From a virus: a DNA stretch of 35,837 nucleotides. The stretch covers positions 1-35,837 of the IMG/VR virus record IMGVR_UViG_3300009376_000814. One strand, given 5' to 3'. The notes under the pieces are model-generated. The model was not told where the DNA came from. It was given only the letters and a program-made list of their open reading frames with translations, and did no database searches. The position numbers and the translations under genes are program-made. Below, piece after piece: positions 1 through 35,837 of the stretch (its first letter is position 1; every line of letters begins with the position of its first letter).

Positions 1-447
1 GATGCAGAAAAAGGCAGATACGAGAATGACGGGAATTATCATCACAGCATCACCGATCACAACCAGTCACCCGGAGGGTGTCCTTCGTTGTGGTGCCATT
101 ATGAAATCGAGGAGGACCATCTCCATGCGGTTGATGGTAAGAACTACGCCTTCATAGAGTGGCTCTTATACCTGAATGAAAATTTCTTTCAGCCCTGGGG
201 GTATCAGTTGAGTGGGAATATCGACTGGAATGGAGAAGACCATGACGACAGGGGTGAGATCCACGTAAGGCGCAACGAAGCAGCGGGGGTGAATGAGATT
301 GACACCGTTGTGATGGAGGTGCGGTGGCCTAAGCCGTTTACAGAAGGGGTCTGGGCGAAACCTGAGCCAAAGCCAGTGGTTGAGACTGTTATGAGCCTTG
401 ATTGGGACGACCTCGATCAACTGTTTAGTACCGGGAAAACCCCTTAA
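1..447 (+). CDS. Conserved small phage protein, 5' end outside window
   Basis: The reading frame is open from base 1 with no ATG or GTG before a TTG at 88, so the gene probably begins upstream of the window. Residues before that TTG (GGCPSLWCHYEIEED) continue smoothly into the rest and fit a pattern I recall from small phage proteins: a PSLWCxx start, then IEWLLYL, NFFQPWGYQLSG, and a DWNGEDHDDRGEIHVRRN core. A purine-rich stretch, GGAGGG at 72-77, could support the TTG as an alternative start giving 119 residues. The protein is acidic and rich in Trp. No enzymatic motif is visible and no function is assigned. It is followed by a weak hairpin and then the leader/LuxR/integrase group on the same strand. 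Confidence 0.7.
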   Translation, partial: DAEKGRYENDGNYHHSITDHNQSPGGCPSLWCHYEIEEDHLHAVDGKNYAFIEWLLYLNENFFQPWGYQLSGNIDWNGEDHDDRGEIHVRRNEAAGVNEIDTVVMEVRWPKPFTEGVWAKPEPKPVVETVMSLDWDDLDQLFSTGKTP

Positions 448-448
448 A

Positions 449-465
449 AGCCCCGTGTCAGGGCT
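449..465 (+). terminator. Weak hairpin after the first gene
   Basis: AGCCC at 449-453 and GGGCT at 461-465 can pair around a 7-nt loop just after the stop of the first gene. There is no T-run after it, so it is at best a weak terminator or an mRNA 3' end stabiliser. Confidence 0.2.
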
Positions 466-534
466 AATGAGTTGCGGAGTCGGGTGTGTTATGGGATATT
501 TCAGACAGTCAATCAATGACTAAGGAGGTAGCAA

Positions 535-591
535 ATGAATGAATCGCCTGTTGTGATAGCGCGAAGCGGGCGGGCTTCGCAGATTCCGTGA
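535..591 (+). CDS. Putative 18-residue leader peptide
   Basis: ATG at 535 follows an exceptionally good ribosome-binding site, TAAGGAGG, with close to ideal spacing. The frame reads MNESPVVIARSGRASQIP and stops at 589-591. The reading frame contains a perfect 7-bp inverted repeat with a 6-nt loop (561-580). It sits 25 nt before the start of the LuxR-type gene. A strongly initiated tiny ORF overlapping a hairpin just upstream of a regulator resembles a translational attenuator or coupling leader; that role is inference. A weak promoter-like pair lies upstream (TTGCGG, 17 bp, GATATT around 472-500). It could also be a decayed gene remnant. Confidence 0.4.
   Translation: MNESPVVIARSGRASQIP
561..580 (+). 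promoter_or_regulatory. Hairpin inside the leader ORF
   Basis: GCGAAGC (561-567) and GCTTCGC (574-580) are perfect complements separated by GGGCGG. There is no downstream T-run, so it is not a classical terminator. Ribosomes translating the leader ORF would melt this stem, which may alter access to the ribosome-binding site of the next gene at 616. Confidence 0.4.
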
Positions 592-615
592 AAGAAGAAA
601 TAAGGGAGGCGAATT

Positions 616-1047
616 ATGGCGAGGCAAGAAGAACGTCTTGCGATACTTGAGGTAAAAGTTGAAACACTTACGAGGATGGTAGAGGCATTAGCCTCGGGAG
701 AATCAGGGGGAGCAACAGTGCTTGACTCTGACGAGGCAACAGCACTTGGACTGCTGACGACTAAGCAACACAAGTGTTTGCAGATGCTTTTGTTGGGAGC
801 AACAAACCCGGAGATAGCAGAACGGTTTGGCGTTTCGATAAACACAGTGAAGGTGTTTGTCAGAACGATTGCTCAGAAGTTCGGCGTGACGTCGAGATCA
901 CAGATTGTAATGAAGGCAGCGCGGATCTTTGAGCAGATGCCAGACGATGTGTATGTTGGTATCTCGGGAGGGGTTCCCAAAAACTGGGCGAAGGAGGGCT
1001 CGAATGGCAAAGGCAAGAAGAAGCGGACTTCGCGTAACAGAGCGTGA
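616..1047 (+). CDS. LuxR/GerE-type HTH regulator with N-terminal coiled coil
   Basis: 143 residues with a very good ribosome-binding site (AGGGAGG, 6 nt before ATG). Residues 1-27 form a heptad-like helix (EERLAILEVKVETLTRMVEAL), probably for dimerisation. Residues about 46-105 are a GerE/LuxR-type DNA-binding domain: LTTKQHKCLQMLLLGATNPEIAERFGVSINTVKVFVRTIAQKFG pattern, with the typical NPEIAxxxxVSxNTVKxxVxxIxxK core. There is no receiver or autoinducer-binding domain, so no sensed signal can be inferred. The C-terminal tail is Lys/Arg-rich. Its 3' end overlaps the integrase start by 44 nt, implying co-transcription and translational coupling. A role in controlling integrase, or as a recombination directionality or lysogeny regulator, is inference from position. 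Confidence 0.85.
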   Translation: MARQEERLAILEVKVETLTRMVEALASGESGGATVLDSDEATALGLLTTKQHKCLQMLLLGATNPEIAERFGVSINTVKVFVRTIAQKFGVTSRSQIVMKAARIFEQMPDDVYVGISGGVPKNWAKEGSNGKGKKKRTSRNRA

Positions 1048-2077
1048 CGGTTGGTTGTGTACTGATGGCTATGTCAACGGTGTGCGCCATCGAAAGAAAC
1101 TTGGTCTGCGTCCAAGCGATATAGCAGAAGCGCGGATCAAGTGTCTGGATATCGAGCGTCGCCTTCTGTTAAGCACGGGCAAGGGAGCAGAGCATCAGAC
1201 GACATTCTCTGAGTGCGCTGATGCTTACCTTGATCGGCCAGAAGGGGTGTCTGGTACTCAGGCAAGGATGGTTAATCTACAAAAGCACTACTGGAAAGAT
1301 ACGCCAGTGGTGGAGATTAAGCCGACTGACGTAGCTGCATACGTTAAGAAGAGACACAACGGCAACAAGCCCGGCAGTATCAGACGAGATCTGAGCGCGA
1401 TGTCCAGTGTGTTCAATCACGCCAGGGAACTGGAGATGATTAAGGTGGTTCCGAAGGTGCGCAAGCCCACGGTCGACGATCAGCGGGTTCGATATCTGGA
1501 GTTGTTCGAGATCGAACTGGTGCTAAGAACGGCCAAGGATGACATCAGACCAGTGCTGACTGCCCTGATTTACACGGGGGGCCGTCTGAATGAGGTGTTG
1601 GGGCTGGATTATCGGAAGGTTCTCGAGAAAGACGGCCAGTGGTTTTTTGAGTACGGCACTCGGAAGGGCCGGGGCTCGATGCTCAGGCGTCGGCAGGTTC
1701 CGGTGCATGAGAAAGTGATGAAGTTTGTTGATGAGAAAGCGCGAGATGGATTAGTATTTCCGAACGCGCGGGGTGAGCGTTGGTCAGACAAGACGTTTCA
1801 GGACAGGTTCTCTGCGCTGATGGATGAGTGCGGGATCGAAGACTTTGTGCCAAACGATTGTCGACATACCTTCGCCTCACATCTAGTGATTAACGACACG
1901 GGGATTAGGAAGGTTGCCGACCTGCTTGGTCACAAGACTTTAGCGATGGTGATGCGGTATTCACATCTGGCGCCAAAGAATTTAACGAGTGCGATCAATG
2001 GATTGAAGTGGGTGACATTCGATGACGTACTACTAGATGCACCCGAAAGTTGTGGTCACATAAAAGTTGTAAGGTAA
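1004..2077 (+). CDS. int: Tyrosine recombinase / phage integrase
   Basis: I chose ATG 1004 because GGAGGG lies 5 nt upstream; an in-frame upstream start at 929 would fuse out-of-character residues. The protein has 357 residues. The N-terminal region (about 1-60) reads like an arm-binding domain, followed by a SAM-like core-binding region (about 65-160). Catalytic residues visible are R194 (TGGRLNE), K221 (TRKGRG), R287 and H288 in the box (NDCRHTFASHL), H310 (LGHKT) and the nucleophile Y319 (MRYSHL). The residue normally His three positions before the second Arg is Asn284, a tolerated but less common substitution. It would catalyse site-specific integration and excision. It lies directly beside a tRNA-Ser fragment that is the likely attP core, and shares a transcript with the LuxR-type gene. 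Confidence 0.95.
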   Translation: MAKARRSGLRVTERDGWLCTDGYVNGVRHRKKLGLRPSDIAEARIKCLDIERRLLLSTGKGAEHQTTFSECADAYLDRPEGVSGTQARMVNLQKHYWKDTPVVEIKPTDVAAYVKKRHNGNKPGSIRRDLSAMSSVFNHARELEMIKVVPKVRKPTVDDQRVRYLELFEIELVLRTAKDDIRPVLTALIYTGGRLNEVLGLDYRKVLEKDGQWFFEYGTRKGRGSMLRRRQVPVHEKVMKFVDEKARDGLVFPNARGERWSDKTFQDRFSALMDECGIEDFVPNDCRHTFASHLVINDTGIRKVADLLGHKTLAMVMRYSHLAPKNLTSAINGLKWVTFDDVLLDAPESCGHIKVVR

Positions 2078-2095
2078 TTTTGTACGGGCGACTAA

Positions 2096-2116
2096 AATCA
2101 ATTTAAGTAATTGATT
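2096..2116. repeat. AT-rich inverted repeat between integrase and attP
   Basis: AATCAATT (2096-2103) and AATTGATT (2109-2116) are perfect complements with a 5-nt spacer. It lies 18 bp after the integrase stop and 11 bp before the tRNA fragment. It could be a weak transcript end, a recombinase or accessory-factor site (P arm), or both. There is no T-run on the plus strand. Confidence 0.4.
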
Positions 2117-2127
2117 AGAAAAAGAAC

Positions 2128-2169
2128 GGAGAGGTGGCCGAGCGGCTGAAGGCGCTCCCCTGCTAAGGA
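2128..2169 (+). other. attP: Putative attP core: 5' half of tRNA-Ser(GCU)
   Basis: From 2128 the sequence matches a bacterial serine tRNA gene: acceptor 5' strand GGAGAGG, TG, D-arm GCCG...GGC, then the 5' anticodon stem CTCCC and loop CTGCTAA with anticodon GCT at 2162-2164. Similarity stops two or three bases after the loop; no variable arm, T-arm or CCA follows, so this is not a functional tRNA gene. Its place beside a tyrosine integrase, and a break at the anticodon loop (a known crossover position for this enzyme class), make it a likely attP core. Unusually, the phage carries the 5' rather than the 3' half of the tRNA. Confidence 0.8.
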
Positions 2170-2194
2170 TTCTAAGGGACACCTTTGGTTGTTA

Positions 2195-2268
2195 ATTGGG
2201 TGCAAGTTTGGTGCGCAACTCCTTCTTTTCATAATCGTTTTTACACCTTCGGGCGTTATCTTGGTGCG
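2195..2268 (+). repeat. Candidate integrase arm-type repeats
   Basis: Three related direct repeats lie just downstream of the tRNA fragment: TTGGGTGCAAG near 2196, TTGGTGCGCAA at 2208 and TTGGTGCGAAG at 2261. TTGGTGCG is exact in the last two. Tyrosine integrases bind direct repeats flanking the core, so these are candidates for P'-arm sites. The rest of 2170-2373 has no convincing gene; an ORF of 66 codons there has unusual composition and no good start. Confidence 0.4.
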
Positions 2269-2373
2269 AAGGCTCATGCTTAAATTTTTGACTTTGGTCA
2301 CAAGTGAGCCGATGCTTAATGTGTTGATCTATAAGGAGAGACACAAAGAGGATCTAAGAAGAAGGAAAACAAT

Positions 2374-2652
2374 ATGGCACAGACAATGACACAAGCCGAG
2401 AAGAAAGAAGCAGATATGGTCAGCGCAATCGAAGTGTTGGAAACAACAATCGGCCAGTTGGCTGAAGCGCGTGACCGTATGAGCACACAAGTCGGCGATG
2501 CGATCGAAGATCTAATGGACGCAATGATTGATACACGGCAGGCTATTGTTGGGGAGAGATCACAGCCATGCCGGAACAGCAGATTTTGCGGAAATTATGT
2601 TCCCGTTGACTGCGATCCCGAGGGTGTAACCTTATCTATCGTACAAGACTGA
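2374..2652 (+). CDS. Small helical protein of unknown function
   Basis: 92 residues, ATG preceded by GAAGGA at about 9 nt. Residues 1-62 are predicted helical and heptad-like (EKKEADMVSAIEVLETTIGQLAEARDRM...AIEDLMDAMIDTRQAI). The C-terminal 28 residues contain three Cys (CRNSRFCG, VDCDPEG) but no clear metal site. Its last 58 bases overlap the convergent YkgJ-like gene, so the C-terminal part may be constrained by the opposite strand. I do not recognise it. The location beside attP would suit an excisionase or small regulator, but there is no HTH signature to support that. Confidence 0.55.
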   Translation: MAQTMTQAEKKEADMVSAIEVLETTIGQLAEARDRMSTQVGDAIEDLMDAMIDTRQAIVGERSQPCRNSRFCGNYVPVDCDPEGVTLSIVQD

Positions 2653-2924
2653 AGTCTCTCCAATAATTCTGGCACTGGTGTGCCAGTTGCGATGGATGCC
2701 CTGCACAGTCGGCAATGCAGGGCAGTCATCACAGGCGAGTTGTATTCGGCGATCCGACAAGCGATCGGTCGCTCTTCGTAGATATCACATAAGTTCTCTT
2801 CCGTGAGGTGCGAGCATTGCTCGACCTCGCGCGTCTCTAGGTTGATGCGCTTGCAACAAGCGCCCTGACAATCGCAACCTATTCCCGCATCAGATACTGC
2901 CACGCGTCCCTGTACTGCGCCCAT
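2595..2924 (-). CDS. YkgJ-type cysteine-cluster protein
   Basis: 109 residues. The motif set CDCQGACCK, then CSHL, LCDIYEERPIACR and HCRLC matches the YkgJ (formerly UPF0153) family of putative zinc- or iron-chelating proteins, in which several Cys coordinate a metal. The biochemical role of the family is poorly defined. The ATG at 2924 overlaps the preceding nuclease gene by 46 nt; an in-frame GTG 18 bases later, with AGGGA just upstream, is an equally possible start. This is the last gene of the minus-strand accessory operon. The gene converges with the 92-residue protein on the other strand, and no terminator hairpin is obvious between them. Confidence 0.75.
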   Translation of the reverse strand: MGAVQGRVAVSDAGIGCDCQGACCKRINLETREVEQCSHLTEENLCDIYEERPIACRIAEYNSPVMTALHCRLCRASIATGTPVPELLERLQSCTIDKVTPSGSQSTGT

Positions 2925-3316
2925 TTGCTGTCCTCGTGTAAGTTGACTGTTAATTTTGATTTCACGTCTGACAATAGAGGTTCAGACGGGAAGATGAATA
3001 CGATGTCTCGGGGGATGATGTACGCGACCAGGCAGTCGAAGTCGTCTAGTGCATACGGAACCTTCTTCCCGTGGGAGATCTGGAACCCGTAGTATTCGCC
3101 GTACTTCCTACGACTGTTATCAATCGTGGAACTGGACTTGATCTGGACGCGTCTGAGGAACCCGTCGTGTTCGGTGACGCAATCGTAAGTGCAGTTATCG
3201 CCGAATGGAAAATTAACGACAATTCCTCGCTCGAGGGCGTTGGCGCAGAAGCGGAGTTCGCCTAACTCGCCGACTGTTTTGTGCGGGAGCACCGCCAACT
3301 CTCGAGTTTGTCCCAA
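2879..3316 (-). CDS. PD-(D/E)XK endonuclease-like protein (PDDEXK_5 type)
   Basis: 145 residues from a TTG start at 3316; a GTG at 3292 is an alternative. The pattern is a compact PD-(D/E)XK nuclease: helix with E17/E20 (VGELGELRFCANALERG), then a Tyr-Asp45 on a strand, then Q58-I-K60-S on the next strand, and later a DFDCLVAYIIPRDIVFIFP strand pair. This matches the group that includes the intron-encoded endonuclease I-Ssp6803I and related Holliday-junction-like proteins, where Gln replaces the usual acidic residue before the Lys. It follows the 91-residue gene with overlap, and overlaps the YkgJ-like gene downstream. Target and function in the phage are unknown; recombination or host DNA degradation are possible. 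Confidence 0.7.
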   Translation of the reverse strand: MGQTRELAVLPHKTVGELGELRFCANALERGIVVNFPFGDNCTYDCVTEHDGFLRRVQIKSSSTIDNSRRKYGEYYGFQISHGKKVPYALDDFDCLVAYIIPRDIVFIFPSEPLLSDVKSKLTVNLHEDSKWAQYRDAWQYLMRE

Positions 3317-3537
3317 AGTTTGCGGTCAATGTCTGAGAAGGCTCCGTGTTGGGAGGCCCAAATAGCAAAGGCATCAATCGCGTCTGATTTGGTTTTCGCG
3401 CTTGAGAGTTTTTGTTGTAGTTCAGTTGAAGACATTTGTTGTGGTTTCTGCCGCGCTCGGGACATCTTGATATAAGTCTCCACTTTGTCTGAGATGACAC
3501 CGGGTAAGGTGTCGTATGGAAAATAGGGATCTCTCAT
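3262..3537 (-). CDS. Hypothetical protein in accessory operon
   Basis: 91 residues with a good ribosome-binding site (GGGAG, 6 nt before ATG). The centre is helical and charged (SDKVETYIKMSRARQKPQQMSSTELQQKLSSAKTKSDAIDAFAIWASQHG). No known motif is seen. Its 3' end overlaps the start of the PDDEXK_5 nuclease by about 30-55 nt, depending on the nuclease start, so the two are likely translationally coupled and may act together. Confidence 0.6.
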   Translation of the reverse strand: MRDPYFPYDTLPGVISDKVETYIKMSRARQKPQQMSSTELQQKLSSAKTKSDAIDAFAIWASQHGAFSDIDRKLWDKLESWRCSRTKQSAS

Positions 3538-3567
3538 CTGAGTCTCCCAATTAGGGGGTAATAGCCC

Positions 3568-4068
3568 CTAATATTTCTTTGTGCTCCAAGGAAGGCCGGT
3601 GGGGAAACTTCCATGTCGGCCAGTGGCGAAATGAGCAATGTCGTCACGGATATTGCGCTCGTCTTCGAGTGGAGCAGTTGTGCTAGTCGGATATTCGAAG
3701 GGCATCACAGGCGGTCGAAAAGAGTGGGGGTATCTTTCATTCGCCGGGATCGGGAAACTTCCGTGCCTCCCTGGGGCATACTGCATCATGGCTTGACGGA
3801 GATTGCGCTCGTCTTCGAGTGGTGCGCCACCGCCAAAGACGGTTTTACTCCACCCCTCTTTAACCCTCCTCATAACTGGAAGTTTAATTTCAGATGCGAG
3901 ATTCACCCCTCCCTGATCTACTTGGTATATAGACTGAACTTTTTTGCCAATGGTTTGGAGCATTTCCTTGCCCCCGCCATAGAGTTCTTGCAACGCTTCG
4001 CCCCACCCGATACCAAGTGTGCCCGGAGGGGTGCGTCCGTCGTCTGGTTTGTTTCCGTATCCAGCCAT
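3568..4068 (-). CDS. Unknown protein with duplicated LEDERN...RHGSFP motif
   Basis: 166 residues; AAGGAG lies about 12 nt before ATG. The N-terminal half is Gly-rich followed by a helix. The C-terminal half carries two copies of a 27-residue unit: APLEDERNLRQAMMQYAPGR then HGSFP, and APLEDERNIRDDIAHFATGR then HGSFP. The units are 50 residues apart, and DNA identity is high (21 identical bases at 3652-3672 and 3802-3822), so the duplication is recent or maintained. Basic and aromatic residues dominate the repeat. I do not recognise the protein. Repeated short linear motifs often bind a partner protein; that is inference. The upstream gap holds a hairpin and the TTTTCGTCCC element. Confidence 0.6.
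   Translation of the reverse strand: MAGYGNKPDDGRTPPGTLGIGWGEALQELYGGGKEMLQTIGKKVQSIYQVDQGGVNLASEIKLPVMRRVKEGWSKTVFGGGAPLEDERNLRQAMMQYAPGRHGSFPIPANERYPHSFRPPVMPFEYPTSTTAPLEDERNIRDDIAHFATGRHGSFPTGLPWSTKKY
3601..3825 (-). repeat. Intragenic direct repeat, 150-bp period
   Basis: Two copies inside the 166-residue gene: about 3601-3675 and 3752-3825. GGGAAACTTCC is present at 3602 and 3752, and a 21-base identity beginning ATTGCGCTCG occurs at 3652 and 3802. The period is exactly 50 codons, so loss or gain of a unit keeps the frame. Confidence 0.8.
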
Positions 4069-4096
4069 GTTTCTATTCTTACTCCTTATGTAAAGT

Positions 4097-4129
4097 TTTT
4101 CGTCCCGTCTGAGCCCCCGCCAGGGGGGC
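4097..4129 (-). promoter_or_regulatory. Intergenic hairpin plus GGGACGAAAA element
   Basis: Between the 42-residue and 166-residue genes, a 6-bp GC-only stem (4113-4118 with 4124-4129) is followed on the minus strand by GGGACGAAAA (4106-4097). There is no T-run, so it is not a standard terminator. The same decamer occurs at 33979-33988 and 35404-35413, also in minus-strand intergenic gaps. Confidence 0.45.
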
Positions 4130-4135
4130 GAAGAC

Positions 4136-4264
4136 TCACTTCTTCTTTTTCTTGTACCCGCTGGCGTATGCTGCTCGGGCCTGTTTCTGTGCCTGCGCCT
4201 TAGATGGGTACGTCTTGCCCTTGCTTCCCCACTTGTATCCGCCGTTGGTTTTCTTGACTGGCAT
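4136..4264 (-). CDS. Small Lys-rich phage protein
   Basis: 42 residues, starting MPVKKTNGGYKWGSKGKTYP and ending in a GYKKKKK tail. Small proteins of this type, with the pattern KGGYKWGxxGKxYPSKAxAxxQxRAxYASGYK, are familiar in podovirus genomes; their function is unknown. It is strongly basic (about one residue in three is Lys or Arg), which would suit nucleic acid binding. GGGG about 8 nt before ATG is a modest ribosome-binding site. It lies 4 nt after the preceding gene in the operon, so it is likely co-translated with it. Confidence 0.75.
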   Translation of the reverse strand: MPVKKTNGGYKWGSKGKTYPSKAQAQKQARAAYASGYKKKKK

Positions 4265-4268
4265 GGTG

Positions 4269-4622
4269 TTATTCCCCGTCTGAGGGTTGGATATCTAAGG
4301 AAAAATTGGGGGGTGACTCATCTGATGAGCCAGTGTTTTGATTGCGTGCCACCGTCTTGTGGCAGCCACATCTGACATTGCTTCGAATCTTCGTAACTCG
4401 TTCAACCGTGCCAACTGGGATCTTGTTAATCCCGCCCCAAGTGTCTGGCGGGAGGTGGGTGTCGGCCAGGATAATCCAGTCCTCAGTCTTTCCAATGAGA
4501 ATTCCATAGGTGTTCATGATCCATACTGGTTCGTCTGAGTCGAAGTCATGCCAACCGCTGACTTGTTCTGCGTCGATCCATTCCACGCAGACGAGTTCGT
4601 GTTGTATTTCGCAGTCGGGCAT
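4269..4622 (-). CDS. Hypothetical phage protein
   Basis: 117 residues. The start ATG at 4622 directly abuts the stop of the upstream gene (TGAATG), a coupling arrangement. A compact beta-rich core of about 85 residues (LVCVEWIDAEQVSGWHD, VWIMNTYGILIGKTEDWIILAD, IPVGTVERVTKI) resembles small phage proteins of unknown function with an alternating V/I strand pattern. The tail is disordered (TGSSDESPPNFSLDIQPSDGE). No catalytic signature is seen. Confidence 0.65.
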   Translation of the reverse strand: MPDCEIQHELVCVEWIDAEQVSGWHDFDSDEPVWIMNTYGILIGKTEDWIILADTHLPPDTWGGINKIPVGTVERVTKIRSNVRCGCHKTVARNQNTGSSDESPPNFSLDIQPSDGE

Positions 4623-4898
4623 TCAAAACTCGAACATGGTTTCCATGAATCGCATCTTTAAGAAGTCGAACGCAGCGATGGTCTTGTAGCTCTCCTCAGC
4701 GCAGGCTGACGACCAGCACGAGCTGGTTGTTCCGTCTGAGTTAATTGCCACCACCGCCAGTCCCACCACCTCCCCCTTCTTTACCTGTTCCCTCAGTTCC
4801 TCGATCACTGACATCGCTGACCCAGCGGCCTGTTCTTTTTGGTTCAAAATTCGACCCACTACTTTGTCGCCCGTGTCTGCCAGTTTCAGTGACCGCAT
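4623..4898 (-). CDS. Hypothetical protein overlapping the resolvase C-terminus
   Basis: 91 residues. AGGAGA lies about 6-7 nt before the ATG at 4898, a strong site that fixes the start. The sequence has a helix (SVIEELREQVKKG), a beta hairpin (VVGLAVVAINSDGTTSSCW) and a C-terminal helix (ESYKTIAAFDFLKMRFMETMFEF). The alternating helix/strand pattern looks like a real folded domain. The first 158 bases also encode, in another frame, the low-complexity tail of the resolvase (4741-5289). I do not recognise a family. Confidence 0.65.
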   Translation of the reverse strand: MRSLKLADTGDKVVGRILNQKEQAAGSAMSVIEELREQVKKGEVVGLAVVAINSDGTTSSCWSSACAEESYKTIAAFDFLKMRFMETMFEF

Positions 4899-5289
4899 CT
4901 AAGTTCTCCTGTTGTGTTGTTGCGTCCCTGGAAAGATAGTAGCGGTATAGCAGGAGCAGGTCGTCCAATCTGAGCACGCACAATGACTCGCCAGTGGTTT
5001 GGCGATTACGTCGATTAACGACAATCGCTATGTCGGGGCAGTTGGTGGCCAGTTTATTACGCTCAGCTTGGCGCATGGCGTCTAGGAAGTTGAGGCGCTC
5101 GACCCGTTTGGCCTCGATAAATAGATCTGGTACGCCAAGGAGGTCCGCGCCGCCGGAGGCAAAGACAGACCCGCCGCCAGAGAGGGGTGCGCGCTTGGCG
5201 TCGGTGCCGACTGCCTCGTTGATGTAGGCGGCCAGTTCGCGCTCGAACTTATCGCCCTTGGCTTTGGCGCCTCTTCCGCTCACACCCAT
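4741..5289 (-). CDS. PD-(D/E)XK resolvase-like nuclease (Holliday junction type)
   Basis: 182 residues, with GGAG about 10 nt before ATG. Residues about 10-110 are a clear PD-(D/E)XK nuclease of the Hjc/phage resolvase class: helix KGDKFERELAAYINE (E16 or E18), then GGADLLGVPDLFIEAK, giving D49, D55, E59 and K61, then a helix and strand (CPDIAIVVNRRN). It would cut branched DNA, such as recombination or replication intermediates before packaging. From residue about 125 on, the sequence turns low-complexity (ending GGGGGTGGGGN) exactly where the next gene's frame begins, suggesting that the original stop was lost and translation now runs over the neighbouring gene. It overlaps the upstream HTH gene by 10 nt. 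Confidence 0.8.
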   Translation of the reverse strand: MGVSGRGAKAKGDKFERELAAYINEAVGTDAKRAPLSGGGSVFASGGADLLGVPDLFIEAKRVERLNFLDAMRQAERNKLATNCPDIAIVVNRRNRQTTGESLCVLRLDDLLLLYRYYLSRDATTQQENLDAVTETGRHGRQSSGSNFEPKRTGRWVSDVSDRGTEGTGKEGGGGGTGGGGN

Positions 5290-5582
5290 GGATCGTAATC
5301 TCCACGGGCTTTGCAGGGGTCGCAGAGGAACTGCATCCTTGGCCGGGGGTTGGTGTTCTTGCAGCGAAGGCAGGGGCGTCGCCAGTGGTTGACGGACTTC
5401 TTCGATCTGCTTGACTGATACTTGGCGCCTGCGAAATCTTGCAGTCCTTCTCGGACCAATATTCGTTTTAGGGTATCAGTGCAAACGCCGATGCGTTTGG
5501 CCAGTTCAGGGTAGGTGTGGTTGTTGTGGTTGTTTCGCAGCCAGCTCATATCTGCATCTGAGATGCGGATTTTCTTTGGCAT
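5280..5582 (-). CDS. HTH and zinc-ribbon DNA-binding protein
   Basis: 100 residues. Residues about 8-48 form a HTH of the MarR/Sigma-like short type (DADMSWLRNNHNNHTYPELAKRIGVCTDTLKRILVREGL). Residues 70-92 carry CLRCKNTN...FLCDPC, a CxxC...CxxC zinc ribbon. This pair is familiar in phage DNA-binding regulators. It heads the minus-strand accessory operon. No Shine-Dalgarno sequence precedes the ATG; instead a perfect TATAAT lies 8 nt upstream, so the transcript may be leaderless or nearly so. TTGGG repeats just upstream could be self-binding sites. Confidence 0.75.
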   Translation of the reverse strand: MPKKIRISDADMSWLRNNHNNHTYPELAKRIGVCTDTLKRILVREGLQDFAGAKYQSSRSKKSVNHWRRPCLRCKNTNPRPRMQFLCDPCKARGDYDPWV

Positions 5583-5590
5583 GGGCGCAA

Positions 5591-5626
5591 ATTATACCCA
5601 ACAAGCACCCCAAGTACACCCAAAGG
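5591..5626 (-). promoter_or_regulatory. Promoter with TATAAT 8 nt before ATG; TTGGG repeats
   Basis: On the minus strand TATAAT (5596-5591) is followed after 8 nt by the start codon of the HTH gene, so transcription would begin at or within a nucleotide or two of the ATG. Upstream are three TTGGG units. The best -35 candidate is poor (TTGGGT 21 bp away), so activation or an unusual spacer may be involved. Confidence 0.4.
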
Positions 5627-5655
5627 TTGACTCGTGGCAATGAGTCAGGCAAAAT
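5627..5655 (+). promoter_or_regulatory. Candidate promoter for lipoprotein pair
   Basis: TTGACT (5627-5632), a 17-bp spacer and CAAAAT (5650-5655) form a sigma70-like promoter pointing at the two lipoprotein genes. It is divergent from the HTH gene promoter. The stretch 5656-5774 holds no other supported gene. Confidence 0.45.
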
Positions 5656-5774
5656 CAAAAAGCCGTTCAGGAGCGCAGGACACCAGAGCAATGATTTCCG
5701 GCTCCCTAGCGGACGCCGGAAATGATCAAACACTAGCGGATAAGCAGATGTTCAACGGCTTTTTGAGGGAGCAA

Positions 5775-5951
5775 ATGATTAAGATGATTTCGAAGATTTT
5801 TAGCTGGGAGTTCATCGTTGTTTTTTACATTACTTTGGCAGCGGTGTTTCTACTATCGGGGTGCGCAGCCAGGTTGTCGGCAACTGTCGGGGATCACACT
5901 GTCCACACTGGGTTTCATTTGACGCACAAGGAGAGTTCAACCAATGACTGA
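5775..5951 (+). CDS. Short lipoprotein (moron candidate)
   Basis: I chose ATG 5775 because GGGAG lies directly upstream and because it gives a proper signal peptide; the frame stays open upstream to a GTG at 5634. The 58-residue product starts MIKMISKIFSWEFIVVFYITL and continues AAVFLLSGCAAR, a lipobox (LSG-C) for signal peptidase II. The mature part is only about 28 residues. It could be an outer- or inner-membrane lipoprotein of the superinfection-exclusion or spanin kind; it is not proline-rich as Rz1 usually is. It overlaps the next gene by 8 nt and is on the opposite strand to both neighbouring operons, typical of an independently expressed moron. Confidence 0.65.
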   Translation: MIKMISKIFSWEFIVVFYITLAAVFLLSGCAARLSATVGDHTVHTGFHLTHKESSTND

Positions 5952-6129
5952 ACTAGCAAAGAAATTCTGGACAATTACCTACATGACCGGGGCCGTGGCA
6001 ATCGTTCTGGCCCACGTATTTCTTGTCGGTTGCGTAGAAGTGGGATCGACCAGTGGTGGCGCATCGAGCGATGCTGATGCCACTGGTGGCTCAAGCAACC
6101 AGACTCAGGAACAGGCGCCAGCCGAATAG
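5944..6129 (+). CDS. Second short lipoprotein
   Basis: 61 residues, with AGGAGAG about 8 nt before ATG. A hydrophobic stretch (YMTGAVAIVLAHVFLVGC) ends in a lipobox-like FLVGC, leaving a 32-residue mature chain rich in Gly, Ser, Asp and Gln that should be disordered. The n-region has Lys6 and Lys7. It is translationally coupled to the upstream lipoprotein. Roles such as surface exclusion, lysis or envelope stress are possible, but nothing in the sequence decides between them. It converges with the zinc-finger gene at 6224-6430. Confidence 0.65.
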   Translation: MTELAKKFWTITYMTGAVAIVLAHVFLVGCVEVGSTSGGASSDADATGGSSNQTQEQAPAE

Positions 6130-6133
6130 ATTT

Positions 6134-6203
6134 ACCCCCGCTGCCTGAAATTCACGTTAAATACGTCGGATAGAAGGTCTGGTCACTGGTGGGTAGCGGG
6201 GGT
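6134..6203. repeat. Long-range inverted repeat after the lipoproteins
   Basis: ACCCCCGCT (6134-6142) and AGCGGGGGT (6195-6203) are perfect 9-bp complements separated by 52 nt, filling the gap between the convergent lipoprotein and zinc-finger genes. No T-run follows on either strand. It may act as a bidirectional transcript 3' end or a structured RNA. Confidence 0.45.
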
Positions 6204-6223
6204 GAATGCTTCGTACGGAACAC

Positions 6224-6430
6224 TCAGGATTTCGTACAACCACACGATTGTTTTTTGCCACTGGTAAGTTGATCTGTACGCACGATTGTAGATCTCCCGC
6301 AGTCGCAAGCGCAGAGCCAGTATTTTCTTCCGAGTCTTGCCCCAACAGACTTCGGAGCAGGGCTTCTTCTCAAGATCGTAAGTTGACCAAAACGCGCGCC
6401 CCTCGAGAAGTCTGCTGACGCCCGGATCAT
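6224..6430 (-). CDS. Small zinc-finger phage protein
   Basis: 68 residues from ATG 6430, whose ATGA overlaps the stop of the primase gene; this coupling supports the start. The pattern RFGQLTIL...KYWLCACDCGRSTIVRTDQLTSGKKQSCGC matches small phage proteins that carry a CxCG...CGC zinc-binding site, often found near HNH or AP2-type DNA-binding domains, here without such a partner. Expected role is nucleic acid binding. It is the last gene of the replication transcript. Confidence 0.75.
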   Translation of the reverse strand: MIRASADFSRGARFGQLTILRRSPAPKSVGARLGRKYWLCACDCGRSTIVRTDQLTSGKKQSCGCTKS

Positions 6431-8337
6431 CCGACCCACTCCTTAACTGCTTTGAGCGGTTTATGAAGGGTCTTTGCGATCTCTTTCAAGGGTGTGCCCT
6501 GACTCGCCAACGCCTGAGCCTTCTGTCGGGGGCTTCGGCTACCCACCACCATCCGGCTTTCGTCCTGATGGTTCACCCCAAACCCAACCCATTGGCCCCA
6601 CTCATGGTGCTCTGTCCACTCCCGTACCTTCCTGTAACGCAGTTCCATCACCATCTGTAGATCGAAGTCCTCAGACAGCGAACGGCTCATAGCGGGGAAT
6701 ACAGGCGTGCTGTACGACGCATCCCAGATCCCCGCATTTTGCTTGGCTGTTGTCTCGTCTTCATAGACCTGCGCGACCCTGATCTGGGTGTCGAGAATCG
6801 CAAGTTGGCCGGTCGATCCGGCTTCCCGACCAAGGCCTGACTCACCCGGCTTGTTGCTGTGGTGTACCGAGATAACTGCCAGCCCCATGTCCCGCAGTCT
6901 GAGAAGCACTCTGTTGACGTACGACCAGCCCTCAGCGCTGTTCTCTTCCAGGCCCACGAAGGCAGAGCGATTGGTATCAATAACGACAATCTCAGGGTTG
7001 GCTGCTTTGATGACCGTATCCAGGCGGCTCAAACCCCCCGGTTTTTTCAAGTCCATGTCCTCGTCTGAGAAGGGCGCCCAGACCTGGTAGTACCCCTCAC
7101 TTGGCCCATACATTCCTTCCAGTGTTTTGAGCCGGGATCCGATTGTGCCTCGCCCCATTTCAAAATCGAGATATAGAACTCGAGCCCGTCTGCCAAGGAG
7201 GTAGGGGCCGAAGCGGTCTTGGCCAGTGGCGGCGGCATATAAGATGTGTTGTAGGAACATCGACTTTCCCGACCCGGAATAGCCGTGGATTTGGGTGATT
7301 GATTCGGGCCAGAGCCATGGCTCAACGATATAGGCACGGCTCGAGGCTTCCCCGATCAGGCGATCAGCATCGTTCTCCGTGAGTAACACGATGTCAGACG
7401 AGGGTTGTGCAGGCTTCTCGTGTTTCTCTAGGCGCTCGGGGTGATTACGGCGCTCAGCGGCTTCCATCGAGGCGACTGTCGCGAGGAATTCTGGTTCGGG
7501 GAGAGGCTCTTCGAAGAACTCCCGCATGAATGACCGGCCCTTCGCGCGCAGCTCGTCGCCCCAAAAGCCCCGAATAATTGAGTCGCTGATGTGTCTCATC
7601 ACACGATCATTGCGACCGTTACCGCAGCCCGAAGGGATCTTCAGGGTGGTGGGGAACTTATCCCTGACAAACTGATATGTCTTGTCCCACTCTGGGATGT
7701 GGTTCCTAGCTGAAACTGACGACAGATCGAGGCTGGATAGGTCGAATTCTTCCCGCGTGTTGATGTCCACCACGCTGGCCGTGATCTGGGGGTCTGTCCA
7801 GATAGCCATATCGTCTGGGCTAATGCCCACTGGAATGTCCCACTCATACCCCTTGGATGGGGGGAGCAGGGCATAGCCACCGTCGCCCCGGAAATCGAGT
7901 CCGTCTATCTTGGGCCAAGAGACCCCGTCAGCGTTGACGCCTACCTTGTTACCCCGCAACTTGCCGTCGCCCGGATGCTCGAAGTACAGGTGACAGCCTT
8001 CCTTGCCCCGTTGGGTGCGGGTCTTGATGAAGGTTTGCAGGCCGATTCGATCAGCTTCTCGTTGTGCCTCGATAGTGTCGCAATCAACTATATAGATACC
8101 GGATATCGCGCCTGTCACAAGGGCGATGCCTGTATCTGGCCACTGGGTAAACCAGGATTCGACTTCTTCCGGGGTTGCTTGTCTTGTCTGAAACTCCTTC
8201 CATTTGATGTGAGGGATCTTCTTCCCCTGCCCAGAAACGCGAACGGGGATGATTGACCATCCCCGTTCAAGATATTCAAGCGCTGAGTCGAGTGTGTTAG
8301 TGCAGGTTTGGGTTGTGCTCGTTGTCATCGTTGTCAT
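6427..8337 (-). CDS. Bifunctional primase-polymerase / RecA-like helicase
   Basis: 636 residues from ATG 8337, with GAGGA about 11 nt upstream; a TTG at 8355 or ATG at 8328 are alternatives. The N-terminal 190 residues are a Prim-Pol domain: ALEYLERGWSIIPV, then the metal-binding D85-C-D87 (IYIVDCDT) and HLYFEHPG. The C-terminal half is a RecA-like, RepA-type ATPase: Walker A GYSGSGKS at about 351-359, Walker B IVVIDTN, and a VISVHHSNKPGESG sensor loop. The C-terminus ends in a short HTH-like helix pair (PLKEIAKTLHKPLKAVKEWVG). It would prime and unwind DNA at the phage origin. No separate DNA polymerase is in the window, so elongation may rely on the host. It overlaps the Cro-like gene by about 40 nt. 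Confidence 0.92.
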   Translation of the reverse strand: MTTMTTSTTQTCTNTLDSALEYLERGWSIIPVRVSGQGKKIPHIKWKEFQTRQATPEEVESWFTQWPDTGIALVTGAISGIYIVDCDTIEAQREADRIGLQTFIKTRTQRGKEGCHLYFEHPGDGKLRGNKVGVNADGVSWPKIDGLDFRGDGGYALLPPSKGYEWDIPVGISPDDMAIWTDPQITASVVDINTREEFDLSSLDLSSVSARNHIPEWDKTYQFVRDKFPTTLKIPSGCGNGRNDRVMRHISDSIIRGFWGDELRAKGRSFMREFFEEPLPEPEFLATVASMEAAERRNHPERLEKHEKPAQPSSDIVLLTENDADRLIGEASSRAYIVEPWLWPESITQIHGYSGSGKSMFLQHILYAAATGQDRFGPYLLGRRARVLYLDFEMGRGTIGSRLKTLEGMYGPSEGYYQVWAPFSDEDMDLKKPGGLSRLDTVIKAANPEIVVIDTNRSAFVGLEENSAEGWSYVNRVLLRLRDMGLAVISVHHSNKPGESGLGREAGSTGQLAILDTQIRVAQVYEDETTAKQNAGIWDASYSTPVFPAMSRSLSEDFDLQMVMELRYRKVREWTEHHEWGQWVGFGVNHQDESRMVVGSRSPRQKAQALASQGTPLKEIAKTLHKPLKAVKEWVG

Positions 8338-8539
8338 CGTTGTCGTAGTCCTCAAAGTATTCGTCGATTTTTAAGTCTGGGTGATGCCACTTCAGAGCTT
8401 CCAGCATTCGACTCGAGACATAACGATGCCTTATCCAACGGTACGGGGCGGTCCGGGGGGTGCCGAGCAGATTCGCCACGGCGCTTGCCCCCCCCATGTC
8501 TTTGACTAATCTGGCCACGTTGAATTTTTGTCGTTTCAT
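8297..8539 (-). CDS. Cro-like HTH repressor
   Basis: 80 residues from ATG 8539, fixed by GGAG 8 nt upstream. The HTH covers about residues 8-50 (LVKDMGGASAVANLLGTPRTAPYRWIRHRYVSSRMLEAL), the pattern of Cro/YdaS-type phage regulators. The tail is acidic (DEYFEDYDNDDNDDNEHN), partly encoded by a 9-bp tandem repeat. It is the first gene of the minus-strand replication transcript and faces the recombination operon across an 86-bp control region holding a near-perfect operator candidate, so it probably regulates both directions. No larger CI-type repressor with a cleavage domain is seen in this window. Confidence 0.8.
   Translation of the reverse strand: MKRQKFNVARLVKDMGGASAVANLLGTPRTAPYRWIRHRYVSSRMLEALKWHHPDLKIDEYFEDYDNDDNDDNEHNPNLH
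8321..8347 (-). repeat. 9-bp tandem repeat at the Cro/primase junction
   Basis: GTTGTCATC occurs twice exactly (8321-8329, 8330-8338), with a third diverged copy to 8347. Each copy carries a CAT that is an ATG start candidate for the primase (8328, 8337) and adds Asp/Asn residues to the Cro-like tail. Copy-number change keeps both frames. Confidence 0.7.
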
Positions 8540-8559
8540 GCTTGCGCTCCGTTCGGTAT

Positions 8560-8587
8560 ATGATACACTACTCGCATCCAAATCACA
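8560..8587 (-). promoter_or_regulatory. Candidate promoter for Cro-like/primase operon
   Basis: On the minus strand TGTGAT (8587-8582), a 16-bp spacer and TATCAT (8565-8560) resemble a weak sigma70 promoter. The -35 element overlaps the left arm of the inverted repeat at 8583-8602, as expected for autoregulation. A plus-strand promoter may also overlap here (TTGCGC 8542, 16 bp, TACACT 8564). Confidence 0.4.
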
Positions 8588-8602
8588 CCCGGTCAGGTGT
8601 GA
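8583..8602. promoter_or_regulatory. Operator-like inverted repeat
   Basis: TCACACC (8583-8589) and GGTGTGA (8596-8602) are perfect complements with a 6-bp spacer. It lies midway in the divergent control region between the Cro-like gene and the 147-residue gene, the expected place for a phage operator bound by the HTH protein. Confidence 0.6.
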
Positions 8603-8625
8603 CGCAGAGCATCAGGGGGAGCATC

Positions 8626-9069
8626 ATGGAGAAAGACTGGGACTATCTTGAGCCAGGAGGGGGGGAAGAGAAACCCCTCAGCCCTGCGGCACAGTTATGT
8701 CGCGAGCGTCTGAATATTGAGCGCGGAATCAAGATTGCGAAAGAGCGCCTCAGCGAGATTGACGAAGAACTAAAAGAGGAATTCCCGAGGGACATTGGCG
8801 ATTGGTCAATGGATCTTGACGGATACCTCGTGCGTTGTAAACGTGGGGCCAGATGGACTTGGGATACCGAGTTACTCAAACAACGATACGGCCCTGTGCC
8901 CCCGAAGTGGGTGACAACTACATATTCGATATCGAGAAAGGCGTACGAGAGGCTCGATGAAGAAGAGAAGGAGGGCATCACTGATGCTCTTTCAATAACA
9001 CGGGGCGGGGCGAAAGTGTCCGTCCAAGAAGTGGGAGGGAAAAATGTTCAAACCGAAGAAAGCGAATGA
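8626..9069 (+). CDS. Conserved phage protein ahead of Sak4-like ATPase
   Basis: 147 residues from ATG 8626; GGGGGA lies 6 nt upstream, which rules out the longer frame from 8542 that would run through the operator. The centre has a helix (LCRERLNIERGIKIAKERLSEIDEELKEEF) and a beta segment with a conserved-looking RWTWDTELLKQRYG...PPKWVTTTYSISRKAYERL. Proteins of this size commonly sit just before Sak4-like ATPase genes in phages, so a role in the recombination module is likely but undefined. It overlaps the ATPase gene by 26 nt. Confidence 0.75.
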   Translation: MEKDWDYLEPGGGEEKPLSPAAQLCRERLNIERGIKIAKERLSEIDEELKEEFPRDIGDWSMDLDGYLVRCKRGARWTWDTELLKQRYGPVPPKWVTTTYSISRKAYERLDEEEKEGITDALSITRGGAKVSVQEVGGKNVQTEESE

Positions 9070-9862
9070 CGGTTCTGTGGCGTCAGCAAGCAAGACATTG
9101 TTAGTGGCGCATCATGGGTTCGGCAAGACTTATCAATGCCGATACCTTCAAGAGTCATTGGGGCCGGGGTTCATCATTAGTGGTGAAGCGGGGCTTAAGT
9201 CGATCGAGGACTGTGGCATCGACTACCTGGACTTCTCGTCGTGGGACGGGGTCAACGATCCTGAGCAGGGGATCTATTCATTCAAGGGGATTATCAAGAT
9301 GATGAATACCCCCGACTTCAAAAAACAGAAGTACAAGTGGCTCTGTATTGATAGTCTTACCGAACTGTCTGATCGATGTATGGCGTGGGCCGAAGAAGAA
9401 TTTGGCAGCAACGGTTTCGAGAAGTACGGGGCGCACAGTACCCAAATTATTGGAGCCATGAAGTATGTGCGTGATCTGCCCATGCACATTTATATCACTG
9501 CGCTTGCTGCTGAAGAGCAAGACGACAATGACCAGACGCATTACTGGCCACTGCTCAAATCAAAGAAGGTGGCAAAGCAGGTGCCAGCGCTATTCGATCA
9601 TGTGTTGTGCGGGATTCGCCGAACGACGGGCGACCCACCGCATGTGCATATCGAGCGCTTCATCATCACTGAAGAAGTAAAGGGGTGGCACGGAAAAGTT
9701 CGCGATCCGCGCAATCGGCTTCGGCCAGTTGAGCGGTGCGACAACATCATATCCCTGTTCGATCGTATGTCTATGGACGACAACGAATATGGGAAGTGGG
9801 TTGAGACGGCAAAACGCGCCAAAGCTGAGGCGCAGAAACAGAAACAGGAGAAGAAATCATGA
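9044..9862 (+). CDS. Sak4-like RecA-type ATPase (phage nucleotide-binding protein)
   Basis: 272 residues, with GGAGGG about 4 nt before ATG. Walker A is AHHGFGKT (K28, T29); Walker B is KWLCIDSLTEL with D103. The pattern, including the GFIISGEAGLKSIEDCGIDYLDFSSWDG segment after the first strand, fits the AAA_24/Sak4 group of short RecA-like proteins that promote single-strand annealing or strand exchange in phages. It is a single core domain lacking the RecA C-terminal domain, with a Lys/Gln-rich tail (AKAEAQKQKQEKKS). The next genes are an SSB and a nuclease, completing a recombination module. It overlaps the DUF669 gene by an ATGA. Confidence 0.88.
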   Translation: MFKPKKANDGSVASASKTLLVAHHGFGKTYQCRYLQESLGPGFIISGEAGLKSIEDCGIDYLDFSSWDGVNDPEQGIYSFKGIIKMMNTPDFKKQKYKWLCIDSLTELSDRCMAWAEEEFGSNGFEKYGAHSTQIIGAMKYVRDLPMHIYITALAAEEQDDNDQTHYWPLLKSKKVAKQVPALFDHVLCGIRRTTGDPPHVHIERFIITEEVKGWHGKVRDPRNRLRPVERCDNIISLFDRMSMDDNEYGKWVETAKRAKAEAQKQKQEKKS

Positions 9863-10368
9863 GTGAGTGGACAGGCTTTGCGGATTTAGATTTGGGTAAT
9901 GTTGATGTTCGTGGTGGTAGTGCGATCCTCGAACCCGGCAACTACAACTGTTCGGTGATTAACGCCGAAATCGTGAAGACCAAGAGCGGTCGGGGGCGAC
10001 AACTGAAGGTTGAGTTCCGAGATGAAGGTGGATCTGGCACCATCACCGACTGGCTGAACATCCAGAATGAAAGCGATATCGCTCAAAAAATTGGCCGGGA
10101 AAAACTGAAGGCCATCCTCGAGTTCGGGGGTCACGACAACCCCAATAAGCCCGGAGATATATCGACACTGTCTGGATTGCGTGTTGGTGTGTCGGTCGGG
10201 ATGAGCAAGGAACGCAAAGATCCCCGAACAGGCAATGTGTATGGGCCTAAGCGCGAGGTGAAGACATACTATCAGGCGAATGGTGCGGTGCCTCCCACAT
10301 CTTCGGGTGCCTCCTCCTCACCCGATGATGACTCGCATCTCTTTAACGACGAGTTGAACTTCGCCTGA
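9859..10368 (+). CDS. DUF669-type single-stranded DNA-binding protein
   Basis: 169 residues, ATGA overlap with the ATPase gene. The sequence matches the DUF669 pattern of phage SSB-like proteins: a start with FADLDLGNVDVRGG and LEPGNYNCSVINAEIVKTKSGRGRQLKVEFR, an OB-like beta-rich core, then GLRVGVSVGMSKERKDPRTGNVYGPKREVKTYY. It ends with a disordered linker and an acidic tail (SPDDDSHLFNDELNFA), as in SSBs that recruit partner proteins. It is expected to coat single-stranded DNA during phage replication and recombination and to work with the Sak4-like ATPase. A very strong terminator follows within 6 nt of its stop. Confidence 0.85.
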   Translation: MSEWTGFADLDLGNVDVRGGSAILEPGNYNCSVINAEIVKTKSGRGRQLKVEFRDEGGSGTITDWLNIQNESDIAQKIGREKLKAILEFGGHDNPNKPGDISTLSGLRVGVSVGMSKERKDPRTGNVYGPKREVKTYYQANGAVPPTSSGASSSPDDDSHLFNDELNFA

Positions 10369-10373
10369 CCACT

Positions 10374-10402
10374 GGGGGGCGGGAAACCGCCCCCCTTTTT
10401 TT
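10374..10402 (+). terminator. Strong Rho-independent terminator abutting the next start codon
   Basis: A perfect 9-bp stem GGGGGGCGG / CCGCCCCCC with a GAAA tetraloop (10374-10395) is followed by seven T (10396-10402). The next base is the A of the nuclease ATG. This should stop most transcripts from the recombination operon, and readthrough or antitermination would be needed for the genes after it. Confidence 0.93.
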
Positions 10403-11221
10403 ATGTTGATCAAAGACATTCTCGAAAATTTCAATGCCTGGGATCGACATCAGGAGTCAGCCCCTCGCCAATATATTGGCGCTTCGATTATTGGAAATGA
10501 GTGTGAGGCATATCTGGCGTACTCGTTGCGAGGCTTCCCAGAAGATCCGATAAGCCCGAAACTTAAGCGAATCTTTTTGCTTGGGCACAAGATTGAAGAC
10601 ATTGTCGTTGCCGACATGAAGACAGCAGGTCTGGATGTTTTTGAGAAAGACAACATCACTGGACGGCAATATGAATTAACCGATCACGGTGGCCACGTTC
10701 GTGCTCACATGGATGGTCGAGTCGTCATTGATGAAGAGCTGCTTTTGTTAGAAGTCAAAAGCATGAATGACTCTAATTGGAAGAAGTTTAAGAAGCATGG
10801 GGTCGCAAAGAGTCACCCCAAATACGTGGCTCAGTGCCAGTTGATGATGGGGCTGGGAAATTTCGAGCGATCGTTTTTCATCGCATATAACAAGAACACG
10901 TCCGAGTACCATGCGGAGTACATCGACTTTGACCCATTCGTTTTTTCGAATATGCAGCATCGCATCGAAGTCGTGATGCGCAACCAGGCAAGGAAGATCT
11001 CGAGATCGTCAGACGATTGGAGATGTCGAATGTGTTTCAGGCAGCAGGTATGCTGGAATCCGTCTGAGGCGGATATTCCTAAGACCTGCGTTACCTGCGA
11101 AAATGCAGTGCCCGTGGACAAGCCAAACCATTTTAAAAAATGGTGGTGCTTACTTCACGATGAACCTGCTGAAGCAACTTGCGGACAGTACAACGCTTAC
11201 TACCCCTTGGAGCTCGAATGA
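10403..11221 (+). CDS. Cas4/RecB-like PD-(D/E)XK nuclease with two Cys clusters
   Basis: 272 residues. The nuclease core has D104 (AHMDG), E117 and K119 (LLLLEVKS) and a downstream Gln motif (YVAQCQ, Q144). Cys34 near the N-terminus plus a C208-x2-C211-x5-C217 set matches the 4Fe-4S arrangement of Cas4/AddB-type exonucleases. A second set, C229-x2-C232, C249 and C260, looks like an added zinc site. It would resect DNA ends to feed the Sak4-like annealing protein and SSB. The start is odd: ATG 10403 directly follows the terminator T-run, and there is no Shine-Dalgarno sequence; no other good in-frame start lies before Cys34. It overlaps the next gene by ATGA. Confidence 0.88.
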   Translation: MLIKDILENFNAWDRHQESAPRQYIGASIIGNECEAYLAYSLRGFPEDPISPKLKRIFLLGHKIEDIVVADMKTAGLDVFEKDNITGRQYELTDHGGHVRAHMDGRVVIDEELLLLEVKSMNDSNWKKFKKHGVAKSHPKYVAQCQLMMGLGNFERSFFIAYNKNTSEYHAEYIDFDPFVFSNMQHRIEVVMRNQARKISRSSDDWRCRMCFRQQVCWNPSEADIPKTCVTCENAVPVDKPNHFKKWWCLLHDEPAEATCGQYNAYYPLELE

Positions 11222-11520
11222 AAAACACAGAAGAATTGATCGATAAATGGCAGACAGCCGTTATTGCCTACAGGGATAAGAAGAAACAGTTGAACAAGAT
11301 TGACATCGAAATCAGCAGTGTTCGCGCCAGATTGCAATGGCTTATGTTCGGAGACAACGAAGGTCAGGTGAAGAAGGCGCAGGACAAGGTCAGACACTTG
11401 CTCAAACATAAAGAAGAGTTGGAGAACCAACTTGCTGACTTGAAAGCAGATGCAGATATAAGAGAAGCCCCGGCGCGTGAAGCCTGGGCACTGATTGTTG
11501 CTAAGTGTGGCCTTCGATAA
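11218..11520 (+). CDS. Coiled-coil protein of unknown function
   Basis: 100 residues from ATG 11218, which overlaps the nuclease stop as ATGA. Nearly the whole chain is helical with heptads: WQTAVIAYRDKKKQLNKIDIEIS, then VKKAQDKVRHLLKHKEELENQLADLKADAD. A short turn (QWLMFGDNEGQ) between the helices suggests an antiparallel hairpin. It could be an accessory subunit of the recombination nuclease or a small structural protein; no family is recognised. Confidence 0.7.
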   Translation: MKNTEELIDKWQTAVIAYRDKKKQLNKIDIEISSVRARLQWLMFGDNEGQVKKAQDKVRHLLKHKEELENQLADLKADADIREAPAREAWALIVAKCGLR

Positions 11521-11704
11521 ACAGAAATATCAACAGGATCAACTACAGTTACGGCACCATGCTGCGAGATACGCCTGGAAAAGACGGTTCGAACGAACGC
11601 CCTCCGGCATTAGTTGGGCCAGGTGGTTCGACAAGAAATTTGGGCTGACGTTAGAGGAGTATGCAGACTGGCTACGGGAGCACAACACGAATGCTAGTGC
11701 CTGA
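11495..11704 (+). CDS. Small basic protein of unknown function
   Basis: 69 residues if TTG 11495 is used; a GTG at 11507 gives 65. Either overlaps the preceding gene. No good ribosome-binding site is visible, so translation may depend on coupling. The sequence is helical and basic in the first half (QLQLRHHAARYAWKRRFERTP), then has WARWFDKKFGLTLEEYADWLREHN, resembling a small helix-turn-helix-like fold. It overlaps the next gene by 14 nt. Confidence 0.5.
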   Translation: MLLSVAFDKQKYQQDQLQLRHHAARYAWKRRFERTPSGISWARWFDKKFGLTLEEYADWLREHNTNASA

Positions 11705-11945
11705 TGGGTTTGAGTCCGCAGTCATCGGCGTTGTCCGCCGATTCTCAGACACGTTTATCTTGCTGGACGAAGAGAAGTGTATTGAACTGCTTGAAGCCGA
11801 TGGCATGGCCTTCGAAGAAGCGATCGAATACTTTGAGTTCAACGTCATAGGAGCGTGGATGGGGCAGGGCACCCCGGCGTTTCTGTCAGCTCGTCTTACG
11901 ATAGAGCTCAGGGAAGAGATGGGCTCAGACGAGATTACCAGCTAG
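11691..11945 (+). CDS. Small acidic phage protein
   Basis: 84 residues from ATG 11691 with GGGAG about 10 nt upstream. It is acidic; VRRFSDTFILLDEEKCIELLEADGMAFEEAIEYFEFNVIGAWMGQGTPAFL is a pattern seen in small conserved phage proteins of unknown function found near the structural/replication boundary. It is the last gene of the rightward operon, and its stop lies 11 bases inside the end of the convergent 3436-residue gene, with no terminator between them. Confidence 0.7.
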   Translation: MLVPDGFESAVIGVVRRFSDTFILLDEEKCIELLEADGMAFEEAIEYFEFNVIGAWMGQGTPAFLSARLTIELREEMGSDEITS

Positions 11946-14900
11946 ATCCCCAGCCAGATCCCCAACTTCCACTTGATTTGCTTTTCCGAGCAGTCGCTTC
12001 TCCTGCGACTGAATCCACAACACCTTCCCTAAACGCCCGGATTCCACCAAGAATCGGGATGCGACTGGCAACTTGTCTGGCCGCTGCCCTGCGTTTCCCC
12101 GGTGCTTCGTCGCCCCTTATCATCGAGTGAGCGCCCTGGAATACTTCAATCGCTCCTTGTGTGTGACTGAAGCTGGGGCCAAGGAGTGCCGACATGATTC
12201 TGTTCACGCCGTACTGCCCGTTGTCTGCGTTGGCAGCAGCGCTGTGCATCAACTCACCGAGTAACGACAAGCCACCCAGATGCCCGAAGCCTTCAACGTA
12301 GTTGCCGAGCCATGCGTCCATGTCTGGATGGAGGCGCGGATCATAGCCGAGCGTCTCTGCTAATTCTTCCAAGCCGATCGAGTCGAGTGACTTGTTAAGA
12401 GATCGCTCTCGAAGGGCTGACTCGCGTTCGGTATCGCCACCACGGAATTGCGCGTAATCCTTGGCTGCCAGTGATCCGGCACCAAACCACGGGGCAATCG
12501 CCGCGAAATAGAGCAGGGGGGTTTTGTTCCCGGCTTTGAATTCCTGAATGATCCCCGTGGTTTCATTACGTCCACCGACCATACGGCCCATCATCATCGG
12601 GAATGACTTTAACTGGAACACCATAGCCCCGATCGGTGTTTGACCCCACATTGGGATGTCGTTCGGGTTGGGGGCGTAGATGGACTGGTTAGCAAATTTA
12701 ATCAGCGACATCTTTAGAGCGTCGTCTGAGCCGATATCGTTCGGTGTATCGAGCTGGTAGGCGCCATCTTTCATCAGATGCTCGAGGCCGTACGATTTCA
12801 AAACACGAAACGCTCTCTTACCTCGTCGACTATCTTTGCCGTATTGGAAGTAATTTTTCTGCTCGGCCTTGAACCAGTTGTATCCGACCAATCCTGCCCA
12901 CTCTCGTTGCATCTGAGTCCACGGAGTCAGCATCGTTGCATTGAAGAAAGATGTTGCAAGTTTCGATCCGTCCACACCGTACTGGTGAACCAGTCGCTCA
13001 TGCACGAGGTTCTCGATGGCTATGCCGGATTCGCGCATCATGTCCCGGTAGTTCGGGTTTTTGGCCCAGTCACGCATTCCTCGGAGCCAAGCCTTAATTG
13101 ATCCCGAACGGATTAGAGGCAGCACCGGGTCAGTGGTAGACGTCAGTGCCGTCCATCCAAGCAATGTGACTGCGGTGAAGTTGCGCGCCTTCTTCGATAA
13201 GTTATGTTGGGGCTCAAAGAACCGGCTGCCACCATCGATGGGTTTACGCTGAAGTGCGTTCATCATCATTTCGATGTGATCGAGTTCCTGAGAATGGATG
13301 ACCGGATCTTCCTGAACAATCTTCATTGCAGCGACAATCGCATCGACTCGCTTACCCCATTCCGGGTTCGGCTCTTCAGACAGATCATCGAGATATTTCT
13401 TGGCGGCGAGAGCGCCACGGTTGCGGTACAGATCCATTGCTTGACGTACAGCAACTGCGGCGTCATTTCGTGACTCTGCACTGTAAGGTGCGTTGATGAC
13501 CCGGTGCTTGAAGTTAGCGTGCTCTACGACAGCCTCGCCCCCGACTCTTCCCTTAATGGGACGCATCTTGATTGAGTCAGAAACGAGAAGATCAATGATT
13601 CCTTCTTCGCCTTCTTGGATGACTTTCTTGTATGCGTAGAAGCCGTGGTTCTTGACGCCAAACTTGTTGTGGAACAGCAGCCTGGATGTTGTGCCATCAA
13701 GGTACTTGACGAGCACGTCGCGCAGATTGTTTTCGAGGAAGGGCTCGAGCGCATCAACCATCTCGGGGTACTGATCCAGACGGATCAGCCTCTGGTAGTC
13801 GATGTGGTCAGTTACCTTGTCCCGACTTCCACCGCCAGCGGGGGGGAGATTGATGCCGTCTTCAAGCAGGAGCGTCTCAGTCATTCCATCAGCTCGGTGT
13901 AGCGCATCAGACATTGATAATGTCTCTCCACGGTCCTGAGCTTCGTGGACAAAATACCTGGCCATCCCCCGTCTGAAGTCATCCATGTTTCTACGGATCT
14001 TCTCTGTGCTCCAAATCTGGGGGAAGTAGTTTTCGATTCGGCCAGTAATGATTCCGGCCTTCTCCATTTCATTTATCTCGTCGGCGAACATACCGCGAAT
14101 CATTGCTAGTGTTTCTCGACCAGCGGGGGTCAACGACTTCTCGTATTTATTCCCCGGAGCCCGTCTGAGCGCCTTCGCAATTTTTTCTTCTTCCGCCGTC
14201 ATATTCTTGGATAGCGGATTGGATTTCGACATCCATCTCTTCATTGCGCCTTTGACATTGTGGCCAGAAGTTGCGTCGTTCAAGCGCTTGATGATTGGCA
14301 TGATCTTGCCAGCGAGCATGATGTGGTGACTTTCATAGTATCCGGTGCCTTCGACTGGGGCCACCCAGTCAGCAAACCAATTGCCGCCCCAAGCGCGGAT
14401 CCGACTGGAGTTGGTTCTGAGCTGCAAGCCGCGAGCAACTTTCCGCACCTCCCGTATATCAGAGTCGGTGGCTTTCTTGCCCTTAAGCATATTCCGCATC
14501 GTATCGACCAGACGGGGCGATGTGCCTCCTTCTTCCAGGGAGTTACCGATTGCAGAGAAGTTCATCGCATTGTTTCTTGCGCGGGCGTCTGCGATGTGTG
14601 CGGACATCAAAATGCCGTTCGGGGTTACGCCATCGACCACATCAGCTCGCGGTTGAATAACGTGCTGGCTGAATACGTCTGACGTGCCGTCAAACTCTTT
14701 TGCTGTCAGCGCTTTGACCTGGCTCTGATCCCAAACCACAGCCCCATCAAACAGAGTTTCATCCCCATTATGGTCAACAAAACCGTGCGTGTATGTCATC
14801 CCATCGTAGCCAAGCTCATCTTTCAGGAACTTGGCCAGAAGTTCTTTTGCGTGTCTCTTGCCAAGCGAGTTTTGATTGGCGTGAAATGCGTCGACAAGCG

Positions 14901-17900
14901 CTTTGTATGTGTCGCTTCCGTTTAGTGGTCGGCTGAAGTTGGCGTCAATTCGGCGCAGCGCGAATGAATCAAGCACACCCATCGTTGATCCAAGTTCTAC
15001 AATTTCTCTAATCAGGGGGCTGTTCATGTCGTAAGACCGAGCATCTCTGAAGTCAACTGGATGGTTAATGTGGGCAACCATCGGGATCATGTGGGGGTCA
15101 TCGCCAATGCCGTGTTCGCGGAGCATGTCTTGCGCGAAGCGTTCGACATCGCCAGCGACCCGCATGTATTCTTTAGATTCACGAATGCTTCTGGCGATTC
15201 GTGAATTCTTGTTGAGATCCTCAAACGTCATGCTGGGATCTTCGTAGGTGATCTCCTGCTCGATTCGGCGAAGCAGGGCATTGTTGTGCCGGATAACATT
15301 TCGGGCATCGAGCAGATCGAGCGCGACACCGAGCATTTCTTCCGCTTCCTTGTCGGTCAGGGCGCCTTTCTCCAATGCGTCTCTGATGCGGAATTCGTAG
15401 CTACGGCTGGAAACAGCACCGCTGGCGTAAAAAGTCGCAGCCTTCCTGGCGTTCTCGCCATAAGTGACATAGAAGCCCGGCCCCCAGACAGAGCCGGAAT
15501 CAGACATGTTTACTTTAAATTCGGGGGTGGCCTCGATCGGTCCGCTGGCTGTGCCGTGCCAAAAGACTACGGGCGATGAGTCGCTCGCTCTTCCTATGCC
15601 GCGCCCAACGAATGACATGACCGCATCAAACCGCTGTGGGGTCATTGATTCCAAAAGCTGACCGACGTATTCAACGGAATATTCCTGGGGAATTGCCGTG
15701 CGTCTGCCAAGGGTATCAAGTAGTGGATGCTTACCTCCGACACGCAACGGGGCGAACATATCGCCGAATGCGTCCAGCATTGGGAATTTAGCTTTTAGCT
15801 CTTTGCTTTTGATTTGACCATTGAGCACGTAAGCCAGACCCTCAATGGTCCTGTCTTGTATGTTGACTAAATGCGGGTCAGATATCTGGGATCCAGAATT
15901 ATTTAAAAGGCGCGCGGTGTCAAAAGCAAACCAGTGCAGAGCATCGTCACGTTCCTCGTCAGCGTAAGTCCGGCGCTCAAATTTAGCCAACTGGCCTGTC
16001 GCGTTGTAATTTTGTTTTTGACGGAGCATGTCGTCCGTCCTGCTGATTGGCCTGTAGGCCTTCATCACGGCAGTAACATCTTCTTCAGAGAGAATGCCAG
16101 AGTGGATAACGTGGCCTAAAGTATCGGTTATCGATTTAACGTGGCCACGCCCCTTCGCAACTTTGTTCGACCCCTGCAACCCGACAACTATTTCTCTGAT
16201 AGATCGTCTGAGGGACTGGAATTCTGGGTCTCCAAAATCAGTAAATACAGAATCCGGGTGCCGGGGTTTTGGTCGTTCTGCTCCCGTAAAATCAGCCAAG
16301 CGGTAGATGTCACCGTTGGTGACGAGATTCTCGTGCTCCGGTCCCGGTTGAGTTCGTCCGGCCAACGCAAGAAGGCGGTACATGATCCGTCTTTCAGCTA
16401 CTTGCCTGGCTGGGTTACGGTTGCTGAACTGAGTGAGAATTTCTCGAACATTTGCCCTGGCGCTTGCGGGGATGCCATCGTTTGCCTCATCGCCAACGGT
16501 GTCCGCAAGTTCGCGAGTCATAATGTCTATGACGTGCTTGCTGCGCACCGCCTGGATCTTATTGTCCGGGTTGTTCTTGTTGTGAGCGCGGCGACCATAC
16601 TCGTACAAGACTTGGTGCAGTCGTCCAGAATCACCTGCTCGCCAAGCATCTCGGCCAGCAACGAGAAGATCTTTGGTGTTCATTTCGAACACCTCGTTTG
16701 GTATCTCGACTGGATCCACTGGAAGGGGGCGGGCTGCAACACGAGCTCCGTACTCATTGGCGATTTGCTTGCCAAATTTGCCGGTTGAGTGCTGTTCCCA
16801 AAGCGTGAGAAGTTCGTCGTCTGAGAGTGTCTTCAGGCTTGGGGAGTTGACGGGAGGCGCGCCATTGTCTTTGGCCACCATGTTCTGCGCCTTCTCGAGA
16901 TCCTTGGCCACGCGCTCCTTGCGCTTCTCTCGTTGTTTGGCCGCTGCTGCATACTTCCGGCCACGACCGCCGCCCTTGCGTCCGGGGGCTCGGTAATCTC
17001 CGTTTGCATTTTTGTATGCGTATTTCTTGACGGAAGGCGGCATGTTGTCTGTCCGGTAGTGCTCGCCTTCTGTGTTGTAAAACTTCTTGGCAAGACGTTG
17101 TCTGATGTCTTCGACAATGTCTCGAATGGGGCGCATGGGCACATTTGGCTGTTCTGCGACAATGCCTTCATCGAGGAGCCTGCGGACGAGTTCAGTCCTT
17201 CTTACAAACTCCATAGAAGATGGATCAATGTCGCTTAGGACTTCGATCGATCTATCGAAATTGATACCTTCTGGAATATTGAGCGCGTCTTTGAGTTCCC
17301 GTGATGCTCTTGCAATTTCAGACTTGATTGGCGCAACAGCGTTAAGTGGGTTCTTACCGTCTGCACCACCGCCAATGGAGTAGAGGTAGTGCATCAACTC
17401 TACTGGGACGAAGAGGGATTGCTCGATATCTTCGCCCTCGAGTGAGCCCTCGAGTCGTTCCATAATATCGTCGAGCGCCCATGCCCGATTCATAATCGCC
17501 TGGCCCGCCCGTGTACCTGCTCTAGTGGTGGGACCGCGAAGTGCTGCGGCGCGTGCCTCATTTGCAGGAAGAATCTTCTTGAACAATCGCTCCATCTCTG
17601 GATCAATTCTTCGGCCATCCATGTACCTGTCAAAGATGGCTTTCATGTAGTTGACCATTCTTACCCAGAATGTTTCATTACCGATTTCATTGCGGTAGAC
17701 GTTCTGAGTGGCCCAGCGTTCTAACTGACTTGCGAAGAATTCCCCTGGGCCTTCAAGTGCATTGGTTCGGATAAGCGCATTGTCAATCGTTCTGCCTTCA
17801 AGGGCGGCGAGATTCAGCGATCCGTCTTCATTGTAGTAACGATTGAACATTTGCAGATATTCAATCTTGTCTGCATCTGTGAGGATGTTGTCCCATGCCC

Positions 17901-20900
17901 AGTGACCGACTTCGTGAATCAGGCGGCCAGCGTTCGGTGCGTATCCGTTTCCTAAGTCGCCAACTTCAATGGTGTTCTTACCATGGGCGAAACCAAACCC
18001 ACCGTCTTGGTTAGCCTGAATAATTGGGGCGCGGCCCGGCGCGCCACTTGGGGACAACTTGTAAGCGATTGACAGTTTCTGCAAAACACTTCGCGCAACT
18101 GTCTTGGTTGCTTCGTCAGACTCGCTGAAGATGTTGTTGACTAAGCGGTCTGTTGCCTGGGTAAGATCTTCGTCCTGCCTTCTTATCCCGTTGGGGGCGA
18201 GTTGGCGACGCACTTCAAGCATGGTCTCAAGCATTGTCACTCGATCCCGATGCTCATCGATCGTTTTGGCGAAGCCTCCTTTCTTTGATTCTGGGAAACC
18301 GTGGCCCAGGTCTAAAATTACTCTGTCGAGGTTTGAGCCAGTGATTACGATTCGGCCGTCTTTATATGCGGCGTTATCAAAATATTCTGAATACTTCGTT
18401 CCAACCTGAAGGATTTTTTCGTATATGTCACTGAAGGGGCCGGTGACAACACGGCCGCCAGTTTTCGGGGTTGAGAACAGCTCAAAGGTTTGAGCAGCAA
18501 ACGTGTCGATTGACGTCTGATCAGATCCCGGCTGGCCTTCTGGAATTTTTGCGATGGCGGGGGCATCGTCTGGTGTATCTGGGACGAAGTGCTTAGCGAA
18601 GTTGGGGTCAGACGCGCTTATTCCACGGGGTACTGATCCAACGATCCAGTCCTCTTCTTTCGCGTTACCGAGCAAGTCCCGATAACCCTTGCCAGCAGCA
18701 ATCTGGTTCTGGGAAATAACCCGTTTACTTTTTCTCTCAGACAAGTCGCTATCACGTTTGACGATTGCAACAACACGATCACCCTTGCGAACTCCAGGTT
18801 GTACAGAAGGTTCTGGAATCGCGATGCTCGTCCCCTCGAGTGCGAATTCCTCGTTGATGCGTTTAATTGCATCTTGCAACGTCTGGGGGTTTCCACTTTC
18901 CTGGTAGTCTTGGAATGCTCTAGTGATTGCTACGGTGTGCTCTTCTGGAGTCCTGGCAACGGAGTCGAGAATCTCTACATCGCCGTCTTCGTTCGTGACC
19001 TGTCTGCGACCCGTCTGAACAACGGTGGCGCCAGCTTCGTCTGGAGTTACCGCGCTCTCAAGTCCGTCCTCGTCATATATCAGTTCGGCGTCGTCTACCT
19101 GTTCTGGAGTTTTGTCTGGGGACTTCTCTTGTTTGGGGCCAAGACGCGCCTCCAGACGTGCAAGTTCATCTTGCATTTCTGGATACGCAACTGCTTCTTT
19201 CTCTGTTAGTAGCGCATTCCGATCAATCTTTGCTTTGATGTTCTTGATTGCTTCGGCCAGGGTTACGCGGCGGCGCTCCGCAGCAGCATTATGCGCCGCG
19301 TCAGGCGTTACCTTGGGGCCAAGATCAACGTCCTCTGCGATCTTATTTGCGACGTTGATGTTGTTTCGGTTGGAGAAGACACGGCCAGTGGTGGGGTCGT
19401 ACCAGACTTCCTGGCCCTTTTTAGCGAACGCTGGTTTGAATACACGTTCGCCCATCTTTTGTAGCTCAAGCAGTTCTTCTGTTGCCTGGGCATCTCCCTT
19501 GTCCGCTCGGGACTTGGCATCTTCTATTGCCTCTTCTCTCTGTCTGCGCGCATCGACATTCTCGGTATCGACGCGTTTGGTGTCAGACAGGCGTTCGGTG
19601 CCTGTGGCCCTGAATTTGATGGGAGATTTGGTGCCAGTTAAATCAGCATAGGCTCGCGCTTCAGTTTCGCCCTGAATACCGCGTTCCTGTGCTTCGCCAG
19701 TAAGTCGGGCTGTGGTCTTTGTTCCTTCGTCTGGGGCGGCTTCCTGCGGGACCGCGCGCTCGAGATCTCTTTGTGCTTTGGCTTCGCGAGCGATCCGCAA
19801 ATTTTCTGCAATAATTTCCGCAGAAGTTTTTTGTTCGTCCGTGCGTGGGCCAAGCGATCCTTCAACCTTGTCTATTGCTGTTTGAGTTGCGCTCTTCTTA
19901 CGTTTGCGCGGGCCGATCTTTCCTTCGAGATAGTCGGCGCGAACCTGTTGCTCCAAGCGGACGCGAGCTGCTTTGAGAAATCCATCGACTGAACCGTACA
20001 TCTCTTTCATGGCTGGGTTGGCCATGAGCATCGGTGTAGCGTTTTGTTCTATCTGTTTCCAGCGCTTGCCGACTTCTCTATTGATCCACTTGGCATCTTC
20101 GTCATTAAGGCCTTCTAGGAAATGATGAGACTTTGGCTCCTGGTTCATGATAGTGAGCCACTGATCTTTCATAGCGTCCTGCACATCTTTGGGCAGGCCG
20201 TTTTGCTCGATCCTGTTGAACACAATGGTTCGATCCAAGAACGAATCAGGGTTAGCCAATATCATTTCTGTGGAAAGCGCTACCAGTGCGTCTTCAGCAG
20301 ACTTGGGGGCACTGCTTGCCGCAGTTTCACCGACGGGTGTCTCGTTAGCCTCTACTGACGCAGCGTCTTCGTCGGCCTTCGTTTTCCACTCATCGAATTC
20401 CGCCAGGATTTCTTCTGTTGTCTTATTGGATCCGTCTGGTCGTTTTACTCCAAGGCCAGCGTGCTGAGCCAGCTTATAGGCCAGACGTTGGGGTCGCGTC
20501 TTTTCTAACTGCTGTTCGGTAACGATGTTGTTATCGAGCAGGTATTGTCTGTGGGTATCTTTAAGTTTCTTAGGACGCCCCTTCGTCTGAGCCGGTTCCG
20601 CATCGGCGGTGGTGGTGGCGGTGTCACCGGTGGTGGGAGCGGTGTCGGCGGTGGGGGTGGCGTCGGTGGTGGGAGCGGTGTCGGGAAGCGGCTCTCCTCT
20701 GGCACCAATAGCAGCGGCGTCTGAGCTGGGTTCCGGCTCAGACGGCTTCGGCGGGCCAACTTGCTCGGGTGGTTTTGGCGGCCCGGCGGGGTCAATAACT
20801 TGACCGGCATTTAGATTGTCAGCTCCCCACGATGTTTCCGCAGACTGAAGAAAAGAAGGCTGGTCTAAAGTTTGGTCTAATTGATCAAGCTCGGATGGGT

Positions 20901-22245
20901 CTAGCGCGACTCGTCTGAGTAATGTTTCGTATTCTGCTCGCGTCTTTGCGTTGTCGATTGTGCGAATGCGGCCGATCTCAATTCTTTTGGGATCGTTTGA
21001 TGCGAGCATTGCATCAATTTCAGCCTGCTCTCGAAGAATCCTGGCTTTCCAGTTTTGAAGTTTTCTAATATTTGACAGGCGAGTAGCAGCTTCCTGAATT
21101 TGATCCCAAAGAGTGGACTCTGGTCCTGACCCCTCTGCCGATAAGCGAAGATCTACAAGTTCTTCTTCTACCTGTCTTCGCTGCTCAGCCAGGAGACGCT
21201 CTTCCGCATCGAGGCCCGAATCCGGTGAGCGGGTTGGTTCAATTCCGGCGCCTAACGCGAGCTCTTCTTCAGACATGGTGTCTGAGCCATAGTGCGGAGC
21301 CCTGTCGAGGTTCTCAACTTCTTCTTCAGTAAGCGGTCGTCCACTGGGGACTCCGTCTTCGAACATGCTCGGGTCGTTAAACATCCCGATGGTGTCACCG
21401 GGGACTGTTCTTTCGATATGGGGGGCGGGGAGGCTTTGCTGCCAGGCTTCTTTGAATTGCTGCTCACCGAGCTGCGCAATGTCTTCGTCTCGCCAGCCAG
21501 CGGATCTGAGTTTTTGGATGTTGCTCAGTGCGCGAGTGCCAACGAACCAAGTGGCTCCGCCTGAGATTGCGCCGCCAATTACACCGCCGATGAGCACCCC
21601 GAATCCCGTGGCAAGCCCGAGTTCTCCATAATCGAATTCATCTTGGACGCCGATCTCTATATCGCGGAGTTGGCCCATGGTATTGAGCGCTGCTTCTTGG
21701 CCACCAGAGATTCCGGCTTCGAGGGCGCCCACTTGCGCCATTCGTTTCTTGCCAATCGCGGAAGTTGCTGTTTTCCCCTTGGCTATCTTGCCCGCAAGCG
21801 CTGCGCCACGTATGCCTTTTGCTGCTAAGCCAATGCCCCCGAAGTTCGTGATGTCCCACAAGGCATTGCCGACATATCCGCGCGTCCATTCCCACCACCC
21901 TGGGTGTCCTTCCTCGCCAGGTCCAGGCATGTGCTGACGGACGCGAGCAAGGCGGGACTTGATGCGCTTCATCTCCTGGTCATCGTTTGATGCTTCTGCT
22001 AACAGGCGTCCAGCGAGCAGAAGATTTGTGTCACCACCGGATTGGAGCCGATACCAGTAGTTGACCATGTCCTCATCTGAATCGAACTTGCCGCCCTCTA
22101 CTTCGAATAATCTCCGCATGTCCGCCAGGACTCGAGGGTCAGACAGCACTTTCGACTTGTCTATGGATTCGACGTCATAGTCCCATTGGTCTGAGTTCTC
22201 ATTAATGTTGCTCTGCTGAGCTATGAGTTCATTAAGGGTGGGCAT
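11935..22245 (-). CDS. Giant polyvalent virion/ejection protein with zincin and ADP-ribosyltransferase-like domains
   Basis: 3436 residues in one uninterrupted frame; GGAG lies 10 nt before ATG. Regions: residues about 115-240 hold Gly/Ala-rich segments, including GVLIGGVIGGAISGGATWFV, suitable for membrane insertion; about 490-560 is a Pro/Thr-rich linker; about 560-1300 is charged and largely helical; H1444-E1445-V-G-H1448 with E1502 (GEFFASQLE) is a zinc metallopeptidase site; about 2225-2515 is ADP-ribosyltransferase-like (WHGT with H2230, GPGFY with Y2259, ending VVWDQSQVKAL); 2550-3436 is helical with a Ser/Gly/Trp tail (GSWGSGWGSSW). It is downstream of the other ejection-protein candidates in the late operon, so it is probably carried in the virion and injected, like T7 gp16 or DarB-type proteins. 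No T7-like RNA polymerase motifs were found, although the length resembles N4 virion RNA polymerase. Confidence 0.85.
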   Translation of the reverse strand: MPTLNELIAQQSNINENSDQWDYDVESIDKSKVLSDPRVLADMRRLFEVEGGKFDSDEDMVNYWYRLQSGGDTNLLLAGRLLAEASNDDQEMKRIKSRLARVRQHMPGPGEEGHPGWWEWTRGYVGNALWDITNFGGIGLAAKGIRGAALAGKIAKGKTATSAIGKKRMAQVGALEAGISGGQEAALNTMGQLRDIEIGVQDEFDYGELGLATGFGVLIGGVIGGAISGGATWFVGTRALSNIQKLRSAGWRDEDIAQLGEQQFKEAWQQSLPAPHIERTVPGDTIGMFNDPSMFEDGVPSGRPLTEEEVENLDRAPHYGSDTMSEEELALGAGIEPTRSPDSGLDAEERLLAEQRRQVEEELVDLRLSAEGSGPESTLWDQIQEAATRLSNIRKLQNWKARILREQAEIDAMLASNDPKRIEIGRIRTIDNAKTRAEYETLLRRVALDPSELDQLDQTLDQPSFLQSAETSWGADNLNAGQVIDPAGPPKPPEQVGPPKPSEPEPSSDAAAIGARGEPLPDTAPTTDATPTADTAPTTGDTATTTADAEPAQTKGRPKKLKDTHRQYLLDNNIVTEQQLEKTRPQRLAYKLAQHAGLGVKRPDGSNKTTEEILAEFDEWKTKADEDAASVEANETPVGETAASSAPKSAEDALVALSTEMILANPDSFLDRTIVFNRIEQNGLPKDVQDAMKDQWLTIMNQEPKSHHFLEGLNDEDAKWINREVGKRWKQIEQNATPMLMANPAMKEMYGSVDGFLKAARVRLEQQVRADYLEGKIGPRKRKKSATQTAIDKVEGSLGPRTDEQKTSAEIIAENLRIAREAKAQRDLERAVPQEAAPDEGTKTTARLTGEAQERGIQGETEARAYADLTGTKSPIKFRATGTERLSDTKRVDTENVDARRQREEAIEDAKSRADKGDAQATEELLELQKMGERVFKPAFAKKGQEVWYDPTTGRVFSNRNNINVANKIAEDVDLGPKVTPDAAHNAAAERRRVTLAEAIKNIKAKIDRNALLTEKEAVAYPEMQDELARLEARLGPKQEKSPDKTPEQVDDAELIYDEDGLESAVTPDEAGATVVQTGRRQVTNEDGDVEILDSVARTPEEHTVAITRAFQDYQESGNPQTLQDAIKRINEEFALEGTSIAIPEPSVQPGVRKGDRVVAIVKRDSDLSERKSKRVISQNQIAAGKGYRDLLGNAKEEDWIVGSVPRGISASDPNFAKHFVPDTPDDAPAIAKIPEGQPGSDQTSIDTFAAQTFELFSTPKTGGRVVTGPFSDIYEKILQVGTKYSEYFDNAAYKDGRIVITGSNLDRVILDLGHGFPESKKGGFAKTIDEHRDRVTMLETMLEVRRQLAPNGIRRQDEDLTQATDRLVNNIFSESDEATKTVARSVLQKLSIAYKLSPSGAPGRAPIIQANQDGGFGFAHGKNTIEVGDLGNGYAPNAGRLIHEVGHWAWDNILTDADKIEYLQMFNRYYNEDGSLNLAALEGRTIDNALIRTNALEGPGEFFASQLERWATQNVYRNEIGNETFWVRMVNYMKAIFDRYMDGRRIDPEMERLFKKILPANEARAAALRGPTTRAGTRAGQAIMNRAWALDDIMERLEGSLEGEDIEQSLFVPVELMHYLYSIGGGADGKNPLNAVAPIKSEIARASRELKDALNIPEGINFDRSIEVLSDIDPSSMEFVRRTELVRRLLDEGIVAEQPNVPMRPIRDIVEDIRQRLAKKFYNTEGEHYRTDNMPPSVKKYAYKNANGDYRAPGRKGGGRGRKYAAAAKQREKRKERVAKDLEKAQNMVAKDNGAPPVNSPSLKTLSDDELLTLWEQHSTGKFGKQIANEYGARVAARPLPVDPVEIPNEVFEMNTKDLLVAGRDAWRAGDSGRLHQVLYEYGRRAHNKNNPDNKIQAVRSKHVIDIMTRELADTVGDEANDGIPASARANVREILTQFSNRNPARQVAERRIMYRLLALAGRTQPGPEHENLVTNGDIYRLADFTGAERPKPRHPDSVFTDFGDPEFQSLRRSIREIVVGLQGSNKVAKGRGHVKSITDTLGHVIHSGILSEEDVTAVMKAYRPISRTDDMLRQKQNYNATGQLAKFERRTYADEERDDALHWFAFDTARLLNNSGSQISDPHLVNIQDRTIEGLAYVLNGQIKSKELKAKFPMLDAFGDMFAPLRVGGKHPLLDTLGRRTAIPQEYSVEYVGQLLESMTPQRFDAVMSFVGRGIGRASDSSPVVFWHGTASGPIEATPEFKVNMSDSGSVWGPGFYVTYGENARKAATFYASGAVSSRSYEFRIRDALEKGALTDKEAEEMLGVALDLLDARNVIRHNNALLRRIEQEITYEDPSMTFEDLNKNSRIARSIRESKEYMRVAGDVERFAQDMLREHGIGDDPHMIPMVAHINHPVDFRDARSYDMNSPLIREIVELGSTMGVLDSFALRRIDANFSRPLNGSDTYKALVDAFHANQNSLGKRHAKELLAKFLKDELGYDGMTYTHGFVDHNGDETLFDGAVVWDQSQVKALTAKEFDGTSDVFSQHVIQPRADVVDGVTPNGILMSAHIADARARNNAMNFSAIGNSLEEGGTSPRLVDTMRNMLKGKKATDSDIREVRKVARGLQLRTNSSRIRAWGGNWFADWVAPVEGTGYYESHHIMLAGKIMPIIKRLNDATSGHNVKGAMKRWMSKSNPLSKNMTAEEEKIAKALRRAPGNKYEKSLTPAGRETLAMIRGMFADEINEMEKAGIITGRIENYFPQIWSTEKIRRNMDDFRRGMARYFVHEAQDRGETLSMSDALHRADGMTETLLLEDGINLPPAGGGSRDKVTDHIDYQRLIRLDQYPEMVDALEPFLENNLRDVLVKYLDGTTSRLLFHNKFGVKNHGFYAYKKVIQEGEEGIIDLLVSDSIKMRPIKGRVGGEAVVEHANFKHRVINAPYSAESRNDAAVAVRQAMDLYRNRGALAAKKYLDDLSEEPNPEWGKRVDAIVAAMKIVQEDPVIHSQELDHIEMMMNALQRKPIDGGSRFFEPQHNLSKKARNFTAVTLLGWTALTSTTDPVLPLIRSGSIKAWLRGMRDWAKNPNYRDMMRESGIAIENLVHERLVHQYGVDGSKLATSFFNATMLTPWTQMQREWAGLVGYNWFKAEQKNYFQYGKDSRRGKRAFRVLKSYGLEHLMKDGAYQLDTPNDIGSDDALKMSLIKFANQSIYAPNPNDIPMWGQTPIGAMVFQLKSFPMMMGRMVGGRNETTGIIQEFKAGNKTPLLYFAAIAPWFGAGSLAAKDYAQFRGGDTERESALRERSLNKSLDSIGLEELAETLGYDPRLHPDMDAWLGNYVEGFGHLGGLSLLGELMHSAAANADNGQYGVNRIMSALLGPSFSHTQGAIEVFQGAHSMIRGDEAPGKRRAAARQVASRIPILGGIRAFREGVVDSVAGEATARKSKSSGSWGSGWGSSW
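20629..20684 (-). repeat. GC-rich minisatellite in the giant gene
   Basis: A 20-bp unit starting GGTGGTGGGAGCGG is exactly repeated at 20629 and 20665 (36-bp period), with further partial copies around it. It encodes the DTAPTT/DATPTA linker near residues 521-560. The period is 12 codons, so copy number can change in frame. Confidence 0.8.
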
Positions 22246-22246
22246 A

Positions 22247-24697
22247 TTATTCAGACTCCAATAATTCTTGCAGACGCGCTTGATGCTCTAATAGTTGTTC
22301 TTCGAGTTTGGTAATACGGTCTTTTCGGAATGTCTCTATTCGCTTACCAAAGCGTCTCGGAGAAGACGGACCAGACGTATCAATCGGTTCTTGCAGCTTA
22401 TTTAATTCGCTTTGGATTTCCGCGATCTGTTTCTCTAGTTTTCGTTGTTTCATGTCTTTGACGGCAGAGATATTTCCGTGACGGTAAGATCTGGTCGTGG
22501 TGTTTTTTCGGACTGTGTCTTTGTCAGATCCTGGTCGCTCATCTTTCGGGGGATCTGGTAAGTTAATAGACCCCAGATTTGCTTGAATGTCTTTTATCGT
22601 TTGGAGGTAGCCCTTGAGCGTCTCAATGTTGTTGTCCTGAATATTTCCCCCGAATCGGCCAGGCATACTGATATATGTCTGGATCTCCGCTTCTGCTTGG
22701 GCGAGGGCTTTGTACATCTCATCCGCCTGATTCACGATCGGCGTTACTTTGGTGTCGTAATTTTCCCGAGTTAGATCATCACCCAGACTGCTAAGTTCTT
22801 TTTGAATGTTGATGACAGAGTTGACGAAGTTTTCCGCTTCTTTAATCCCTTGTGTGATCTCATCGTTGTACGTGTCTGCGTCAATGTATTGAGGCCCGAC
22901 AAGATATGCGGCCTTGCGCTGTGCCTCAGACGACATAAACTCAGATTGCGTCTTGGGTAGCCGGTGAGCCGTACCCGTGGCAGCAAGCATCTCATTTTGC
23001 GCTGCCTTGAATATTGGTCCAGCACGTTGCTGAAGACGTGTTGCGATGGCAAAGGTATTAACAGGCTTGCCATCTGTCAGTTCTTCTTTGTTGTCCGCTG
23101 CGTAGTCAATCAGAGCTTGGATGTAATGATTGGTGCCGCTTGATAGATCGAAGTAATAGACGCCTCCCGCATTAAAGAGCTGTTGGATCGCTTTTGAGAC
23201 TGCCATCTGGTATGGCTTATCGTTTGCGAATCGCTGATCACCGCTTTCCCCCACCAAGCCCGTTATTGCATTTGTTTGGTTCTTATACTGGTCGCTGTTC
23301 AGGTACTTCTTTTGGGCATCAAGCTCTTCGTGATACGTCTTTAACATATTGCCCTTGTATTCGGACTGGTTCTTCGCAAATACTCCCTTGCCGATTGCGT
23401 TTAAGCGGGACCACATATCTTTTGCCGTTATTTCTTCGGGGTTAGGCATATTTGCTTGTTTAGCTAATTCTCGAAACCGTGATAGTTTTTCTTCCTCAGT
23501 TGTGTTGGGAGCAGTAAGTCCAGACCATTCGTGTTCGTCTTTTACAAGTTTGTCGAGTTCTGATTCGGCTTGAGCAGTTTCAGCGCGGATTGTTTTTGCG
23601 TAGTCGCGTTCTGCCGACGTTTTAATTTTTGAGATAAGCGACTCATTGGTTATGCCAAGTTGCTTCCCAAGCGCCACGGCATCTATTGTCCCGTCTGAGC
23701 CCGATAAAAGGCTTCTAATCATTGACTCATGTTTTGATAATGCTTCATTGGCAAGCTCATTCATTATTGGGTCAATGTTTTCACTTGAGCGTCGGGTAAT
23801 TAAATCGGCTGCGGCGTCACCTTCGTAGCCCATGTCTTTAGCAGTTTGTTGGGCCGCCTGTTTTTGGTCTTTATAGAGTTTTAGATTGGCGAGCCAAGTA
23901 GATTTTTCTTTTGACGCGATTTGCTGTGCGCGATTAGTTTCGTTAAATGCGGCTAGTTGTTGGTCGGACAGTCGTTGTCTGGCGATGTCTTCATTGACCT
24001 GGGTTAGTTGATCTTTGGTGCGGAACATCGTGTTCCACACGCTGTTACCGCCAAGACGATCGCCCCAGGTAGATTTGAATTGCTGCTGAGCATCTTCCCA
24101 TTTGGATAAGTCGATCGCGCCTGTAGAGTCAGTTAGTCGCCCTAGAATATCTTTCCACTCTTGTCGGGCAGCGGCTCGTCGGCCGGAGAATAACTCTTTC
24201 CCCTTCTGGTCTGCATATCGATACAGGGATCCAGTGTCTCCGGTAGCGGGGCTGCCCAGGGTGCGCAGCCCCTTGAAAGCAGCATCGGCCGCATCCATTC
24301 CCGTGCCTTCGATGAAATCTTTTCGGATTTGCAGGATGGCGTCATAGTCTTCCTGTGGCTTGCCAGTGGAACTGGTTTCCATGTAATCCTGGTATCGCCT
24401 ATCGAGTTCTGACTGAACTGTTTTTCTGCGATCCAGAACTTCACCGGTGCGCTTCCAGTTCGCTTCTTGCAGATTTTTTTGAGCGATTTCGCTGAGGCGA
24501 TCGTCGTCAGGAAGTAAGGCAAGCAGAGACGAGCGGCCATTGGTTATCGCATCACGGGCGAGTTTCATGTCCTCGACTGTCCAGTCGGGGTTTAGCCTTA
24601 ACTGCTCCGCAAATTTTGCAGCAATGCCAGACGCGTCTTTCTGCTTCTGGGCTTCGGCCTCAGCCCAACCCTTGCCTACTGCTCCTAGTACCCACAT
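22247..24697 (-). CDS. Large helical internal virion (ejection) protein candidate
   Basis: 816 residues, ending 1 base before the giant gene start. Composition is almost entirely helical and charged, rich in Gln, Lys, Glu and Ala, with no signal peptide. It starts with a short hydrophobic patch (MWVLGAVGKGW) and ends in two coiled-coil segments (AVKDMKQRKLEKQIAEIQSELNKLQ and ITKLEEQLLEHQARLQELLES). Length and position match the second internal protein of podoviruses (T7 gp15, 747 residues), which forms a channel across the envelope with its neighbours. Homology cannot be shown by eye. No peptidoglycan hydrolase motif is visible. Confidence 0.7.
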   Translation of the reverse strand: MWVLGAVGKGWAEAEAQKQKDASGIAAKFAEQLRLNPDWTVEDMKLARDAITNGRSSLLALLPDDDRLSEIAQKNLQEANWKRTGEVLDRRKTVQSELDRRYQDYMETSSTGKPQEDYDAILQIRKDFIEGTGMDAADAAFKGLRTLGSPATGDTGSLYRYADQKGKELFSGRRAAARQEWKDILGRLTDSTGAIDLSKWEDAQQQFKSTWGDRLGGNSVWNTMFRTKDQLTQVNEDIARQRLSDQQLAAFNETNRAQQIASKEKSTWLANLKLYKDQKQAAQQTAKDMGYEGDAAADLITRRSSENIDPIMNELANEALSKHESMIRSLLSGSDGTIDAVALGKQLGITNESLISKIKTSAERDYAKTIRAETAQAESELDKLVKDEHEWSGLTAPNTTEEEKLSRFRELAKQANMPNPEEITAKDMWSRLNAIGKGVFAKNQSEYKGNMLKTYHEELDAQKKYLNSDQYKNQTNAITGLVGESGDQRFANDKPYQMAVSKAIQQLFNAGGVYYFDLSSGTNHYIQALIDYAADNKEELTDGKPVNTFAIATRLQQRAGPIFKAAQNEMLAATGTAHRLPKTQSEFMSSEAQRKAAYLVGPQYIDADTYNDEITQGIKEAENFVNSVINIQKELSSLGDDLTRENYDTKVTPIVNQADEMYKALAQAEAEIQTYISMPGRFGGNIQDNNIETLKGYLQTIKDIQANLGSINLPDPPKDERPGSDKDTVRKNTTTRSYRHGNISAVKDMKQRKLEKQIAEIQSELNKLQEPIDTSGPSSPRRFGKRIETFRKDRITKLEEQLLEHQARLQELLESE

Positions 24698-24709
24698 TTA
24701 TCTATAGCC

Positions 24710-26164
24710 TCAAGTTATAGGGGGGTTGTGGGTGTTCGATTGAAACAACTTAGCCCAGTCAATGTTTCCAAGAGCGGTGCCAAATCCTTCGCCTGCGGCC
24801 TGAGTAGTTCTTTGCCAGCCCTGAGCCTGTTGACTAGACTGACTTAGGCCACTTCCCAATAAGTTGCCTGCGAGTTGCGCGAAGAGAGATGCGCCCGGCG
24901 CGCTTTGCGCCGATGTCTTATAGATTGCTGAGGGGTTGGTGCCAGCGTATGCAGCGGAGGGCAGATTAAGCGTTGATGCCATCCGTGATTGTGGGTTGAT
25001 GTTGTCGTAGATTGCCGAATTGAGTGACATGTATGGCGCGTACCCCGTGGCTGATGCGATCTGGCCACGGTTTGCGGCTGACGCAACATTCCTGTCGTAG
25101 ATACCGCTGGATGCGCCCAGGCCAGCGGCTTGGATTTCGTAAGGCAGAGAGGAGTACGTCTGAGATACTTCACCCAGAAGTTGGCCTCGGCGTGCCATAT
25201 CGAAGGCCTGATTCTGCTGCTCCATTCCCTGCGCCCCGGTGATGTACTTAAGGGCTTCGTCGTATGCTCGGTCGTAGGTGGAGGCGTACTGATCAGCAGC
25301 TCGGGCGGTGATGCGCGCTAGAGTGTCTTCCGCGTGTGATCCGGGCCGGAAGTCTTCGCTGCCGATTGTGTCGCCGTACATTCCCTTACGCATAAGGCCA
25401 GCGACTGCTTCAGATGTGGTTGCCTTCGTCGCACGGTCTAAGGCCTTGTTGTAACCGACCATCCGTCTGATGGCGTCGTCTTCTACATCCGATAGATCAA
25501 AGAAACGTGCGGTACGGGCCGGGCCAAGTGAATCGCGGGCTCTGCGCATCTCGTCAGACAACTGCTGAGTGCGGCCAAGCATTGAATCCCGTAATCGAAG
25601 ATCGAGATCGCGTTCGTCTTGTGCAAGTTTTTGCGCGGTTCGGAGCTCGTCTGTATCGAAGCGACGTTCACTCGCCAACTGGCCCTGGTATCGTCTGAGC
25701 TCTCCTCTATCTTCTATTCGTTCCCGGCCCAGATCTGATTGCAGTTTGCGTAACTGGGATTCAGCGAACTGCCGTTCTTGGCGTGATAGGTTCTGGTTCT
25801 GGAGTAACTGACGGATCTGGAATTCGCGCTCTTCTTGGGCGACTGAATCCAGATCTCTCTGGCGTTTCAAGGTGTAGTCGCGCTCAGCCGCCTTGATCTT
25901 TCGGATCATGTCGTTCTGGGAGCGGCTATATGCCCGCTCATCAAAAGCGATTCGTCTATTTAACTGATCACTTTGGAATTGCCTGTTTTTGTATTGGCGG
26001 TCCAGGTCCAGTTGATCCATCATGTGGTTCAACATCGCTGAGCCCATGCCGCGATTTTGGTAGATGAGGTTGTACAGCGCGGCCTCGGATTTCGCCTGCT
26101 GGCCTAAAGATGCGAAGGTGCCGATCCCCGAAAATACAGCGGGTAATATTGATGCCCAGCCCAT
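24710..26164 (-). CDS. Helical internal virion protein candidate
   Basis: 484 residues. The N-terminus is weakly hydrophobic (ILPAVFSGIGTFASLG), followed by about 200 residues of very Arg/Gln/Glu-rich helix (DLDRQYKNRQFQSDQLNRRIAFDE...) with repeated REFQIRQLLQN, ERQFAESQLRKLQ and RELRRY heptads, then an Ala/Gly/Ser-rich C-terminal half. Podovirus gp14-like ejection proteins have a similar plan: a membrane-active N-terminus and coiled-coil body. It lies between two other ejection-protein candidates. No enzymatic motif is seen. Confidence 0.65.
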   Translation of the reverse strand: MGWASILPAVFSGIGTFASLGQQAKSEAALYNLIYQNRGMGSAMLNHMMDQLDLDRQYKNRQFQSDQLNRRIAFDERAYSRSQNDMIRKIKAAERDYTLKRQRDLDSVAQEEREFQIRQLLQNQNLSRQERQFAESQLRKLQSDLGRERIEDRGELRRYQGQLASERRFDTDELRTAQKLAQDERDLDLRLRDSMLGRTQQLSDEMRRARDSLGPARTARFFDLSDVEDDAIRRMVGYNKALDRATKATTSEAVAGLMRKGMYGDTIGSEDFRPGSHAEDTLARITARAADQYASTYDRAYDEALKYITGAQGMEQQNQAFDMARRGQLLGEVSQTYSSLPYEIQAAGLGASSGIYDRNVASAANRGQIASATGYAPYMSLNSAIYDNINPQSRMASTLNLPSAAYAGTNPSAIYKTSAQSAPGASLFAQLAGNLLGSGLSQSSQQAQGWQRTTQAAGEGFGTALGNIDWAKLFQSNTHNPPIT

Positions 26165-26186
26165 GATTTAGTTCCCTTGGTCTGGT

Positions 26187-28010
26187 TTAAACGAGTGTGC
26201 CAAACGCGCTACTGGTTGTTGGTGTGTCGTCTTCTTCTTTCTTTTTGATCAACGCCTGGTATTCAGCCGCTGTCATTGGCCCACCGAGGCCAAAAGATCT
26301 TGGCAGCATTCTTGAGTCGGCAGCCTGTTCAGCCGCAGACTTGGCGCTGGCATCAGCGCCCAGACGATCACGCTCTTTTGCGATCTGAGCGAGAATTAGA
26401 TCGAGTTCATCGTAGGCGGAGTCAGCCCCGTAGAGTTCGATATCCCCACGGAGACGTTCTAGTGCATCTGCTGACGCGTCTAGTTGGCCAGTGTTGTAAT
26501 AGCCAAGTTTGGATTGGCCGAGCATACTGCGGGCACGCGACTCAAGAGAGCGCCGCTTGTTCATAAGATCTTGGACGCGCGCTTCAACGGCTGAGAGCTG
26601 GTCGTCAAATGCGTCAGTGGCGTCTCCCGCGCGGCCGCCTGTGTACTCTGCTGCGTCGCGCCGGTTGTCTTCAATCTTACGCATCAAAGCGTCGAGCGCG
26701 CTTTCATCGTATATAGGTGTTCCAGAAATTTTCGAGCCGTACGCTCCAGCATCGGAAATAAGCGCGTCAAGTTCGGATTTTCTCCTGGCAATGAGTGATG
26801 CGACCTCATCGTCAACGCCGCCGAGCGTGCTGAGCGCTTTGGAGAAGTCGGTTGGCAGCAATGATTTAAACCCGCCGATGTCTTCTCTTAAGATGTCGGC
26901 TTCATCTTCGAGATCTTGTATTGATCGCAGATCTCGAGTATCGAGGTAACGCCCAGATCTCTTGTAGCCAGCAGCGATATCGCGGAATCTATCCTGAGCG
27001 TCTTCTATTCGGCGCTCCTCTTCTTCTCTTTCTTGCAAGAGCTGGGCAATGTCGCCGGAAATATCCTGACCCATCTCTTGTTGGGTTGAGAAGTCGAACG
27101 GCAGCAGTGAACTAAATCTCTTGGCGCCGCGTTCTGCGGTCCTGAGTTTGTCCTCCATTGCTTCGAGTTCATCTAAATGAGAGATGTTGTATCCCCCAAC
27201 ATCTTTCTCGTATCCGGCCAACAGGTCGTCTAGGTCTTCACCGTAGGTTTTGATTCGCCCTTCTTCTGTTACTCTGTCGTCGATCAGTTGGTCGAATCTT
27301 CCACGCAGGGTGTCATAAGAGGTTTTTTTCTTCCCCTTCCAGTCAGACGGCATGAATTTGTTGTCTTTGAACCTAGCGGTCTGAGATCTTTCATCTCCGA
27401 GTAAATCAATAGAGGAGTAGACGCCGCCCCCCTTAAGCGCGTCGCTAATATCGTAGCCCCGATAGGCACGCTGCAAAGCCCTGATGTCATCATTTTGCTC
27501 ATCTCTAAAGGCTTGCCAGGCTGATTTCTTTGTGGTGTGATCACTGTGCAGTGTGTTTGCGCGCTGAACATTCCCAGAAATAAGCGAGCTGAGGTTCGAC
27601 GCATACGATTCATCAGCGGGGGAGTGGATGTTCCACATGCTTGAGAAATCGTATGTGTGCTGCCCGCCCCATGGGGTTTGTACGGTGCGCTGTGCGGAAG
27701 GACGAGATCCCTCCGGTCGGGAGAGGCCAGATAGTGCCGACTGTCTTTGCTCTGATGCGGATTTAAGACCGGTCAGGTTTCCGAGGGAGGCCGTGTAGTC
27801 AAGGCCAGACAATTTTGTCTGCGCCTTTTTAGCCTCGTCCTGTAAGCGTTCGAGGTTCCTGTTGTAGCGGTTCGTCTGAACTTCCCATGGATGCACTATG
27901 GCCCATTGTGCATTCAGTGCCGCTTGTCTGTTATCGCGAATCCACTGATCTTTTTTCGCTTGATCTGCCCATGGATCTTTCGATCCGCCGCCGCCGCCGT
28001 ATAAGCCCAT
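26187..28010 (-). CDS. Helical virion protein with internal tandem repeats
   Basis: 607 residues. It starts with a Gly-rich MGLYGGGGGSKDPW. Between residues about 255 and 460 an 82-residue unit repeats at least twice: LxxLExxxDxLRxAE..., then FSSLLPFDFS near 300 and FKSLLPTDFS near 382, each followed by a helix and a tyrosine-containing turn. The rest is charged coiled coil (EVASLIARRKSELDALI, VEARVQDLMNKRRSLESRARSML). Such repeated helical bundles suit an extended structural protein in the head or a tail core. It is probably the first ejection protein, expressed before the 484-residue protein. Confidence 0.6.
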   Translation of the reverse strand: MGLYGGGGGSKDPWADQAKKDQWIRDNRQAALNAQWAIVHPWEVQTNRYNRNLERLQDEAKKAQTKLSGLDYTASLGNLTGLKSASEQRQSALSGLSRPEGSRPSAQRTVQTPWGGQHTYDFSSMWNIHSPADESYASNLSSLISGNVQRANTLHSDHTTKKSAWQAFRDEQNDDIRALQRAYRGYDISDALKGGGVYSSIDLLGDERSQTARFKDNKFMPSDWKGKKKTSYDTLRGRFDQLIDDRVTEEGRIKTYGEDLDDLLAGYEKDVGGYNISHLDELEAMEDKLRTAERGAKRFSSLLPFDFSTQQEMGQDISGDIAQLLQEREEEERRIEDAQDRFRDIAAGYKRSGRYLDTRDLRSIQDLEDEADILREDIGGFKSLLPTDFSKALSTLGGVDDEVASLIARRKSELDALISDAGAYGSKISGTPIYDESALDALMRKIEDNRRDAAEYTGGRAGDATDAFDDQLSAVEARVQDLMNKRRSLESRARSMLGQSKLGYYNTGQLDASADALERLRGDIELYGADSAYDELDLILAQIAKERDRLGADASAKSAAEQAADSRMLPRSFGLGGPMTAAEYQALIKKKEEDDTPTTSSAFGTLV

Positions 28011-28012
28011 AA

Positions 28013-28492
28013 CTAAGCCTCTTTTCTCATCTCGTGGTGTTCCTTAATCCAATCTTCAAGTTGCTCTTCATTGTCTCGGAACTGGTTAAATTCAAATATT
28101 CGCTTGATCATATTGCGGGCATGACTCATCCCCCCGCAGATCATCCCCACCGTGATAAAGGTGTTTACGGCCATCCGGTAAACAAAACCAAATACCTGCT
28201 CCTTGGGGACTGAGCTTTTGGCCCAGTCGTTGCTGACATCCCAAAGAAGGATGTCTACGCCCGCCGATGCGGTTAAAACGTCTCTGTGTTTCTGGTAAAA
28301 CGGATTGAGTTGCATATCTACAAACATTCGATACAGCAGTTCAGACATGTCTGAACCCATGTTTTCAGAATCTCCATCAACAAGATCATCAGCGAGGCGC
28401 ATCATGCGGCCAAGAATGTGGCAAAACTGGATTGCTTCTTCGTCTCCGCACGCCAGCTCGATGTGCATATCAATGAGTGTTACTTCTCCCAT
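28013..28492 (-). CDS. Small helical protein with DDLVDGD motif
   Basis: 159 residues, all helical, no signal peptide. It has an acidic cluster RMMRLADDLVDGDSENMGSDM at about residues 31-50 and a second acidic site DVSNDWAKSSVPKEQ near 85-99. These recall the two Asp-rich motifs of phytoene/squalene-synthase-like enzymes, but the chain is half the usual length and the motif spacing is about 50 residues rather than about 120, so an enzymatic role is not claimed. A hydrophobic helix (AVNTFITVGMICGGM) lies near the C-terminus. It is packed between tail fibre and ejection-protein genes with 2-nt gaps, so it may be a chaperone or virion component. Confidence 0.6.
   Translation of the reverse strand: MGEVTLIDMHIELACGDEEAIQFCHILGRMMRLADDLVDGDSENMGSDMSELLYRMFVDMQLNPFYQKHRDVLTASAGVDILLWDVSNDWAKSSVPKEQVFGFVYRMAVNTFITVGMICGGMSHARNMIKRIFEFNQFRDNEEQLEDWIKEHHEMRKEA
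28339..28356. repeat. 18-bp perfect palindrome in coding sequence
   Basis: GTTCAGACATGTCTGAAC reads identically on both strands. It contains two opposed copies of TCAGAC, the core of the dispersed octamer. It encodes GSDMSEL in the small helical protein. Confidence 0.7.
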
Positions 28493-28494
28493 AA

Positions 28495-30315
28495 TTAGTT
28501 CAGTCTGCTGGTTGCAACAGTGACGGCAAGATCTGTTGGATTCGAGGCGCTAGTAATCACGTACCCGATCTTCTTTGCGGAGGTGGTTGAGTCGACCTGA
28601 ATAGCGGTCGCGAAAGTGCTGGTTATGCCAGCGGAAGAAGCGGAGTAAGTTGTGCCAACAGTTGCGCCGTCGACGGTAAGTTGCACTACGCAAGTGCCGG
28701 ATGTTAGTGCGATGTGGATGGCGTCGAGATTGATCTTTTGCTTGAAGATCGTCTTGATGTTGTAGCTTCCATCCTTGACGATGTTGTCCGCGTTTGGGTT
28801 GTGGAGCATGATCGCGCGGGCAATGGGGGTTGTTCCGCCCGTTGGGGGAGCGGAGAAAGAGATTGTGGGAGCAGTATCGTATCCGACACCCCCGTCGGTC
28901 AGTGTTATTGTGTCGACAATACCGCCATTGATGGTGCAGGTAGCGACGGCGCCAGTGCCACTTCCACCAGTAAAGGTGATGATGGGCGCGGAAGAGTAAA
29001 GACTTCCGCCATTTTCAAGGATTATCTGATCAACCGAAGTGGTGCCTTTGGGGTGCGCATGAAGGGACTCAGAGCTGAGCGTTGTTGGTAGTTGTGCTTC
29101 TGGGATGCGTGCGTTGGAGTCGAGGGATGCAACACCGTTTGCAACACCTTTGGTGGAGACGGCGACAACGCTGCTTAAGTCGACTGATTTATATTCGAGC
29201 GCGGTTCCCGTACCATTAACATGGAGCGCGTGATTCGCATTCGATGCGGCGAATACTGGAAGTGAAGATTCCGGGCTGGTAGTCAGCCACTGGGTTCCGT
29301 CATAGAACTTCAGCTTGTTTGGGGACGACGAGGTGTCGTGCCATAACTCCCCTGTAGCCGGAGCGGTGGGCGTGGTTGCGCTCGATGTCAGTTTTGCCTT
29401 GGCCCCGAGGTCGGTGGTTAGCGTGGCGACCTTGCCCTGGGGAATTTCGTTGGCGTCAATCGTAATTTTGCCGAAGTCGATTAAGCCGGTTGTCGTGTCA
29501 CAGAAATTGGCCTGGAGCATTAGCCCGGTCACGACCTGAGAAGATACGTTCTCGACAGTTAAGATGGTGACTGTATTGCCGGATGAGACTGCTGTGTTGA
29601 ATGTAACTGTGTTTGACGTCGCGCTTGATGTGTAGTCGTAAGATCCCCCAGATCTCTGGAGTATTCCGTTCTTGTATACGTTTAATTGAGTGTCATCGTC
29701 GTGAACAAAGGCGAATACAGACTGTGATCCAGTTGTTACAACATCTGTACGGGTGTAGCCAGTGATGGCTGTGGTGCGGACCTTGAATATCGTGACCACG
29801 TTACCGGCGGTTAGGCCGGTATTGAAGGTAACAACTCCCGCGCTGCCGGTTCCGCCAGTTGCGTTGGTGGTGTAGTCGTAAGACGAGCCTGACCGTTTTA
29901 GAACACCGTTTACATAGACCAGTAATTCATCGGTCGATTCGTGGGCGTAATCAAAATCCGTCTGAGAAGCGGTGGCTGTGAAGTCGGCGCGGCCATGGAA
30001 GATCGGCGCTCCGATTTCACCGACGTCTGACCCTGCTGCGCCCGTGATTTCCGACAGCGGGACAATAGTTATCCAGCCGGTTTCCGAATTCGTGTAGGTG
30101 CCAACCCGGTACTGGATTCCCGCAGAAGAATCTTTGCGGAGCTCGATGGGGCCGTCGAATACCCCGTCTTCATCAAAAAGAATGTCGAGCAGCTCGGCGA
30201 CAGTCTTATCACCCAGTTCTGCGGAGTTGAGATATCGAACGATACTCTCAAACTCGGTGTTGATATTTCCCGTAGAACCGTAGTTTTGAGGGTACTGTTG
30301 TCTAAGTCGTGCCAT
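28495..30315 (-). CDS. Tail fibre / receptor-binding protein
   Basis: 606 residues. Residues 1-100 are a virion-anchoring region (QYPQNYGSTGNINTEFESIVRYLNSAELGDKTVAELL). Two related beta repeats follow at about 113-180 and 195-254, each with the pattern LxVYxNGxLxRSGxSYDYT...VTFNTxxxxGNxVTI, common in podovirus fibres. A linker with ELWHDTSSSPNKLKFYDGTQW and a GVASLDSNARIPEAQLP segment are typical of tail fibres. Near 450-490, paired GGSLYSSAPIITF and GGVGYDTAPTISF units form a Gly-Tyr-Ala-Pro beta repeat. The C-terminal 100 residues probably bind the receptor. It may trimerise. No depolymerase motif is seen. Confidence 0.8.
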   Translation of the reverse strand: MARLRQQYPQNYGSTGNINTEFESIVRYLNSAELGDKTVAELLDILFDEDGVFDGPIELRKDSSAGIQYRVGTYTNSETGWITIVPLSEITGAAGSDVGEIGAPIFHGRADFTATASQTDFDYAHESTDELLVYVNGVLKRSGSSYDYTTNATGGTGSAGVVTFNTGLTAGNVVTIFKVRTTAITGYTRTDVVTTGSQSVFAFVHDDDTQLNVYKNGILQRSGGSYDYTSSATSNTVTFNTAVSSGNTVTILTVENVSSQVVTGLMLQANFCDTTTGLIDFGKITIDANEIPQGKVATLTTDLGAKAKLTSSATTPTAPATGELWHDTSSSPNKLKFYDGTQWLTTSPESSLPVFAASNANHALHVNGTGTALEYKSVDLSSVVAVSTKGVANGVASLDSNARIPEAQLPTTLSSESLHAHPKGTTSVDQIILENGGSLYSSAPIITFTGGSGTGAVATCTINGGIVDTITLTDGGVGYDTAPTISFSAPPTGGTTPIARAIMLHNPNADNIVKDGSYNIKTIFKQKINLDAIHIALTSGTCVVQLTVDGATVGTTYSASSAGITSTFATAIQVDSTTSAKKIGYVITSASNPTDLAVTVATSRLN

Positions 30316-30316
30316 A

Positions 30317-31819
30317 TTAAGTCTCGCGTATGTTTATAGCGAATCCAATCAGACGGAAAAGCCCTGCGGCTTTGGTCGTGAATTTGAGCTGGATACCTCG
30401 AAATCGGGTATCGAATTTGCGTTCATATTGTGCGGATAATGGCACGCTACCTACAAATGTGTCGTCCGCACCAGACGGCTCAACATCGAAAAATAATGAG
30501 CCAAGATCTCGGCCGTTTTCGTCTACTGCTTCGACTGTTAAATTGCCAGTTCCTTGGGCCTGAATAGACAGGCTGTAGCAGTCTTTCGTCTGGGTTAAAG
30601 ACCCGCACCAGAGAATGGGCGTCTGGACCACCATCTCCGGGCCAATGTCAGTGATGTCCTCTACTTTCCTTACGTTGTACAAACCGCCTGGGGTTCCCAG
30701 TGCAAATTGACCCCCAAGAAAAGCGCCGCATCTGGCTTTCACAAAGTCGCCGGTGCTCCATTTAATGGAAGTTTCTGATTGGGGGTTCAGGGTTAATGTC
30801 AGTTTTTTTGTGTCCTGGCCGCCAGCGATGGGGAAGAAGACGTGGTACTGCCCCTCGTCCTGGTCGAATACAGCAGAAATGTCCTCGACGTTTTCAACTT
30901 GAGACACTAGGTCTCGGTAAATGATCTCAACCCGGTCAGACATGGACTGGCTGTACACCATGATTCCGTTGTCTTCTGACCGCTTAATTGAGTGGATGCC
31001 GGATCTGGAACAGAACAGCAGGTCTGTTCCCGCGTGCGCAATACTGTTATGCGAGATGGTTCCAATATTGATATTGGCCCGATCATCCAGATACCAGTTA
31101 GATATGCTGGGGTCGATCGCGTAGATGAAGGTACGGTCTTGGGTGAAGATTGCCAGGCGGTTTTGCTCGAAACTGGAGATGCCCGTGATCTGGTCTGCGG
31201 TGCCGAGTATATTTGCGATGTTTATATACCCGGCGCGAAGTGCGCTTACTTCATCATCTGCTTCATCGTCTGGGAAGACCCCTTCGTTATCGACGCGGGA
31301 TAGATGGACTTCAGTTTCCTTGCCAGGGATTCCCGATACGGCCAGTCGTCTCTGGATCGAGGTGAAGTATGCGGGTGCTAGATTCGCAAGCGCTGGGGAC
31401 TTGGTGGCCTCCCATTTTGCCCCGTCAAAATTGTACGGGGGCAGGGCGGCTGCTCCAAAGTGGACCTTACGATTGAATACCGTGCTGGAAACACGGGCGT
31501 TGATTGGGTACTTTGCGATTCTGATGCTGTCATCAGTGTTAAATGCTATTTCCCCGCCGGTTTTCTCTGCCCAGGCTAATTTGTTTGGGCCATAGAAAGT
31601 AACGTGGTTTACTTGGTATTCTCCAATGCGGTGTTCTGCGCCTGGATCTCTTGTTATCTGGCCGCGCCAATCACAATACCCGTTGTCCAGACGAATAAGG
31701 GATTGATTCTTTCCGGTGTCCTGTGATCGGGCATCTCTTGAGCTGTCGAGTCCTGAGAATGTCTCGTAAGCGAATGTCTTAACCGCGACACCGGAACGAG
31801 ATTTCGTGCCGGTACTCAT
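30317..31819 (-). CDS. Beta-rich tail protein, probable P22 gp10-like stabiliser or nozzle
   Basis: 500 residues; start ATG shares one base with the stop of the upstream gene (TAATG). The chain is almost entirely beta strand, with repeated hydrophobic-strand and turn units: VNHVTFYGPNKLAWAEK, STVFNRKVHFGAAALPPYNFDG, RLAVSGIPGKETEVHLSRVDN, GISSFEQNRLAIFTQDRTFIYA, GTDLLFCSRSGIHSI, GQYHVFFPI. This suggests a beta-propeller, as in P22 gp10 (472 residues, packaged DNA stabilisation) and T7-like nozzle proteins. The gene order after the adaptor candidate and before the tail fibre supports a tail-tube role. Family assignment is inference from fold pattern, length and position. Confidence 0.6.
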   Translation of the reverse strand: MSTGTKSRSGVAVKTFAYETFSGLDSSRDARSQDTGKNQSLIRLDNGYCDWRGQITRDPGAEHRIGEYQVNHVTFYGPNKLAWAEKTGGEIAFNTDDSIRIAKYPINARVSSTVFNRKVHFGAAALPPYNFDGAKWEATKSPALANLAPAYFTSIQRRLAVSGIPGKETEVHLSRVDNEGVFPDDEADDEVSALRAGYINIANILGTADQITGISSFEQNRLAIFTQDRTFIYAIDPSISNWYLDDRANINIGTISHNSIAHAGTDLLFCSRSGIHSIKRSEDNGIMVYSQSMSDRVEIIYRDLVSQVENVEDISAVFDQDEGQYHVFFPIAGGQDTKKLTLTLNPQSETSIKWSTGDFVKARCGAFLGGQFALGTPGGLYNVRKVEDITDIGPEMVVQTPILWCGSLTQTKDCYSLSIQAQGTGNLTVEAVDENGRDLGSLFFDVEPSGADDTFVGSVPLSAQYERKFDTRFRGIQLKFTTKAAGLFRLIGFAINIRET

Positions 31820-32337
31820 TAGCTAGATGAGGTAGTCGTGGTTTTTAGGTCTAGCCCGGTTATTGGACTTGTCTTTTTAGCGCCAGCCCTAGTTGTGCTT
31901 AGGCCGGATTCATCGACCCGTCTGAGCCGAATTGCGGTATTTCCTCCGCCGCCGCCATTTACCGTGTCTACGCGGTTCAGACGATCCCATAGTTCTTTGT
32001 TAAGAACCTGGTAATACATCGGCGCGTAAACCTGGATGTTGGCGCTTCCTTGCTGGATGGCGTACTGCATAAGAAGACCTTGAATCATGATGTTGTCGTT
32101 TATTTCCCGTATGTCCTGGGGATGCCTGTAGTAGTCCAGCTCTGTGGAATCCCAGTACGGGTGATTACGAACTTCGTCTATGGTCTGATTGCCAAACTCC
32201 AAGAACATCAGGATGACATCCCCGTCTGAGCTTGCTGGGTGGAAATCGCCGAATCGTCTGAGAGCTGAGTGAGCCAATGATTCCAGAGGGCTGTAAGTGC
32301 CGGGAATCTGGGGGTTCAGTATTCGGTCTTCTGCCAT
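31819..32337 (-). CDS. Head-to-tail adaptor candidate (P22 gp4 / T7 gp11-like position)
   Basis: 172 residues. The first 125 are mostly helical (ESLAHSALRRFGDF, DVILMFLEFGNQTIDEVRNHPYW, REINDNIMIQGLLMQYAIQQG, YYQVLNKELWDRLNRV), ending in a flexible GGGGGN, Thr/Ser-rich tail (TTTTSSS). A small helical protein with an aromatic NHPYW turn located between capsid and tail genes fits the adaptor that joins portal to tail. The assignment rests on size and gene order only. Confidence 0.5.
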   Translation of the reverse strand: MAEDRILNPQIPGTYSPLESLAHSALRRFGDFHPASSDGDVILMFLEFGNQTIDEVRNHPYWDSTELDYYRHPQDIREINDNIMIQGLLMQYAIQQGSANIQVYAPMYYQVLNKELWDRLNRVDTVNGGGGGNTAIRLRRVDESGLSTTRAGAKKTSPITGLDLKTTTTSSS

Positions 32338-32340
32338 TTG

Positions 32341-32571
32341 CTATACCTTAAGTATTCGACCGGTCAGGAAGAAATGATGCTTCTCAAAGTTCTTTGTCTG
32401 ATCGGATCTCACTCTCCATGTCAGACGGCCATCGGTTTTTTTGCCTTCGCAGATCCATCCCCCGCCTGGGTAAGCGACATCGAACATCATAGGCTCCGGT
32501 TCTTTGGATACGTATTCGATGAAAGATGGTTCTTTGGGGGTCTCTTTTGCTGCTTTCTTCTCTTCAGTCAT
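32341..32571 (-). CDS. Small hypothetical protein after capsid terminator
   Basis: 76 residues from ATG 32571, chosen over a TTG two codons upstream because GAGG is 8 nt before it. The N-terminal 25 residues are Lys/Glu-rich and disordered; the rest is beta-rich with several aromatics (MMFDVAYPGGGWICEGKKTDGRLTWRVRSDQTKNFEKHHFFLTGRIL). It begins 13 bases after the T-run of the terminator that follows the capsid gene. It could be a head-decoration or minor virion protein, but no family is recognised. Confidence 0.6.
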   Translation of the reverse strand: MTEEKKAAKETPKEPSFIEYVSKEPEPMMFDVAYPGGGWICEGKKTDGRLTWRVRSDQTKNFEKHHFFLTGRILKV

Positions 32572-32583
32572 GCTCAATCCTCA

Positions 32584-32618
32584 TAAAAAAAGGGCCACGG
32601 CAAAATTGCCGTGACCCT
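32584..32618 (-). terminator. Strong Rho-independent terminator after capsid gene
   Basis: On the minus strand AGGGTCACGGCAA pairs with TTGCCGTGGCCCT (one internal mismatch) around a short loop and is followed by seven T (32591-32585). It lies 40 bp after the capsid stop, so it should lower expression of tail genes relative to capsid. Confidence 0.9.
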
Positions 32619-32644
32619 TATTAAGCCCAAAAAACTGGGTAAGG

Positions 32645-32654
32645 TCGTCCCTAG
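32645..32654 (-). repeat. Partial copy of the GGGACGA element after capsid stop
   Basis: TCGTCCCTAG at 32645-32654 is identical to 33981-33990 in the scaffold/capsid gap. It sits 4 bp past the capsid stop and before the terminator. Confidence 0.35.
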
Positions 32655-32657
32655 AAC

Positions 32658-33839
32658 TTAGGCCAGAGCCGTCCAGTTTTTGATGTGAGCGTGGACCTTG
32701 TCCTGCATGAGTTCCAGACCGCATTCGGTCAGGTACTCATGTTTCACCGCATCTTCATCCGGCGCCTGACGGCCTTTCAGAAGCTGGGTATCGCGGCCTT
32801 TGAGGTAGCGATATCGGACCCACGGAAGATCAACGATGACCATGGAGTTTGCCATGCCGGGGATCTGCCGGAACTGCGGGTGGAGATGGACCATCAGGTC
32901 TCCTGCGAAGGTAGCGTAACGGGTCATGGAGACGCCGTATGCACCATCGACAACGGTGGGCTGCCACCGATCTTTACCCATCTTCTGCATCAGCGAGCAG
33001 ACACGAGCGCCACAAAAGGCGATCTTCTGCTTGGAACCAAATGCGAAAATGGTTTCGATCAGCGCCTGGTCAAACTCATCTTCCGTGATGCCGCCGGAGC
33101 CGTAAGGCGAGGCGTCCGCATCCAGTACGGTCGTCATCGAGTTGAGGAGTCCGCCAGTGTAGCGGGTGGGTTGAGCGGTAGTACCGCTGGCCTCGTGCTT
33201 CTTACCCCAGAACATGGCGCGTTCGATGTCGCTCATGTGGAGTTTGAGGCCTTTCTGGGTTACTTCGTCTTCTTTGTCACCAGTCCGCAGGTACGTCGCA
33301 CGCAGAGTTTCAGTGACCTTGAAAGCGGTTCTGAAGATCTGGGTGTAGTTCGACGCAGCCGTCGCATCAAATGATACGGCTGTCGGGCTGGTGGCCCCTT
33401 CCTGAGCTGCAAAGCCAGCAACAATCAAATCATCGTCGTCTGAGATAGTGAGAGTCGTGCCCCCAATATTTCGAGCAACGGTGATCGCAGTTGCGGTGGT
33501 TGCGTCAGCAGAAGCCTGCATGACCTCACCCGTGTTCACGTTCACGATGATTGCACCGTCAATGACGAACTTGGTGGTGTCAGACGAGTCAACGGTCAGC
33601 GCGGTTGCGGTAGCGTTGTACCCGCCGCTGTTGTTGATTTTCATTTTTCGCTCAGGCATCTCATCTCGAAAATGCTTAAACTCGGGGTCATCTGTTGCTT
33701 CACCCTGAGTCATGGCGAGAAGAGCGTTCAGCGGCGCAGAACCATTGGGTTCCAGCAGCGTGAACAACTCACGGTAGTTTTTGGGGCGGAAGTCGACGCC
33801 AAATTCGCCTGTGCCCCGTAAACCTTGAATAGCGGCCAT
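32658..33839 (-). CDS. Major capsid protein, SU10/DUF5309 type
   Basis: 393 residues; GGAG lies 9 nt before ATG. The start FGVDFRPKNYRELFTLLEPNGSAPLNALLAM, an inserted beta domain at about 68-160 (GGYNATATALTVDSSDTTKFVIDGAIIVNVNTGEVMQA, then VARNIGG), the helix with ETLRATYLRTGDKEDEVTQKGLKLHMSDIERAMFWGKKHEA, and the LVHLHPQF...VIVDLPWVRYRYLKGRDTQLLK C-terminal strand set match the SU10-type HK97-fold capsid family. It follows the scaffold gene, is preceded by a structured 224-bp gap and followed by a strong terminator, which together suggest high, separately regulated expression. Confidence 0.85.
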   Translation of the reverse strand: MAAIQGLRGTGEFGVDFRPKNYRELFTLLEPNGSAPLNALLAMTQGEATDDPEFKHFRDEMPERKMKINNSGGYNATATALTVDSSDTTKFVIDGAIIVNVNTGEVMQASADATTATAITVARNIGGTTLTISDDDDLIVAGFAAQEGATSPTAVSFDATAASNYTQIFRTAFKVTETLRATYLRTGDKEDEVTQKGLKLHMSDIERAMFWGKKHEASGTTAQPTRYTGGLLNSMTTVLDADASPYGSGGITEDEFDQALIETIFAFGSKQKIAFCGARVCSLMQKMGKDRWQPTVVDGAYGVSMTRYATFAGDLMVHLHPQFRQIPGMANSMVIVDLPWVRYRYLKGRDTQLLKGRQAPDEDAVKHEYLTECGLELMQDKVHAHIKNWTALA

Positions 33840-33978
33840 AGTAATGGTCTCCTATATAAAGTGGTTAAACGGTTTTTTGCGATTTGCCGTCTGCGGAATG
33901 TCCGTCGCAGGTTCGGGGTACGCTTCAAATCAGGAGCCGTAGCGCCTGATAGGTGGATTTAACACCTTAATGAAAAAG

Positions 33979-34062
33979 TTTTCGTCCCTAGTTAGTGAAT
34001 CGACCCCGATCCATCCACGGAGGAGGGAGCGCGGGGTGAGGTTGTAGGACCGGGGCCGATTC
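33979..34062 (-). promoter_or_regulatory. Structured leader between scaffold and capsid genes
   Basis: GAATCGACCCCG (33997-34008) pairs with CGGGGCCGATTC (34051-34062) over 12 positions with one mismatch, beginning right after the scaffold stop. On the minus strand it is followed within 10 nt by GGGACGAAAA (33988-33979), the intergenic decamer. The 224-bp gap (33840-34063) has no supported ORF. It may be a processing or stability hairpin, or a late promoter region for the capsid gene; no clear sigma70 promoter was found in it. Confidence 0.5.
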
Positions 34063-34063
34063 G

Positions 34064-35095
34064 TTAGAGCGGTTGATTTCGTTGGGAGAGCGTCGCCTGA
34101 GCCAGACGGTTGAGCGTGTCATCCATTTCGTCTGTTGGTTCCGCTGCCGTTGTGGACGTTGATGGGGAATCTCCCATTGTTCCGGTATACGCGGTGCGGC
34201 GTTCGTTTATTGATCTCATTCGGTCGTATTCGCCAGACTTTAGCGAGTTAGCGAATGCTTCTGCGACGCGGACTGTCAGGTCGGCATCCACAAAGTCTTC
34301 CGGGGTGAATCCCATCTCTGTTGCGAACATCATAAAGTCCTGGCCCGCCTCGTCTGGGAGGCCGACTTTGGCCTGGGCGCGATCCAGATTGTTGGCGATC
34401 TGCTGACGAGACGCCATCTCCGCCTGCTGCGCGGCGCCGGATACTGTTTGCTGGGCGGCGTCTCCAACGGCTTGGGTTCCCGCAACAACCTGCTGCATCA
34501 TCTGCTGGGTCCGCAGCTGCATCTCTTGCAGGGCTTGCATGTTTTGGGCAATGGCGCGGTAGCCAGGGGGTGCTTTGACCGCGTTCTCTTCTTCCCAGAC
34601 TTTGAGCGCGTCGTTTCCAACGTCCTCGTTAATTTCTGGATTACCTTCGGATCCGACTTCGCCGCGTTGTGAAGCTTCTTCTTTCTTGGCGGCGTCTATC
34701 ATTGCCTTGGCTACGTCTGCTGCATCGCCGCCGTATCTCTCCATAAGGACATTTGCCACATCGAAGACCGGCTTCATCTGGCTGTGCTTATAGTTGAGGT
34801 CGCGGTATCGGCCAAAGGTCGATGCGATCTGGGCGTCGGTAAGTTTGCGCTTATCTTTATCGCCGAAAGCAACTTCATACGTCACCGGATCAGCCTTCAT
34901 TTTGTCGGCTTCGGTTTCCGGGGCGCCTTTTTCTGCGGCTTTTTCTTGCTCGGTCGGGCGGTCTTTGTCCTCAGTAGCGCCCAGGGGATCTGGTGCGGTT
35001 GAGGGGGTTGCAGGGGTGGGTTCTACCCCCATTGCTTGAGCAGCCATACGATCGACGTTAGCTACCTGTTCTTCTTTACTCTCAGTCTGTGCCAT
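34064..35095 (-). CDS. Scaffolding protein
   Basis: 343 residues, with GGAG 7 nt before ATG. The N-terminal 70 residues are disordered and acidic (TPATPSTAPDPLGATEDKDRPTEQEKAAEKG). The middle is a Gln/Met-rich coiled coil (NMQALQEMQLRTQQMMQQVVAGTQAVGDAAQQ), and the C-terminus is helical and ends in a short basic stretch (LAQATLSQRNQPL). This acidic, helical profile with position directly before the major capsid gene is typical of podovirus scaffolds, which direct capsid assembly and then leave. It overlaps the preceding gene by 14 nt. Confidence 0.8.
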   Translation of the reverse strand: MAQTESKEEQVANVDRMAAQAMGVEPTPATPSTAPDPLGATEDKDRPTEQEKAAEKGAPETEADKMKADPVTYEVAFGDKDKRKLTDAQIASTFGRYRDLNYKHSQMKPVFDVANVLMERYGGDAADVAKAMIDAAKKEEASQRGEVGSEGNPEINEDVGNDALKVWEEENAVKAPPGYRAIAQNMQALQEMQLRTQQMMQQVVAGTQAVGDAAQQTVSGAAQQAEMASRQQIANNLDRAQAKVGLPDEAGQDFMMFATEMGFTPEDFVDADLTVRVAEAFANSLKSGEYDRMRSINERRTAYTGTMGDSPSTSTTAAEPTDEMDDTLNRLAQATLSQRNQPL

Positions 35096-35360
35096 GTGGT
35101 TTCTCCGGTTCGGCCTTAGCGGAATTTAGAGCGACCTCATTCTCCAGACGGAGCTTCAGTCGATCAGGTAAATCGAGCAATCTCTGTGCGGCCCAGATTG
35201 CTCCTCGTCGGAAATTGATCTCTTCAATCTCCATCTTTCTGTGTTCGGCGATTTGGTTGGCCGCCGACATGATTTCTTGGGCCATTACTTCTTTTACGTA
35301 GACCCACCCCTTTGATCGCTCCAACGACTCGATCGCCTTCAGTGCTGCTTGCTGGTTCAT
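35082..35360 (-). CDS. Small helical protein before scaffold
   Basis: 92 residues, helical throughout (NQQAALKAIESLERSKGWVYVKEVMAQEIMSAANQIAEHRKM, then AAQRLLDLPDRLKLRLENEVALNSAKAEPEKP). Proteins of this size lie between portal and scaffold genes in several marine podoviruses; function is unknown. It is coupled to the scaffold by a 14-nt overlap. The gap before it (35361-35421) holds the TTTTCGTCCC element. Confidence 0.65.
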   Translation of the reverse strand: MNQQAALKAIESLERSKGWVYVKEVMAQEIMSAANQIAEHRKMEIEEINFRRGAIWAAQRLLDLPDRLKLRLENEVALNSAKAEPEKPHGTD

Positions 35361-35403
35361 TCATCGCTCCGTGTCTCCGTAATTTTGTCTGGAATGCTAG
35401 GTT

Positions 35404-35413
35404 TTTTCGTCCC
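35404..35413 (-). repeat. Third copy of the intergenic GGGACGAAAA element
   Basis: TTTTCGTCCC on the plus strand, identical to 4097-4106 and 33979-33988, in the 61-bp gap between the right-hand lipoprotein and the 92-residue gene. Confidence 0.5.
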
Positions 35414-35421
35414 CGTTACCG

Positions 35422-35757
35422 TTATTTCTTTTTACGCTCAAATCCGTTGGGTATGAGGTAGCCCAAGATCAGGGGAATGAGAATGATGCCCGCCAAAAGC
35501 CAGCCGCCCGCTTCGATGACTTGGCCCATCAGTGGCCAGAAGCCAGTGATTGGCGCGTCGCACTGGCTTCCATCTAAGCCAGTTGTGAGCAGGCTTGTGG
35601 TTCCGGCCCCAAGGGCCGCCCCAACCGCCGCTCCGCCGGGGCCGCCAACCAAGCCACCGACGCCAGCCGCCACGCCAGAGACGCCAGCGGTTTTTAGGGC
35701 CGCACAGCCAGAAAGGAAGGGGAGGGCGAGAAGGGCTACTTTGGCTTGCACTTGCAC
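35422..35757 (-). CDS. Lipoprotein with glycine zipper and C-terminal membrane helix
   Basis: 111 residues from GTG 35757; a second GTG at 35751 is possible. The signal peptide VALLALPFLSGCAAL has a lipobox (LSG-C). The mature chain has a glycine-zipper stretch (GVAAGVGGLVGGPGGAAVGAALGAG, about residues 28-52) and, near the C-terminus, a transmembrane helix (GGWLLAGIILIPLILGYLIPNG) followed by RKKK facing the cytoplasm. This would span or link both membranes or oligomerise in one. It sits in the late operon next to virion genes; roles such as lysis, superinfection exclusion or a virion-associated factor cannot be separated by sequence. No complete gene lies in 35758-35837. Confidence 0.7.
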   Translation of the reverse strand: MQVQAKVALLALPFLSGCAALKTAGVSGVAAGVGGLVGGPGGAAVGAALGAGTTSLLTTGLDGSQCDAPITGFWPLMGQVIEAGGWLLAGIILIPLILGYLIPNGFERKKK

Positions 35758-35837
35758 AGACTCATACTGGTGTGCAAGCGCTTGACTGCGAGACTACCGA
35801 CGTTCGTGAGAAAGAAGGGGATGAACGCGTGGACGGA

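What the first reader, a model, noticed from the sequence alone, without database searches (positions are those of the whole stretch)
11935..22245. 3436-residue polyvalent virion protein combining metallopeptidase and ADP-ribosyltransferase-like domains
One frame takes 29% of the window. It holds a HEVGH site (1444-1448) with a downstream Glu (1502), an ADP-ribosyltransferase-like domain (H2230, Y2259, C-terminal VVWDQSQVKAL) and membrane-like glycine-rich segments. It ends the late operon after three ejection-protein candidates. Polyvalent proteins with such domains are known from phages and conjugative elements; a fusion to an ejection protein this large suggests that host-modifying enzymes enter with the DNA before any phage transcription.
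Basis: partly seen in the sequence, partly recalled or inferred. Interest (0 to 1): 0.85.

Follow-up and report, generated by a model that had tools for sequence, protein, structure and literature searches.

The report
Giant phage ejection protein carrying enzymes
A marine, integrase-carrying phage of the recently described CRP-810 family makes a 3,436-residue protein that joins a T7-like DNA-ejection part to a metal-dependent protease domain, a decayed second copy of it and an ADP-ribosyltransferase domain, so it probably delivers host-modifying enzymes together with the phage DNA; such 'polyvalent' proteins are known, but this family-wide version had not been recognised.

Summary
The motifs are not chance: H, E, H and E of the protease site are invariant in all 42 dereplicated relatives that keep it, while flanking positions vary. 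The window is a fragment of a CRP-810-type phage (marine Roseobacter phages, family described 2024). In related loci, 131 ORFs carry the same modules in the same order: zincin 1, zincin 2, ADP-ribosyltransferase (ART), ejection core. A second zincin is intact in CRP-810 but decayed here (HEIGH reads TDTLG). The last ~800 aa are the best conserved part and belong to the T7 gp16-type internal virion protein family. In 50 dereplicated phages none has lost both zincins, whereas the ART site is damaged in 11. Most likely this is the gp16-position ejection protein, loaded with polyvalent effector domains; the zincin probably processes it and the ART modifies host proteins. Virion presence and catalysis are untested. 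Precedents exist: Iyer 2017 polyvalent proteins, N4 vRNAP, and the 4,515-aa JC1 gp69 found in virions. New variant of a known kind.

The parts
11935..22245 (-). giant polyvalent ejection protein, 3,436 aa
   Evidence: single open frame; same single ORF with four modules in fixed order in 131 ORFs of related loci
21436..22245 (-). N-terminal module, residues 1-270, with hydrophobic glycine-zipper-like stretch 209-237 (invariant G216, G220, G224)
   Evidence: alignment A7; hydropathy; corresponds to CRP-810 gp36, annotated 'internal virion protein D'
17536..18462 (-). zincin-like metallopeptidase domain 1, residues 1262-1570; HEVGH at 17902-17916, third-ligand Glu1502 at 17740-17742
   Evidence: HExxH...E invariant in 42/42 intact relatives; AF2 model pLDDT 77.9, pTM 0.82 with three strands, HExxH helix and Glu helix; relatives hit DUF6782 putative metallopeptidase (1.2e-5) and Peptidase_M91
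15730..16488 (-). second zincin domain, residues 1920-2172, decayed in the window: HEIGH is replaced by TDTLG (2040-2044, 16114-16128) and the AEEWFAES helix by DALHWFAF
   Evidence: alignment with CRP-810 and other relatives; intact in 22 of 50 dereplicated relatives
14656..15663 (-). ADP-ribosyltransferase domain, residues 2195-2530: H2230 (15556-15558), Y2259 (15469-15471), D2506 (14728-14730), with an inserted helical hairpin
   Evidence: PF18760 ART-PolyVal in 23/33 members, best 1.1e-11, window 0.0015; AF2 pLDDT 87.8; BFVD matches to ART-PolyVal proteins
11938..14448 (-). C-terminal ejection core of T7 gp16 type, residues 2600-3436
   Evidence: phrog_6958 in 33/33, phrog_684 in 32/33, phrog_342 'internal virion protein with endolysin domain' in 13/33 (best 2.8e-20); collinear weak matches to T7 gp16 and clear match to HTVC103P gp52
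22247..24697 (-). 816-aa protein in T7 gene-15 position (periplasmic-tunnel candidate)
   Evidence: position only; no family hit and no detectable similarity to CRP-810 gp37
24710..26164 (-). 484-aa protein in T7 gene-14 position (outer-membrane channel candidate)
   Evidence: 29% identity, E 8e-32 to CRP-810 gp38 in the same position; no family name
26187..28010 (-).
   Evidence: position; only weak coiled-coil family hits

Best explanation
It is the gp16-position ejection protein of a CRP-810-type phage with a T7-like ejection operon, carrying about 2,600 residues of polyvalent cargo in front of a gp16-type core. Proposed sequence: (1) it is made last in the late operon and packed in the head with the products of the two genes before it; (2) on infection it leaves through the tail with them, and its conserved C-terminal core, with the glycine-rich N-terminal stretch, sits at the inner membrane as T7 gp16 does; (3) the intact zincin cuts the giant chain, most likely itself, during packaging or after entry; (4) the H-Y-type ADP-ribosyltransferase reaches the cytoplasm and modifies host protein(s), as T4 Alt does. 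Shown here: the ORF, the domains and their order, the gp16-type core, conservation of the protease site, decay of the second protease. Inferred: virion location, membrane placement, self-cleavage, ART activity and target.
For: Gene order ends gp14-position, gp15-position, giant, with 1 nt between the last two, the T7 order 14-15-16. C-terminus matches internal virion protein families and is the best conserved part of the protein. ART-PolyVal in 23/33 members, the C-terminal half detected on its own in relatives, BFVD fold matches E 2.7e-6 to 1e-3 to polyvalent/ART-PolyVal phage proteins. Zincin site invariant and model with zincin topology. Four modules in one ORF in the same order in 131 ORFs, no exception. 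At least one intact zincin in 50/50 dereplicated relatives while the ART site is damaged in 11/50, which fits the protease serving a step common to all and the ART being optional cargo. Precedent for virion presence: JC1 gp69 (4,515 aa, end of the virion module) by mass spectrometry, PMC9144972.
Against: No virion proteomics for this family. Direct profile comparison with T7 gp16 is weak (hhalign probability 5.9%, E 0.0064; two collinear pieces, E 0.004-0.013 in a small set); the link rests on PHROG profiles and on HTVC103P gp52. Neither model gives a significant PDB match. The position that would be the acidic third ART residue (D2506) varies across the family (D, N, K, S, E), so its identity and the activity of some members are uncertain. 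No cleavage site can be pointed to. The zincin pattern rests on few events (1 change of Z1, at least 3 of Z2).
Confidence: 0.65

Rival explanations
1. The zincin is itself an effector that cleaves host proteins, and the giant is delivered and acts as one uncut chain, as N4 vRNAP and plasmid ArdC/TraC1 are transferred.
For: N4 vRNAP is packaged unprocessed although it holds an MPTase domain (Iyer 2017, PMC5512222); the same paper lists host-protein targeting as a possible role. Three relatives hit Peptidase_M91 'effector protein'.
Against: A zincin is kept in 50/50 phages with presumably varied hosts while the ART is not; a host-specific effector would be expected to be lost in some lineages.
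Confidence: 0.25
2. The enzymatic domains are mostly decayed scaffolding and the protein is now chiefly structural (length or packing role in the head).
For: Zincin 2 decayed in 28/50 and ART H or Y lost in 11/50 dereplicated relatives; the third ART position is not conserved.
Against: Invariance of all four zincin-1 residues in 42/42, and of H and Y of the ART in 39/50, against a fast-changing background.
Confidence: 0.12
3. Not injected: a late cytoplasmic protein acting during assembly or lysis only.
For: No virion data for this family.
Against: gp16-type core, last gene of the late virion operon, and JC1 and N4 giants found in virions.
Confidence: 0.08

Closest known systems
Polyvalent proteins of phages and conjugative elements (Iyer et al. 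2017, PMC5512222), including MPTase + Tox-ART-HYD2 combinations
   Same: Very large, zincin(s) plus H-Y-type ART in one chain, encoded with late virion genes; about 8% of their MPTase-bearing proteins have more than one copy
   Different: Their prototype ART protein (Roseovarius Plymouth podovirus 1, CBX87992) has an N4-type RNA polymerase; here there is none and the C-terminus is gp16-type. Profiles A3-A7 do not detect that protein convincingly
CRP-810 gp34-gp36 (PMC11288001, OR671924)
   Same: Direct homologue: gp36 N-terminus (30% identity), gp35 zincins + ART (27%), gp34 core (37-39%)
   Different: Annotated as two hypothetical proteins plus 'internal virion protein D'; reading frame broken at two places in the deposited isolate; both zincin sites intact
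T7 gp16 and relatives (phrog_342; HTVC103P gp52)
   Same: Same core family by profile and same place in the operon, after gp14- and gp15-position genes
   Different: T7 gp16 is 1,318 aa; phrog_342 members are named for an endolysin domain, HTVC103P gp52 (1,671 aa) appears to end in a lysozyme-like sequence; here no murein hydrolase was detected and the cargo is zincin + ART
N4 virion RNA polymerase gp50 (PMC12633501)
   Same: About 3,500 aa, third ejection protein in the gp16 role, contains an HExxH C1 domain
   Different: Contains an RNA polymerase; no detectable sequence homology to the window protein
Bcep22-like podovirus giant, JC1 gp69 / BcepIL02 gp70 (PMC9144972)
   Same: 4,515-4,667 aa polyvalent protein at the end of the virion module, found in JC1 virions by mass spectrometry
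   Different: Transglycosylase + methylase + helicase + LPD domains; no match to the core profile A6
T4 Alt
   Same: Injected ADP-ribosyltransferase (model for function)
   Different: R-S-E clade, separate protein; here H-Y type

Membership tests
Polyvalent protein (Iyer 2017) | Several domains with unrelated activities in one polypeptide | tested here: met
   zincin 1, decayed zincin 2, ART, gp16-type core in one ORF
Polyvalent protein (Iyer 2017) | Encoded near late virion genes (phage type) | tested here: met
   major head protein and virion genes in the same minus-strand run; terminase and SU10-type portal in the 53.8-kb contig
Polyvalent protein (Iyer 2017) | Delivered into the host with the DNA | not testable with these tools
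   needs virion proteomics or a translocation assay
Zincin-like metallopeptidase | HExxH helix plus Glu in a following helix after a three-stranded sheet | tested here: met
   motif invariant 42/42; AF2 secondary structure E-E-E-H(HExxH)-H(Glu)
Zincin-like metallopeptidase | Significant match to a solved zincin | tested here: inconclusive
   no PDB hit at E<=0.001; selecase, snapalysin and AM0627 appear among non-significant hits
ART-PolyVal / Tox-ART-HYD2 | Profile match | tested here: met
   23/33 members, best 1.1e-11; the window itself 0.0015, below Pfam's cut-off
ART-PolyVal / Tox-ART-HYD2 | His in strand 1 and Tyr in strand 2 | tested here: met
   H2230 in predicted strand 34-38, Y2259 in strand 63-68 of the model; kept in 39/50
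ART-PolyVal / Tox-ART-HYD2 | Asp in strand 5 | tested here: inconclusive
   D2506 at the end of a predicted late strand, but the column varies D/N/K/S/E
T7 gp16-type ejection protein | Sequence homology of the core | tested here: met
   phrog_342 in 13/33, best 2.8e-20; phrog_6958 33/33; direct T7 comparison weak
T7 gp16-type ejection protein | Murein transglycosylase/endolysin domain | tested here: not met
   no such family hit in the giant or its slices beyond a chance-level one; so filed as having a gp16-type core only, not as a full gp16
N4-type virion RNA polymerase | RNA polymerase domain | tested here: not met
   no RNAP family hit; no profile match to N4 vRNAP

The most novel reading that the evidence does not exclude
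A gp16-type inner-membrane ejection protein that carries its own protease and an ADP-ribosyltransferase and cuts the cargo free during entry, so that channel building, cargo release and host modification are steps of one polypeptide; two zincin copies are interchangeable for the cut, so either may decay but never both.
Probability: 0.25. Interest if true: 0.75.

Novelty: new variant of a known kind. Interest (0 to 1): 0.5.

Why it matters
[quoted passage not shown] The family's giant was not recognised before, probably because the only isolate's copy is broken into three annotated ORFs. If the reading holds, it ties a T7-type ejection channel to injected host-modifying enzymes in one chain, and natural variants (zincin 1 only, zincin 2 only, with or without ART) offer a ready-made series for finding out what polyvalent zincins do, a question left open in 2017.

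Tried and rejected
PDB sequence searches with profiles of all five regions gave only coiled-coil, designed-protein or unrelated hits. Foldseek against PDB gave no significant hit for either model; for the ART the inserted helical hairpin dominates the list. An RNA polymerase domain was looked for and not found. Homology to N4 vRNAP, the RPP1 giant and the Bcep22-type giants was tested with profiles and not found beyond weak pieces. An LPD38 link of the core, suggested by JC1 gp69, was not supported (one member hits LPD39 at 0.084). The zincin-1-selected scan was left out of the loss statistics because its pattern requires the intact motif. The 2x2 probability for 'no double loss' (6e-4) is not used as proof, since zincin-1 loss is one clade.
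Full report
WHAT IS THERE. The frame lies on the minus strand, 22245 to 11935, starts with ATG, has no internal stop and encodes 3,436 aa. The finding did not state the strand. The protein begins 1 nt after the stop of the 816-aa gene and is the last gene of the minus-strand late run that includes a major head protein (phrog_1328, 8.1e-40).

WHERE IT COMES FROM. The window is a 35.8-kb virus record; three IMG/VR contigs hold the same protein at 100% identity, one of 53.8 kb, which adds a terminase (PF17289), an SU10-type portal and CobS/CobT-like genes. An integrase lies at 929-2077. The nearest isolate is Roseobacter phage CRP-810, type of a new temperate marine phage family with 251 uncultured members (PMC11288001). 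Its gp36, gp35 and gp34 are the N-terminus, the middle and the C-terminus of the same giant. In that record the frame is broken twice; at the gp35/gp34 junction a 31-bp stretch is repeated in tandem. In the relatives examined here the giant is normally one ORF (131 ORFs contain all four modules; a second split case is L037). That is probably why the paper lists only 'internal virion protein D'.

ZINCIN 1. H1444, E1445, H1448 and E1502 are each identical in 42 of 42 dereplicated relatives that keep the motif, with W1449, L1455 and A1505 also invariant and most other neighbours variable. The AF2 model (pLDDT 77.9, pTM 0.82) has three strands, the helix with HExxH and a later helix with the Glu, the order Iyer et al. 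give for polyvalent MPTases. Single relatives hit DUF6782 (1.2e-5) and Peptidase_M91. No PDB match is significant.

CRP-810 has a second site, HEIGH with a following AEEWFAES helix, about 600 residues on. In the window the aligned residues are TDTLG and DALHWFAF: the domain remains, the site is gone. In 50 relatives dereplicated at 90% identity of the core, 28 keep only zincin 1, 14 keep both, 8 keep only zincin 2, none lacks both. Zincin-1 loss is a single clade of eight (support 0.998); zincin 2 changed at least three times, the ART site at least four. The pattern suggests that one zincin is needed, but independent events are few.

ART. PF18760 ART-PolyVal matches 23 of 33 members, best 1.1e-11, the window at 0.0015, below Pfam's cut-off. 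The C-terminal half alone also matches in six of nine relatives (0.0015 to 0.04), so both halves of the split domain support the assignment; the window's own C-terminal half gave no hit. The AF2 model is good (pLDDT 87.8, pTM 0.80) and its BFVD matches include polyvalent and ART-PolyVal phage proteins (E 2.7e-6 to about 1e-3, probability 1.00). A long helical hairpin is inserted in the fold. The active-site pattern is H-Y with D2506 as candidate third residue, agreeing with the H-Y-D pattern reported for polyvalent ARTs, but that column is not conserved in the family. Eleven of 50 relatives have lost H or Y.

EJECTION CORE. The C-terminal 837 aa are the best conserved part. All 33 members match phrog_6958, 32 phrog_684 and 13 phrog_342, 'internal virion protein with endolysin domain', best 2.8e-20; that phrog_342 is the T7 gp16 family is my knowledge of its description and length, not a test made here. 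The pelagiphage protein HTVC103P gp52 matches in three collinear pieces (best about 5e-11) and T7 gp16 in two weak collinear pieces. With 484-aa and 816-aa proteins in the positions of T7 genes 14 and 15, the giant sits where gp16 sits. No murein hydrolase was detected in it. The N-terminus has a hydrophobic glycine-spaced stretch at 209-237.

HOW IT LIKELY WORKS. Late synthesis, packing in the head and ejection with the two preceding proteins follow from position and core homology (inference, with precedents: N4 vRNAP, PMC12633501; JC1 gp69 in virions, PMC9144972). The zincin is kept in every phage examined although the ART is not, so I favour a role in processing the giant itself over attack on one host target (inference). 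The ART is the likely host-modifying cargo, by analogy with T4 Alt (inference). No RNA polymerase gene was seen among the ORFs scanned in the window and the 53.8-kb contig, so host RNA polymerase is a plausible but untested ART target.

WHAT IS KNOWN AND WHAT IS NEW. Polyvalent zincin+ART proteins are known since 2017 (PMC5512222), so the class is not new. The giant of the CRP-810 family was not described as such in the papers found; its gp16-type core, the two zincins with complementary decay, and the family-wide fixed architecture are new. I file it as a new variant of a known kind.

Noticed in passing
L005 (OR671924.1) locus 12041-12150 and 18041-18140: In the deposited genome of isolate CRP-810 the giant gene is split by two frame breaks; one coincides with a 31-bp tandem duplication. 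Real mutation or assembly artefact is open; nearly all uncultured relatives have one intact ORF.
   Followed up: partly
window 28495-30315 (-): Tail-fibre-like protein with two similar internal repeats (ASQTDFDYAHESTDELLVYVNGVLKRSGSSYDYT and SQSVFAFVHDDDTQLNVYKNGILQRSGGSYDYT) and matches to several tail/virion PHROGs.
   Followed up: no
window 28013-28492 (-): 159-aa protein (phrog_21390, unknown function) sits between tail fibre and coiled-coil gene, where CRP-810 has a GNAT acetyltransferase gene; Bcep22-like phages also have an acyltransferase gene upstream of their giant.
   Followed up: no
window 3568-4068 (-): 166-aa ORF contains two copies of a motif APLEDERN(L/I)R...A(P/T)GRHGSFP; an opposite-strand ORF 3613-4203 overlaps it.
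   Followed up: no
L088 7789-9684 (-) and 9792-11846 (-): CobT VWA-domain protein and an AAA_5 ATPase (CobS-like) side by side in the 53.8-kb contig carrying the same giant; the CRP-810 paper calls them cobalamin genes, but a MoxR-VWA chaperone pair is an alternative.
   Followed up: no
L089, L090, L091: Relatives of the core in contigs binned as Neomarinimicrobiota, Phycisphaerae and Alphaproteobacteria MAGs; may be binned phage contigs rather than true hosts.
   Followed up: no
L006 14147-19162 (-), HTVC103P gp52: Pelagiphage protein with the same core that ends in a lysozyme-like sequence (by eye), suggesting that the core exchanges its enzymatic cargo.
   Followed up: partly
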